Assembly: GCA_029006795.1 (NCBI GenBank)
Contig: JAQXGQ010000144.1
Coordinates: 1 to 52,193, forward strand
Origin: Clostridiales bacterium
Lineage (GTDB): Bacteria; Bacillota; Clostridia; Lachnospirales; Lachnospiraceae
DNA: 52,193 bases
Reading direction: 5' to 3'
Part shown: one piece after another, positions 1 through 52,193 of the stretch
Numbering within the stretch: the stretch's first letter is position 1
Layout: each line of letters begins with the position of its first letter
Made by a program: the position numbers and the translations under genes
Notes under the pieces: generated by a model
The model's input: the letters and a program-made list of their open reading frames with translations, nothing else
What the model was told of the DNA's origin: nothing
Database searches by the model: none

Positions 1-717
1 ATGGGAAAGAAATATGGATTTTGCCGCATTCGCTTCTTCTGCTTTTCTTTTCTGCTCCCGAATCTGCCGAATCAAAAAAATGTCTGGATTTTCTATCGTC
101 AAAAAAAAGGACAAATTGACTAACATAATACTCATTCCACTGCTAAGCGCCAACGGAAACAGTGCCTGGAAAATTACCCCTACACATTCCACAGTCAAAC
201 CCATAGTTACCGCTACGCGCTTTTTTTTATGTACCTGTGACCAATGTCTGCACAAAATCACGATATTCGAAATCAGGTAACCGCAGATAAAGAGAAATGT
301 TGCAAACACTGCCGGCCCATAAGAATAATTTCCATCCTTTGTCTGCACATAATTAATTGGTAAAAATGTAAGAAAAATCAGTCCCACAACCAATATCGGA
401 ATACACAGCTTTGAACCCACAATACGCTGCTTCGCTTCCTCCTCGACCAGGAGCACCATATAGCGGTAAGTAAAATAAACTTCGACCAGCACGGTTGCAT
501 AAAACAATCGGTGCAATGTATCATTAACCGGAATCGGTACTATCTCCAAATGATTCACCGTATAAACCGTTACCCCATCAAGCAAAAGATTGACGATTGA
601 TAAAATAAGCATTTCTGAAAAGCATGTATCCAATTTCGTACACTCTCGTTTTGCCGAAAAATACATATAAGCCAGAATCAACAAGACCAAAAGGCTTGCT
701 ACCTCCATTCGTATCAT
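1..717 (-). CDS. Membrane sensor histidine kinase, N-terminal part (cut by window edge)
   Basis: The ATG at 717-715 follows a strong GGGAGGAG ribosome site. The 239 visible codons run off the left edge without a stop. About six hydrophobic segments occupy residues 1-205, followed by a charged coiled stretch ending EEANAAKSIFLSH. That matches the lead-in to a HisKA box (typically MSHEIRTP); the histidine itself lies outside the window. The arrangement of a multi-helix membrane sensor leading into HisKA is the same as in the complete hybrid kinase at 7937-10819, so the two may be paralogues. The signal is unknown. A GGDEF or other output is less likely given the AKS.FL motif. Confidence 0.7.
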   Translation of the reverse strand, partial: MIRMEVASLLVLLILAYMYFSAKRECTKLDTCFSEMLILSIVNLLLDGVTVYTVNHLEIVPIPVNDTLHRLFYATVLVEVYFTYRYMVLLVEEEAKQRIVGSKLCIPILVVGLIFLTFLPINYVQTKDGNYSYGPAVFATFLFICGYLISNIVILCRHWSQVHKKKRVAVTMGLTVECVGVIFQALFPLALSSGMSIMLVNLSFFLTIENPDIFLIRQIREQKRKAEEANAAKSIFLSH

Positions 718-865
718 AAACTTCTCCTCCCAATCATCATGTAACACCGATTTTTCTTTTGTCTTTCTGTCTAAATTATACAAAAATTTTGCTCACAATT
801 CAATACAACTTGCCGCCGTTTTTCGACAACTTACTCTTTTCTTTTTTCCTGTAAATGTATAATGA

Positions 866-905
866 GAAAAAGGCACTCTCACATGATGATGTGAGAATGC
901 CTTCT
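866..905 (-). terminator. Rho-independent terminator of spoVT
   Basis: A 14-bp stem (871-884 with 889-902) and a 4-base loop are followed on the minus strand by TTTTT. One pair is C/A read on the plus strand but a G-U wobble on the minus strand, which supports minus-strand use. It lies a few bases past the spoVT stop. Confidence 0.85.
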
Positions 906-907
906 TT

Positions 908-1456
908 TTACTGCTCCATCTGTCTTCCCAAAAATGCTGCCGCTGTCATTGCCAGCTTCTGCTCTGTTTCTCCAAATCTCCTTTTTTCATCCCTGCCATA
1001 TAAAATTACTGCTCCAATCGCATCTCCTTCGCAGAGAATCGTGCTTATCACTTCACTGCTGTGTATTCCAGGGTCATCTAACGTAATTTTGATGAATGAA
1101 TTATCCTGGGATGAGGCAAGCAGATGTTCCCTGTCTTCAATCAGCCTCTCCAACTGCTTGCTGATGGGTTTTCCGTCAAATTCCTTTTTTCCGTTTCCCG
1201 CTGCAGCCACCACATGATCTCTATCCGTAATACACACAAGCTGACCGCTGGTCTGCGCCAGTGCTTCCGCATACTGGCCTGCATACTGACTAAGTTCACC
1301 AATCAGGGAATATTTCTTTAATATGATTTCTCCCTCACGGTCTGTAAATATCTCAAGCGGGTCTCCCTCACGAATCCGCAGTGTCCTTCTAATCTCCTTC
1401 GGAATTACGACCCTTCCCAAATCATCTATTCTTCTAACAATTCCTGTTGCCTTCAT
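908..1456 (-). CDS. spoVT: Stage V sporulation protein T, AbrB-type regulator
   Basis: A 182-residue protein. Residues 1-50 are an AbrB/SpoVT swapped-hairpin DNA-binding domain (MKATGIVRRIDDLGRVVIPK, then EIRRTLRIREGDPLEI). Residues 55-180 form a GAF-like domain, as in Bacillus SpoVT. In spore formers SpoVT is a late forespore regulator acting with sigma G; homologues also occur in poorly sporulating Lachnospiraceae. The start follows a GGAGG site 8 bases upstream. An AATAGTAT-N12-ATACTATT palindrome lies just upstream and could be an autoregulatory site (inference). Confidence 0.92.
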   Translation of the reverse strand: MKATGIVRRIDDLGRVVIPKEIRRTLRIREGDPLEIFTDREGEIILKKYSLIGELSQYAGQYAEALAQTSGQLVCITDRDHVVAAAGNGKKEFDGKPISKQLERLIEDREHLLASSQDNSFIKITLDDPGIHSSEVISTILCEGDAIGAVILYGRDEKRRFGETEQKLAMTAAAFLGRQMEQ

Positions 1457-1479
1457 AAAGCAAAACCTCCATTTACGCT

Positions 1480-1507
1480 AATAGTATTTTCTGTCTTTGA
1501 TACTATT
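1480..1507. promoter_or_regulatory. Palindrome upstream of spoVT
   Basis: Perfect 8-bp arms AATAGTAT (1480-1487) and ATACTATT (1500-1507) are separated by 12 bases, about 25 bases before the spoVT start. Position and symmetry suggest an operator; the binding protein is unknown. Confidence 0.45.
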
Positions 1508-1546
1508 ATTTGTAAAAAGAGATTTGTTATACCTGCTTTCTTAATT

Positions 1547-1954
1547 TTATTCGCTGTCCCGTTTCCTCAAATTATAAAACGTAAACATTGCCGTATTTAA
1601 AAGCATTCCCTGATCATCGGCAATCCGTGCCTCTACCACAGAAATATTTTTTCCCGGCTTTAACACCCTGCTCTCACAAAGAATATATTCCGTATTTCTC
1701 CCGGCTTTCAGGTATTGAATATTACCGTCCACCGTAGTCACATAATAACCATAAGTGGATGCTGCTATTCCGCAAAGCGTATCGGCGGCAGCATAAAGCG
1801 CCCCTCCGTGAAAATCTCCATAAATATTTGTCAGTTCCTTACGAAACGGTATTTTTGCCTTCACAAAACCCTTTGACACCTCCATCAATTCTATCTGGAG
1901 ACTTTTCATAAAAGGATTTTCCTCCAATATTTTCTGGCATTCTTCCTTTTGCAT
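1547..1954 (-). CDS. PaaI-family hotdog thioesterase
   Basis: A 135-residue protein of single-hotdog size. The motif NIYGDFHGGALYAAADTLCG contains the HGG...D signature of the PaaI/YbgC-like acyl-CoA thioesterase group, followed by the usual beta strands (TTVDGNIQYLKAG, ILCESRVLKPGKNISVVEA). The predicted activity is hydrolysis of an acyl-CoA or aryl-CoA thioester in the cytoplasm; the substrate cannot be read from the sequence. It lies 51 bases downstream of the SleB-like gene and 90 bases upstream of spoVT on the same strand, with no obvious functional link. Confidence 0.82.
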   Translation of the reverse strand: MQKEECQKILEENPFMKSLQIELMEVSKGFVKAKIPFRKELTNIYGDFHGGALYAAADTLCGIAASTYGYYVTTVDGNIQYLKAGRNTEYILCESRVLKPGKNISVVEARIADDQGMLLNTAMFTFYNLRKRDSE

Positions 1955-2005
1955 ATCATATCTTCCTTTCCAATGTATCCAGTATCCTGCAAAAAATCTG
2001 CTCTG

Positions 2006-2668
2006 TCAATAGCAAAAATAATGACAGCATATCTTTTTATCCACATTCGGTGTCAGCGCAAATGTAGAAAAATACATCGTGTCATTCCTCAAAATATTTG
2101 TTTGTCCGTACAGTACATGATAAATCGACTGATATTCCTTTTGTGTTGGCCTTGCCGTATCCCGAAGTTTCCAAGAGCAGAACTGCACCGGATGGTCTTC
2201 GCTCAAAACATCATAAAGTGTATCCGGATAATCTGGAGATCTCATGCGATTAAACACCACCTCCACGACAGCCTCCTGCCCTTCTTCCGGTTCTCCACAG
2301 GCCTCCACCCAAACAATTTGTGCTAATAGGTCTATCTCGTCACGGGTAAGATAAATATTCCATCGGTTTTTATATAAATTCAATTCATTTGTGACAACCG
2401 GCGCCGTCTTTGCCTCTTCCCTTACTGTTTCCTGTTCCATAGCCTTTTCCGGTGCAGATGCCGTTTTATTCTCATTTTCTGAAACGAAAGATGCCGTCTC
2501 CACGGTCAAATCTTCCTGTATATCTTCCTGTTCTGCTTTCCCCTCCTGTGCTTTTATTTCATGTTCATTTGATTCTGGCGTAAATGATTTTTGACTTCTG
2601 TTGGATGCACAAAAAAAACTGCCGCAAATACAACATATCAGCAAGGCACCCAAGATTCTTTTTCTCAT
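2006..2668 (-). CDS. SleB-like cell-wall hydrolase with signal peptide
   Basis: A 220-residue protein. Residues 1-22 form a hydrophobic signal sequence (MRKRILGALLICCICGSFFC). Residues 25-105 are an acidic low-complexity linker, and 110-220 are a Hydrolase_2/SleB catalytic domain. The glutamate-containing core IVWVEACGEPEEGQEAVVEV matches the family pattern AxxIYxEARGEPxxGQxAVxxV. The end, YFSTFALTPNVDKKICCHYF, also fits the family. SleB and its vegetative relatives cut peptidoglycan (lytic transglycosylase). There is no N-terminal PG-binding domain, so this is closer to the short secreted CwlJ/SleB-type hydrolases than to full SleB. Confidence 0.8.
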   Translation of the reverse strand: MRKRILGALLICCICGSFFCASNRSQKSFTPESNEHEIKAQEGKAEQEDIQEDLTVETASFVSENENKTASAPEKAMEQETVREEAKTAPVVTNELNLYKNRWNIYLTRDEIDLLAQIVWVEACGEPEEGQEAVVEVVFNRMRSPDYPDTLYDVLSEDHPVQFCSWKLRDTARPTQKEYQSIYHVLYGQTNILRNDTMYFSTFALTPNVDKKICCHYFCY

Positions 2669-2842
2669 TTTTTCCCTTTCCTTAAGAACAATTTATAAAA
2701 TCCTGTTGATTGCATATCCTAATCATGTCCATTTTTTTAATATCTATTCACTTGTTTTTTACGGAACATTTTTTTTAATGCCGCCTTCGGCTGACATCTA
2801 ATATACATTATATGAACGCCAACAGAGTTTTATGACAGAAAA

Positions 2843-2868
2843 GAAGCGGCAAAATCCTTTGCCGCCTC
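2843..2868 (-). terminator. Terminator of the Cache chemoreceptor gene
   Basis: Stem GCGGCAAA/TTTGCCGC with a four-base loop, followed on the minus strand by TTCTTTTCT. It sits 20 bases past the stop at 2889. Confidence 0.8.
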
Positions 2869-2888
2869 TTTCCTGTTTCAGTATTGTT

Positions 2889-4676
2889 TTACAATTTAAA
2901 TTTCTGTGTATTGTCTACCAGAATCTGTACATCATCTAACAGTCCATGCACAATTTCGGATGAGTTTCTCACCACATCGTCCAGTTCCGTCGACATTGCG
3001 GAAGTCTCCTCGGTAGATGCCGCATTGTCGGTTGCCAGATGATTTAACGTCTCAATTCCCTGCATTACTTTGTCGCACTGTGTATTGATTTCTCCGATGC
3101 GAGCCGTGATGGTCTCTATAGCGTCTACACAGGAATTTAATGCATCCTTCAGACCGTGGAACATCTCCTTTGTACTCTCTAATGTATTGACCTGAAGCTC
3201 TGCCGCCTCATTCATTGTCCGCATAATTTCTACTGATTTTTCAGAATTTTCTGTCAGTTCCTTAATGATCTCATTGATCTCAGTTGCCGTATCCGAAGAC
3301 TGTGTTGCCAGATTTCCGATTTCTTCTGCAACAACTGCAAAACCTTTTCCTGCCTCTCCAGCCCGCGCTGCTTCGATAGAAGCGTTTAAAGACAACAGAT
3401 TAGTCTGGGAAGAAATCTCCGTAATCAACGTAGCCGCCTGACTAATCTTCATAACAGACTCATTTGTATTTTCCGTCTGGGCATACATGGAATCAATATC
3501 CGTTTTGGTCTTTGTATTCACATCAATCAACTTCTGCAGGGCATCCATAGACTTATCTGAATAGTCCTGCATGGTTCTTGCGTTTTCATCCAGAGAACCT
3601 ACCTCCTGCGAGGTATTTGCGATTCCCTCTGCAATATCCTCAATATTCAAAGAAGCTTCATTGGTAGACTGCGCCTGGGTTGTTGTATTTTCAGCGATTT
3701 CACCAACTGCGGTAGAAACACTTTGTATGGATTCCTCCATTGAGGAGAAATTCTTTGTAAAGTTCTGAATGACTCCGGCAAGATTTTCCGAGGTAACACT
3801 GATATTGGAAATCAGCTCCACCATATTTTTCTGTGCTACATCCAAAGCCTCTGCCGTCCTGCCGAGCTCGGTCGCATCTCTGACATCAATTCCCGTTGTC
3901 AGATCACCATCAGAAAGCCGCGTCGCAAGTCCCTGGATTTCAACCAAAGGATGACAGATTTTATTCCCGTAAATTCTGGAAACAAACATTGCAATCAGTG
4001 CCATAATAATTGCCGCCACAACAATTACAATACACAGCGTGACAAACTGATTATTGATACTGTTCTCCACTGCACCCATCTCTGCCTGCATATCATCAAC
4101 ATAGTTTCCTGTCGAAACAACCCATCCCCATGGCTCAAAAATCTGGGAATAAGCAACCTTTGGTGCAACTGTCACACCGTCAGCCTTAGTAAAATAAAAT
4201 TCATTGTAGCCGCCACCTTCTGCGCTCTCTGCCACTTTCATAATTTCCTGAATAATCATAACCCCATTCTGGTCTTCCAGCTCATAGCGGTTATCTCCTT
4301 CCTGATCTAGCAGAATCGGGTGCATGATTAACGTATAATCTGTATCATCAATCCAGAAATAACCATCTCCCTCATCTCCGTAACGCATGGCACGCACAAT
4401 CTCTGCTGCTTCTTCCTTCGCCTCATCCTCTGTCATATCCCCGGCTTCATATTTATCATATTCCGCCTGTAAAACAGTAATTACGGACTGAACCTGCGAT
4501 TTGATTTCCTGATTATAGCCTTCGTTCATCGCATTCTCATAATCAGTGACCGCCAGTGTCGTAGCAGAACGAATACTGATTATGGCTACCACGCCTATTA
4601 CCAGGCATGCCACCAATACATTGCCAATGCAAAGTGCCATCAGTGATGTTTTCACGCTTTTTGTTTTCTTTTTCAT
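2889..4676 (-). CDS. Methyl-accepting chemotaxis protein with single Cache sensor
   Basis: A 595-residue chemoreceptor. TM1 is about residues 10-35. An extracellular sCache_2 domain spans about 45-200 (note [20 protein letters not shown] and [16 protein letters not shown]). TM2 is about 208-235, then HAMP, then a cytoplasmic signalling domain whose hairpin tip reads [20 protein letters not shown]. sCache_2 domains often bind small organic acids; the ligand here is unknown. A consensus promoter lies upstream and a terminator downstream, so it is monocistronic. It shows that the host is motile and has a CheA/CheW system encoded elsewhere. Confidence 0.95.
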
Positions 4677-4758
4677 GACTCTTTCCTTCTTCCTTCGTAC
4701 TGTCTAACTAATGTTGTTTTCAGTCTGTGAATTTATAACTCCCTTTTTTAACATTACT

Positions 4759-4787
4759 ATTATACTATATGTACAATTTTTTTGCAA
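4759..4787 (-). promoter_or_regulatory. Sigma-A-type promoter of the Cache chemoreceptor
   Basis: On the minus strand, TTGCAA (4787-4782), 17 bases, TATAAT (4764-4759), about 85 bases before the start codon. No sigma-28-type flagellar promoter was seen. Confidence 0.7.
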
Positions 4788-4824
4788 CTTCTGTGTTTTT
4801 TTTGTATCTTTTAACTGTTTTTTT

Positions 4825-5991
4825 CTACACATATGCATGATCCACAGTAACTACCGCATATACATTTTCAAAATTCTTCTGCATCAGTTCATCAATCCAT
4901 TTTTTTACTTCTTCTTCTCCCATTTTATAATCTGCCGGAAGTACAATATCGAAAATCACATTGGTATGTGTCGGGCCTTTCACCATGCGAAAATCATGGA
5001 TACTAAGGCGCTCATCCTTTTCCTTTATTTTTTCCAGCACCTTACGTTTCATTATTTCGACTTCCTCATCATTGACATGAATCGGATCCATATGAATGAC
5101 TGCTTCACATTCCAGCTTTTCTTTTAATTCCCGCTCAATGGTATCTATCATATCATGCAGTTCAAAAACATCCCCATCTCCCGGCACTTCCGCATGCAGA
5201 GAAATCATGCATCTTCCCGGCCCATAATCGTGTACGATAAGGTCATGCATGCCTGTTACATTTTCGTGAGACATCACGATATGTTCGATTTCTTCCACGA
5301 ACTCTGCCTCAGGCGCCTTGCCAAGCAGGGGGCTTAATGTTTCCTTTGCTGCCTCATACCCCGCTCGCAGGATAAAAATTGCTACGAACAGACCGCAGAT
5401 TCCATCCACGTTCCATCCAGTAAACTTTGTGATGAACATGGAAATGAGAACAACCGTTGTTGCCACTGCATCACTTAAGCTGTCCGCTGCCGTTGCTTTC
5501 ATTGCCGCAGAATTGATTTTTTCCCCAATCTTCTTATTATAAGAAGACATATAGAGCTTTACCACTATGGCAGCAATCAGAATGACAAAGGAAATCAAAC
5601 TGGTATCCACCGGCTCCGGATGCAGAATTTTTTGTACAGAAGTCCGAAACAATTCTACCCCCATGATAAGAATCATTGAAGACACTGCAAGACCGGAGAG
5701 ATATTCCACCCGTCCATGTCCAAATGGATGCTCTAAATCTGCCTTTTTGCCCGCCATCTGAAAACCGAGCAGTGTAATGAGCGATGAACCGGCGTCCGAC
5801 AAGTTATTAAAGGAATCCGCCATAATTGCCACCGATTTGCTGAGCGCGCCTGCCAGATATTTTCCGGCAAACAGGATTACATTCAAGACGATTCCAAGGA
5901 TACAGCTTATTCTGCCATATCCCTGCCGCACTTTTGCATTCTTTACATCTGACGTATCTTTTAGAAATATTTTTGCAAGTAATTCAACCAT
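4825..5991 (-). CDS. Cation diffusion facilitator (CDF) metal exporter
   Basis: A 388-residue inner-membrane transporter with about six TM helices. TM2 contains the CDF metal site pattern (IMADSFNNLSDAGSS) and TM5 the second one (ATAADSLSDAVATT), giving the paired D..xxxD arrangement of Zn/Mn/Fe exporters. The loop HPFGHGRVEYLSG is a family hallmark. Residues 215-290 are the usual cytoplasmic ferredoxin-like domain, followed by about 90 extra residues that resemble a second such domain. Start chosen at 5991 (MVELLAKIFL), after GAGGGGAAAAAT; an upstream in-frame ATG would cover the promoter. DxxxD sites occur in Mn exporters as well as Zn exporters, so the metal is uncertain. Confidence 0.92.
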   Translation of the reverse strand: MVELLAKIFLKDTSDVKNAKVRQGYGRISCILGIVLNVILFAGKYLAGALSKSVAIMADSFNNLSDAGSSLITLLGFQMAGKKADLEHPFGHGRVEYLSGLAVSSMILIMGVELFRTSVQKILHPEPVDTSLISFVILIAAIVVKLYMSSYNKKIGEKINSAAMKATAADSLSDAVATTVVLISMFITKFTGWNVDGICGLFVAIFILRAGYEAAKETLSPLLGKAPEAEFVEEIEHIVMSHENVTGMHDLIVHDYGPGRCMISLHAEVPGDGDVFELHDMIDTIERELKEKLECEAVIHMDPIHVNDEEVEIMKRKVLEKIKEKDERLSIHDFRMVKGPTHTNVIFDIVLPADYKMGEEEVKKWIDELMQKNFENVYAVVTVDHAYV

Positions 5992-6022
5992 ATTTTTCCC
6001 CTCTCCTCTATGTTTAACACTT

Positions 6023-6051
6023 ATTTTATTCCCATATGATGGAAAATACAA
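6023..6051 (-). promoter_or_regulatory. Promoter of the CDF exporter
   Basis: On the minus strand, TTGTAT (6051-6046), 17 bases, TAAAAT (6028-6023), about 32 bases before the chosen start. The spacer carries a small dyad TTCC-N7-GGAA that could be a metal-regulator site (speculative). Confidence 0.6.
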
Positions 6052-6061
6052 TCCTTTTCCC

Positions 6062-6211
6062 TCATTTTTCCCGTCCCTGCTGCATATCATAAGAGCAAAG
6101 AGTTTCATTTTGCTGTCTGTGGCGCTTCAGCCAGCTTTTACAAGCTCCCTTCACGCAGGCGGAAATACCAAATGTACCTGCACATATGGCTGCCCCGAAG
6201 AACACTTCCAC
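6062..6211 (-). CDS. Possible 49-residue small membrane protein, GTG start
   Basis: A short frame starting GTG at 6211, just after the ribosome-like GGGAGGGGG. It encodes MEVFFGAAICAGTFGISACV followed by a Lys/Arg-rich tail to the stop at 6062. Residues 3-22 are hydrophobic, small-residue-rich and hold two cysteines, with two more later. That resembles the one-helix small proteins found beside metal transporters in Clostridia, but I cannot assign a family. It lies directly upstream of the CDF promoter, on the same strand. Without comparison it could be chance; the good ribosome site and helix-plus-basic-tail layout are the only support. Confidence 0.4.
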   Translation of the reverse strand: MEVFFGAAICAGTFGISACVKGACKSWLKRHRQQNETLCSYDMQQGREK

Positions 6212-6404
6212 ATCGGCCCCCTCCCTTCTTTTCGGCTCCAGCCTTTCTTAATCCTGCTACCAGCATATGAACCTTAAAGGCATTTGTTGCATTTCTTAAT
6301 TTTTCCTTTATTCCAACAAATACCTGCTTTTTTCACTACCTTTTTTCTGGTATTTGTGCTATCTTAAGTAATATCTTAAAGCTATTGCGCAGAAAGGATT
6401 TATT

Positions 6405-7904
6405 ATGGCAAAAAAGAGAAAGAGACGACAAAGTTCTTCTATTTCAAAAGGTCTTATCCTTGGCTTTGGCATTCCACTTTTGCTTCTCCTCATTTTATAC
6501 ATTGTCTTTATCTTTTATTTTCGCACGCACTTTTTCCTGCGCACGGAAATCAACCACCTCTCTGTAGGCGGTATGACACTGGAAGAAGCAAAAGAAAAAC
6601 TAAAGGAGGAATGTGCTTCCTATCTTTTAACAATTTATGACAGGGACGGTAACAAGTATCATATCAATGCTTCCGACATTTCCTATACCTATGTTCCAGG
6701 AAAAGAAGAAGAAAAGCTCTTGAACAGCCAGAAGGCCTGGCAGTGGCCTAAATGCCTGTTTTCCGATTCCGCCCTCACCTTAAAGACTACGGTCACTTAC
6801 GACGAGGAACTCTTATCCGACGCTGTTTTGGCACTTCCATGCTTTCTACCGGAAAATATTACAGAACCCGCCGATGCCTACATCGAAAAAAACGATGACG
6901 GCTATTCTCTCGTCCCGGAAACGCCTGGGACCCACCTGCTGCCGGAACAGGTACAAAAAAAAGCAGCATTGGCTGTTGCGGACGGTGAAGATACCCTCAC
7001 GCTGACGGATGAAGACTATCTGGCCCCCTCCGTAACCTGCGAGGCCCCTGTGCTGACTGCCTGCATGGATACAATAGATACCTTGCTCTCAACTACAATT
7101 ACCTACGACATTGCCGATGAGGAAGAAATTTTGGATAAGGAAACGGTCGCAAACTGGATCATTCTCGGAGAAGACTACAGCGTATCCTTAAACCAGACAA
7201 AACTCTCAGCCTACGTCCAGTCGCTTGCCAGCAAATACAACACCTATGCGGACCCGCGCAATTTTATTACCTCTAAAGGTGACACGGTACTAGTGGGCGG
7301 CGGCGACTACGGCTGGATTATTGATAAGGAAAAAGAAGCGGAACAAATTTCCACGGATTTATCCACCGGAAAAGCCATCACCAGGGAACCAATCTACCAG
7401 CAGCGTGCCATTTCCAGAGAATCTGATGACATCGGAAACAGCTATGTGGAAATCGACTACACCAACCAGCATCTCTGGTATTATAAAGACGGTTCCCTTG
7501 TGACAGAATCCGATATTGTATCCGGAAAGCTTGCAAACGGAAACGGCTCCCCGGACGGCGTTTTTAAAATTGTATACAAGCAGAGTCCTGCCGTTTTAAA
7601 GGGTGAGGATTATGAATCAAATGTAACCTATTTTATGCCGTTTGCGTATAACGTTGGAATCCATGACGCAGACTGGAGAAGTTCCTTTGGCAGAAACATC
7701 TATCTCAATTCCGGTTCTCATGGTTGCGTTAATGTTCCACTGGAATGCGCCACCGCCATTTATCAGAATATTGAAGTCGGTACGCCGGTGGTCGCCTACT
7801 ACAGGGAGCCGGTCACTTTGACCTCAAATTCTGCAAAAATTTCAAACGCTTACTCCTATGTTGACCCGGAAGAAAAGAAAGCAACAGGCACGGACACACC
7901 GTAG
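6405..7904 (+). CDS. Membrane-anchored L,D-transpeptidase (YkuD)
   Basis: A 499-residue protein. TM helix about residues 17-40 (GLILGFGIPLLLLLILYIVF). Residues 50-320 are extracellular with PG_binding_4/VanW-like repeats (SVGGMTLEEAKEKLKEECAS). The C-terminal YkuD domain, about 345-475, has the catalytic signature HDADWRSSFG...NSGSHGCVNVP, with the H...SHGC core intact. Such enzymes make 3-3 cross-links or attach partners in peptidoglycan. AGAAAGGA lies 8 bases before the ATG. It is the only plus-strand gene between 1 and 24764, converges with the sensor kinase behind it, and is monocistronic. Confidence 0.92.
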   Translation: MAKKRKRRQSSSISKGLILGFGIPLLLLLILYIVFIFYFRTHFFLRTEINHLSVGGMTLEEAKEKLKEECASYLLTIYDRDGNKYHINASDISYTYVPGKEEEKLLNSQKAWQWPKCLFSDSALTLKTTVTYDEELLSDAVLALPCFLPENITEPADAYIEKNDDGYSLVPETPGTHLLPEQVQKKAALAVADGEDTLTLTDEDYLAPSVTCEAPVLTACMDTIDTLLSTTITYDIADEEEILDKETVANWIILGEDYSVSLNQTKLSAYVQSLASKYNTYADPRNFITSKGDTVLVGGGDYGWIIDKEKEAEQISTDLSTGKAITREPIYQQRAISRESDDIGNSYVEIDYTNQHLWYYKDGSLVTESDIVSGKLANGNGSPDGVFKIVYKQSPAVLKGEDYESNVTYFMPFAYNVGIHDADWRSSFGRNIYLNSGSHGCVNVPLECATAIYQNIEVGTPVVAYYREPVTLTSNSAKISNAYSYVDPEEKKATGTDTP

Positions 7905-7936
7905 CCTGCTGCTTTTTTATATGATACCTCCTGTTA

Positions 7937-10819
7937 TTACTCACCTTCTAATACCTTTTCGAGCAACTCCTTAATCTCATCTACTGCCAGTTCATCCATT
8001 TTTTCACTAATTTCTTCAAATACCTTCTGATATTTTTCTGGTAACCGGCACTTCTTTATTTCATCCAGAATTTCAAACACTTTAGGAAATTCAAAATTGT
8101 CCACACACTGCTCAATATTTCGCAAGATTGGAAGAATCATTTTCTCCTCCAACACATCTTCTTCCGCCGTTGTTTCCTCTAACATCTCATAGTTTTGCAA
8201 CACCTCCTTGATTTCCTGGAGCAATGTCTTGTACTGTTGGATAAATGGTTCCATATACTTATCAATATAGGCATAGTCCCCTTTCTTCCCCGCCATCTCC
8301 TGCGCTTTTGCCAGTTCTGAAATACCAACTGCCCCCATATTCATAGCTGTACTTTTCATGGAATGTACTTTAATCGTGTAATTCTCGTAATCCTGCTGCT
8401 TTTGGAGATTCCGAAGTTCCTCAAGCTGCTTTCCCCCGTAATCCCAAGCAATTTTTAGCACCTTAAGATAATCCGAACATTCCCCTCCACAGTTTTCTAC
8501 TCCCTTTTTCACATCTACTTCTGGCAGTGCTTCTTCCAAATAGATTATCTCTTTTTCTTCTGCTTTGCCGCCGGCCTTCTGCTTTTCCTCCGGTAACTGC
8601 AGTGTTATTTTATCCTTTGGCAAAAATTTCACAAACAGTCGTTCCATCTGTTTTAAATTAATCGGTTTTCCAAGATATTCATCAAATCCCTGATCCATCA
8701 GCCCTTTCCGAACTCCACTGATAGCATCGGCTGTAAGCACGATTATTTTGCTTTCTCCGCCTTTGGCATAATAAGGGCTTAGCGCACGTATCTGATTCAT
8801 CGCCTCTACACCATTCATTTCCGGCATCATCTGATCCATAAAAACAAACTGATACTGCCTGGTTCTACACAGTTCTACAGCTTCCTGTCCGCTGGACGCA
8901 GTATCCACAATCAATCCGTAAGACTTCATAATGCAGTATGCGACTCTTAGGTTTACGAAATTATCATCCACCACCAGAACCTGTACACCTGATATCTGCA
9001 TACTCCCGAGTGTACTTCCGTTCTGTCTTTCTTCTTCGTGGGAATAGGCTCCGTCCATTGGCGATGCATCTACAATTTCCTGTTTTAGAACAACAGTAAA
9101 TACCGATCCTTTTCCGTACACGCTGGACACCTTGATCTCGCCGCCCATCAGGTTTACATAACCATTTGAAATAGCAAGTCCCAGACCGGAACCCTCCACT
9201 CCGTAATGTACCTTTCTGTCCAACTGCTCAAAACTTTTGAAAAGGTGTTCCTGATCTTCCGGCCGTATTCCACTTCCGGTATCAGAAACCTTAAACTCCA
9301 GCTTTGCCATTTTATCCGTCTTTTCCAGTACTGATACATCAAAGGAAATACTTCCCTCTTTCGTGTATTTTACTGCATTATTTAAAATATTAATTAATAT
9401 TCCGCGAATCCTTATTTTATCTCCATATAAGCGGTTCGGAATTTCAGGATCAACCTCCATGTGAAAATCCAGCCCCTTTGCCTGCGCCTGCGAGGCAATG
9501 ATTAGCGAAACATCCTTTAAAAGTGCCGCCATATAGTATTTTTCCGGAATCAGCTCCATTTTCCCGGATTCAATTTTTGAAATATCTAAAATATCATTGA
9601 TGATTGCCAAAAGGTTATGGGAAGACCATTTAATATCTTCCACATGCTCCCGTACTTCATCACTGATATCCATCTTCAGTACCAGCTCTGAAAAACCGAT
9701 AATCGCATTCATTGGTGTACGGATTTCATGAGACATATTGGCAAGGAAGGTACTTTTTGCCTGATTTGCATACTCGGCCTCCTTTTTTGCCTCCTCCAGA
9801 CGCTGCATTGCCCTCATACGCTCGGACAAATCCGTCACAATAATGATATAACCTGTATTATCTCCATAATCATCATAAATCTTATTGATTGCGAGACTGC
9901 AGTACAACTGATTATGACAGCATACCGCATCTACATCCTTACGCTTGTTTTCAAAAGAAAACACCTCCTCTTTCCGTATATGGAACAACTGGCTGATCTC
10001 TATATCCTCCACTTTTCCTTCTTGTATTCCAAAAAAAGAGAAGGCCGCATCATTCAAAATCCTGAGTTTATAGTCCGCATTATATACCAAAACCGGCATT
10101 GCCAGTGAATAATAAATAAATTCCGACATATTGGCAATATTCATTCGGAAGCGATTGATAAAGCTAATCGCATGATATAAAAAAATGAGAGCTACAAACT
10201 GTCCTATAGTACTTCCCGGAATTGCCGGTTTCCCGAACAGAGGAAATACCGTATCCAATAGCGAGCCCGACATAATAATAATCTCAGCCACAAGCAATTT
10301 CTTGCCCAGTTCCTTTAAACGTCTCTCCTTTCCGTGTCTTATCATCTGACAGATAACCCATAACAAATTTAGTCCGATTATTACCGTATACAGCGTATAA
10401 ACGTTATTCCAGAATCCAGGTGTAAAGGAATAAGTCATTCCAATACTGGTAAGCTTATATTCTGCCTGTTCCTTCTGTATGACAAAAAAATAAATGATAA
10501 CTCCTGAAAACGAAAAAATTTCCATTCCCCTTAAAATTGGCTTCTTTACTCCCGAAAGCTGACATACCAGCATCTGTACCACAATCAGATAGGAAAAGGT
10601 GCCAATCATCCCAATTGCTCTCCAGAAATATGCCTTGCTTGGATCAGTCTGGACAATTACCCCGAAAAAACCCATACCCCAGATTGCACTGGAAAGACAC
10701 AAAATAGCAAACAGACGGTTTTCTAAATATTTTAAATCTCTTGTACGAAATGTCCGCAGGGAAAGATAACATGCCATTATAAAACACGCAAACAACGTCT
10801 GTGAAAACACGAATTTCAT
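7937..10819 (-). CDS. Hybrid sensor histidine kinase with receiver and Hpt domains
   Basis: A 960-residue protein. Residues 1-220 contain about seven hydrophobic helices (7TM-type sensor). A PAS-like domain spans about 225-335 (NADYKLRILNDAAFSFFGIQ). HisKA with the phospho-His in FLANMSHEIRTPMNAI is near 360. HATPase_c has its N box (LINILNNAVKYT) and G boxes (DTGSGI, GSGLGLAI). The receiver has VDDN near 617 and the phospho-Asp in FMDQMMPEMNG near 661. The C-terminal Hpt domain has its histidine in IKVHSMKSTAMNMG near 818. All phosphorelay residues are present. Its start overlaps the stop of the tandem-receiver gene by four bases (ATGA), so the two are translationally coupled. The signal and output are unknown. 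Confidence 0.92.
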   Translation of the reverse strand: MKFVFSQTLFACFIMACYLSLRTFRTRDLKYLENRLFAILCLSSAIWGMGFFGVIVQTDPSKAYFWRAIGMIGTFSYLIVVQMLVCQLSGVKKPILRGMEIFSFSGVIIYFFVIQKEQAEYKLTSIGMTYSFTPGFWNNVYTLYTVIIGLNLLWVICQMIRHGKERRLKELGKKLLVAEIIIMSGSLLDTVFPLFGKPAIPGSTIGQFVALIFLYHAISFINRFRMNIANMSEFIYYSLAMPVLVYNADYKLRILNDAAFSFFGIQEGKVEDIEISQLFHIRKEEVFSFENKRKDVDAVCCHNQLYCSLAINKIYDDYGDNTGYIIIVTDLSERMRAMQRLEEAKKEAEYANQAKSTFLANMSHEIRTPMNAIIGFSELVLKMDISDEVREHVEDIKWSSHNLLAIINDILDISKIESGKMELIPEKYYMAALLKDVSLIIASQAQAKGLDFHMEVDPEIPNRLYGDKIRIRGILINILNNAVKYTKEGSISFDVSVLEKTDKMAKLEFKVSDTGSGIRPEDQEHLFKSFEQLDRKVHYGVEGSGLGLAISNGYVNLMGGEIKVSSVYGKGSVFTVVLKQEIVDASPMDGAYSHEEERQNGSTLGSMQISGVQVLVVDDNFVNLRVAYCIMKSYGLIVDTASSGQEAVELCRTRQYQFVFMDQMMPEMNGVEAMNQIRALSPYYAKGGESKIIVLTADAISGVRKGLMDQGFDEYLGKPINLKQMERLFVKFLPKDKITLQLPEEKQKAGGKAEEKEIIYLEEALPEVDVKKGVENCGGECSDYLKVLKIAWDYGGKQLEELRNLQKQQDYENYTIKVHSMKSTAMNMGAVGISELAKAQEMAGKKGDYAYIDKYMEPFIQQYKTLLQEIKEVLQNYEMLEETTAEEDVLEEKMILPILRNIEQCVDNFEFPKVFEILDEIKKCRLPEKYQKVFEEISEKMDELAVDEIKELLEKVLEGE

Positions 10820-11586
10820 AATAACCCCTCCCCCTGCGGATACAATACCTGTTCAATATTTTTTTGTAAATCTTCCTTGCTGACCGGTTTTGCAAGGCAT
10901 GCCGCCGGTTTGCACGGAATACACTTTTTTAGTACCTCTGTATTTATGACACCGGACAAAATAATCACAGGAATCTGTGCCCGCTCCGGGTCTCGCTGTA
11001 TCATATTCATTACATTTGCCCCATTATAAAGCGGCATCTGATAATCCAATAAAATCAGATTCGGCGTATGCTTGAGCAGATAATCCAAAGCCAGCTTTGC
11101 CGAGTTTATCATAATAACATTGTAATCATCATGCAGATAGCTGTTAATCAGCTTCAAATATGCCATATCATCATCAATCGCCAATATGGTTTTTTGCTGC
11201 TCTTTTTTTGCCTTCTTCTCGTATACCTCCATCACTTTCCGACGCAGCGTCTCCTTATTTACAGGCTTCACCAGATAACCGTCCACTCCCATACAGACGG
11301 AATTCATCACCGTATATCTGTCCTTGTTTCCTGTCACCAGAACTACCGGAACATTAATACACTCTTTGAGCTTGTGGAAACGTTCCAATGTCTTAAAGCC
11401 ATCCATTACCGGCATATTAACATCCAAAAGAATCACGTCCATATGCTGCAACTGCACAGCTTCTACTGCCTGTCTTCCACCTGTCGCCGTAAATACCGCC
11501 GCCATATCTTCCAAATACAGGCTCATTGTCTCCAGCACCTGCAAATCATCATCTACTATCAGCACATTTGGTCGTACATTTACCAT
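10816..11586 (-). CDS. Tandem-receiver response regulator without an output domain
   Basis: A 256-residue protein made of two CheY-like receivers. REC1, about 6-122, has IVDDD, the phospho-Asp in VILLDVNMPVMDG and the Lys in YLVKPVNK. REC2, about 130-248, has AIDDD, LILLDYQMPLYNG and CLAKPVSK. Both keep the acidic pair, Asp, Ser/Thr and Lys needed for phosphorylation. There is no DNA-binding, GGDEF or HD-GYP domain, so it probably relays phosphate or acts by protein contact. Start chosen at 11586 (MVNVRPNVLIVDDD) after AGGGGA, rather than an upstream in-frame Met. It overlaps the kinase gene by 4 bases; the kinase Hpt is the natural partner (inference). Confidence 0.9.
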   Translation of the reverse strand: MVNVRPNVLIVDDDLQVLETMSLYLEDMAAVFTATGGRQAVEAVQLQHMDVILLDVNMPVMDGFKTLERFHKLKECINVPVVLVTGNKDRYTVMNSVCMGVDGYLVKPVNKETLRRKVMEVYEKKAKKEQQKTILAIDDDMAYLKLINSYLHDDYNVIMINSAKLALDYLLKHTPNLILLDYQMPLYNGANVMNMIQRDPERAQIPVIILSGVINTEVLKKCIPCKPAACLAKPVSKEDLQKNIEQVLYPQGEGLL

Positions 11587-11679
11587 ATTAAGTCCCCTTT
11601 TGTCAAACTTCACAAAAACCACTTTTAAAATATACAAAAATTATACCATATGCCATATCATGTTTGCAATATTATACAA

Positions 11680-11731
11680 AATTCCCCCAGAACAAATTGT
11701 TTTTCATATTCCAATCTGTCCTGGGGGAATT
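11680..11731 (-). terminator. Terminator after the GH1-ManA gene
   Basis: An imperfect long hairpin with 11-bp outer arms AATTCCCCCAG (11680-11690) and CTGGGGGAATT (11721-11731), plus inner pairing, then TTTTGTATAA on the minus strand. It closes the main mannan operon and separates it from the two-component genes. Confidence 0.7.
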
Positions 11732-11736
11732 CATTT

Positions 11737-14040
11737 TTATATCGTAGAAGCGATAATCTCCAATTTTCCCTGAAGTTCTACTTTTCCGTAGCCGTTTGGC
11801 AGAATAAAGTGATCTCCTTTTTTAATGTGCTGTCCGTTTAAAAGTGCATCGCCCTCCAAAACAGACATAATCAGGAACGGATATTCCTGTTCAAACTCCG
11901 TCTTTCCGTCCAGCTCAAGCTTAAACACCTTATAATAGCTGCAGTCATAAAGCTGATACAGCGTATTCTTCGGTACGTTTGCGGCAGATATTACACTGTC
12001 CTCTACCGACTTTGCCGGAACATTGATTACATCAATACTCTTTTCAATATGTAGTTCTCTCGGCTTTCCATTAGAAAGTCTGTCGTAATCATAAACGCGA
12101 TAGGTGATATCACTGTTCTGCTGTGTCTCTAAAATCATAAGACCGCCTTTAATTGCATGAACCGTACCCGGATCAATCTGAATAAAATCACCCTTCTTCA
12201 CCGGAATCTCACGGATAAATTCACTCCACTTTCCTTCGTGAATCATGTCACCAAGTTCCTCTTTCGTCTTCGCATTGTGTCCGATGACAAGAGATGCGTC
12301 TTCCGGACAATCAATGATATACCAGCACTCCGTCTTACCGAAAGAACCGTTTTCGTTCACCTTCGCATATTCATCGTTTGGATGTACCTGAATACTCAAA
12401 TCATCCTTTGCGTCAATGATTTTAATGAGCAGTGGAAAACGATCGATATCCACATTTCCGAACAGTCCCGGTTCCTCTTTCCACAATTCTGACAGCTTTT
12501 TCCCTGCATATTTTCCTTCACGAATCGTATCGTCGCCATTCTGATGCGCTGCAACGCCCCAGCATTCGCCGATATCATCACCTTCTATTTCATAACCGAA
12601 ATCGGTCCGCAATCTTGTACCACCCCAGATATTATGTGTAAATACTGGGTTCAAAAATAAAATTGGTGTATCCTGTTTGTTCATTCCAAGCTCCCTTCCA
12701 CCAGATTCAATCACCTTCTGATACCAATAGGCAGAATCCTTTACAATCCTTTTTTGTGTCGTAAAATCCACATAAACTATCCCAAATCTCTCATTATAGC
12801 CTTTGTCCCATTCAAAATTGTCCAAAAAAGTCCAGAGGAAATATCCACGCACATCCACGCCTTCATCATTTGCTTTCTGGAGTGCAGAAAGATATTCATC
12901 CAGAAACTGAATACGATTCGGATCATGAACTCTCCCGTCGGCTGAAACATTATCATGACAGGACATTCCGTTCTCCGTAATATAGATCGGTAATCCGTAA
13001 CGCTCATACAGAAATTTCACACCCCAGTAAAAGCCTTCCGGTGTCACCGGCCAATTTGCCGCTGTCTTCGGAAATCCCGGTGCACGCTTTATGAACTCCG
13101 GCTCACCATCCGCGCCTGCCCGCACCTGGTAGCCGTTATAAATATTCTGCCCCATGAAATCAATCGGCTGATGAATCAGTTCCATATCCGCTTGTGTAAT
13201 TTCCGGCAGATACTCCTGATATTTCTTTAGTCCTTCCTCGGGATATTTTCCCAAGAACACCGGATCTGAAAACCATGCCACATTCCAGGTCCAGTTGTCA
13301 ATCGGATTATAAAAACCAAAATAAACCTTCTTTGCAGCCTCTATATCCTCTGGCTTATCTGATGCCGGATAAGCAACACCACAGGTCGGTGCATAGCCTA
13401 TTTTTATCGGCTGCACTGCATACTTGCGCAGGTTAATCACTGCCTTGCCATGCGCGCGGAGCACATTGTGTGCAATCTGGAATGTCTCTTTTATTTCCAT
13501 TTTTTTACCTGGCGCATGCACCCCGGAAAGATGTCCCAACCCCACAAAGCACTGTGGCTCATTTAAGGTAAAATAATACTCACAGAGATCGGAAAAGTTC
13601 TCCGCCACAACCTTTGCATATTCGCCAAACCAGTCAATGACCTTTTCATTCAGCCAGCCTCCCTGGTCCTGCAACGCCTGCGGCAATTCCCAGTGATACA
13701 ATGTGATATACGGAGTGATTCCGTTTTTCTTCATCTCCAGAATCATATCACGATACAATTCAATTGCTTTCCCATTTACTTTTCCGGTTCCTTCCGGCAA
13801 AATCCTTGCCCAATTTAAGGAAAACCGATATGCCTTGATGCCTAGCAAACGCATCAGCGCAAAATCTTCTTTATAGCGATGGATGGAATCACAGCTCACA
13901 TAGGCATTCTGATTTTCAAAAATCCGTCCCTCCTCTGTAAAGGTATCCCAGACGCATTTTCCGCATCCATCCTCCTTATCTCTTCCTTCTATCTGATAGG
14001 CGCTGCTTGCCACGCCCCACGCAAAATCCTCTCGAAACAT
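11737..14040 (-). CDS. GH1 beta-glucosidase fused to class I mannose-6-phosphate isomerase
   Basis: One 767-residue frame with two complete enzymes. Residues 1-452 are GH1: acid/base Glu in FTLNEPQ, nucleophile Glu in YITENGMS, and TFLDNFEWDKGYNERFG at the aglycone region. The E-W there, not the Ser/Lys set of phospho-glycosidases, points to unphosphorylated substrates. Residues 453-767 are a full 315-residue ManA with zinc ligands in LSIQVHPND, TECWYII and GTVHAIKGG, converting mannose-6-P to fructose-6-P. Both are cytoplasmic. The internal ManA Met (12684) is preceded by GGAAGGGAG 6 bases upstream, like a separate gene's ribosome site. Removing one G from the GGG at 12693-12695 would end GH1 in TGA overlapping the ManA ATG. 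It is the last gene of the mannan operon and supplies its final step. A sequencing indel cannot be excluded. Confidence 0.9.
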   Translation of the reverse strand: MFREDFAWGVASSAYQIEGRDKEDGCGKCVWDTFTEEGRIFENQNAYVSCDSIHRYKEDFALMRLLGIKAYRFSLNWARILPEGTGKVNGKAIELYRDMILEMKKNGITPYITLYHWELPQALQDQGGWLNEKVIDWFGEYAKVVAENFSDLCEYYFTLNEPQCFVGLGHLSGVHAPGKKMEIKETFQIAHNVLRAHGKAVINLRKYAVQPIKIGYAPTCGVAYPASDKPEDIEAAKKVYFGFYNPIDNWTWNVAWFSDPVFLGKYPEEGLKKYQEYLPEITQADMELIHQPIDFMGQNIYNGYQVRAGADGEPEFIKRAPGFPKTAANWPVTPEGFYWGVKFLYERYGLPIYITENGMSCHDNVSADGRVHDPNRIQFLDEYLSALQKANDEGVDVRGYFLWTFLDNFEWDKGYNERFGIVYVDFTTQKRIVKDSAYWYQKVIESGGRELGMNKQDTPILFLNPVFTHNIWGGTRLRTDFGYEIEGDDIGECWGVAAHQNGDDTIREGKYAGKKLSELWKEEPGLFGNVDIDRFPLLIKIIDAKDDLSIQVHPNDEYAKVNENGSFGKTECWYIIDCPEDASLVIGHNAKTKEELGDMIHEGKWSEFIREIPVKKGDFIQIDPGTVHAIKGGLMILETQQNSDITYRVYDYDRLSNGKPRELHIEKSIDVINVPAKSVEDSVISAANVPKNTLYQLYDCSYYKVFKLELDGKTEFEQEYPFLIMSVLEGDALLNGQHIKKGDHFILPNGYGKVELQGKLEIIASTI

Positions 14041-14071
14041 ACTGCTCCTCCAAATTTGAGTTTCGCAGCTT

Positions 14072-16285
14072 TCACACCTTATACTGGCTCAATGCCTCCT
14101 GCAGACGGGAAACTTCCTGATTCAGTTCCTCCGCTGCCGCCGCCAGTTTCTGTGCATCAGAAAGCTGACCATTTACGGTTGCTGTTACCTCCTCCGCCGA
14201 AGCTGCTGTTTCCTCTGAGACAGCCGCAATACTGCGAATAGAGTCAAATACTTTTTCTTTATCTGTTACCATTTCTTCCATGTTTCCGGTTACTTTAATA
14301 AGCACCTGAATCAAATTCGTTACATTTGTATTAATCTCACTGAAAATATCTACTGTACCTTCAATAGATTCCGCCTGTGTCTTTAAAAACTCCTCCGCCC
14401 GCTTTGCCGAATCGGACGTCACCTGCGTCTTCTGCTGAATCACACTTACTATCTGGCGGATATGACTACCCGCCTCTGCGGACTGATCCGCAAGTTTTCG
14501 TATTTCCTCTGCTACAACGGCAAAGCCTTTGCCTGCTTCACCTGCTCTGGCAGCCTCAATCGATGCATTTAAGGAGAGCAGATTTGTCTGTTCTGCAATC
14601 TCACTGATTGTGGCAATAATACTGCCAATGCTCTTGGAATTTTCCTCTACATCTGCAATATTCCGTATCAGGACGTCCGTAATCTCTGCTGCCGCTTTGG
14701 ATTTGTCACTGAGTTCATACACCATGACTTTTCCGTTTTCAATCGCTGTCATCGCCTGCTTGGAATTTTCCTGCATTGCTCCGGTTCCTTCATATACCTG
14801 ATTCAGCTTATCCGAAAATTTCGTCATTTCCTGCAAACCGACATCTGTATCTTCCGCCTGCTTTGCAACACCCTGTGCCACTTCTTCCATCGCCGTATTG
14901 ATTCCAATCATGGAATCTGCCATGGTGCTCGCTGTGGAAGCAACGCCGTCGGTGGACTCGTTTACCGCCGTAATAAATTCCACAACATTCTGCATCAGAT
15001 TCCTGATGTTATGCAGCATGTCTGTCATGCCGCCTGCCAATAATTTAAATTCATCATTACGTTTTGTAACAAACTCTGTAGTAAAGTCCCCTGCCGAGAC
15101 TTTTTTCATCTGTTTGTTTAATGTTTTTACCTCACTGCTGATGCCCTGTGCCATTACACTTCCGATAAACAATGCAACCAGACACGCAACAATAACGATA
15201 ATAATCGTAGCATTGCGAATCTGTGATGCTGCAGAAAGAATCGTTGACTTTGGTACAATACTTGCAACTACCATCCCTGTCTTTCCAATCGGAGAAACAC
15301 AAAGCAGATGGCTCTCGCCCTGGAAGGACACATAGCTGTTTCCTGCCTCTGTCGCAGCTAATGCCACTTCCTCGACCTTGCTTCCATCAAAAATATCTGT
15401 TGTGACAAGCGCACCATCCTCCATGGTCAGTGCCCGGTTATCCGGTGTGAATAATGCCACATAAGAGCCCTCACCATTGTCAATATTGGTAAGGACCTCC
15501 TCTATTGCCTCTGTTGTAATATCCAGACTGATAAATCCATTTCCCTTTGCAAAGGTACGCATATATGCTACAGCATATCTGTCCTCACTTGAACCGACAT
15601 TTTCATCCAGATACTTGTGATAGCCGCTCCAGTAACTCTCATTTCCGCTGGTAGATTTGAAACGCGCTCCCTCATCTGTTGCCAGATATTCTTCATACGC
15701 CTCTCTGGACGTATTACTGGTAGAAGAAGTAATTCCATTTCCGTTTTCTCCAAAAACCGCATAATTTGAGATATAACTGGAAGTTCCCCTGACTGTAGTC
15801 AATACCGACTGGGCAGAACGATAGCACGACTGTGCCTCCGCCGCATCTGCCTTATAAGATTTTGTATAATATGCCTGTATGTACTCATTGCTGGCAAACT
15901 CTGCCGCCTTATTCTGCACATTCTCACATAAAAGATTACAGTTTAAGCTCATGGCAGACACAGTATCCATTACAGACTGCTCATACTGCCTTTTGATACT
16001 GCTTACCGAAAGATTATAGGATACCGTTCCCAGTATCACGATCAGAATAACCGGAACACAAAACGCAAGAATCAGTTTGTATCCAATCTTGCTGTTTCCC
16101 TTCTTATTTTTGGAAACCTTGGTCTTCTTATTCTCATCTTTACTTTTTTCGCCCGGTTTTGCTGTTTTTATTGCATCGAAAGACAATTTCGGCACCTTAA
16201 TCTTTTTTACTGCTTCATTTATCTTTTTCTTTTCAGTGCTTTTTGTCTTTGCCGTCTTATCTTTCTTCACAATACGTTTCTTCAT
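14072..16285 (-). CDS. Methyl-accepting chemotaxis protein inside the mannan operon
   Basis: A 737-residue chemoreceptor. Residues 1-66 are a very lysine-rich cytoplasmic tail (starts [20 protein letters not shown]). TM1 is about 69-92, a large extracellular dCache-like sensor about 95-345 ([33 protein letters not shown]), TM2 about 352-375, then HAMP and a signalling domain with tip [20 protein letters not shown]. Start chosen at MKKRIV because GGGAGG lies 8-9 bases upstream; in-frame Mets at up to 16348 are possible. It is 69 bases after the esterase and 31 before GH1-ManA with no terminator between, so it should be co-transcribed with mannan catabolism. Sensing of mannan-derived sugars or of their binding protein is inference. 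Confidence 0.93.
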
Positions 16286-16354
16286 GGCCTTTTCCTCCCT
16301 GTGTGGTCTGCTCACGGACTCATGCATCATCTTCTCCCCTCTGCTCATTCCCCC

Positions 16355-17476
16355 TTATTTTGATGAACAGATAATTGATGCCAGGTAAAACGGTACTGCT
16401 GCATTCCTGCTTTCTTCTGTCAGCCGGATCTTTAATGTGTGCTTTTTTACTTCCCCGTGGCGTAAAATGTTCTCCAGAAAAAGACAGTCACCCCAGGTCT
16501 CCTCGAAATTCGCATCCAGTCTTACTGCAGTTTCTTCCTGTCCGTCAATCACCGCTTCTGCAATGGGAGCAGGCTGCTTTACTGACTTTTTATACTGGAT
16601 TGCAATCTCACTTCCATAGATTTCAAATGTAATGGATGCTCCCGGTTCGGATGCTATCCACCCATACTTGAATACATCTGTGATAGATTCCTGTTTTGTC
16701 ATGTCCTTTTTCCAGTCTCCGACCATCAAAGGAGCACTGTTGTCATTCCGATACCGTCTGGCATGCTCATAGGCATTTGCCGTAAGAGGCTCTTTTTTTT
16801 CAAAAGGCATCTCCTCCGCTTTCCCCATCTCCTGATATACTTTTTCCAGAAAATAGATAATCACATCCGCTACCAGTTCATGACCAACATCATTCGGGTG
16901 AAGATAATCTGCTGTAATTTCCTCTGCTTCTATCCTTCCCGCCGCCACCTCCGGATAAATGGAACGCTGCATACTGATCTGTGGCAGTTCATAATACCTT
17001 GCTACTTTTGCGTGCTGTACTTCGGCATTTCCTCCGTCGTCATAACGCACATTATTTAGAACTATTATAGCAGGTTTTTTATGAAAAGTGTAGATTTTTC
17101 GAACTAAACTTTCATAAGTTTCCAGGAAAAACTCACTACTTTTATCATTTACACTAAATTCCACAAAAACAAGATCTGGTTCTTGGCCAAGCAAATCATC
17201 CTCAACTCTTGCCGCTGCAAAATGGGAGGTCGTTGCACCAATGCCTGCATTAATATAGGTAATTTCTGATTTAGGAAATTTTTCCTTCCACCATGCATAG
17301 ACACGATATGCATAACATAGCTTTGGGCTGGACGCCAGACATCCCATGGTAATGGACCCACCGATAAACCCGACGTTTATTTTCTCTCCAGCCTCTGCGC
17401 GCTTCATCACTTCTTTCAGGCGATAAAGATTGCCTCGATTGGCTATCGCCCGCTCACAATCTATTTGATATTTCAT
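16355..17476 (-). CDS. SGNH-hydrolase carbohydrate acetylesterase, CE17-like
   Basis: A 373-residue cytoplasmic protein with no signal peptide. The N-terminal SGNH domain carries all blocks: nucleophile Ser in VGFIGGSITMG, Gly in INAGIGATTS, Asn in FVEFSVNDKSSE, and Asp/His in ADYLHPNDVGHE. The C-terminal ~120 residues (from about ESITDVFKYGWIASEPGASI) form a beta-rich domain like the carbohydrate-binding module of the CE17 mannan acetylesterase family. Family knowledge: CE17 and CE2 esterases in Roseburia remove 2-O-, 3-O- and 6-O-acetyls from manno-oligosaccharides so phosphorylases can act. Domain order (SGNH first) favours CE17 over CE2. Start at 17476 after GGAGAT; an earlier ATG at 17494 lacks a site. 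Confidence 0.82.
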   Translation of the reverse strand: MKYQIDCERAIANRGNLYRLKEVMKRAEAGEKINVGFIGGSITMGCLASSPKLCYAYRVYAWWKEKFPKSEITYINAGIGATTSHFAAARVEDDLLGQEPDLVFVEFSVNDKSSEFFLETYESLVRKIYTFHKKPAIIVLNNVRYDDGGNAEVQHAKVARYYELPQISMQRSIYPEVAAGRIEAEEITADYLHPNDVGHELVADVIIYFLEKVYQEMGKAEEMPFEKKEPLTANAYEHARRYRNDNSAPLMVGDWKKDMTKQESITDVFKYGWIASEPGASITFEIYGSEIAIQYKKSVKQPAPIAEAVIDGQEETAVRLDANFEETWGDCLFLENILRHGEVKKHTLKIRLTEESRNAAVPFYLASIICSSK

Positions 17477-17501
17477 CTTACGATATCTCCGCAACGCCTT
17501 A

Positions 17502-17580
17502 GAGCCTGCAAAAAGCAGGCTCCAAAAGCAATATATTATTAATTGGTTGTGCAGCGGTAAGAGTGTTTTCCACCGCCGCT
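17502..17580 (-). promoter_or_regulatory. Two stem-loops between GH130_2 and the esterase gene
   Basis: In the 127-base gap, GAGCCTGC-AAAAA-GCAGGCTC (17502-17522) is a perfect 8-bp hairpin, and AGCGG/CCGCT (17553-17580) pairs around an 18-base loop. Neither is followed by a T-run on the minus strand, so termination looks weak. They could be mRNA-processing or stability stems that set the ratio of transport/phosphorylase genes to the three downstream genes (inference). Confidence 0.5.
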
Positions 17581-17603
17581 AATGAAAAGAAACTATCGAA
17601 ATG

Positions 17604-18626
17604 TTAGCGTTTGCCGATTTCTGTATCAGTAGTAGTGGTAACACTATGGTCCTTGATGTAATCAATGATTTCGTCCAGAGTCGTAAATGCCAGACCAACA
17701 TAACTGTCTGCCGCCCCATAATAAATTGCAATCTTTCCGCTTTCAGAATCATGTATAGTCGCACATGGGAAACATACGTTTGGAACAAATCCTCTTTCCT
17801 CATACCATTCTTCCGGTGTTAAGAGGAAAGTCTCACATCTGTATTTTACGATGGATGGATTATCAATGTCTAAGATGGCTCCGCCAATGGAATAAACATA
17901 ACCGTTACAGGTTCCGCTTACGCCATGGTAGAAAAGTAACCAACCTTCTGAAGTCTCAATCGGAGCAGCACCGCCGCCGATTTTTAAGGACTCCCACCAT
18001 TCATTACCTTTTCCCATCACATGTCTGTGTTTTCCCCAGAACTGCATATCCGGGCTTTCGCTGATGAAAATATCACCAAACGGCGTATGACCACTGTCAG
18101 ACGGACGGGACAGCATTACAAAGTTACCATTAATTTTTCTCGGGAACAATACCGCATTCCGGTTAAACGGCAAAAACGGATTTTCAATCCTAGTGAAGGT
18201 CTTAAAATCTGTTGTCTTCGCCATACCAATAGCTGCACCATAGAAATCCTGACACCAGATAATATAATAAGTATCTTCTACTTTTACCAGACGAGGATCA
18301 TATGCATAAACCGGCATAAACGGCTTTCCTTCCTCATCTACAAACTGAATCTTATCTTTCTCAAAATCCCAATGAATGGCATCCTTGCTTCTTCCAAGAT
18401 AAATATAAGGAATACCATTTGTCTGTTCCCCACGAAACACACCGATAAATTCATCACCATAAGGTATAACTGCACTGTTGAAAATACGTGCTACACCTTC
18501 TACCGGATTTCTTCCGATAATCGGGTTCTCATTGTAGCGCCATACCGGAGCGTTTTTTAACCCTTCCGGTTTATCCTGCCACGGCACATTTGGTACGGCA
18601 GGACTAATCATTTTGTATTTGCTCAT
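17604..18626 (-). CDS. GH130_2 beta-1,4-mannooligosaccharide phosphorylase
   Basis: A 340-residue five-bladed beta-propeller enzyme of family GH130. Recognisable family stretches are RIFNSAVIPYGDEFIGVFRG (with the substrate-binding Asn/Arg), VYAYDPRLVKVEDTYYIIWC (Asp proton donor region), KIGGGAAPIETSEGWLLFYHGV and CFPCATIHDSESGKIAIYYGAAD. Overall similarity is to mannooligosaccharide phosphorylases (RaMP2-like, subfamily 2), which release alpha-mannose-1-phosphate from the non-reducing end of beta-1,4-manno-oligosaccharides using phosphate. It follows GH130_1 after 21 bases. The subfamily call rests on recalled sequence pattern, not on an alignment. Confidence 0.88.
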   Translation of the reverse strand: MSKYKMISPAVPNVPWQDKPEGLKNAPVWRYNENPIIGRNPVEGVARIFNSAVIPYGDEFIGVFRGEQTNGIPYIYLGRSKDAIHWDFEKDKIQFVDEEGKPFMPVYAYDPRLVKVEDTYYIIWCQDFYGAAIGMAKTTDFKTFTRIENPFLPFNRNAVLFPRKINGNFVMLSRPSDSGHTPFGDIFISESPDMQFWGKHRHVMGKGNEWWESLKIGGGAAPIETSEGWLLFYHGVSGTCNGYVYSIGGAILDIDNPSIVKYRCETFLLTPEEWYEERGFVPNVCFPCATIHDSESGKIAIYYGAADSYVGLAFTTLDEIIDYIKDHSVTTTTDTEIGKR

Positions 18627-18647
18627 AATCCGCTCTCCTTTTTCTCT

Positions 18648-19823
18648 CTATTTTTGGTTTGCTAAAAATTCCATGTTCTTTTTTATCAAATCGCATCTCT
18701 GTGCGACACACTCTACGGAACGTCCCGGATCACTCGGTGTATTAAACACATAATCTTTTAACTGATCGATGGTTGTTGTTGCGACATGAAGTCTGGTATC
18801 GCTGGCTGCATAGTAGATATATACCTCGCCCTTTTCATTTGCGATGGCACCGTTGGTAAATACCACGTTTGATACATCGCCGACTCTTTCCCACTCTCTC
18901 GGAGCAATCAAAAAGCCTGATGGTTCTGCAATAACCTTTCCCGGATCCTCTAAGGAAGTTGCAAATGCGTAAATAACATAGCGAAGCCCTGCTGCTGTAT
19001 TACGTACACCGTGTGCAATATGAATCCATCCCTTATCTGTTTTGATTGGAGTTGCGCCTGCACCATTCTTTGCCTCGGTAATGGTATGATACTTACGAAG
19101 GCTGGTCATACGTTCTTCATCAATTACTGCATGTGTAATGTCATCACACAATCCGAATCCGATTCCTCCGCCGCTTCCTGTATCAATAAAGTCATCCATT
19201 GGTCTGGTATAAAATGCATATTTTCCATTTACAAATTCCGGATGCAGGCAGACATTTCTCTGCTGCGGAGAATTTAAAGTAACCAGATTATCCAGTCTCT
19301 CCCAATGTTTCAAGTCTTTTGTTCTTACGATTCCGGCTGCCGCAACGGCTGCAGACAAATCATTTACGGTCTTATCCTTGCTTTCAGAACAGAACACACC
19401 GTAAATATAGCCATCTTCATGTTTGGTAAGACGCATATCGTATACATTTGTTTCCTCCGGACAGGTATCATCCAAAAGAATTGGGTAATCCCAGAATTTA
19501 AATCCATCAATTCCATTGTCGCTTTCCGCTACGCCGAAGAAAGATTTTCTGTCATTTCCCTCAATACGGGCAACCAGATAATATTTTCCGTTTAATTCAA
19601 TTGCACCCGCATTGAATACGGCATTCACACCGAGGCGTTCCATAAAATAAGGATTTGTCTCCGGATTTAAATCATAACGCCAGGTAAGCGGAATATGTTC
19701 TCTTGTAAGAACCGGATATTCGTAGCGGTCATAAACACCGTTATAAAAGTCTGATTTCACATTTTTTCTGGCAATCAGCTCATTATATTTTTTTAATTCT
19801 TCTTCATATTTTTTATGCAACAT
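18648..19823 (-). CDS. GH130_1 4-O-beta-D-mannosyl-D-glucose phosphorylase
   Basis: A 391-residue protein. GH130 core: [40 protein letters not shown] (catalytic Asp), [20 protein letters not shown] and [20 protein letters not shown]. An N-terminal helical extension and the NTAAGLRY loop are typical of subfamily 1, which phosphorolyses beta-1,4-Man-Glc to mannose-1-phosphate and glucose. The Man-Glc substrate comes from the epimerase encoded immediately upstream, whose 3' end overlaps this start by 11 bases. That tight overlap supports metabolic coupling of epimerisation and phosphorolysis. Confidence 0.92.
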
Positions 19824-20988
19824 CGATATTTCTCCTTATGACTTCCATACACATTCTTCCATTATGGTACGGACATTTCCATGGTTCAACAATTGGTCTG
19901 TTTGGATAAGGCTTTCCGTCTTTGTCTGTCTCCCAGAACCATTCGGAGCCTTTTCGCTTATCAATCATGTAATCCTTGATAAACTGCCATTCTGCTTTTG
20001 CTGCATCAAGATAATCCTTTCGCTCCGGATGTCTTGTGTAACCATTCAAAAAGCCAACAACAGCTTCTGCCTGTACCCACCAGATACGATGTTCATTCAC
20101 GACGCCTTTTTCGCATTCATTCGCCAGAGAACGTCCGTCAAATGCGATTTTATAAATCTGGTTTGTCAAATCGTCAATGATTGGTGCCAGTTTTTTCTGA
20201 TAGGAATCCTCTCCCAAAACATCCACACCGCGGTTTAACAACCATGCGGTTTCAATGTCATGTCCATAGGAATGTAAATCCAGAATACTGTTATAATTTT
20301 TATCAAAGAATACTTCCTGACGATGGAGCGTCGGATTGTAAATCTTATCTGCTATCGTGTCCAAAATCCACTCCAGACGTTTCTTTACATCTGCATCTTT
20401 CGACACCCGGTAAAGTTCCGTATATGCTTCAAATACATGAAGCAGCGTATTCATGGTCTTATCTGCAATCACACCATTCTCAGACAGCTTATCATTTTCA
20501 ATCAGATGAAACTCTTTATCAAAAGCCTCTAAATATCCCACTTCATCGGTGCATTTTTCCTCAATGATTCGGAATAACCCCTTTGCCATCTGTAAGGCTT
20601 CCGTATCACCTGAAGCTTCATAATAGGAAGACAATGCGTAAATGCAAAATGCCTGATTATATGTATGTTTTGTTGTATCTTCCGGTTTTCCATCATAGGT
20701 AATGGACCAGTAGATTCCACCGTTTTCCTTATCAAAGCAATAATCTTTCATAAACTGGAATCCGTGTTTTGCCTCATCAAGCAAACTTTCATCTTTTAGC
20801 AATGTATATGCATTCGCGAAAAACCAGGTAATCCGGCTGTTAAGGATACAACCCTTAACAGCTTTTTTATCCAACTTCAAGTCATAATCAAGCCAGCCAT
20901 AATAACCGCCATTTTCATTGTCACGCAGATTTTTCCAAAAAGGAATAATTGTATTTAGTAAATGCTCTTTTACTTCTTCGACCATCAT
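19813..20988 (-). CDS. Cellobiose/mannobiose 2-epimerase
   Basis: A 391-residue (alpha/alpha)6-barrel enzyme of the AGE/cellobiose 2-epimerase family. Family marks: [71 protein letters not shown] (active-site His), [19 protein letters not shown] and [12 protein letters not shown]...[11 protein letters not shown]. It converts reducing-end mannose in beta-1,4-mannobiose to glucose, making Man-Glc for GH130_1. Start at 20988 after AGGAG; a longer in-frame start would run into the preceding permease gene. It acts in the cytoplasm. Confidence 0.93.
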
Positions 20989-21004
20989 CGTTTTTCTCCT
21001 ATCC

Positions 21005-21865
21005 TTAGCCCTTAACAGCTCCTGCGGTAATACCACTGTAAATCTGTTTCTGGCATATAATGAACACGATCAGTGCTGGAAGCAGTGAAATGATAACACC
21101 TGCACAAATCAGATTGTAACGGTTTCCAAGTGGTCCAGTGAATGTATATAAGGACAATGCAATGGTACGAATATTCTGATCCTGCAAATACAGACTGGCT
21201 GAATAGTACTCATTGTATGTATTTACGCCCTTTAAAATAGCGCTGGTAACAATTGCCGGCTGAAGCAGCGGCAGGATAATCTTCCAATAAATCTGGAAAT
21301 AAGAAGCACCGTCAATGATGGCAGATTCATCCAATGAAACCGGAATATTTTCCATAAACTGGATGAAAATATAAACGGAAATAATATCCGTACCCATCAT
21401 CATGATAATGTATCCATACAAGTGATTGATAAATCCAAGGTTTCCCATAATCTTATATACTGTTACCTGCATTGCTACTGCCGGAAGCAGAGATGCAAAC
21501 AAAAACAGGTTACGAATCAGGCCATTACCCGGGACTTTAAAACGGTTAAGTACATAGGCAAGCTGCGTACCAACAAGGATTGCACCAATGAGTACAAAGA
21601 CCATAACAATTAATGAGTTTAAAAACGCCCGACCCATATGTGCAGTCTCAAATGCTCTTACAAAGTTGTCAAAAGTCCATGATGACGGAAGTGTCATTAC
21701 GTTTGTTGACTGATATTCCGCATCGCTTTTAAAAGCTGTGATGACACAGGATACTACCGGAAGCACTGCGCAAAATGAGAAGAATATCAGGGAAAAATAT
21801 TTTACAACTACCCAAATCCAGCCGCCAACGCTTCTGTGTTTGATTTTTATTTTTTTCTTTTCCAT
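21005..21865 (-). CDS. Sugar ABC transporter permease, MalG-like (CUT1)
   Basis: A 286-residue membrane protein with six predicted helices. The inner-membrane EAA loop reads SLDESAIIDGASYFQIYWKI followed by ILPLLQPAI, matching the EAAxxDGA...IxLP contact motif for the ATPase. It ends YSGITAGAVKG, typical of MalG-type subunits. It pairs with the MalF-like permease 15 bases upstream and the binding lipoprotein. No ATP-binding subunit is encoded in the window, so a shared MsmX-type ATPase elsewhere is expected, as is common for CUT1 systems in Firmicutes. Confidence 0.93.
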   Translation of the reverse strand: MEKKKIKIKHRSVGGWIWVVVKYFSLIFFSFCAVLPVVSCVITAFKSDAEYQSTNVMTLPSSWTFDNFVRAFETAHMGRAFLNSLIVMVFVLIGAILVGTQLAYVLNRFKVPGNGLIRNLFLFASLLPAVAMQVTVYKIMGNLGFINHLYGYIIMMMGTDIISVYIFIQFMENIPVSLDESAIIDGASYFQIYWKIILPLLQPAIVTSAILKGVNTYNEYYSASLYLQDQNIRTIALSLYTFTGPLGNRYNLICAGVIISLLPALIVFIICQKQIYSGITAGAVKG

Positions 21866-21880
21866 CCTGGTTAGCCTCCT

Positions 21881-22861
21881 TTACGCTTTTACTCTCTTTT
21901 TATGTTTGATTTCATCCGTTTCGTTCGCATTGCGGAACAAATACTTCATAATCAACTTCTGGGCAATTGTTGCCGCAAAAATAATAAGAAGCAAAACCAC
22001 TGCCATTGCAGATGCAAGACCAACCTTCTGGCTGACATGTGCAATCTCGTTCATAATTACGAAATAGGTTCCGGTTCCGTTGGCACCACTGGTGATAACG
22101 TATGGTGGTTCGAAAGCACTTAAAGAACCTGTGATAGAAAGAATGACATTTAAGGTTACGATAGTTCTTATACTCGGCAGAATGATATGTATAAACTGCT
22201 GAAATCCATTTGCTCCGTCCAGTTCTGCCGCTTCATACATTTCCTTGTCTACAGACATAATCGCTCCGATAAAGAGTACCATGTTCTGTCCAAAGTATCG
22301 CCACACTGAGGTAGCTACCAGAGACCAGTTATTGATAGACTGGTCTTTCAGCCAGTACGGAAGATTGTCAAGTTCAAATCCAAGCCATTGAAGAATTGTG
22401 TCAAACACAAACCCTCTGGTATAGAAAAATTTAAAAATAAAACCAATTGCAATACCACTGATTAAGTATGGGAAAAACATAAGTCCCTTGAAAAAGTTTC
22501 CACCCTTTACCTTAAAACTCAAAATGGTTGCCAAATATAATGCCAAAACCAACTGCAAAATTGCTCCAACAACATAATAAAGGCTCAATTTCAAGGCTCC
22601 GAAACAGTCATCCCTAGTAAAGACATCAATATAGTTTTTCCAGCCGACAAACTGCCATTTTTCCCTCGGAGTTCCGTATTTCATCTTATAAAAACTAAAT
22701 CTTACCATTTCCTCAAAAGGCAAATAGGTAAATACAAACAGCAACAGTAGTGGAATTATCATGAACCCCACGCAAATCAGTACCTGCTGTCCCTTTCTGC
22801 TTTTCGCCCATTTAATTAGATTAAAGGGTTTCTTTTGAAAAGATTTCTTTTCTGCTTCCAT
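21881..22861 (-). CDS. Sugar ABC transporter permease, MalF-like (CUT1)
   Basis: A 326-residue membrane protein with six predicted helices and EAA loop MYEAAELDGANGFQQFIHII followed by LPSIRTIVT. The N-terminus is basic (EKKSFQKKPFNLIKWAKSRK) before TM1. Start chosen at 22861 (MEAEKKSF), since GGAGG lies 8 bases upstream; an earlier ATG at 22888 has a weaker, more distant site. It forms the channel with the MalG-like subunit for manno-oligosaccharide import (substrate inferred from context). Confidence 0.92.
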   Translation of the reverse strand: MEAEKKSFQKKPFNLIKWAKSRKGQQVLICVGFMIIPLLLLFVFTYLPFEEMVRFSFYKMKYGTPREKWQFVGWKNYIDVFTRDDCFGALKLSLYYVVGAILQLVLALYLATILSFKVKGGNFFKGLMFFPYLISGIAIGFIFKFFYTRGFVFDTILQWLGFELDNLPYWLKDQSINNWSLVATSVWRYFGQNMVLFIGAIMSVDKEMYEAAELDGANGFQQFIHIILPSIRTIVTLNVILSITGSLSAFEPPYVITSGANGTGTYFVIMNEIAHVSQKVGLASAMAVVLLLIIFAATIAQKLIMKYLFRNANETDEIKHKKRVKA

Positions 22862-22951
22862 GTCCACTTCCTCCACATCTCCAAACATGTTCTGCCATTT
22901 TTCCTTTCAGAGGAGCAGGGACGTTTCCCTGCCTCCTCTGTATTATCTTCA

Positions 22952-24421
22952 TTATTCTTCTGTTACTTCGACTCCAAGTGTTTCCTGTGCATCCGTCCAT
23001 GCCTCATTCCAGTCAGCCATAATCTCATCAAAGGTCTTATCGCCATTTGAAGCGTGTTCAATAATCTGCTGCACTTTCACATCTCCACCTGCGTTAAAGT
23101 TCAATTCTGATTCAGAATTCATCTCATTGAAAAGATCTTCTTCTCCCGCTACTGCCGGCTCATCCTGAACAAAGGTTACACCGTCAAAGGAAAGTTTTGT
23201 TTCTGTGCTGTTAGCGTCTACAGGAAGTCCATCCTCATTGTAGGAGAAACCGGATTCCTCGGTGAGCCATTTTACAAATACCATAGCTGCTGCCTGCTCT
23301 TCCGGTGTTGCATTTACATTAATTGCGTATGAGTAATCTGCACCGTCAGTAGCATACTGAACGCCATCAATGGTAATTGGGAATGGCATATATCCGATAT
23401 CATCTGCATTTTCACCTGCTGCTTTCATCTGTGGAATTGCCCAGGAACCAAGTACCATGCAACCAATCTCACCATTGTTAATCATGCCTTTGCAACCTTC
23501 CCAGTCTGTGGTTGCATAGTCATCTTCAATCAGACCATCTGCTACTGCATCATATAAAATTTTATAAACCGCATAAGCGTGTGTTTCATCGCCATAATCT
23601 TTGAACGGATCTTTCGTATGAACCAGTTTCTGGTTCATGTATGTATTGTCACCGGTTGCATTATTTCCGATGTAAGCATCCCATGCACCCATTGTCCATC
23701 CTGCTGCATAGTTTGTATAAAGCGGAATTGCATCTGTGTTATCTTTGATTGCCTGTAAAGCTGTAATAAACTCATCCGGTGTCTTAGGAATTTCGGTAAC
23801 ACCTGCTTCTTCAAATACCTTCTTGTTGTATACGATACCCTGTGTCGTTGCTGTAGAAGGTACACCATAAACCTCTCCGCCATACTCCCATGCTGTTGCA
23901 TAATTGATTTCTGTCTTCATGGTATCTAAATCACCGTAAGAAATGAAATAACTGCTTAAGTCTGCCTTGTCTACTGCAGGAATACCCATGATTGTCTCAT
24001 AATCACCAGACTGTAAATGCATCAAAGCATCGTCTGCATATCCGGTAGAGGTTGTAATATTTACAGTAATGTTTGGATATAATTTGTTAAAATCTTCAAT
24101 GTACTGTTTCCAATTCTTTCCGCCGTATTCATCGCTGTCCATATCTGTTCTGTGATTGAACATGCTGATTTCAACAGAAAGGTCTGTGTAATCTTCTCCC
24201 AATGTAATGTCTGCATAGGATAAAGTACCATCTGCTGTCCCGGCAGCCTCTCCTGCATCACCGGTTTCCGTACCAGCTGTGTTTCCTGTACCAGCTGTGT
24301 TTCCTGTACCAGCTGCATTCCCTGCGTTGCTGCCGCCATCTGCATTTGTGTTACCGCATGCTGCCATGCTCATGGTCATTGCTGCGATTAACGTAACTGC
24401 CATTACTTTTTTGAATTTCAT
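22952..24421 (-). CDS. Sugar-binding lipoprotein of the manno-oligosaccharide ABC transporter
   Basis: A 489-residue protein. The signal peptide ends in lipobox SMAAC (Cys about 22), giving membrane anchoring. Residues 23-65 are a Gly/Ala/Thr/Asn-rich flexible linker with repeated AGTGNT units. From about residue 80 it is a cluster-type family 1 extracellular solute-binding protein (ITVNITTSTGYADDALMHL, YNKKVFEEAGVTEIPKTPDE, MVLGSWAIPQMKAAGENADD). A GGGAGGAA ribosome site lies 8 bases upstream. It is the first gene of the long mannan operon. Oligosaccharide specificity is inferred from neighbouring GH130, GH113 and GH36 genes. Confidence 0.93.
   Translation of the reverse strand: MKFKKVMAVTLIAAMTMSMAACGNTNADGGSNAGNAAGTGNTAGTGNTAGTETGDAGEAAGTADGTLSYADITLGEDYTDLSVEISMFNHRTDMDSDEYGGKNWKQYIEDFNKLYPNITVNITTSTGYADDALMHLQSGDYETIMGIPAVDKADLSSYFISYGDLDTMKTEINYATAWEYGGEVYGVPSTATTQGIVYNKKVFEEAGVTEIPKTPDEFITALQAIKDNTDAIPLYTNYAAGWTMGAWDAYIGNNATGDNTYMNQKLVHTKDPFKDYGDETHAYAVYKILYDAVADGLIEDDYATTDWEGCKGMINNGEIGCMVLGSWAIPQMKAAGENADDIGYMPFPITIDGVQYATDGADYSYAINVNATPEEQAAAMVFVKWLTEESGFSYNEDGLPVDANSTETKLSFDGVTFVQDEPAVAGEEDLFNEMNSESELNFNAGGDVKVQQIIEHASNGDKTFDEIMADWNEAWTDAQETLGVEVTEE
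24263..24316. repeat. Three 18-bp tandem repeats in the lipoprotein linker
   Basis: Units start at 24263, 24281 and 24299. The last two are identical except for the final base (GTTTCCTGTACCAGCTG then T or C). They are in frame and encode the AGTGNT linker repeats, so slippage would change tether length in steps of six residues. Confidence 0.75.
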
Positions 24422-24637
24422 GATAAAATTCCTCCCTTTTTTTAATCTAAAATCAATTCGTTATTTGATTTAATTTAATTATATATTTTTCTATTTTTTA
24501 GTCATCATTCTATCTTGTAAAATATATATTATTATTGCTTTTATTGTGTTTTTCCATATTATATACAAATCTCGCTACTTATTTTTGTGCATCTTTAATG
24601 TTATACTCGTCTTTTTTCTTCTTTTTTAGTTTGTTTT

Positions 24638-24665
24638 TTTACTTTATTTTTAACTAATAAGTAAA
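24638..24665. promoter_or_regulatory. Inverted repeat, possible operator of the mannan operon
   Basis: Arms TTTACTTTATT (24638-24648) and AATAAGTAAA (24656-24665) pair with one bulged base around a 7-base centre. It is about 75 bases upstream of the candidate -10 of the lipoprotein operon and 28 bases upstream of the AraC -35. AT-richness makes chance symmetry possible. Confidence 0.4.
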
Positions 24666-24693
24666 TTTAATTTCTATTTTTATATTAAAAAAC

Positions 24694-24722
24694 TTGTCAT
24701 TTAAAATCTTCTAAGCTATAAT
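24694..24722 (+). promoter_or_regulatory. Promoter of the first AraC regulator
   Basis: TTGTCA (24694-24699), 17 bases, TATAAT (24717-24722), about 42 bases before the ATG, with AAAAAGGAGA as the ribosome site. Confidence 0.75.
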
Positions 24723-24764
24723 AATACAAAATTCAATGATACTTTACAAAAAGGAGATACCCCT

Positions 24765-25649
24765 ATGGATTTCTTAGCTTCTTTTCTGGCTTCATTCAGT
24801 AAAACACCCTCGCTTCCAAACGGAATGCCTCCGGAAACATTATTAGGTCACATATACGAAGAGAAAGCTGACATTCCATGCCAGTCATTGCTTTCTATCC
24901 ACGCTTATGGCTCCCACTATATGTCTGCGCCCTTTTCCTATCATTTTCGCTCTTTAAACAGTTACCTTCTTCTATATACCAAAAATGGGAACGGCACACT
25001 GCAGACTGCAGAAAACAAATTTACTCTGGAAGAAATGTCTCTCTTTCTCCTTGACTGCAGGCAACCCTTTTCTCTGTCTCTCTCTGGCAGCTTCTGGAAT
25101 TTTGAAATCTATTTTTGTACCGGCTCACTGCTTTCTGCGTTCTATCTCCGTCCACAGGGAATGTATTGGAGTCTAAGCCATTCCGCTGAGATTCTGCGGC
25201 ATCTCCAAATGTTAGAGAACAGTAACAAAAACTTTCTGCATCGGAATCCCATTCTCGATCTTAAATGTTTTGCGAATCTTTTCTCTGACCTTTCCTTAGC
25301 AGCAGAGCAGGAAATGAATGCGAAGAAAAATCTTCCCTCTTACCTTCTCTATATGAAAAAGTGCTTCGACTACTCTTATGCGAACCATTATTTTCTGACC
25401 TATTTTGAAACAGAACTTGATATCAGTAAGTACCGTCTTTGCCGCGAGTTTTCTACTGTCTTTGGGGTTTCTCCCATACAATATCTCAATCAAAGGCGCA
25501 TTGAAGCAGCCAAAGAATTGCTATGCACTACCAGCATGACAGTTCACGAAATCGGTTCCTCTGTAGGCTTTGATAATACCAACCATTTTATCAATCTTTT
25601 TAAACGCTCCACCGGCAAAACCCCGAATGCTTACCGGCAGGAAAATTAA
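24765..25649 (+). CDS. AraC-family transcriptional regulator (mannan locus, divergent)
   Basis: A 294-residue protein. Residues about 40-140 are a cupin-like sensor domain (FRSLNSYLLLYTKNGNGTLQ, FTLEEMSLFLLDCRQPFSLS). About 195-292 are the double HTH: first helix pair degenerate, second typical (SMTVHEIGSSVGFDNTNHFI, NLFKRSTGKTPNAYRQEN). It is divergent from the lipoprotein operon, the usual position for a local activator responding to an imported sugar. It converges on the LacI gene and shares a bidirectional terminator with it. Confidence 0.88.
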   Translation: MDFLASFLASFSKTPSLPNGMPPETLLGHIYEEKADIPCQSLLSIHAYGSHYMSAPFSYHFRSLNSYLLLYTKNGNGTLQTAENKFTLEEMSLFLLDCRQPFSLSLSGSFWNFEIYFCTGSLLSAFYLRPQGMYWSLSHSAEILRHLQMLENSNKNFLHRNPILDLKCFANLFSDLSLAAEQEMNAKKNLPSYLLYMKKCFDYSYANHYFLTYFETELDISKYRLCREFSTVFGVSPIQYLNQRRIEAAKELLCTTSMTVHEIGSSVGFDNTNHFINLFKRSTGKTPNAYRQEN

Positions 25650-25675
25650 AGTAAAATAATCTTTATGGAATCAAA

Positions 25676-25697
25676 AAACTGCGCCTCAGCGCAGTTT
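25676..25697. terminator. Bidirectional terminator between araC-type and lacI-type genes
   Basis: Stem AAACTGCGC (25676-25684) and GCGCAGTTT (25689-25697), loop CTCA, with an A-run on its left so that minus-strand transcripts end in TTTTTTGATT. Both convergent genes stop within 30 bases. Confidence 0.85.
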
Positions 25698-25698
25698 C

Positions 25699-26721
25699 TT
25701 AGTTATTGACTTTTTTCACACTATTTTTATGGACCATATGTCCGTCCACAATAGTTATTCCCTGTTTGTAGCGGTTATCCTCTATCTTTTTAATCAGAAT
25801 ATGAACCGCCTTTTTAGACATTTCCTTCACATCCACATCAAACGTCGTAATATCCACATCACATAGTCCCGGATACAGATAGTTGTCAAAGCCAACCACA
25901 GACACATCCTCCGGCACACGATATCCCTGTTCCTCCAAAAGATTCACTACTCTGCTTGCAGTCAAATCACTGTTACATACAAAGGCTGTCGGTTTTTCCT
26001 TAAATTCATCGTAACTCATGTCTACATTTACAACGCCTTCCATGTTACGATCCGGTATCACCCATTCCTGTGGCACTTTTTTTCCGTGCTCCATCATAGA
26101 CCTTGCATATCCAAAATAGCGATCCGTGATGCTGGCTGTGCAGAGCAATGTTCCCACATAAGCAATATTTTTATGCCCCATCTCAAAGAGGTAATTCGTC
26201 AACATGTAGGAACCATAATAGCCGTTGGAAATGACTGCATCACTCATCTGATGTTCATCGTAGAAGTCAAGGTACACAATCGGTACGGTTGTGTTTTGAT
26301 TCAGTGCCGCAAGGTATTCTGTCTGAAGCCTTCCCACGATAATCAACCCATCCGCTTTCTGTTCTAACACCATCTTAGGGAGTGAAAGTTCTGCTTCTCC
26401 TGTTAACGAAATAACTTCCAAAAGTGTAAAACTCTCCTTTTGTACAGCTTTCATATTTATACTTTGATACATCTTCCAGTAGAAAGAATCATATCCACCT
26501 AAATATTTTTCCGCTACAATCACTCCTATATTATAGCTTTTCTGTACTTTTTCCCTCTTTATGGCGGAGGGCTGTTTATATCCCATTTCATCCGCGAGTT
26601 TTTTTATCTTCTCGCGCATTGCCTCGCTAACACCCTTCTGACCAGAAAGTGCTTTTGACACTGTTACAGTGCTGACGCCTAACTGCTCTGCGATATCTGC
26701 AAGTTTCACTGCCTTTGCCAT
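25699..26721 (-). CDS. LacI-family transcriptional repressor of the mannan locus
   Basis: A 340-residue protein. The HTH and hinge helix are at residues 5-55 (VKLADIAEQLGVSTVTVSKA). A periplasmic-binding-protein-like sensor spans 65-335 (VIVAEKYLGG, DGLIIVGRL, PTAFVCNSDLTASRVVNLLE, VPEDVSVVGFDNYLYPGL). The ribosome site is AAGGAG. It has its own consensus promoter directly behind GH36. The gene nests between GH36 and the transporter operon, so control of these units by a manno-oligosaccharide effector is likely (inference). Confidence 0.92.
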   Translation of the reverse strand: MAKAVKLADIAEQLGVSTVTVSKALSGQKGVSEAMREKIKKLADEMGYKQPSAIKREKVQKSYNIGVIVAEKYLGGYDSFYWKMYQSINMKAVQKESFTLLEVISLTGEAELSLPKMVLEQKADGLIIVGRLQTEYLAALNQNTTVPIVYLDFYDEHQMSDAVISNGYYGSYMLTNYLFEMGHKNIAYVGTLLCTASITDRYFGYARSMMEHGKKVPQEWVIPDRNMEGVVNVDMSYDEFKEKPTAFVCNSDLTASRVVNLLEEQGYRVPEDVSVVGFDNYLYPGLCDVDITTFDVDVKEMSKKAVHILIKKIEDNRYKQGITIVDGHMVHKNSVKKVNN

Positions 26722-26765
26722 TTCCCTGCTCCTTTTATTTATTACTTAAAAAATCACCTAAATTA

Positions 26766-26794
26766 ATTTTATTTTTTACTTCTTTTTTTGTCAA
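26766..26794 (-). promoter_or_regulatory. Promoter of the LacI-type regulator
   Basis: On the minus strand, perfect TTGACA (26794-26789), 17 bases, TAAAAT (26771-26766), 45 bases before the ATG and starting 9 bases after the GH36 stop codon. Confidence 0.75.
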
Positions 26795-26802
26795 GATGAG
26801 TT

Positions 26803-28992
26803 TTAGCAGGATACAATATGAAGCAATTTCGATTGAAAATCTCCCCAGAGGTTTGCAATCTGTATTCCCGCATAAAGAAGGGTATCTCCCGCATAAATTT
26901 CTTTCTCCCCTTCTATGCGGTAATTTTTCTCCGGGTCAAGTCCCTTCAAACAAATTCTTCTGCTGCGGTAATTCGGTCGGTTTAACACCTGCACAAAGGT
27001 TATCAGTGCTTCATTTTTATCCTTAGATACCACTTCGTAACAGTCAAAATAATGATTTTCCTGATAAGAGGCAATACGGTAATAATCTCCCTCACGAACC
27101 AAATCATTGTATTTATGATACATTGCCACCTGCTCCGGTATCAGTTTTTTGTCTTCTTCCGGTATCTTTGTGATATCTAACTCATATCCAAAGGTCCCTG
27201 CTAACGCCACATGACCTCTTGTCTCAAAAGGTGTCACCCTGCCCACAGTATGGTTCGGGCAGTCGGAAACATGGGCACCCATCGTAGAAAGAGGGTAAAT
27301 TAACGCCGTTCCTTCCTGAATTTTTAACCGCTCCACAGCATCTGTATCATCCGAGCACCAAATCTGCGGGCTGTAATATAGCATTCCCGGGTCAAATCTT
27401 GCACCTCCGCCGGAACAGTTTTCCAAAAGCAAATGCGGAAATTCCGTCACCAGACGTTCCTGCATTTCATAAAGTCCCAACACGTAACGGTGATAAAGTT
27501 CTCCCTGACGGTCAGCCGGCAGCTCCATGCTTCCGATATCGGAAAGCTGGCGATTCATGTCCCACTTCACGTATTCAATGTTGGCACTGCGTAGAATTTT
27601 AGCGACGCACTCGTAAGCATAATCCCTCACTTCTTTTCTGGTCAAATCCAGCACATACTGATTTCTGCAAAGAGACGGTGTGCGGTTTGGCACCCTAATT
27701 GCCCAGTCCGGATGTGCTTTATAAAGTTCGGAATCCGGGGATATCATTTCTGGTTCAAACCAGATACCAAACTTCATGCCAAGTTTATTTACCTCATCAA
27801 CCAGATATTTCAAGCCGCCTTTTATCTTATTTTCATTGACAAACCAGTCACCCAAGCTGGTGTTGTCATCATTGCGGTGTCCGAACCACCCATCATCCAT
27901 TACCAGCATTTCTATTCCAAGCTCAGCTGCTTTTTTCGCAATGGAAAGAAGTTTTTCCGTATCAAAATCAAAGTAGGTTGCTTCCCAGTTATTAATTAGA
28001 ATCGGACGCTTTTTATTCTTGTATTCACCGCGTATCAGATGATTCCGATACAACTCATGGAACTGATGTGTCATATCATCCATACCACCATTAGTATAGA
28101 CCAATACCACCTCCGGTGTCTGGAATTCTTCCCCTTTTTCTAATTTCCAACAGAAGTTTTCCGGATGGATTCCCATTGCAGCCCGAATCACATCGTGCTG
28201 GTTCAATTCCACCTGTGCGAGAAAATTACCGGAATATACAAAGTGCATTCCATAAACTTCTCCGTTTGTCTGCGTGGCATCTCCCGCCTTTAATGCCATA
28301 AACGGATGATCCTGATGAGAAGTTTCACCACGGACAGATTCTAATCCGCAAAAGCCTTTTCCCACTTTACGCCACTGCATCATACGTTCCCTTGCCCAGG
28401 AACCATGCAGCGTTAAAAGTTCAAAATCCTTATTATCCATATCCAGATTTGCAGAAAGCACCTTTGTCAAATACAACGGTTCTCCCTGATTTACCACCCG
28501 GACACTTCTTGCGATTACGTCCACATCCAAAAATACCGTATAAAGCAGAACCACCTGAAGCCCCAGCACCTTATCTTCACAGAGAAGTTCTAACGTTTCA
28601 CACTCTTTTTCCGCTCCAAAGGTTGCAGGTAATCCCGGAAGCATCGGTTTTCCCGGATAAATCCGATGGGATACATAGCTTAGCGATACCGCCACATGAC
28701 CACCGGCGGTTTTCACTGCAATGCTGCTTCTGCGGTAATCCCCCACACCGTTTCCCGGATATTCCATAGGAAAAGAATCCAAAAAAGAAGTCCTGTCCCT
28801 GTTATTTTCGGAAGGAACAAAAGGCCCTTCCTTAGTCCGAAGCAGATATCCAATCCGGTAATCTCTTAATTTTTTGCCATAATAAACGTGTCCGACAAAA
28901 TTCTCTTCATCCACAATGCCAATGACATAACTGGAATTTGGCGTATCTAATTTGAAAATCCTATCCTGCTCATAAAATGTAATTGCCCCCAT
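26803..28992 (-). CDS. GH36 alpha-galactosidase, cytoplasmic
   Basis: A 729-residue protein of the usual size for tetrameric GH36 enzymes. The N-terminal beta-supersandwich is about 1-330 and the catalytic barrel about 330-640. Nucleophile Asp is in IEYVKWDMNRQLSD and acid/base Asp in IWCSDDTDAVERLKIQ; substrate-binding stretches are MLVMDDGWFGHRNDDNTSLG and GIWFEPEMISPDSELY. There is no signal peptide. It removes alpha-1,6-galactosyl side groups from imported galactomanno-oligosaccharides before phosphorolysis. It is 41 bases behind the phosphohexomutase gene on the same strand, so the pair should share the promoter at 30804-30832. Raffinose-type substrates are also possible. Confidence 0.94.
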   Translation of the reverse strand: MGAITFYEQDRIFKLDTPNSSYVIGIVDEENFVGHVYYGKKLRDYRIGYLLRTKEGPFVPSENNRDRTSFLDSFPMEYPGNGVGDYRRSSIAVKTAGGHVAVSLSYVSHRIYPGKPMLPGLPATFGAEKECETLELLCEDKVLGLQVVLLYTVFLDVDVIARSVRVVNQGEPLYLTKVLSANLDMDNKDFELLTLHGSWARERMMQWRKVGKGFCGLESVRGETSHQDHPFMALKAGDATQTNGEVYGMHFVYSGNFLAQVELNQHDVIRAAMGIHPENFCWKLEKGEEFQTPEVVLVYTNGGMDDMTHQFHELYRNHLIRGEYKNKKRPILINNWEATYFDFDTEKLLSIAKKAAELGIEMLVMDDGWFGHRNDDNTSLGDWFVNENKIKGGLKYLVDEVNKLGMKFGIWFEPEMISPDSELYKAHPDWAIRVPNRTPSLCRNQYVLDLTRKEVRDYAYECVAKILRSANIEYVKWDMNRQLSDIGSMELPADRQGELYHRYVLGLYEMQERLVTEFPHLLLENCSGGGARFDPGMLYYSPQIWCSDDTDAVERLKIQEGTALIYPLSTMGAHVSDCPNHTVGRVTPFETRGHVALAGTFGYELDITKIPEEDKKLIPEQVAMYHKYNDLVREGDYYRIASYQENHYFDCYEVVSKDKNEALITFVQVLNRPNYRSRRICLKGLDPEKNYRIEGEKEIYAGDTLLYAGIQIANLWGDFQSKLLHIVSC

Positions 28993-29033
28993 TTATATTT
29001 CCCTTTCATCCACCTGTTTTTGCAATCATATTT

Positions 29034-30749
29034 CTACTTTAACAAATCCTCTTTCAATGCTGCAAGTTTCTGCTCTGCATCTTCTAAAGAATTACCTTTT
29101 ACACCAAAATAATATTTAATTTTCGGCTCTGTACCGGAAGGACGCACACAGCACCAGGCATTATTGGATAGTTCATAATACAAAACATTCGAGGTTGGAA
29201 GTCCTGTTTTTTCTACCGCTCCGGTTGCCATATCCTTTCTGGTATCCTCTTTGTAATCGCGGACTGCTAACACATCAAAGCCACCTAATTTCTTAGGAGG
29301 ATTGTTTCTCGAATTACTCATCATCTCCTGAATCTGTGCCGCACCATCGATGCCCTTTAAAGTCTTTGTCTCTAAGCCCTCTCTATAGTAGCCGTATTTC
29401 TCATACATATCTAACATAGCATCCCACAGAGTCTTTCCATTCTTCTTACACCAGGAAGCCACTTCACAGAGCATCATAACTGCCACACAGGCATCTTTAT
29501 CTCGTGCATAGGTTCCTGCTAGACATCCGTAGCTTTCTTCTAAACCAAATACATAGTTGTAGGTATTCTGCTCTTCAAAGAATTTTATCTGCTCACCAAT
29601 GTATTTAAAGCCTGTCAGCACTTCAATTAATTTTACTCCATATGCTTTTGCAATTGCTTTTGCCATATCGGTGGTAACAATCGTCTCCACAAGAGCCGGA
29701 TTTTTCGGCATGATACCCATCACTGTTTTTTCTCTTAAAATATATTCTGCAATGAGCATACCTGACATATTTCCGGTAAACGTCACATATTCCCCTGTCT
29801 TTGTATCCTTGCAGTACACACCAAGTCGGTCTGCATCCGGGTCTGTTGCAAGAACAATGTCCGCATCCACTTCTTTTGCAAGTTTTAATGCAAGTTCGAA
29901 AGCCTTCGGTGATTCCGGATTCGGATATGCCACTGTCGGGAAATTACCGTCCGGCAACTCCTGTTCTTTGACTACATAGACATTTTCAAATCCAAGTTCC
30001 TTTAACACACGGCGCACCGGTAAGTTTCCGGTTCCATGAAGCGGTGTGTAGACAATCTTAATGTCCTTAGCCATCTCCTTTATGATTTCCGGATGAATGG
30101 ACTGTTTCTTTAATTCTTCCATATAACGGTCATCCATCTTAGCACCAATCACCTGATAAAGTCCGGCTTTTAGAGCCTCCTCTTTCTTCATGGTTTTTAC
30201 CTGGGTAAAGGAGGTTACTTTTGCCACCTCTGCCAAAATGTTTTTATCGTGAGGCGGAGTAATCTGCGCACCATCCTCCCAATATACTTTGTATCCGTTA
30301 TATTCTCTCGGATTATGGCTGGCGGTAATTACTATACCGGAAATACATCCTAACTCTCTTACCGCAAAAGAAAGCTCCGGTGTCGGACGAAGGCTGTCAA
30401 AAACATATGCCTTGATACCGTTGGCATTTAAGCAAAGCGCTGCTTCCTCTGCAAATTCCGGTGACATAATTCTGGAATCGTGAGCAATTGCTACCCCTTT
30501 CTCCTGTCCATTCTGGGAAATAATATAATTGGCAAGCCCCTGGGTTGCCTGACGAACGGTATAAATATTCATACGGTTCGTTCCTGCGCCGATGACACCC
30601 CTAAGACCACCTGTCCCGAACTCTAACTGTCTGTAAAAACGGTCTTCGATTTCTGCCGTATCATCTTTGATTGCCTCTAACTCTGCCTTTGTATCTGCAT
30701 CAAAATATGGATCACTGCACCACTGTTTGTAAACTTCCATGTAACTCAT
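29034..30749 (-). CDS. Phosphoglucomutase/phosphomannomutase (alpha-D-phosphohexomutase)
   Basis: A 571-residue protein with the four-domain phosphohexomutase layout: phospho-Ser loop GIVITASHNPREYNGYKVYW, Mg-binding DPDADRLGVY, sugar loop VFGLEESYG, and phosphate-binding CCVRPSGTEPKIKYYFGV. It interconverts hexose-1-phosphate and hexose-6-phosphate. In this locus it should take mannose-1-phosphate from the GH130 enzymes to mannose-6-phosphate for ManA, and may also act on glucose phosphates as a general PgcA. AAAGGAGA precedes the ATG. Confidence 0.93.
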   Translation of the reverse strand: MSYMEVYKQWCSDPYFDADTKAELEAIKDDTAEIEDRFYRQLEFGTGGLRGVIGAGTNRMNIYTVRQATQGLANYIISQNGQEKGVAIAHDSRIMSPEFAEEAALCLNANGIKAYVFDSLRPTPELSFAVRELGCISGIVITASHNPREYNGYKVYWEDGAQITPPHDKNILAEVAKVTSFTQVKTMKKEEALKAGLYQVIGAKMDDRYMEELKKQSIHPEIIKEMAKDIKIVYTPLHGTGNLPVRRVLKELGFENVYVVKEQELPDGNFPTVAYPNPESPKAFELALKLAKEVDADIVLATDPDADRLGVYCKDTKTGEYVTFTGNMSGMLIAEYILREKTVMGIMPKNPALVETIVTTDMAKAIAKAYGVKLIEVLTGFKYIGEQIKFFEEQNTYNYVFGLEESYGCLAGTYARDKDACVAVMMLCEVASWCKKNGKTLWDAMLDMYEKYGYYREGLETKTLKGIDGAAQIQEMMSNSRNNPPKKLGGFDVLAVRDYKEDTRKDMATGAVEKTGLPTSNVLYYELSNNAWCCVRPSGTEPKIKYYFGVKGNSLEDAEQKLAALKEDLLK

Positions 30750-30803
30750 GTTTTACTTCTCCTTTTCCGGCAGCATTTCTGCCCTTTTAATATTATTGAA
30801 TAA

Positions 30804-30832
30804 ATTATAACCTTTTTTTAATTAGATGTAAA
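30804..30832 (-). promoter_or_regulatory. Promoter of the phosphohexomutase-GH36 unit
   Basis: On the minus strand, TTTACA (30832-30827), 17 bases, TATAAT (30809-30804), 55 bases before the ATG. Confidence 0.75.
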
Positions 30833-30843
30833 CTAATTTTACC

Positions 30844-31779
30844 TCATTCTATCTTTTTCGCAAAAAAATTCTTCACCACAAGTTCTGCCGGTTTTGCATA
30901 TATTTCATAGTCCATTTTGTTTCGTGCTGTATTCTCCGCATACAGTCTTGCTCCCCACGACCAGAATGCCATTCCCGAAACCCATTCTCTCTTTTCGCAG
31001 GCAAGAAACATCTTTTCATACCATGCCGCCTGCCCCTCAGCATCAGGTGCTCCTTTTACTCCCCAGTCATTTGGCACCCGGTTAGAACCTTCCACCGACA
31101 TACAGCCTGCCTCCGCAAAAAAGAAGGGTTTGTTAAATTTCTTCACTACTTTTTCAATCCGGTCTAATTGTGTTTCCCAGTCGTCAATCGGATAATAGCC
31201 GCTGGAGGATATAACATCTACGCAATCCCACCATCTGACATTATGCTCCTGGTACTTATCCGTATTGTAAGATACCAGTCCGTGATAAACGGCTCTGATA
31301 TCCGAAATCAGTCTGCGCCACTCCTCTTCCCGATGCTCACTCATTACCATCTCACAGCCGGCAATGAACATTTCGCAGCCTGTCTCTTCTGCAATTTTAG
31401 CATAATGAAGCTGAAATTTTGTGTAAGAAGAAAACCAGTTACTCCACTTCGGTTCGCATGGCACATCTTCATCAAAGAAATTAATATGCGCCCGCCATGT
31501 ACCGTTTTTGCAGTTTGCCGTTGGCTTTAACGCTACCCGAAGCCCTAATTCTTTTGCAAAGGCTACCATGCTTTTTAGTTCTTCATCCGTCAACGTTGCC
31601 TTTGAAGTATAACAGATTTCTTCGGACTGCGGTGTCTCCTGAAGCCCACTGGGTGCAAAAATAACAAAATTAGCGCCGGTGCGCTCTTTCATTTTTACAA
31701 GGCTCTCTTTTGCCTGTTTCTTTTCAAATTCTCCTGCCCATGCAAAAGGAGCAAAGGTCATTCCGCAAATATACTCCAT
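30844..31779 (-). CDS. GH113 beta-mannanase / exo-oligomannosidase, cytoplasmic
   Basis: A 311-residue (beta/alpha)8 protein of GH113 size. Family stretches: GMTFAPFAWAGEF, LGLRVALKPTANCKNGTWRA, acid/base Glu candidate in CEMFIAGCEMVMSE, nucleophile Glu candidate in KPFFFAEAGCMS, and the C-terminal SGMAFWSWGARLY. There is no signal peptide, so it acts on imported oligosaccharides. Characterised GH113 enzymes are endo-mannanases or release mannose or mannobiose from chain ends. Start set at 31779 (MEYICG) because AAAGGA is 8 bases upstream; an ATG at 31788 sits too close to it. Confidence 0.87.
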   Translation of the reverse strand: MEYICGMTFAPFAWAGEFEKKQAKESLVKMKERTGANFVIFAPSGLQETPQSEEICYTSKATLTDEELKSMVAFAKELGLRVALKPTANCKNGTWRAHINFFDEDVPCEPKWSNWFSSYTKFQLHYAKIAEETGCEMFIAGCEMVMSEHREEEWRRLISDIRAVYHGLVSYNTDKYQEHNVRWWDCVDVISSSGYYPIDDWETQLDRIEKVVKKFNKPFFFAEAGCMSVEGSNRVPNDWGVKGAPDAEGQAAWYEKMFLACEKREWVSGMAFWSWGARLYAENTARNKMDYEIYAKPAELVVKNFFAKKIE

Positions 31780-31799
31780 TTCAGCCATCCTTTCTTTCT

Positions 31800-31829
31800 T
31801 TTATATTTTGTTTCCTTTTTCCATGACAA
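31800..31829 (-). promoter_or_regulatory. Candidate promoter of GH113
   Basis: On the minus strand, TTGTCA (31829-31824), 18 bases, TATAAA (31805-31800), giving a short leader. An extended -10 (TGCTATAGT) lies about 30 bases further upstream as an alternative. Confidence 0.5.
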
Positions 31830-31854
31830 AACTATAGCATCCTTTTTGGGTTTC

Positions 31855-31863
31855 TGATATAAT
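31855..31863 (+). promoter_or_regulatory. Extended -10 promoter of the second AraC gene
   Basis: TGATATAAT is a perfect extended -10 (TGnTATAAT), 52 bases before the ATG. No good -35 is seen, as expected for this class. Confidence 0.6.
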
Positions 31864-31914
31864 TTTTCTTGTTAAAAATTGTATAAATCTATTTTAAAAC
31901 GGAGTATTTATTTT

Positions 31915-32853
31915 ATGAATTCTTCTTTTGAATACACAGATAAATTGAATAAACCTTTTGAATGCTTCTTTTTAGAGGCACGATATGAATGGTTTCCCAT
32001 ATTGCCCCACTGGCATTATTTTATGGAACTTTTCTATGTCACCAAAGGAACTGCTCTGGTATATCAGAACGATGACAGTTACATCGTAAACGAAGGCGAC
32101 CTCATACTCTTCCTTCCCTCTGCCATCCATTCCATCTATGCCACTTCCGAGGCACCTATTGAATATTATGTTTTGAAATTTGATCCGGCACAATTAGAGC
32201 CCACACCCGCGGCTTCCACGCAGGGTAGCTGGAATTATACAGCACTTTTCTCAAGTGCCATCCATAACGAACATGCCAATATTTATTTTTCTGAACAGAC
32301 TTTATCCTCGGTTCCTGTTCTTTCTATATTAAGGGATTGTGTATCCGAAATGGAAGAAATGCAGTATGGCTATCAGATGATTTTACAATCAAAAATCAAA
32401 GAATTGCTGACCTACCTTCTGCGCATCTGGCGGAAAGACGGTTTTGATATGGATCCCTATTTCACACCTCTTGCCAGGGAGAATACGATTTACACTATCA
32501 CAGAATATATCGACAAACACGCCTGTGAAAACTTAAAAGTAGACGAACTCGCCTCCCTCTGCAATATGAGTTACTCCTACTTTGCCAAGAATTTCCGTGA
32601 AATCTACGGACAATCATGCAAAAAATACATGGAATTTATTCGTCTTTGCAAAGTAGAAGAAATGCTTCTGTTTACCAATTTTGATTTAACCTATATCAGC
32701 CAGGAAACAGGATATTCAGACTGCAGCCATTTAATCCGTGCTTTTAAGGAGAAACATGGGATTTCTCCTCATCAGTTCCGCAAAGCTCATGGTTCATCTT
32801 CCTTCCAAGAAGACAGGCACCAATCAGGGATGTCAACGGAACCGTCAAAATAA
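31915..32853 (+). CDS. AraC-family transcriptional regulator (divergent from GH113)
   Basis: A 312-residue protein. An N-terminal cupin sensor, about 15-100, has the metal-like pattern LPHWHYFMELFYVTKGTALV and NEGDLILFLPSAIHSI. The C-terminal double HTH, about 190-290, reads LKVDELASLCNMSYSYFAKN, then LTYISQETGYSDCSHLIRAF and KEKHGISPHQFRKAHG. It is divergent from GH113, so a role in inducing GH113 is likely. Start at ATG 31915 with GGAG 11 bases upstream. Its last 110 bases overlap an interrupted gene on the other strand. Confidence 0.88.
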   Translation: MNSSFEYTDKLNKPFECFFLEARYEWFPILPHWHYFMELFYVTKGTALVYQNDDSYIVNEGDLILFLPSAIHSIYATSEAPIEYYVLKFDPAQLEPTPAASTQGSWNYTALFSSAIHNEHANIYFSEQTLSSVPVLSILRDCVSEMEEMQYGYQMILQSKIKELLTYLLRIWRKDGFDMDPYFTPLARENTIYTITEYIDKHACENLKVDELASLCNMSYSYFAKNFREIYGQSCKKYMEFIRLCKVEEMLLFTNFDLTYISQETGYSDCSHLIRAFKEKHGISPHQFRKAHGSSSFQEDRHQSGMSTEPSK

Positions 32854-33034
32854 CACCCATACTGGCAGAAAGCCCCTGCATCAGTTCGATTCCCACTGAA
32901 TACATATTGCCGATATAAAACCCTTTTAAAAATCCTGTTCCCTTCTTCTTTCATTCTCTGCCATATCCGAATAAAAACAACATACCAAGCATTACGACTA
33001 CCACCTTTGGTAATCTTAATACCTTTTGTCTCAT
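32744..33034 (-). pseudogene. Small two-helix membrane protein interrupted by an in-frame TGA
   Basis: The ATG at 33034 lies three bases after the capA stop, with a perfect GGAGG 8 bases upstream. The frame reads MRQKVLRLPKVVVVMLGMLF and continues to E27, then TGA (32953-32951). It stays open for 68 more codons with a second helix (SMGVILTVPLTSLIGACLLG) to TAA at 32746-32744. Both halves are in one frame and each contributes one hydrophobic helix, so this looks like a ~96-residue gene broken by one C-to-T change (CGA to TGA). It could instead be a genuine 27-residue peptide. The 3' part overlaps the convergent AraC gene by 110 bases. I do not recognise the family. Confidence 0.5.
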
Positions 33035-33037
33035 CTT

Positions 33038-34237
33038 CTAATCCTCCGTTATATTTCCCTTTTCATCTACAGCCGCATTGAAAGAAATCTGTTGCATATA
33101 GGAAAACAGTTTTCCCGCTGCCGCCTCGTCCATATTCTGCGTCACGCCACCTGCGGCATAGACTGGAAGTAACCGGTAAGATGCCGTTCCATCTTCCTTC
33201 ACGGTCACTTCTACTGCTGCCGACTGTTCTATACTCTGTCCAAAAATAAAATTTCCGAGGCTATAAAATACCGGTTTTCCATTGATGTACTCAATTCCTT
33301 CTAAGCAATGGGTATGAGAGCCAACAATCAAATCTGCTCCGGCTTCCATACATTTTTGGGCAATCTGTTTCTGGTTTTCATCCGGCGCCTCACTGTATTC
33401 TGTTCCCCAGTGAGGGAAAACCGTTAAGAAATCGCACTGTTTTTTTCCCTCTTCAATCAGATCTAACAACCTTGTTTCATCATAACAGGAAAATAATCCC
33501 GGTGCCGAATTTTCCACCTTCCAGTCGGCAGTCGGTACTACCCTCGACACTGCCAGGAAACCAAACTTTTTGCCGTTTGCCTCTATTATCTGTATCTGCT
33601 GCGCCCGCTCTACGGTATCTCCGGCACCACCATAAAGGATCCCCGCCTCATCTAAAGTAGCAAAGGTATCTCGCAGGGCATCCTTTCCATAATCTAAGGT
33701 ATGATTGTTCGCTAAGGAGACAATATCCACTCCCATTTCCGTCAGAGCTTTCACATAGGACGGTTCACACCGGAACACAAACTGCTTGTCCGCCATTGCC
33801 TCTCCCCTGTCACTGAACGGAAATTCGTTATTTATCATCAAAATATCTGCTTCTTTTAACTCCTGCAGCAAATCCTCTGCCACTACCCCATTCATTCCTC
33901 CTGCATCATATCCCGCTTTAAAAGCATTGGCAAATAATACATCTCCGGTAAAAATCAAAGTGGTTTCTTTCTCTGCCGCAGCATGCTCTTCCTGTTCCGT
34001 ATTTTCGGTTTCTTCCACACCTTCTGTATTTTCTGTCTCTTTGGTATTTTCTGTCTCTTCCGGTTCTTCTGTACTGATAATATTTTCTTCTAATTTAGAA
34101 ACATTCTCCGTTTCCTGCATCACAGTACTGCTCGTTTCCGCTGTATTCTTTCCACCTGAAAAAATAAACGCCGCGAACACTCCTGCCACTGTTAAGATTG
34201 ATAATACATATAATACGATTCGAATTGTTCTGTTCAT
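33038..34237 (-). CDS. CapA-family poly-gamma-glutamate-type protein
   Basis: A 399-residue protein. N-terminal membrane anchor about 5-28 (IVLYVLSILTVAGVFAAFIF), a Glu/Thr/Asn-rich linker about 40-90 with repeats of ETEN, then a PGA_cap metallophosphatase-like domain: LIFTGDVLFAN, MINNEFPFSD, DIVSLANNHTLDYG, VFPHWGTEY, LIVGSHTHCLEGIEYINGKP and VFYSLGNFIF. CapA proteins help make or attach poly-gamma-glutamate; many Firmicute homologues stand alone, as here, with no capBC nearby and no proven role. Start at 34237 after GGGGGAAT. Confidence 0.88.
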   Translation of the reverse strand: MNRTIRIVLYVLSILTVAGVFAAFIFSGGKNTAETSSTVMQETENVSKLEENIISTEEPEETENTKETENTEGVEETENTEQEEHAAAEKETTLIFTGDVLFANAFKAGYDAGGMNGVVAEDLLQELKEADILMINNEFPFSDRGEAMADKQFVFRCEPSYVKALTEMGVDIVSLANNHTLDYGKDALRDTFATLDEAGILYGGAGDTVERAQQIQIIEANGKKFGFLAVSRVVPTADWKVENSAPGLFSCYDETRLLDLIEEGKKQCDFLTVFPHWGTEYSEAPDENQKQIAQKCMEAGADLIVGSHTHCLEGIEYINGKPVFYSLGNFIFGQSIEQSAAVEVTVKEDGTASYRLLPVYAAGGVTQNMDEAAAGKLFSYMQQISFNAAVDEKGNITED

Positions 34238-34447
34238 GATTCCCCCGCCTTTGAAATAGTCAGGCATTTTACTCCCACAGGCCTATGATAAGTGACTGTC
34301 TTTGAATTGTCAACTGGACTGCTCATTTTTTGCGTAACTGGCTGTTTTTATCAAACCAATTTCTGTTATAATCTCTGTCGAGATTGTATGCAAAGACTAC
34401 GCACACAGCTCACAGAGGTAATAACAAAAGAAAGGTTTGGTAGTTTT

Positions 34448-35020
34448 ATGAGAAATGAAAATTTGAAAAAACTTGTCATTGCCGCTTTACTCGCAGCTAT
34501 GACCTGTATTGCAACTATGATTATTAAGGTTCCAACTCCTACTATGGGTTACATCCATTTAGGAGACGGTTTTGTGCTTTTATGCGGCGTCATCTTAGGC
34601 CCCTGGATGGGTGCTTTAGCTGCCGGAATCGGTTCTATGTTTTCCGATATTTTTTCCGGCTATGCTTCCTGGGCACCGGCAACCCTTATCATCAAGGCTC
34701 TTACTGCCTGTGTGGCAGGACTTCTGTTCCACCATCTGCAGCATGCCATAAAGTCTGATAAGGCTCGTTACGCTGCTATCGTCATTGGCGGTGTTATCGG
34801 CGAAGCAATTATGGTTATCGGTTACTTCTTATATGAAGCAGGACTGGCTGCTTTCGGAAGCGGCGAAATTACCACTGCTTCTATAGCTGCCGGTATCGCT
34901 TCCTCCGCAACAGGTATCCCTTTTAATATCGTACAGGGTGTTGCCGGCATCATTATCAGCGTACTGCTGCTTCCTATCCTGATGAAAGTAGCAGATATCA
35001 GAGAGTGGATTACAAAATAA
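34448..35020 (+). CDS. ECF transporter S component, substrate unknown
   Basis: A 190-residue membrane protein with about six helices. The motif GYIHLGDGFVLLCGVILGPW, followed by GALAAGIGSMFSDIFSGYAS, is the substrate-pocket pattern of ECF S components of the PF07155 type. S components bind a vitamin or precursor and dock onto a shared EcfAAT module encoded elsewhere. The leader has no THI box, RFN element or other riboswitch I can recognise, so the ligand cannot be assigned. Confidence 0.85.
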   Translation: MRNENLKKLVIAALLAAMTCIATMIIKVPTPTMGYIHLGDGFVLLCGVILGPWMGALAAGIGSMFSDIFSGYASWAPATLIIKALTACVAGLLFHHLQHAIKSDKARYAAIVIGGVIGEAIMVIGYFLYEAGLAAFGSGEITTASIAAGIASSATGIPFNIVQGVAGIIISVLLLPILMKVADIREWITK

Positions 35021-35031
35021 TTTTCTTATAG

Positions 35032-35070
35032 CAAAACGGGGCACTGTAACTAACACAACGCCCCGTTTTG
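35032..35070. terminator. Bidirectional terminator between ECF S gene and DUF4097 gene
   Basis: Perfect 11-bp arms CAAAACGGGGC (35032-35042) and GCCCCGTTTTG (35060-35070) around a 17-base loop, between convergent genes ending at 35020 and 35076. Confidence 0.85.
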
Positions 35071-35075
35071 TATAT

Positions 35076-36089
35076 CTATTCTTTAATTTCTACACTGATA
35101 CTGCCCATGCCACAGTCTAAATCAATGGTGCCGATAGCACTCTCGTTTTGTATCTTTTTACTGCCGGTAATGTTGGAGTACTTCGTGTCATTAATCTCAA
35201 TCTGACCTAATCCACAGGAAAGTTTATAGTTATAATTGCTCTCTTTTCCCTTTAGATTCAGTTCCATTTCGCCCATTCCGCAGTGTCCTGTAATATCTCC
35301 GGACACTTTTCCGCTCAGTTCAAGATTACCTACACCACACTCTACCTTTACATCTTTATACTCACCGTCTTTTATTTCAACATTTCCTGCTCCGATGGCA
35401 AGCTCTAATTTATCAGTTACCACAAATCTCTCTACTTGTAAATCTCCGGCTCCCACATTGACATCTAAATTTTTGCAGGTTATATTCTCAAGAGAAATCT
35501 CTCCCTCCACTGCTCCGGTGTTAATCGTAAATTTTTCAAAAGAAGCTCCCTCCGGAAGTGCCAGTTCAATCTTAGGGCTGCTGTTTTTCACATGATTGTC
35601 CTCATCATATTTCACAATCAGAGTATCTCCATCCAATGTACAGCTATAATATTTTTCTTTTCCTGTTACAAGCTCTGCACTGATTGTCTCCGCTTCAGAA
35701 GACGGAATCACTTTAAGGTACGCCGCATCAAGATTCAATTTGATATTCTTCACATCAGCGAGCGCAATATCCTGTTTCAGCACATTTGTTTCCGGAAAAG
35801 ACGACAATTCCGTATTCAAATCCGCTAGTTCATCATTCAATTCGCTCTGGATATCCGTTGTAGTATCCTCAATGGTTTCGCCAATCTCATCGAAGTCTTC
35901 TTCCCTGTCATCATCACTTTGATAAGAAATACCATTTTCTCCAATATACCAGTTGCCATAATGAAGTTCTCCATTTCTCCATATCTCACTGCGTCCCGCT
36001 CCCATCAGGGAAGCAATTCCACACAAAATAATTCCCACTCCCGCAATTACTGCCACAACAATCAAGCTGATTTTTGTAAATTTTTTCAT
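35076..36089 (-). CDS. DUF4097-family beta-helix protein, membrane anchored
   Basis: A 337-residue protein. TM helix about 7-30, acidic linker, then from about 110 a right-handed beta-helix of DUF4097 type with repeated short strands (VGAGDLQVERF, IGAGNVEIKDGEYKDV, CGVGNLELSG, CGMGEMELNL, CGLGQIEIND, CGMGSISVEI). Such putative adhesin-like proteins usually sit with DUF1700 and PadR genes, as here, where the start overlaps the DUF1700 stop by four bases. Envelope-stress function is commonly proposed but unproven. Confidence 0.88.
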   Translation of the reverse strand: MKKFTKISLIVVAVIAGVGIILCGIASLMGAGRSEIWRNGELHYGNWYIGENGISYQSDDDREEDFDEIGETIEDTTTDIQSELNDELADLNTELSSFPETNVLKQDIALADVKNIKLNLDAAYLKVIPSSEAETISAELVTGKEKYYSCTLDGDTLIVKYDEDNHVKNSSPKIELALPEGASFEKFTINTGAVEGEISLENITCKNLDVNVGAGDLQVERFVVTDKLELAIGAGNVEIKDGEYKDVKVECGVGNLELSGKVSGDITGHCGMGEMELNLKGKESNYNYKLSCGLGQIEINDTKYSNITGSKKIQNESAIGTIDLDCGMGSISVEIKE

Positions 36090-36760
36090 GCCTCTATCTC
36101 CTTCCTTTTATGAAAAGGTTTCTTACACAATTTTACAATTCCCTTAAATGCCCAGGGTAAAAATACACCGAAAATCCAAACCATCAATATCACTGCCAAC
36201 AAGCCAAGTGCCAGTACAATCAGTCCTCCTCCAATCAAGCCTATTCCAACCGCCGGTGCACCGGAAAAAAGTACGGCAAAGCCACTGCCTAAAATTGCAA
36301 ACCCGCTGACAATAAGCGAAGCCATCACTGCTACAACTGCTACCGCCACTCCTAAAAGTGCGCACACTACACCTACCAAAACGCAAATCAATATTAACAG
36401 TAATGTCAGCCAGATGGGACTTGTCAATATCAAAATCGTAATGGTCAGTGCCGACCACCCCTTATCCTCCTTTGGCTGTCCCTGCAAATTCTGTATGGTG
36501 TTATTAACATTGCGGTAATACTCTGCATCCCGTTTTGCCGTACTATTATAATAACTGCCATTTCCTTCTAAACCTAAGTTCTTTCGAATACTTTCCGCTA
36601 CCTTCTGCGGAGACTCTAACTCTGCTGCGATTGCTTCCTCGTTTTCCTCCCCCGCATCCTCAAAGTAACTACGGTAATATGCTACTGCATCTGCTTTTTC
36701 TTCTTCCGATATCCCGGATAAAAGCAGCTCTAACTGTTTTAAAAATTCTTCTTTTTTCAT
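36086..36760 (-). CDS. DUF1700 (HAAS) membrane protein
   Basis: A 224-residue protein. The N-terminal helical HAAS/DUF1700 domain starts MKKEEFLKQLELLLSGISEE with DAVAYYRSYFEDAGEENEEA and the ESPQKVAESIRKNL stretch. It is followed by four or so hydrophobic helices at about 100-205. Start at 36760 after AAGGA, 61 bases behind padR. It probably transmits a membrane signal or regulates the coupled DUF4097 protein (inference from conserved neighbourhood). Confidence 0.88.
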   Translation of the reverse strand: MKKEEFLKQLELLLSGISEEEKADAVAYYRSYFEDAGEENEEAIAAELESPQKVAESIRKNLGLEGNGSYYNSTAKRDAEYYRNVNNTIQNLQGQPKEDKGWSALTITILILTSPIWLTLLLILICVLVGVVCALLGVAVAVVAVMASLIVSGFAILGSGFAVLFSGAPAVGIGLIGGGLIVLALGLLAVILMVWIFGVFLPWAFKGIVKLCKKPFHKRKEIEA

Positions 36761-36821
36761 TAATAACCGTTCCTTTCTGCTCCTGCAAATTCTCTTTTTC
36801 AGAAACAAATTTTTCGTTTCC

Positions 36822-37133
36822 TCATTCCGAAAACAACATTGATATTTTTGACGAGTAGTCCTGCCACTCTTTGCGGTACTCTTCAAGTTTTTCTCTGCCT
36901 GAGTCCGTTATCTTATAATAACGCCGGTTTCTGCCGCCACACTCCATGTCATAGACAATCAGGCAATTATCCTTCTGAAGCCTTCTGAGCACTGGATAAA
37001 GTGTGGATTCCGATACATCAATGGCTCTCCGCACATCCTGGGTAATCTTGTACCCGTAGGTGCCTTCTTCTTCCTTTGACACAACTGCAAGAACAATTGC
37101 ATCTAGCAATGCGGCTCCTGTGTTAAATACCAT
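36822..37133 (-). CDS. PadR-family transcriptional repressor
   Basis: A 103-residue winged-helix protein: LLDAIVLAVVSKEEEGTYGY, SESTLYPVLRRLQKDNCLIV, then NRRYYKITDSGREKLEEYRK. It is the short PadR type with one dimerisation helix. It is the first gene of padR-DUF1700-DUF4097. GGAGAT lies at the ribosome-site position. It very likely represses its own operon through the palindrome in the promoter. Confidence 0.93.
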   Translation of the reverse strand: MVFNTGAALLDAIVLAVVSKEEEGTYGYKITQDVRRAIDVSESTLYPVLRRLQKDNCLIVYDMECGGRNRRYYKITDSGREKLEEYRKEWQDYSSKISMLFSE

Positions 37134-37200
37134 ACCGATCTCCTCTCTTTCTTATGTTTTTATAATATTACTTTTTCTTCAATATTATTTCTTTATTAAT

Positions 37201-37230
37201 ACTATATTATATATAATATAATGTTGTCAA
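37201..37230 (-). promoter_or_regulatory. padR operon promoter with embedded palindrome
   Basis: On the minus strand, TTGACA (37230-37225), 18 bases, TATAGT (37206-37201). An 18-bp perfect palindrome TATATTATATATAATATA (37203-37220) fills the spacer and -10, a good position for a PadR operator. AT-only content tempers this. Confidence 0.65.
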
Positions 37231-37262
37231 TACTATTTTCCATTTTTTTGCCGGAATCAAAA

Positions 37263-37290
37263 AGGAGATGTATCTTTTCACACATCTCCT
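37263..37290 (-). terminator. Terminator of degV
   Basis: Stem AGGAGATGT (37263-37271) with ACATCTCCT (37282-37290), followed by TTTTTGATT on the minus strand. Confidence 0.85.
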
Positions 37291-37306
37291 AAAACAATCT
37301 TATTCT

Positions 37307-38209
37307 CTATTCTACATCTGCTCGCTTGATAATTCCTACTCCGATAGGATGCGGCCCTGTATGAACCCCAATCGTTGCTCCAATCTGATAAATCTCTATC
37401 TCATTAATACCAAGCCGTTCTCTGACTAAATCTTTCAGCATTTCTTTAAAGTGACATGCCTCATCATAATCATAGCCATAACCGATTGCAAAGCTATATT
37501 CACCAATCTTGGCATTCGTCTCATCTAAATACGCTTTTAGCATCTCTACAACTTTTGCCAGTGACTTCTCTCTGTTCCTTGCAAGACCGGAATTAAAAAT
37601 CTCTCCGCTCTTTAACGTAATGAGAGGTTTAATCTTTAATGCACTTCCCGCTAATCCTGCCAGCTTCCCGATACGTCCGCCATGCTTTAAATAATCAATA
37701 CTTGCAATCGTAAAGAAAATTCGTCCGCTCTCCCGAATTTCTAACAGCCGTGCTACCATACGGTCATATTCCCATCCTAAATCTCTTAACCGACATGCCT
37801 CTAACACATAAAGCCCCTGTAAAACAGTATTTATCGTAGCATCAATAACCGTAATTTTTGCATTCGGATACTGTTCTAATAACATGTCCTTCGCCGTGTT
37901 TGCTGACTGCATGGAACCACTGAATTTGGTAGTGATACAAATGCAAATCATTGAAATGCCTTCCTTTGCTAAAGGCTCAAATACTTTGTAATAATCGTCC
38001 ACAGAAGGCATGGAGGTCTTAGGAAACACCGTTGGATTGTCCACCATCTTCTGATAAAACTCCCGAACATTTAATTCCTCCGCCTCCTTAAGATAGTTCT
38101 CCCCATCAAAGGAAACATAAAACGGAACCACTTTGACATCCCGTGCTTTTACTAACGCTTCCGGAAGGTCACAGGAACCGTCGCTGATAATCTGAATTTT
38201 TTCCTGCAT
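37307..38209 (-). CDS. DegV-family fatty-acid-binding protein
   Basis: A 300-residue protein with DegV marks: IISDGSCDLPEALVKARDVK, NPTVFPKTSMPSVDDYYKVF, CICITTKFSGSMQSANTAKD, IDYLKHGGRIGKLAGLAGSA and the C-terminal TIGVHTGPHPIGVGI. The Thr/Ser residues that hold the fatty-acid carboxylate (TSMPS, SGSMQ) are present. FakB-type proteins deliver fatty acids to the kinase FakA, but many genomes carry several DegV paralogues of unclear role. ATG at 38209 chosen; a TTG six codons upstream is possible. Confidence 0.9.
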   Translation of the reverse strand: MQEKIQIISDGSCDLPEALVKARDVKVVPFYVSFDGENYLKEAEELNVREFYQKMVDNPTVFPKTSMPSVDDYYKVFEPLAKEGISMICICITTKFSGSMQSANTAKDMLLEQYPNAKITVIDATINTVLQGLYVLEACRLRDLGWEYDRMVARLLEIRESGRIFFTIASIDYLKHGGRIGKLAGLAGSALKIKPLITLKSGEIFNSGLARNREKSLAKVVEMLKAYLDETNAKIGEYSFAIGYGYDYDEACHFKEMLKDLVRERLGINEIEIYQIGATIGVHTGPHPIGVGIIKRADVE

Positions 38210-38371
38210 AACTATTTTGTTTTCCAACCTTTCATTTTACCGTAATCTCTGATTGCTTTCCCGTATATATTAACACAATTGGTTTCCTTTTTTAATACCC
38301 TTAATCCTTATATTTCTATAAACTTTACAAAATGTAAAATTTTGTAAACATCTGTCCCGCTTACCAAATTA

Positions 38372-39319
38372 CTATATATTTTTAGGCATATGCACATTCA
38401 GCCAGGCATAAATATCCGAAAAAACCTGCTGCCTGTCTGTCTCATTTAAAATTTCATGTCTGTCGTTTTCGTATAATTTGTAGGTCAAATCCTCAATACC
38501 TGCATTTTTATACATGTGGTATACCTTTTTGACACCCTCACCTAAATCACCTACCGGGTCCTGTTCCCCTGATACCATAAAAATCGGTAGATCCTTCGGA
38601 ACTTTTTTTATATTTTCCATCTGATTGTCAAAATATACCGCTTCCATCAGACCATAATAACCGTTTACGGTAAACATAAAGGTGCAGCGCGGATCACCAT
38701 AATATTTTTTTACATGCCCCTCGTCCTTTGTCAGCCAGCTGTTGGTGTAATCCTTCCCATACAAATCAAATTTCCTGTATGGCTTGCTGTAAGAAAGAGA
38801 CTGCATTAGTTTGCTTCTGTAATTCCATCCCCGAAACGTTGCAATCACTTTACATAACCACATTCCGAATTTCATGGTACTATCCGGCACGCATCCCGTT
38901 CCCATAATAATGGCTCCGCTTAAATTTTCATTATATATACATAAATATTTCCGCAGCATATAAGACCCCATACTATGTGCCATCATAAAATAAGGAACGC
39001 CCGGATTTTCGCTCTGGATTTTTGTGCGCAACTGGTGCATATCCTCAACCAGAATATCACTGGGATGCTCTCCGAAATATCCCCATTCCTCTTCACTGTT
39101 AACAGATGCTCCATGTCCGAGATGGTCATGTCCCACTACCATAAATCCCTGTTCCGTCAGATATTCCGCAAAAGGACGGTAACGCTCAATATACTCTATC
39201 ATTCCGTGTGTAATCTGCAAAACAGCCCGAAACTCCCCATTTTCCGGCAGCCATTTTACTGCGTGTATCATCGTCTTTCCATTTTTTGATAAAAAACTTA
39301 TCTGCTCCTCTTTTGCCAT
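38372..39319 (-). CDS. Alpha/beta hydrolase, monoacylglycerol lipase/lysophospholipase-like
   Basis: A 315-residue alpha/beta-hydrolase: oxyanion LQITHGMIEYIERY, HDHLGHGAS, nucleophile Ser in YFMMAHSMGSYMLRKYL, acid Asp in FMVSGEQDPVGDLG, His in YENDRHEILNET. The Ser, Asp and His triad is complete. It lacks a signal peptide and resembles the PldB/monoglyceride-lipase group. Start at 39319 after GAGG. It stands alone on the minus strand. Confidence 0.87.
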   Translation of the reverse strand: MAKEEQISFLSKNGKTMIHAVKWLPENGEFRAVLQITHGMIEYIERYRPFAEYLTEQGFMVVGHDHLGHGASVNSEEEWGYFGEHPSDILVEDMHQLRTKIQSENPGVPYFMMAHSMGSYMLRKYLCIYNENLSGAIIMGTGCVPDSTMKFGMWLCKVIATFRGWNYRSKLMQSLSYSKPYRKFDLYGKDYTNSWLTKDEGHVKKYYGDPRCTFMFTVNGYYGLMEAVYFDNQMENIKKVPKDLPIFMVSGEQDPVGDLGEGVKKVYHMYKNAGIEDLTYKLYENDRHEILNETDRQQVFSDIYAWLNVHMPKNI

Positions 39320-39413
39320 ATTTTCTACCTCACTTATTAATTTTTTCACCCAATGATCAATACTGCTAATTTATGCACAGAGTGCTTTTTGTTTTATAGG
39401 AAACAAAAAATCG

Positions 39414-40406
39414 TCAGACATGCTCTGCTGTCTTCTGTAAATCTTTGTATATGGTTTCTAGTTCATCGGAACAATTCTTCTGTTCATTCATCTCCTCTTT
39501 CGCCGCCTTAAGCTGTCCGTTTAATTTCTCCTGAAGGTGTATAAACTCTTCCCCTGCCTGTTTTAAAGCATCTGCCCTGCCTACAGTACTGCCGGAAATG
39601 CTTTCCCGTAAGTCAATCTGTCCCGCCTCATAAGCGGATAAATTCTGGACACCAGTACTATATAATTTCCCCACTGCAATCGTACAGTCTTTAAACAATG
39701 CTTTTAATTTTTCTACCTCTTCCTCTAACTCTGCAACCCTTGCCTTTGAGGCTTTTAACTCTTCTTTCATTATCTCCGCGGATTGCTCATATTTTTCGGA
39801 ATAGGAGCGCACTTCCTCTGCCGCATTAATAAAACTTAAGCCTGCTTCTCCCATTCGCCCCGCTTCAATGGCTGCATTTAATGCCAGAACTCCCATCGTT
39901 TTTCCATATTCTTTCATTTCTTTAATCGTCTGCTTCGTTTTTTCTTGCGCTTCTTTCATCTGCGTCTGTACCTCGGACAATTTTTCCACCGTCGTACCGT
40001 AACCGCGATGCTGCTCTAAGAACTCTGAAATTTTTTCGTTCTGATTTTTTAACTGTCCTAAAAAAACAGAATGCGTTGCCCCAAAGGACTCCACTGCATT
40101 GTTGACTCCCATCATGGTACTGTGTACATCCGAAGCTGCCGCCTGACTCTCCGATGCAAGCTCTGCCACACGTCCTACCTGTTCTGAAATCTGCTCCATA
40201 TGCTGTGTCATCTGTGCATGGGATGCAGCCAATGTCGCAAACTGTTCTTCCACCTCTCCCTTTCTGCTGCGCAGTTCCTTCATCAGGTTTTCCATTTTCA
40301 GGTTCTGTACCTTTAACTCTGCTACTTCTTCCTCTAACTGTTTCTTTCCACCAAACACCATTTTCTCAATCTGTCCTTTCTTTCTCCTCATAGGAATTAA
40401 CATCAC
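39414..40406 (-). CDS. Soluble, divergent methyl-accepting chemotaxis-like protein
   Basis: A protein of about 330 residues with no membrane helix and no ligand domain. It is almost wholly coiled coil (KKQLEEEVAELKVQNLKMEN, AELEEEVEKLKALFKDCTIA). The centre, MGVLALNAAIEAGRMGEAGL followed by SFINAAEEVRSYSEKYE, is recognisably the receptor signalling tip. The consensus QTNLL...[16 protein letters not shown] is altered at several positions (EAGRMGE, INAAEEV). A soluble adaptor or noncanonical receptor is likely. It starts 12 bases after recJ with a GTG at 40406 behind AAGGA; an ATG at 40361 is an alternative. Family assignment is good, function unknown. Confidence 0.75.
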   Translation of the reverse strand: MMLIPMRRKKGQIEKMVFGGKKQLEEEVAELKVQNLKMENLMKELRSRKGEVEEQFATLAASHAQMTQHMEQISEQVGRVAELASESQAAASDVHSTMMGVNNAVESFGATHSVFLGQLKNQNEKISEFLEQHRGYGTTVEKLSEVQTQMKEAQEKTKQTIKEMKEYGKTMGVLALNAAIEAGRMGEAGLSFINAAEEVRSYSEKYEQSAEIMKEELKASKARVAELEEEVEKLKALFKDCTIAVGKLYSTGVQNLSAYEAGQIDLRESISGSTVGRADALKQAGEEFIHLQEKLNGQLKAAKEEMNEQKNCSDELETIYKDLQKTAEHV

Positions 40407-40418
40407 AAGAAAGATTCC

Positions 40419-42176
40419 TTACTGATAATTTTTGATAATCAGTTGTACACTCTCTGTTCCCTGGTAGGAATTTATTTCCGGGTAATAGACAATAGACATA
40501 CGAATGGCATTTTCTTTTCCGTGAAATGCCCTCTCTACCTCTGTCTCTCCGTATTTTCCCCGGTAATAGGATAAGAACTTCTCTATCTCTCCGAAATAAA
40601 CCGCTGAAATCTGCTCTCCTTTTTCTGTGTTAAGCGTTAATTTTAACACATTGCGGTTTTTACCGACGATATACATATTCGTAATTCCTATATTTTTGTC
40701 TGCAAACTGTGGTTTTACATTTCCTTTACCGAAGGGTTCTAATAAATCCAGTTCCCGCACCAGTGACACATCGGGATAGCCTGCCGGCATAGGAACATCT
40801 ATTTTTATCTTAGGTATAAAATCCTCATCTGTCAATTCGCAATCATCATTTATTTTTTCCCGGAATGCCTCCACATTCTTTTCATCCATAGAAATTCCTG
40901 CTGCCATAGGATGTCCGCCAAACCTTAAAAATAATTCCTGACATTTACAAAGCTCCTCATACATAGAATATGCTTCAATAGAGCGTCCGGAACCTTTAAC
41001 TCCATCCTCACTTTTTGTCAATACAAACACGGGTTTATGATAAATTTCACGAATCCTTCCTGCAATGATACCCGCTAAGCTCTCGTGAACTTTCGGAAGA
41101 TAAATCACCATGACCTTCTCTCCCACATTTTCCTTTTCAATTTCCTGTAAAGCACGCTCCACACCCTCCGCAGTCATGTCCTTTCTCTGGGCGTTTAACT
41201 CCAGCAGTTCTGTCGCAATCTGTGCTGCCTTTGTCCCATCCTCTTCTAAAAACAGACTCAAGGCAATCTTTGCCGTCTCTAACCTGCCGCTGGCATTGAT
41301 ACAGGGACCTAATACAAAGCCAAAGTGATAGGCATTAATCTGTTCAAGTTCCAGCTTATTCTGCAAAATCAATGCACGCATCCCTTTATTCTTCGTATGG
41401 TGTATCCGCTTTAGTCCCTCTTTGACAAGAATCCGGTTTTCATCCGTCAAATCCATCACGTCTCCCACCGTAGCAAAGGCTGCATTTTCCAAAAATTCCC
41501 ATGCCTCTTCCGAAGGAACCTGGCATTTTTCATATAATATCTGTATCACCTTTAGTGCCACCGCCGCACCGCACAGCTCTTTGAAAGGATAAGGACAATC
41601 CTTCTGCTTTGGATTTACGATAGCATCTGCCACACTTCTCCTATAAATGCGCTCTCCGCTTTCTTCTATGTAGGGTATCTCATGGTGGTCTGTCACCAGT
41701 ACCGTCATTCCATAGGCTTTTGCATGAGCTATCTCATCTATCGCTGCAATTCCGTTATCACAGGTGACAATCGTATCAATCTCTGCCTCGTGGGCACGCT
41801 CTATGAGATGGTCGTTTATCCCATAGCCATCCTTGATGCGGTCAGGAATACGAGTATCCACCCTGCCTCCGCAGCGCTTAATGCCCTGATGCAGAATATA
41901 GGTAGACATGACACCATCAATATCGTAATCTCCGATAATTCGTATTTTCTTTTCCTCTTTGATTTTCTCTTTGAGAATATCCGTCAGAAGATCAGCATCC
42001 TTTAGAAGGTGTGGATTATACAAATCCTTAAGTCCACCGTTTAAATATTTCTCCATTGCTTCTTCGCCGATTACTTCTCTGTTGCGAATCACCCTCGCTA
42101 TTACCGGACTGATATGAAAACGCTCTGCAAGTTTTCCAAAATCAGCACCTTTTTGTATTACAAACCATTTTTCCAT
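40419..42176 (-). CDS. recJ: Single-stranded-DNA-specific exonuclease RecJ
   Basis: A 585-residue protein of the short RecJ type. DHH phosphoesterase motifs: RIIGDYDIDGVMSTYIL, TIVTCDNGIAA, VLVTDHHEIPY and the DHHA1 stretch GSGRSIEAYSMYEELCKCQE with FGGHPMAAGISM. It degrades 5' ssDNA ends in recombination and mismatch repair. The start lies three bases after the truA stop, and the chemoreceptor-like gene follows by 12 bases, so truA-recJ-MCP-like form one transcript. Confidence 0.92.
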   Translation of the reverse strand: MEKWFVIQKGADFGKLAERFHISPVIARVIRNREVIGEEAMEKYLNGGLKDLYNPHLLKDADLLTDILKEKIKEEKKIRIIGDYDIDGVMSTYILHQGIKRCGGRVDTRIPDRIKDGYGINDHLIERAHEAEIDTIVTCDNGIAAIDEIAHAKAYGMTVLVTDHHEIPYIEESGERIYRRSVADAIVNPKQKDCPYPFKELCGAAVALKVIQILYEKCQVPSEEAWEFLENAAFATVGDVMDLTDENRILVKEGLKRIHHTKNKGMRALILQNKLELEQINAYHFGFVLGPCINASGRLETAKIALSLFLEEDGTKAAQIATELLELNAQRKDMTAEGVERALQEIEKENVGEKVMVIYLPKVHESLAGIIAGRIREIYHKPVFVLTKSEDGVKGSGRSIEAYSMYEELCKCQELFLRFGGHPMAAGISMDEKNVEAFREKINDDCELTDEDFIPKIKIDVPMPAGYPDVSLVRELDLLEPFGKGNVKPQFADKNIGITNMYIVGKNRNVLKLTLNTEKGEQISAVYFGEIEKFLSYYRGKYGETEVERAFHGKENAIRMSIVYYPEINSYQGTESVQLIIKNYQ

Positions 42177-42179
42177 AAG

Positions 42180-42929
42180 TCAATGCTCTTTCTCATAGCT
42201 TACCTGATAGAGAGTAAGACCGCATGCCGGAGCCGTATATCCTGCCATTTCACGGTCTTTTCCCTCTAAAATTGTCAAAATGTCCTCCGGCTCTCTTCTT
42301 CCGTCTCCAATTTCTATCAATGTTCCGGTAAGAATCCGCACCATGTTCTGTAAAAATCCGTTTCCTGTATAATAAATACGGATTTCATCCTCTTTTTCTT
42401 CTATCCGTATCTCATAAATCGTACGAACGGTTGATTTTTTCATTTTCTTATTTCCGCAGAATGACCGGAAATCATGGGTTCCCACCAGATATCCCGCCGC
42501 CTGTCTCATCCGGCTCACCTCAAGCGGACATTGATAGTCATAAATGTATTTTCTTTCAAATACATTGGGAATTTTCCCCGTATGGATACGGTAAAGATAG
42601 GTCTTCTCTTTCGCCTGATAACGGCTGTGAAAACGTTCTTCCACCTCCTCCACCGACACAATTCCAATATCCTCCGGCAGGTAACGGTTTAGATAAGAAC
42701 AAATTTCCTCTTCGCTCCACCCTTCTTCCAAATGAAAATTTGCCACCTGCCCCACGGCATGTACTCCGGCATCTGTCCTGCCGGAGCCTGTAATTTCCAC
42801 CTGTTTTCCTGCCATTCTGCTTAATACATCCTCAATTTTCCCCTGAATTGTCATATCAGTGCTGTTTAGTCCCTGCCAGCCTTTATACCGGGTGCCATCA
42901 TATTGGATTGTAAGTTTATAGTTTTTCAT
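42180..42929 (-). CDS. truA: tRNA pseudouridine(38-40) synthase
   Basis: A 249-residue protein of normal TruA size. Catalytic Asp in the motif GSGRTDAGVHAVGQVANFHL; other family parts are IQYDGTRYKGWQGL, RYQAKEKTYLYRIH, THDFRSFCGNKK and YYTGNGFLQNMVRILTGTLI. It modifies positions 38-40 in the tRNA anticodon arm. Start at 42929 (MKNYKLTIQYDG) after GGAAGA; upstream in-frame residues are not family-like. Confidence 0.95.
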   Translation of the reverse strand: MKNYKLTIQYDGTRYKGWQGLNSTDMTIQGKIEDVLSRMAGKQVEITGSGRTDAGVHAVGQVANFHLEEGWSEEEICSYLNRYLPEDIGIVSVEEVEERFHSRYQAKEKTYLYRIHTGKIPNVFERKYIYDYQCPLEVSRMRQAAGYLVGTHDFRSFCGNKKMKKSTVRTIYEIRIEEKEDEIRIYYTGNGFLQNMVRILTGTLIEIGDGRREPEDILTILEGKDREMAGYTAPACGLTLYQVSYEKEH

Positions 42930-42954
42930 ATATTTCTTCCTATGCTTTTTTATT

Positions 42955-44214
42955 TTAAACCAATTCTGCCAGTCTCGCCACTGCCACATATATCTCTGAA
43001 ATTTTATACCAAGTGCGATAGTCAATCACTCCCGTTACCGGCAGTCCAAACACACGCTGAAATACCTCCACCGCTTCTCTGGTTGCCGGACCAAAAATAC
43101 CATCCGGTGTAACAGTAGGAATTGCCGGATAAGAGCGGGAAATTCTTGCTAACTCTTCCTGTATCTGTCTTACCTTTTCCCCAGTAGCGCCCACTGTCAA
43201 ATCCATTCTAGGCCAGGATGCCGGAATACCGGACACCTCCTCTGCCGTATTGATATAGATACTGTTCCCATAATAGTAACGCAAAATCTCTACTGCACTA
43301 TAATTCTGATCACCTAAATATTTGCTTCCCCACTGACTTAACCAGTTGCTACAGGTCACCCGTTCCCCGTCACAGTACTGGGTCAGTATCGGCTGCCTTA
43401 CATTCGGTCTGGACAGATAATTCTGGAACATTTCATCTACCACATCAGAAATGCTTTGAAAAATATTTCTGCCATAGACAAATTTCTGGTCAAAGGCAGT
43501 GGAGGTGGTAATCGTAAAATCATAACCTTTGTTACGATACCACTCTGTATATACCCTGTTTAAAGTAAACGACATAATCGCAAGAACATTTGCCCGGATG
43601 GTGGAATCCGGCCAGGTGGAATAGATTTCACTGGATGCCACATTTTTGATGTAATCCTTATATCTGACATAGTAATCTCTTGCGGTAGTATCCGTTGGCG
43701 GCCCGTCATGCACAATGACATACTCCGGTATCACCACTCTGCTAAGTACAATTTCTCCGGTTTCTGTCACCGGTTTAATCTCTGACTCCGCTATCTTAGG
43801 CGGATAGTCTCCCCACAAGGTATTAACGGGAATCACAATCGTATCTGTGGTATCCTCCGGTACATTTACCGGTTCCATCCTGACTTCCTGAAGCGCCAGC
43901 TGGTTTGAAAAAATTTCAATTCCCGACACGTTGACCGGGCGAAATCCTTCTGCAGCAACCTGAATGGTGAATTGCGAAAATGGCTGATTTTCTCCGGGCT
44001 CCATAGAGTACTCAAGTGGAGGCGCATCAAGTGTAATCTGTTCGGACATTCCAGACGCATCTGTATTCACCTCCTCTACCATACTCTCCGGATCTCCAGA
44101 ATAAGAAATAGATATGGTTGCATTTTCTATCGGTGCATTTGTTCCTCTTGCAGTTACCTGTATCTTTAATTCTCCCTGATCGACATTATTTTGTGTAACA
44201 GCGATATCTGACAT
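42955..44214 (-). CDS. SleC-like spore-cortex-lytic / peptidoglycan-binding protein
   Basis: A 419-residue protein. An N-terminal beta-sandwich region, about 1-170, starts MSDIAVTQNNVDQGELKIQV. A central domain, about 175-330, has STWPDSTIRANVLAIMSFTL and YGRNIFQSISDVVDEMFQNY. The C-terminal PG_binding_1 domain, about 345-410, reads VGATGEKVRQIQEELARISR and PDGIFGPATREAVEVFQRVF. This order matches clostridial SleC proenzyme-type proteins that act in spore germination; assignment is from recalled similarity. No signal peptide, as SleC is forespore- or mother-cell-made. GAGG lies 7 bases before the ATG. Together with spoVT it argues for at least ancestral sporulation. Confidence 0.7.
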   Translation of the reverse strand: MSDIAVTQNNVDQGELKIQVTARGTNAPIENATISISYSGDPESMVEEVNTDASGMSEQITLDAPPLEYSMEPGENQPFSQFTIQVAAEGFRPVNVSGIEIFSNQLALQEVRMEPVNVPEDTTDTIVIPVNTLWGDYPPKIAESEIKPVTETGEIVLSRVVIPEYVIVHDGPPTDTTARDYYVRYKDYIKNVASSEIYSTWPDSTIRANVLAIMSFTLNRVYTEWYRNKGYDFTITTSTAFDQKFVYGRNIFQSISDVVDEMFQNYLSRPNVRQPILTQYCDGERVTCSNWLSQWGSKYLGDQNYSAVEILRYYYGNSIYINTAEEVSGIPASWPRMDLTVGATGEKVRQIQEELARISRSYPAIPTVTPDGIFGPATREAVEVFQRVFGLPVTGVIDYRTWYKISEIYVAVARLAELV

Positions 44215-44292
44215 AAAAAACCTCATATTTTCATTGGTATATTTTATGCAGATATGAAACGAAATGTGCAAAAAGCATTCTACCTTATATCC

Positions 44293-44329
44293 TCAGATAC
44301 GCGGTTTTGCCAAATAGATAGACAAAACC
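44293..44329. repeat. Right-facing copy of a glmS-flanking inverted repeat
   Basis: TCAGATACGCGGTTTT (44293-44308) is identical to the minus-strand sequence at 46467-46452; similarity continues into GACAAAAC. The copy itself folds (GGTTTTG/CAAAACC, 303-309 with 323-329) just after the glmS stop. There is no T-run, so it is not a normal terminator. Confidence 0.75.
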
Positions 44330-44337
44330 ACTATACT

Positions 44338-46152
44338 TTATTCTACGGTTACCACCTTCGCTAAATTTCTTGGCTTATCAACGTCAAATCCCTTGTCGGA
44401 AGACACATAATATGCCAACAACTGTAATGCCACGGAAGCCGGCATTACCATAAATTCATCCCGCATATCCGGCAGTAAAAAGGTCTGATACTGACTATCT
44501 ATGTCCTCTGCTAGGGATTCTTTGATGAAAAGTACAATATCCGCTCCTCTTGACCTTACCTCTTTAATGTTGGAAAGCTCTTTTGACATCAGTTTCTCCT
44601 GTGTCACGGATGCCACCACTGGAGTATCCTGAGTAATTAAGGCAATCGGTCCATGTTTCAATTCACCGGAAGCATACGCCTCGGAATGAATGTAGGAAAC
44701 CTCCTTTAACTTCAAAGAACCTTCTAACAAAATAGAGTGGTCTAATCCACGTCCAATCATAAACAAATCCTTTGCTGACAGTACCTTATTAGCAAGAACA
44801 TGAATGTCACGACGTTTCTCCAACACTTTTTTCATCACTTCCGGTGTTCTCTGCAATTCTCTGATAAAACTCTGAGTCTGCTCTGTATCATAAACACCAC
44901 GAAGCTGTGCCATTTTCGCAACAATCAGGTAAAATATAGATAACTGGGTCGTGTAAGCCTTCGTGCTTGCCACTGCAATTTCCGGTCCCGCATTGGTATA
45001 AAGCACATAATCACTCTCTCTTGCAATAGAAGAACCCTTGACATTAATAATAGAAAGACATTTTGCCCCTCTTCTTCTGGCATATTTCACTGCCTCTAAG
45101 GTATCAATGGTCTCACCAGACTGCGAAACGGCAATCACTAAGGTTTTCTCATCAATGACAGGGTCGGAATACATAAACTCAGATGCCATATCTACATCAA
45201 TATGCATATGCAGGATGGATTTCACCAGTGCCTGTGCCACAAGACCTGCGTGCATCGCTGTACCGCAAGCAATAATGTTGATTCTGTCACACTCGGTAAA
45301 CAAAGAATCCGGCACTCCCTCAGCGGTAAAATCCGGCATTCCGCTTACGATACGGTTCGCAATGGTGCGCTCAATCGCATCCGGCTGCTCCATGATTTCT
45401 TTTTCCATATAGAACGGGTATCCGTTCTTTCCGGCACTGTTTAATTCCCAGTCTGCGGTAAGATATTCCGGTTCTTTTTCATTTCCGTCAAAATCAGTGA
45501 GTTTTATGCTATCTTCCTTCATCTCTAAAATGTGGTATTCCGGAACTACGAAATAGTTGTTGGTAAAACGGCAGAGTGCCGTCAAATCAGACGCTAACAT
45601 AGCCCCCTCTTTACACAGAGTTGCCACAATCGGACTGACATTTCTGGTGGAGTAAATCACACCGGCATGGTCTGCAAACATAATCACTAATGCAAAGGTA
45701 CCTTTTAATTTGCTGACGGTTTTTTTGATTGTTTCTTCCGGGTTTCCCTCATAAAAGCGGTCTAATAATGCCGCAACCACTTCACTGTCTGTCTCAGATT
45801 GCAGTTTTTCCTTCAAGTCATAATCAGCAATCAGCTCGCGGTAATTTTCAATGATACCGTTATGCACTAAGGTCACTCTTCCCACCTGATGCGGATGCGC
45901 ATTGGTATCGTTGACTCCCCCGTGCGTCGCCCATCTGGTGTGACCGATGCCGCATACGGAATTTTCTGCTTTCCCCGCACATTTCTCACGCAAATCTTTC
46001 ACACGCCCGGCACGTTTATATACCTGTATCTCATTTTCTTCCATCACCGCAATACCTGCACTGTCGTATCCGCGGTACTCTAATAATTCTAAGGCATCTA
46101 ACAGTACCTCTTTTACATTTTCACTTCCTGTATAACCTATAATTCCACACAT
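44338..46152 (-). CDS. glmS: Glucosamine-6-phosphate synthase (isomerizing)
   Basis: A 604-residue protein. The N-terminal class II glutaminase has Cys as second residue (MCGIIGYTG), HTRWATHGGVND and HNGIIENY. Two SIS domains follow (IACGTAMHAGLVAQALVKSI, AVSQSGETIDTLEAVKYARR; MIGRGLDHSILLEGSLKLKE). The C-terminal DKPRNLAKVVTVE is universal. It makes glucosamine-6-P from fructose-6-P and glutamine, the entry to peptidoglycan precursors. Expression is controlled by the ribozyme in its leader. Fructose-6-P from the mannan pathway is one of its substrates. Confidence 0.97.
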   Translation of the reverse strand: MCGIIGYTGSENVKEVLLDALELLEYRGYDSAGIAVMEENEIQVYKRAGRVKDLREKCAGKAENSVCGIGHTRWATHGGVNDTNAHPHQVGRVTLVHNGIIENYRELIADYDLKEKLQSETDSEVVAALLDRFYEGNPEETIKKTVSKLKGTFALVIMFADHAGVIYSTRNVSPIVATLCKEGAMLASDLTALCRFTNNYFVVPEYHILEMKEDSIKLTDFDGNEKEPEYLTADWELNSAGKNGYPFYMEKEIMEQPDAIERTIANRIVSGMPDFTAEGVPDSLFTECDRINIIACGTAMHAGLVAQALVKSILHMHIDVDMASEFMYSDPVIDEKTLVIAVSQSGETIDTLEAVKYARRRGAKCLSIINVKGSSIARESDYVLYTNAGPEIAVASTKAYTTQLSIFYLIVAKMAQLRGVYDTEQTQSFIRELQRTPEVMKKVLEKRRDIHVLANKVLSAKDLFMIGRGLDHSILLEGSLKLKEVSYIHSEAYASGELKHGPIALITQDTPVVASVTQEKLMSKELSNIKEVRSRGADIVLFIKESLAEDIDSQYQTFLLPDMRDEFMVMPASVALQLLAYYVSSDKGFDVDKPRNLAKVVTVE

Positions 46153-46239
46153 AAATTTTCCCTCATTCTTTCATTAACCGCTCTTTGCGGTACTATACGC
46201 TTCAAAATAAAAATGTTTTGTACTTCCTTCTAAACTTCC

Positions 46240-46384
46240 ATCATACCGTATTTGTTTTGCAGTCACCTGCATATTTGCCGGCATATCTCGCACTGGAATG
46301 GTGCGGAAGAGCATCCGCCGAATTTTCGATCACTCTTCTCCTCGTTAACCTGTCTTTTCCTCTCTCACAGGTGCATGGCGCTTT
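46240..46384 (-). ncRNA. glmS: glmS ribozyme riboswitch
   Basis: The minus strand shows the self-cleaving glmS element. The cleavage site precedes GCGCC (G1 at 46381). P1 is CCTGT/ACAGG. The conserved core GTTAACGAGG follows, then AAGAG/CTCTT (P2) enclosing ATCGAAAATTCGGCGGAT. P3 is CGCAC/GTGCG, and ATGCCG/CGGTAT closes around TGCAG-GTGA-CTGCA (P4 region). Known function: glucosamine-6-P acts as cofactor for cleavage, destabilising the glmS mRNA. It ends about 90 bases before the glmS ATG. Exact 3' limit is approximate. Confidence 0.93.
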
Positions 46385-46385
46385 A

Positions 46386-46467
46386 TGGGAAGCCTTGCCC
46401 GCTTCCCGAATTTATATTTTCTGAAAATCTATGTTTTGTCATACATTCGGTAAAACCGCGTATCTGA
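46386..46467 (-). promoter_or_regulatory. glmS leader upstream of the ribozyme, with repeat copy and hairpin
   Basis: The repeat core (46452-46467) can fold GTTTT/AAAAC around a 14-base loop. A second hairpin GGGAAGC/GCTTCCC (about 46386-46408) precedes the cleavage site. No convincing -35/-10 pair was found; TTGAAA at 46494-46489 is a weak candidate. Confidence 0.45.
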
Positions 46468-46513
46468 ATATATAATCTCTATTCACTTTTCAATGTTCAA
46501 CGTGTTTACTATG

Positions 46514-46655
46514 TTACTGTTCACTCGTATCTCGTTCCAGTAACAATTTCAGCCCATTTAGAATGCATCTTCGATGCATGGGGCTGAAATTTTGCATAAT
46601 ATCAATGTCGGCGCATAGCTTGACAGCAAGTGTCAAGCTTGCGTGTGAACAGTAA
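46514..46655. repeat. Nested palindromic extragenic element
   Basis: Outer arms TTACTGTTCAC (46514-46524) and GTGAACAGTAA (46645-46655) enclose two hairpins: AATTTCAGCCC/GGGCTGAAATT (46545-46591, with inner ATGCATC/GATGCAT) and AGCTTGACA/TGTCAAGCT (46617-46639). A further CCAGTAAC at 46537-46544 can pair with the left arm instead. No open frame. It looks like a REP- or MITE-like repeat, or a structured RNA, between glmS and the MglB-like gene. Confidence 0.7.
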
Positions 46656-46701
46656 TTTTACTATACTATTATATGAAAAAAAAGTCCAGCGGTTCTTTTG
46701 A

Positions 46702-47811
46702 TTAATTCAACATATCAAGGAAGTCCTGCACATTATCTTGCGTTACTTTCAAATAGTCACAGGCAATATAGTGTTCATTTTCTTTTCCTGTCAAATAATT
46801 GATTGCTGCATCTACCGTGCTCCGCGACTGTGAGATATAATCATTAAATACCGTGCCTGTCATATTTCCCAACATAACATTTTCAATCGCCTCGGATAAC
46901 GCATCAATCCCCACCAGATAAATATCTTCGCCAACAGTACGCTCTGCCGCTTGAATCGCCTGCATTGCGCCAAGTGCCATCGCATCATTATTACAAAATA
47001 CTACTTCTATATCCGTTCCATACTGCTCTAATGCGTCTGCAACAATCTGCTGTGCCTGATTCTGCTGCCAGTTACCGACTTCTTCGTATAAGCAGTTCAC
47101 TTCAATGCCCGCGTCCGTAAGCGCTTTTAAAGAATATTCGCTGCGATACTGTGTATCTATACTTTCCAGATCACCTTTTACCATAATGTAATCCACTTTT
47201 CCGTTGTCATTCAAATCAACGTTGTCCATACCTAAATCTACAATCAATTCTCCCTGATAAATACCAGACTGACGCGCATCACATCCAACATAAGTAACAT
47301 CCCAGTCATTCTCTTCCCATCTCTGCTCTTCATCAGCATCCGGTTCGCGATTAATGTAAACTAACGGTATCTCTGCTGTTACGGCTTTATCAGTGATAGC
47401 CTTTGCAGAAGAAGGATTTACCAGATTAACTATTAACACATCAACGTCCTCGGAGATAAGTCTGTCAATCTGTCCTGTCTGCGTGGTCTGGTCATTTTCC
47501 CCATCAACAATGATAATATTTTCTTTTTTAAATCCTCTGCTTAATAAATAGTTCTCAAGCTCATTGTAAAACAATGTCATAAAATTATCAGAAAACTGAT
47601 AGATACATATTCCGACTTTCTTATCTGTCATATCAGCAACATCTATATTTTCCACAGAATTTTCTTCCTCTGTAGCCGCATTCTCTGTATTATCATTTCC
47701 AACGATTGCATCATCATCTGTCCCTGTATCATTAACTGATGTATTGCCACACCCCATTGCCGCAATTGCCATTACAGTTACAAGAAGTATCCTTACTGCT
47801 TTCCTTTTCAT
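46702..47811 (-). CDS. MglB-like galactose/glucose-binding lipoprotein, orphan
   Basis: A 369-residue protein. Signal peptide with Cys in AAMGCGNTS (lipoprotein-type, though the box is not ideal). An acidic linker follows, then a type I periplasmic-binding fold: KVGICIYQFSDNFMTLFYNE, DVDVLIVNLVNPSSAKAITD, EIPLVYINREPD, a calcium-loop-like DLNDNGKVDYIMVKG as in MglB, and VVFCNNDAMALGAMQAIQAA. No permease or ATPase gene is adjacent, so it either serves a transporter encoded elsewhere or acts as a chemoreceptor partner, as MglB does with Trg in E. coli (inference). Confidence 0.88.
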   Translation of the reverse strand: MKRKAVRILLVTVMAIAAMGCGNTSVNDTGTDDDAIVGNDNTENAATEEENSVENIDVADMTDKKVGICIYQFSDNFMTLFYNELENYLLSRGFKKENIIIVDGENDQTTQTGQIDRLISEDVDVLIVNLVNPSSAKAITDKAVTAEIPLVYINREPDADEEQRWEENDWDVTYVGCDARQSGIYQGELIVDLGMDNVDLNDNGKVDYIMVKGDLESIDTQYRSEYSLKALTDAGIEVNCLYEEVGNWQQNQAQQIVADALEQYGTDIEVVFCNNDAMALGAMQAIQAAERTVGEDIYLVGIDALSEAIENVMLGNMTGTVFNDYISQSRSTVDAAINYLTGKENEHYIACDYLKVTQDNVQDFLDMLN

Positions 47812-47880
47812 CGTAAAATTCTTCCCCCTTTAAAGTTGATTTTATAACGATCATGCTTTGGTATAAGCATATTATAACAT

Positions 47881-47925
47881 GATATTAATAAAAACGGCAT
47901 CTAAGATGCCGTTTTTATTAATATC
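47881..47925 (-). terminator. Terminator of ilvE
   Basis: A perfect 21-bp stem, arms 47881-47901 and 47905-47925 with loop TAA; the inner part is AAAAACGGCATC/GATGCCGTTTTT. It is 18 bases past the ilvE stop. Confidence 0.88.
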
Positions 47926-47943
47926 ATTAATCCTATATCAAAC

Positions 47944-49008
47944 TTATTTTACTTCAACTGTCCAACCGTATTTATCTTCTAATTTCCCCCACTGGATACC
48001 GGTTAATGTATCATAAAGTTTCTGGGTCAGTTCTCCGATTTTGAAATCATTGATGGTTACTACATCATCTTTGTAACGAAGTTCTCCGACTGGAGATACA
48101 ACAGCAGCTGTACCTGTTCCGAATACTTCCTCTAAAGTACCATCGTGTCCTGCTTTCATTAAATCATCGATAGAAAGCCTTGTCTCATTTACCTTGTATC
48201 CCCAGTCTCTCAAGATATGAATCATGGAATCTCTGGTAACACCCGGAAGAACGGTTCCCTCGATTGGTGCAGTGTAGATTTCTCCTGCAATCTTGAACAT
48301 AATGTTCATGGTTCCTACTTCCTCTACATATTTACGATGCTCTCCGTCTAACCAGAGTACCTGGGAATATCCCATCTTCTCTGCCTTAACCTGACCTAAG
48401 ATAGAACCTGCGTAGTTACCGCCGCATTTTGTAAATCCTGTACCACCTTTTACGGCACGAACCAGTTCATCTTCTACTAAAATTTTTACCGGATTGATTC
48501 CCTCTGCATAATAGGCGCCAACCGGGCAGCAGATAATCATAAATTTGTAAGCAGATGCCATATGTACCCCTAATGCAGCTTCTGTTGCAAACATAAACGG
48601 ACGAATATAAAGGGAAGTTTCCGGCTCAGACGGAACCCAGTCCTCTTCTACTTTTACCAGTGCCTTTATAGCTTCTACGAACATATCTACCGGAAATTCC
48701 GGCATACATAATCTGGCATTGGAATTAATCATTCTCTTTGCGTTCATTTCCGGACGGAACAACTGAATTTTTCCTTCTGCAGTGCGGTACGCTTTCAAAC
48801 CTTCGAAAGTCTCCTGCGCATAATGAAGGGTTACACAGGAAGGCTCCATTGTAATCGGTCCGTGCGGTACAATTCTTGCATCCTTCCATCCGTCCTCTTT
48901 TGTCCAATCCATAACAAACATATAGTCTGTCATGTATTTTCCAAAGCCTAAATGTTTCTGGTCTGGTTTCTCTTTTAATACGTCTCTTTTCTCAAATCTG
49001 ATATCCAT
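47944..49008 (-). CDS. ilvE: Branched-chain amino acid aminotransferase
   Basis: A 354-residue PLP fold-type IV enzyme of the longer (human/Bacillus-like) class. PLP Lys lies in GGTGFTKCGGNYAGSILGQV. Other marks: EGLKAYRTAEGKIQLFRPEM, LYIRPFMFATEAALGVH, LWLDGEHRKYVEEVGTMNIM and EVFGTGTAAVVSPVG. It transfers amino groups between Leu/Ile/Val and 2-oxoglutarate. Monocistronic with a good promoter and terminator. Confidence 0.95.
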   Translation of the reverse strand: MDIRFEKRDVLKEKPDQKHLGFGKYMTDYMFVMDWTKEDGWKDARIVPHGPITMEPSCVTLHYAQETFEGLKAYRTAEGKIQLFRPEMNAKRMINSNARLCMPEFPVDMFVEAIKALVKVEEDWVPSEPETSLYIRPFMFATEAALGVHMASAYKFMIICCPVGAYYAEGINPVKILVEDELVRAVKGGTGFTKCGGNYAGSILGQVKAEKMGYSQVLWLDGEHRKYVEEVGTMNIMFKIAGEIYTAPIEGTVLPGVTRDSMIHILRDWGYKVNETRLSIDDLMKAGHDGTLEEVFGTGTAAVVSPVGELRYKDDVVTINDFKIGELTQKLYDTLTGIQWGKLEDKYGWTVEVK

Positions 49009-49050
49009 AACAATTTCCTCCGCATCTGAATCTGTTTTTTACTGAACCCC

Positions 49051-49079
49051 ATTATGATACTTTCCTTTTTTAGTGTCAA
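49051..49079 (-). promoter_or_regulatory. Promoter of ilvE
   Basis: On the minus strand, TTGACA (49079-49074), 17 bases, CATAAT (49056-49051), 43 bases before the ATG. The rest of the 321-base gap (49009-49329) holds the opposite promoter and otherwise AT-rich sequence without a T-box or other leader signal that I can see. Confidence 0.75.
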
Positions 49080-49248
49080 GATTATTCCAACTGTTTATAA
49101 GCCACATTACTTGAAGTTATATCCATTATTTGTATCCATAATTAATTGTTATACACAACATAACAAACATCAATTTCAATTTTATTGTCATTCCCTTCAT
49201 AGTTCTCTCTTAATCCTATTGTTTTTTCAGAATAATCAAACTTTTATC

Positions 49249-49277
49249 TTGTTATTTTCTGTCACAAACGATATAAT
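49249..49277 (+). promoter_or_regulatory. Promoter of the flavin reductase-like gene
   Basis: TTGTTA (49249-49254), 17 bases, TATAAT (49272-49277), 52 bases before the chosen ATG. Confidence 0.7.
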
Positions 49278-49329
49278 AATAAAAAGACATTCGTATAAAA
49301 TAAATCAATTTAGCAAGGAGATGTTTACC

Positions 49330-49836
49330 ATGCACACATTTCAACCAATACCTGCCGAAACGTTAGAATTTGATCCATTTACTAAAATTGGAAAGGACTG
49401 GGGACTAGTCACCACCGGAACAAAAGCAAAGGCAAATACCATGACTATCAGTTGGGGCGGCGTTGGTGTACTCTGGGGAAAAAATGTTGCGTTTATTTTT
49501 ATCCGTGACTCACGGTATACCAAAGAACTGCTTGACCAGGGAGAATTTTTCTCCATTACTTTTCTCGACGAAGCATACCGAGATGCCTTAAACTATTGTG
49601 GTTCCCACTCCGGGCGCAATGAGAATAAAATTGAAAATGCCGGACTGACCTTAGGTTTCCGTCACAGTATTCCCTATATTGATGAGGGAAATTTTGTTTT
49701 GCTGTGTAAAAAAATGGCTGTCACCAAAATTACAGAAGACGCTTTCCTAGTTCCACAAATTAAGGACAAGTGGTATCCTGATGGTGACATGCACACAATG
49801 TATGTAGCAGAAATTATTGACATTATGGCACGATAG
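49330..49836 (+). CDS. Flavin reductase-like FMN-binding split-barrel protein
   Basis: A 168-residue protein. The split-barrel pattern is KANTMTISWGGVGVLWGKNV, then AFIFIRDSRYTKELLDQGEF and FSITFLDEAYRDALNYCGSH with SGRNENKIENAGL, typical of the flavin-reductase-like family that binds FMN. Partner and substrate are unknown. Start at 49330 (MHTFQPI), nine bases after AAGGAG; the ATG at 49321 directly abuts that site. Confidence 0.85.
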   Translation: MHTFQPIPAETLEFDPFTKIGKDWGLVTTGTKAKANTMTISWGGVGVLWGKNVAFIFIRDSRYTKELLDQGEFFSITFLDEAYRDALNYCGSHSGRNENKIENAGLTLGFRHSIPYIDEGNFVLLCKKMAVTKITEDAFLVPQIKDKWYPDGDMHTMYVAEIIDIMAR

Positions 49837-49860
49837 GCACTCCTCCTTTGATTTAAAACA

Positions 49861-49894
49861 AAAAGCTGCGGTATTGCCATATACCGCAGCTTTT
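49861..49894. terminator. Bidirectional terminator
   Basis: A 14-bp stem AAAAGCTGCGGTAT (49861-49874) with ATACCGCAGCTTTT (49881-49894), loop of 6, between convergent genes ending at 49836 and 49899. Confidence 0.9.
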
Positions 49895-49898
49895 GTCT

Positions 49899-51371
49899 TT
49901 ATTCTAATTCTGTATAAAGGATTTCTCCCACTTCTTCTGTCACCCAAACGGATACAGAACCACCATTTACACGAAATTCTCCAAAACCGTCTTTCCCGAT
50001 AACAACCGGTGCTTCCACTCCATTCATGGCGTCTATCATTTTCTTTCCTGCAAACCGTTCCCCAACATACATTTTCTTTGTTCCACTGATACTGTCAGTG
50101 CAGAGAACTGCTATACCGGAACCCGGATGTTCCTCATCTCCTAAACGGGTAAAGCCTATCAGGGACGTATCATCTAAATACAATTTTTCTTCCCCATAGG
50201 CATAACATTCCCTTATTTTCAGCAATGTTTTCAACTCCCTGACCGGTGCCACTCTGTCATGGGGAATCCCATAATAATCCCCATAAAATACACAGGGAAC
50301 ACCCACGTTGCGAAGCAAAATCAACGCATAGGCAATCGGTTTAAACCATGCAGGAATAAAGGAATACAATGCCTGCCCCGGCTGTGTATCATGATTATCC
50401 ACAAAAGTTACGGCATGCTCCGGGTCAACACCGGTCAATGTATCCTCAAAAATCTTAGACATGTCATAATTGCCGTCAGAGGTAGCAGCCGTCAAAAAGT
50501 GAAAATGAAGCGGAACATCGAACAAACTAAGGCTATGCTCTGTCGCATCCAGATAATGCGTCAGCCTTTCTGTCTCCTTTGACCAGTACTCTCCTACGGT
50601 AAACAGTTCGGTATGAGTATGCTCTCTCATTCTCTTTAACCATTCTAGGTAAAAGTCAAAGCTGATATGTTTTACCGCATCTAAACGAAAACCATCCATA
50701 TGTACCGTATCAAAATACCATTTTCCCCAATTTATCAGTTCTTCCACAACTTCCCGGTTATCCATATCCAAATCGGCACCCATCAGGTAATCATAGTTAC
50801 CGTTTTCCGTATCTGTATCCCTATTCCATATCTTTCCTTCAAAGCGGAAAATACCACCCTTTTTTCCTGCATCATCCCAGTCTGTTCCACTGAAATGCGA
50901 AGCATTCCAATGAAAAGCAGAATATTTATCGCCCCTTCCCGGAAAATCAAACCTTGTCCATGCAGCTATCTGCTGTTTTTCACTGATATCTTTGTTCCGG
51001 TCTGTGGCGCATTCCTCCACTACCTCCACATTTTCCGTGCTATCCGCTCCCATCTTATGATTCAGCACAATATCTGCCAACACCGCAATCCCATGCTTTT
51101 GAAAAGCCGCCACTGCCCGAAGATACTCCTCTTTGGAACCATATTTTGTCTCGACTGTTCCCTTCTGGTTAAACTCTCCTAAATCATATGTATCATACAC
51201 ATCATATCCCACACTGGCATCTCCTGCTGCCCCCTTATATGCTGGCGGCAGCCATACCATGTTAATTCCCGCTTTTGAAAGTTCCTCTGCCTGTACCTCG
51301 CAGCGTTTCCAGTGAAGTCTGTTTTTTGGAAGATACCACTCAAAATACTGCATCATCGTTCTGTTTTTCAT
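49899..51371 (-). CDS. Cytoplasmic alpha-amylase, GH13 (subfamily 5-like)
   Basis: A 490-residue protein without a signal peptide. The four GH13 regions are present: ADIVLNHKMGAD, MDGFRLDAVKHI (nucleophile Asp), LFTVGEYW (acid/base Glu) and VTFVDNHDTQPG. The start MMQYFEWYLP and the long region before domain B match bacterial liquefying/AmyA-type enzymes of subfamily 5. It hydrolyses internal alpha-1,4 bonds of maltodextrins or glycogen in the cytoplasm. Start at 51371 after AGAGGAAAT; an upstream ATG at 51392 has a weak site. Confidence 0.94.
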   Translation of the reverse strand: MKNRTMMQYFEWYLPKNRLHWKRCEVQAEELSKAGINMVWLPPAYKGAAGDASVGYDVYDTYDLGEFNQKGTVETKYGSKEEYLRAVAAFQKHGIAVLADIVLNHKMGADSTENVEVVEECATDRNKDISEKQQIAAWTRFDFPGRGDKYSAFHWNASHFSGTDWDDAGKKGGIFRFEGKIWNRDTDTENGNYDYLMGADLDMDNREVVEELINWGKWYFDTVHMDGFRLDAVKHISFDFYLEWLKRMREHTHTELFTVGEYWSKETERLTHYLDATEHSLSLFDVPLHFHFLTAATSDGNYDMSKIFEDTLTGVDPEHAVTFVDNHDTQPGQALYSFIPAWFKPIAYALILLRNVGVPCVFYGDYYGIPHDRVAPVRELKTLLKIRECYAYGEEKLYLDDTSLIGFTRLGDEEHPGSGIAVLCTDSISGTKKMYVGERFAGKKMIDAMNGVEAPVVIGKDGFGEFRVNGGSVSVWVTEEVGEILYTELE

Positions 51372-51453
51372 ATTTCCTCTTTTCTGTGCCATTCCGGTGT
51401 CTTACCGCCTTGCACAAAGCCTGTTTTTGTTCTTAAATTTTGTATTTTCTTAA

Positions 51454-51996
51454 TTACTTAAAATCATACCGCTTAATTTCACAGTTTTTAATACCAAAAC
51501 GGGCAAACTCTTCGTTTTCCATATCATAAAAATAAGAATTTACAATTCTGGCAATCCCGTTATGTGCCACCAGAAGATATGTCTTGTCATCCGATTCCTC
51601 CCGGATTTCGTCTAACAGATTGTAAATTCTCTGGGACAAATGAAGCATCGTCTCCCCGCCCTCAAAATGGTCGATAAAATGTGTCTTTGCCACCTGAAAC
51701 TTTGCACCATTCCGTGCCGTGGATTCAAATTTCCCAAAGTTCTGCTCTTTTAAACGCTCCTCCATACGCATCGGCAATCCCGTCACCTCCGAGATATGTC
51801 TCGCCGTTTCGGCTGCCCGTATCAATGGCGAATACAATATTTCATCTATAGGCAATCCCTGCTTTTTGATGCTTTCTCCTAGTTCTTCCGCTTGTTTGTG
51901 CCCTAACTCCGTCAGTTCAATATCCGTTGCCCCACAAATTTTGTTTTCTACATTCCAGATTGTCTGTCCATGTCTAGTGAAATATACCTGTCCCAT
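51454..51996 (-). CDS. Histidine phosphatase (phosphoglycerate mutase-like)
   Basis: A 180-residue protein. Catalytic RHG box in VYFTRHGQTIWN, second His in LVAHNGIARIVNSYF, and SPLIRAAETARHISE between. This is the broad-specificity phosphatase branch (GpmB/CobC-like). AAP-type marks for cobalamin synthesis are absent. Start at 51996 (MGQVYFTRHG) after AGGTGAGG; the longer in-frame start at 52059 would overlap the preceding gene. Substrate unknown. Confidence 0.9.
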   Translation of the reverse strand: MGQVYFTRHGQTIWNVENKICGATDIELTELGHKQAEELGESIKKQGLPIDEILYSPLIRAAETARHISEVTGLPMRMEERLKEQNFGKFESTARNGAKFQVAKTHFIDHFEGGETMLHLSQRIYNLLDEIREESDDKTYLLVAHNGIARIVNSYFYDMENEEFARFGIKNCEIKRYDFK

Positions 51997-52021
51997 TTTT
52001 TTCCTCACCTTCCGGCTTTTG

Positions 52022-52193
52022 TTACCATTCTTTTTTGATATCTGCCTCATTAACATCATAAGTTTCTAAAAACTGTTCTAAATCTTTTCGGTTTCGGATA
52101 AAAGCTACCTCTGTAAACTTCCCAGTTGCAATTTCTTTGAAACCTGCCACCTGTTCTCCATTGCAGATGCTCGCTTTAATCACCGGTTGTTCT
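52022..52193 (-). CDS. Unknown protein, C-terminal part (cut by window edge)
   Basis: An open frame enters from the right edge and ends TAA at 52024-52022, 25 bases before the phosphatase start. The visible 56 residues include SICNGEQVAGFKEIATGKFT and end in FLETYDVNEADIKKEW. It resembles the short acidic C-terminus of a small cytoplasmic protein. No family can be recognised from this fragment. Confidence 0.6.
   Translation of the reverse strand, partial: EQPVIKASICNGEQVAGFKEIATGKFTEVAFIRNRKDLEQFLETYDVNEADIKKEW

Follow-up and report, generated by a model that had tools for sequence, protein, structure and literature searches.

A GH1-ManA fusion gene of a beta-mannan locus and a candidate, lineage-specific internal ribosome site at its domain boundary

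The GH1-ManA gene and its surroundings

The window considered here is the whole stretch of DNA analysed, i.e., 52,193 nucleotides of a contig assigned to the family Lachnospiraceae. On its minus strand, at positions 11737-14040, ORF reading gives a single open frame of 767 codons (the GH1-ManA gene), where a GH1 beta-glucosidase half is followed by a ManA half, namely a class I phosphomannose isomerase. The features of the gene and of the surrounding locus are the following:

12685..14040, minus strand: GH1 beta-glucosidase half, residues 1-452 (Pfam PF00232 and NCBIfam TIGR03356, both over cut-off)
11740..12684, minus strand: ManA half, class I phosphomannose isomerase, residues 453-767 (PF20511, PF21621 and TIGR00218 over cut-off)
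11737..11739, minus strand: stop codon TAA, common to the fusion and the putative free ManA (sequence)
14045..14051, minus strand: ribosome-binding sequence of the main start, GGAGGAG (anti-SD energy -9.3 kcal/mol)
12691..12699, minus strand: candidate internal ribosome-binding sequence GGAAGGGAG (anti-SD energy -7.9 kcal/mol)
12682..12684, minus strand: internal ATG, codon 453, proposed start of a free ManA of 315 aa (comparative)
11678..11730, minus strand: inverted repeat ATTCCCCCAG...CTGGGGGAAT then T residues, possible terminator 3' of the gene (direct reading)
16355-17494, minus strand: GDSL esterase (Pfam)
17604-18626, minus strand: GH130 (Pfam)
18648-19823, minus strand: GH130 (Pfam)
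19813-21036, minus strand: 2-epimerase family protein (Pfam)
21005..31788, minus strand: two ABC permeases, solute-binding protein, LacI regulator, GH36, PGM/PMM mutase and GH113 (Pfam for five proteins; permease names from frame reading alone)
24765-25649, plus strand: AraC-like gene inside the mannan locus

The possible terminator was read directly and is absent from the list of a pattern scan, which was confined to loops of at most 8 bases. On the fusion protein, Pfam matches, all over cut-off, extend over residues 2-446 (GH1), 462-561 (PMI_typeI_cat) and 699-766 (MPI_cupin). The GH1 half belongs to PF00232 (478 bits, with positions 5-450 of the 453 of the profile matched) and reaches 506 bits with the NCBIfam beta-glucosidase (BGL) equivalog (cut-off 478.5), while scoring below the cut-offs of the 6-phospho GH1 families of NCBIfam; it is a predicted beta-glucosidase and would be an active one. 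Both catalytic glutamates, namely the acid/base Glu161 (NEP) and the nucleophile Glu356 (TENG), are present and are kept in 95/95 and 94/95 distinct fusions, respectively. The ManA half is a member of its family by the NCBIfam manA equivalog TIGR00218 (217.7 bits, cut-off 116.2) and by PF20511 (62.8 bits, cut-off 22). Its metal ligands are presumably Q551, H553, E571 and H628, among which Q, H and H are found in 94/95 distinct fusions (one gap) and E in 95/95.

Met453 opens a ManA of 315 residues, and GGAAGGGAG sits 6 nt upstream of its ATG, with an anti-SD energy stronger than at any other scored in-frame ATG of the gene. Pfam, NCBIfam and ORF reading agree with an earlier sequence-only reading of this DNA, which had described two enzymes in one frame with a 315-residue ManA from Met453, and the sequence likewise bears out the position it gave for GGAAGGGAG and the GGG at 12693-12695. 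Its arithmetic was also correct, i.e., removal of one G would end GH1 as SLE-TGA with the TGA overlapping the ManA ATG; because the start reads ATGA, any upstream -1 shift gives the same overlap.

The neighbourhood of the gene is a beta-mannan locus of the type described for Roseburia in the available portions of two papers (PMC6385246, PMC9784577). Directly upstream of the fusion, at window 14072-16348, Pfam recognises a methyl-accepting chemotaxis receptor, of which a dCache-like region scores below cut-off; this receptor perhaps senses mannan breakdown products.

Distribution, partners and provenance of the fusion

The full-length GH1-ManA fusion was found in 17/62 genomes of the genus labelled here Roseburia because R. 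faecis M72 falls within it; one of them (G006) is frameshifted inside ManA, the genome of the window (G000) carries two copies and the second copy of G057 is partial. In a second genus, i.e., that of G121, the fusion is present in 49/77 genomes, 48 with a full-length copy and G754 with two pieces at contig ends. Of 299 genomes sampled from the family, 11 besides the window's own gave a full-length match, and in a class-level sample of 391 genomes no full-length fusion match was found outside the family of the window (E ≤ 1e-100). Both halves are read through in frame in 94/95 distinct fusions, the exception (L023) being frameshifted inside ManA. Identity at fourfold sites is 28-47% over the ten fusion pairs compared. 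The junction of the window is identical in a second assembly (G815:C14), including the same GGG at 12693-12695. The fusion is thus widespread, and is neither a one-base accident nor an assembly error; as a bifunctional GH1-ManA, it is already in print (RiGH1, RhGH1-M6P).

The two halves are not always kept together. Among the 17 Roseburia carriers, only G056 has a stand-alone class I ManA over cut-off, and in the genus of G121 a free ManA was found in 0/49 fusion carriers at E ≤ 1e-100; in this same genus, 22 genomes have a free ManA without an intact fusion, and two (G794, G808) have neither at this threshold. The fused ManA half is decayed where a separate ManA is present in G803 and G807 (L280, L281), G048 (L066) and G001 (L073), a complete ManA coming next after the fusion in L066. 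It is also decayed in G808 (L282), though free ManA was not found there at E ≤ 1e-100. Such genes and those with other partners are:

L280 3120-4856, L281 2418-4157, L282 3397-5184 and L073 3292-5001: GH1 with a decayed ManA tail, most of the catalytic part gone (separate free ManA in the genomes of 3/4)
L069 4211-6631: GH1-CE2
L083 4222-6480: GH1-GH5
L085 3943-6012: GDSL esterase-ManA
L082 3797-6268: ManA-GH5
L084 2193-4046: ManA-ROK
L081 1558-3387: ManA-PHP
L080 3413-5764: NTP_transferase-ManA
(GH1-CE2 to NTP_transferase-ManA from a domain scan of the loci of relatives)

In G018 (L067), only relics of the GH1 half are left, matching HQPLDFM(G/V)QNIYNGY and the tail of GH1. A stop codon comes right before the homologue of the Met453 ATG, and from this ATG, its first start codon, runs an intact ManA of 317 aa. 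In the trees, where many nodes are weakly supported, some free ManA, GH1-only, GH1-CE2 and esterase-ManA genes are nested in fused clades, so that loss or exchange of a partner after fusion would be the simplest reading for close relatives. Four labels in these trees are wrong and were not counted as splitting: L186 (labelled 'free') and L050 ('GH1 only') are contig-end cuts, L023 ('GH1 only') is the frameshifted fusion and L049 ('GH1 only') is the GH1-CE2 gene. The GH1 and ManA trees place L007/L037 differently; a swap of the two domains in the lineage of the window is a weak candidate that is not claimed, mean identities to the two groups differing by only 1-4 points.

The window itself is composite. 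From position 1 to ~22,270 it is ~99.5% identical to G815:C14, whose genome is assigned to another genus; the match of 22,382 bases contains 116 mismatches and 5 gap openings. Identity drops abruptly near 22270, within an ABC permease gene belonging to the mannan locus, and the right part of the contig is closer to Roseburia. With G815 set aside, G183, of the same genus as G815, resembles the left flank slightly more than do the four Roseburia genomes that were searched. The genome of the window has two copies of a SpoVT-like gene, one of them on the left part. The second fusion of the same genome bin (L005 13480-15795, G000 contig C122) is 75% identical, has GTG at codon 453, and lies near the end of C122, adjoining an esterase-like frame, with a flank that is Roseburia-like; it is probably the native copy of the bin. 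The contig of the window is a mosaic of two genera, for which chimeric metagenome assembly is likelier than real exchange, and its GH1-ManA gene, intact in both assemblies, probably belongs to a neighbouring genus.

Covariation of start codon and ribosome-binding strength at codon 453

Over the 95 distinct fusions, codon 453 is ATG in 23, GTG in 15, another codon in 55 and a gap in 2. The site is not conserved throughout the fusion family (ATG/GTG in 38/95), and with 55/95 lacking either codon a universal internal start was rejected and the internal site is therefore lineage-specific. ATG is found in the genomes presumed to be R. intestinalis and R. hominis, and TGT in R. faecis M72. In fusions with Ile at 453 (e.g., L093, L115, L142), an ATG lies three codons upstream, at codon 450. 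Respective to sampling, L163 was left out of the codon counts as it has no single frame; the frameshifted L023 was counted in the codon tally, the anti-SD energy means, the strong-site counts and the SD-core motif counts, and is absent from the fusion trees, the column regressions, the trait simulation and the RNA-structure test; L278, cut by a contig end, is within the hold-out and was excluded from the regression on 108 sequences, the SD-core counts, the simulation and the RNA-structure test.

The mean anti-SD energy upstream of codon 453 is -8.1 kcal/mol with ATG, -7.8 with GTG and -4.2 with neither, while in the three groups main starts stand at -7.8 to -8.7 and other in-frame ATGs at -2.5 to -2.8 kcal/mol. 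A strong SD (≤ -7) precedes codon 453 in 21/38 start-bearing fusions vs 3/55 others, and SD-core motifs occur in 28/41 start-bearing sequences vs 9/66 others. The difference holds among valines at 453 only, where GTG (15 fusions) gives -7.8 and the other Val codons (13 fusions) -3.1 to -3.9. The raw SD difference peaks at a spacing of 6-9 nt from codon 453, and the nucleotide solutions differ by lineage (AAGGAG, GGAGGG, GGGGAGGT).

Among the alignment columns with variable ATG/GTG, column 453 ranks first of 79 (t=-6.38); in a phylogenetic regression on 108 sequences, with GC3 and purine as covariates, it ranks first of 83 (t=-6.17), and its residual after amino-acid control also ranks first (t=-5.14, 108 sequences). 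A simulation of 1000 traits along the tree gave no t lower than -4.10, against -6.41 for the real trait in the same run. Fourfold sites being so divergent (see above), recent shared ancestry is an unlikely cause of the association between start and SD. Local RNA structure is weaker with ATG/GTG (-2.45 vs -4.93), column 453 ranking first of 81 columns in that direction; in the tails of the controls, one column goes the opposite way for SD (t=+3.9) and two do so beyond 4 for RNA structure. The association test was devised after a first look at the data. The hold-out comprised 49 new frames, 34 of which were dropped for sharing at least 98% identity with a frame used before; among the 15 sequences that remained, the 3 start-bearing ones are at -12.1 and the 12 others at -4.5, all 3 start-bearing ones being nearest to L105, which was already used. 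Start codon, ribosome-binding strength and spacing thus covary, as established computationally, beyond chance and kinship for the start-bearing lineages as a group; this covariation across fusions is new here, and a full-text literature search found no internal initiation in a GH1-ManA gene among the matches listed.

Codon 450 is the second-ranking column (t=-4.02), with -3.06 under covariates and a residual of -1.93 after amino-acid control; perhaps, on this weak signal, it serves as a shifted internal start in part of the lineages that lack one at 453. As to single genes, the SD of the window is as strong as its amino acids predict (p 0.56), while that of its relative L037 (AAGGAG) gives p 0.01, and the local RNA around codon 453 of the window is not unusually open (z 0.48).

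Explanations weighed and known systems

In the reading we prefer, with a probability of roughly 0.6, the gene encodes a bifunctional GH1-ManA of a beta-mannan locus, and free ManA would also be made in some lineages through initiation at codon 453. Lineage-specific internal initiation is, as a prediction from sequence, well supported by the comparison. In the start-bearing lineages, the window's lineage probably among them, ribosomes would also initiate at codon 453 (ATG/GTG) behind an internal Shine-Dalgarno sequence, such that a single mRNA would give the fusion of ~87 kDa and a free ManA of ~36 kDa. Mannose-1-phosphate derived from GH130 would be converted by the mutase to mannose-6-phosphate and by ManA to fructose-6-phosphate, and additional ManA would increase the flux through the isomerase in comparison with GH1; both the production of free ManA and this purpose are what we infer from the sequences. 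The internal ribosome site advanced by the sequence-only reading has gained from the covariation and from the ManA start of G018, but as a property of certain lineages and not of the whole family. Its pathway link gains from the beta-mannan locus and from the M6P/F6P isomerase activity reported for a homologous construct, while release of glucose from glucomannan by GH1 stays putative.

A first alternative, unlikely though by no means negligible, is that translation yields the full-length bifunctional protein and nothing shorter, Met453 and its SD-like sequence being left over from the start that manA had as a stand-alone gene before fusion. The many fusions without ATG/GTG at 453 suit this explanation, as do the Asn next to codon 453, retained in 27/29 aligned fusions as it would be beside a fossil start, and the SD of the window being no stronger than its amino acids predict. 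At the divergence of the fourfold sites, however, a neutral relic should be largely erased, whereas the codon-level SD excess accompanies the presence of ATG/GTG, is built from different nucleotides in different lineages and was matched by 0/1000 simulated traits. A ribosome pause at the domain boundary, aiding GH1 folding without initiation, would fit an SD-like sequence placed between two domains; pausing needs no start codon, yet SD strength tracks ATG/GTG at 453 and the SD difference is largest at the spacing of initiation, and we regard this explanation as improbable.

An origin of free ManA, should it exist, in proteolysis or in transcription from an internal promoter instead of internal initiation is quite improbable, too: for about 1.2 kb on the upstream side of codon 453 no minus-strand promoter-like match was found, and the promoter-like matches of the region are near chance (12 vs 9.2, sd 3.0, in shuffles), while proteolysis, compatible with all results here, leaves the covariation of SD and start unexplained. 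Finally, the sequence-only reading had proposed a recent one-base fusion of a translationally coupled pair, or else an assembly error, on the ground that removing one G gives GH1 a legal stop codon that overlaps the ATG of ManA. This is extremely improbable in view of the in-frame read-through and wide distribution of the fusion, of the divergence of its fourfold sites, of the same GGG and junction in G815:C14, and of the fusion being reported in R. intestinalis and R. hominis (PMC6385246, PMC9784577, available portions); the junction in relatives is an in-frame fusion and not two separate overlapping genes, a GH1/ManA pair with an overlapping ATGA being found in none of the twenty stretches inspected.

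Gene fusions are usually taken to give one polypeptide and hence a fixed 1:1 ratio; if the internal start of the preferred reading works, the GH1-ManA family is an example of a fused gene escaping this ratio. More broadly, we would put at even odds a two-product device in which lineages gain and lose a ribosome site between the two domains and so adjust the balance of free vs fused isomerase, the junction being also a point of partner exchange or loss (GH1-CE2, esterase-ManA, and genes with either a decayed ManA or a decayed GH1).

Regarding known systems, the 768-aa protein L009 of genome G005 is presumably the R. intestinalis gene. It is 77% identical to the window protein over 1-767, and RiGH1 and the window gene have the same GH1-ManA architecture and beta-mannan locus; in the G005 protein, residue 247 is a methionine within the GH1 domain (...YNP/MDNW...), and Glu161 and Glu356 are present. 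RiGH1 (ROSINTL182_05469/70) of R. intestinalis L1-82 was described as bifunctional, its D2 construct being reported as a phosphomannose isomerase (M6P/F6P) and its D1 construct (aa 1-246) as inactive (La Rosa et al., 2019, PMC6385246, available portions). The domain border was set there at 246/247, whereas here GH1 extends to about 450 and ManA starts at 453. As such, D1 ends mid-barrel, without the nucleophile Glu356 and about half of the domain, and its inactivity is therefore uninformative on GH1, which reopens the question of what GH1 does when butyrate producers use beta-mannan, the published inactive half being a half-barrel construct; the activity of D2, in turn, indicates that an intact GH1 is not needed for ManA to function.

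In R. hominis A2-183, RhGH1-M6P was predicted to be a bifunctional GH1 and mannose 6-phosphate isomerase in RhMosUL (PMC9784577, available portions), and the window gene shares with RiGH1 and RhGH1-M6P the same two domains, in the same order, in a beta-mannan locus. The available portions of these papers mention no internal start in RiGH1 (PMC6385246), discuss none in RhGH1-M6P (PMC9784577) and report no activity of an intact GH1 half (both). The 'GH1 isomerase' FpGH1 of Faecalibacterium prausnitzii, from a different genus, provides in an equivalent mannan locus an isomerase step like that of the window ManA (PMC8262883, in the part available). For the proposed mode of expression, the closest comparison is lysA/lysA241 of mycobacteriophage Ms6, where a long and a short product of one frame were shown experimentally to arise by internal initiation (PMC3111421, in the part available). 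While lysA is a lysin gene with demonstrated products and GH1-ManA joins two metabolic enzymes with predicted ones, lysA/lysA241 is an in-frame embedded gene with its own ribosome site, and works in the way proposed here for GH1-ManA.
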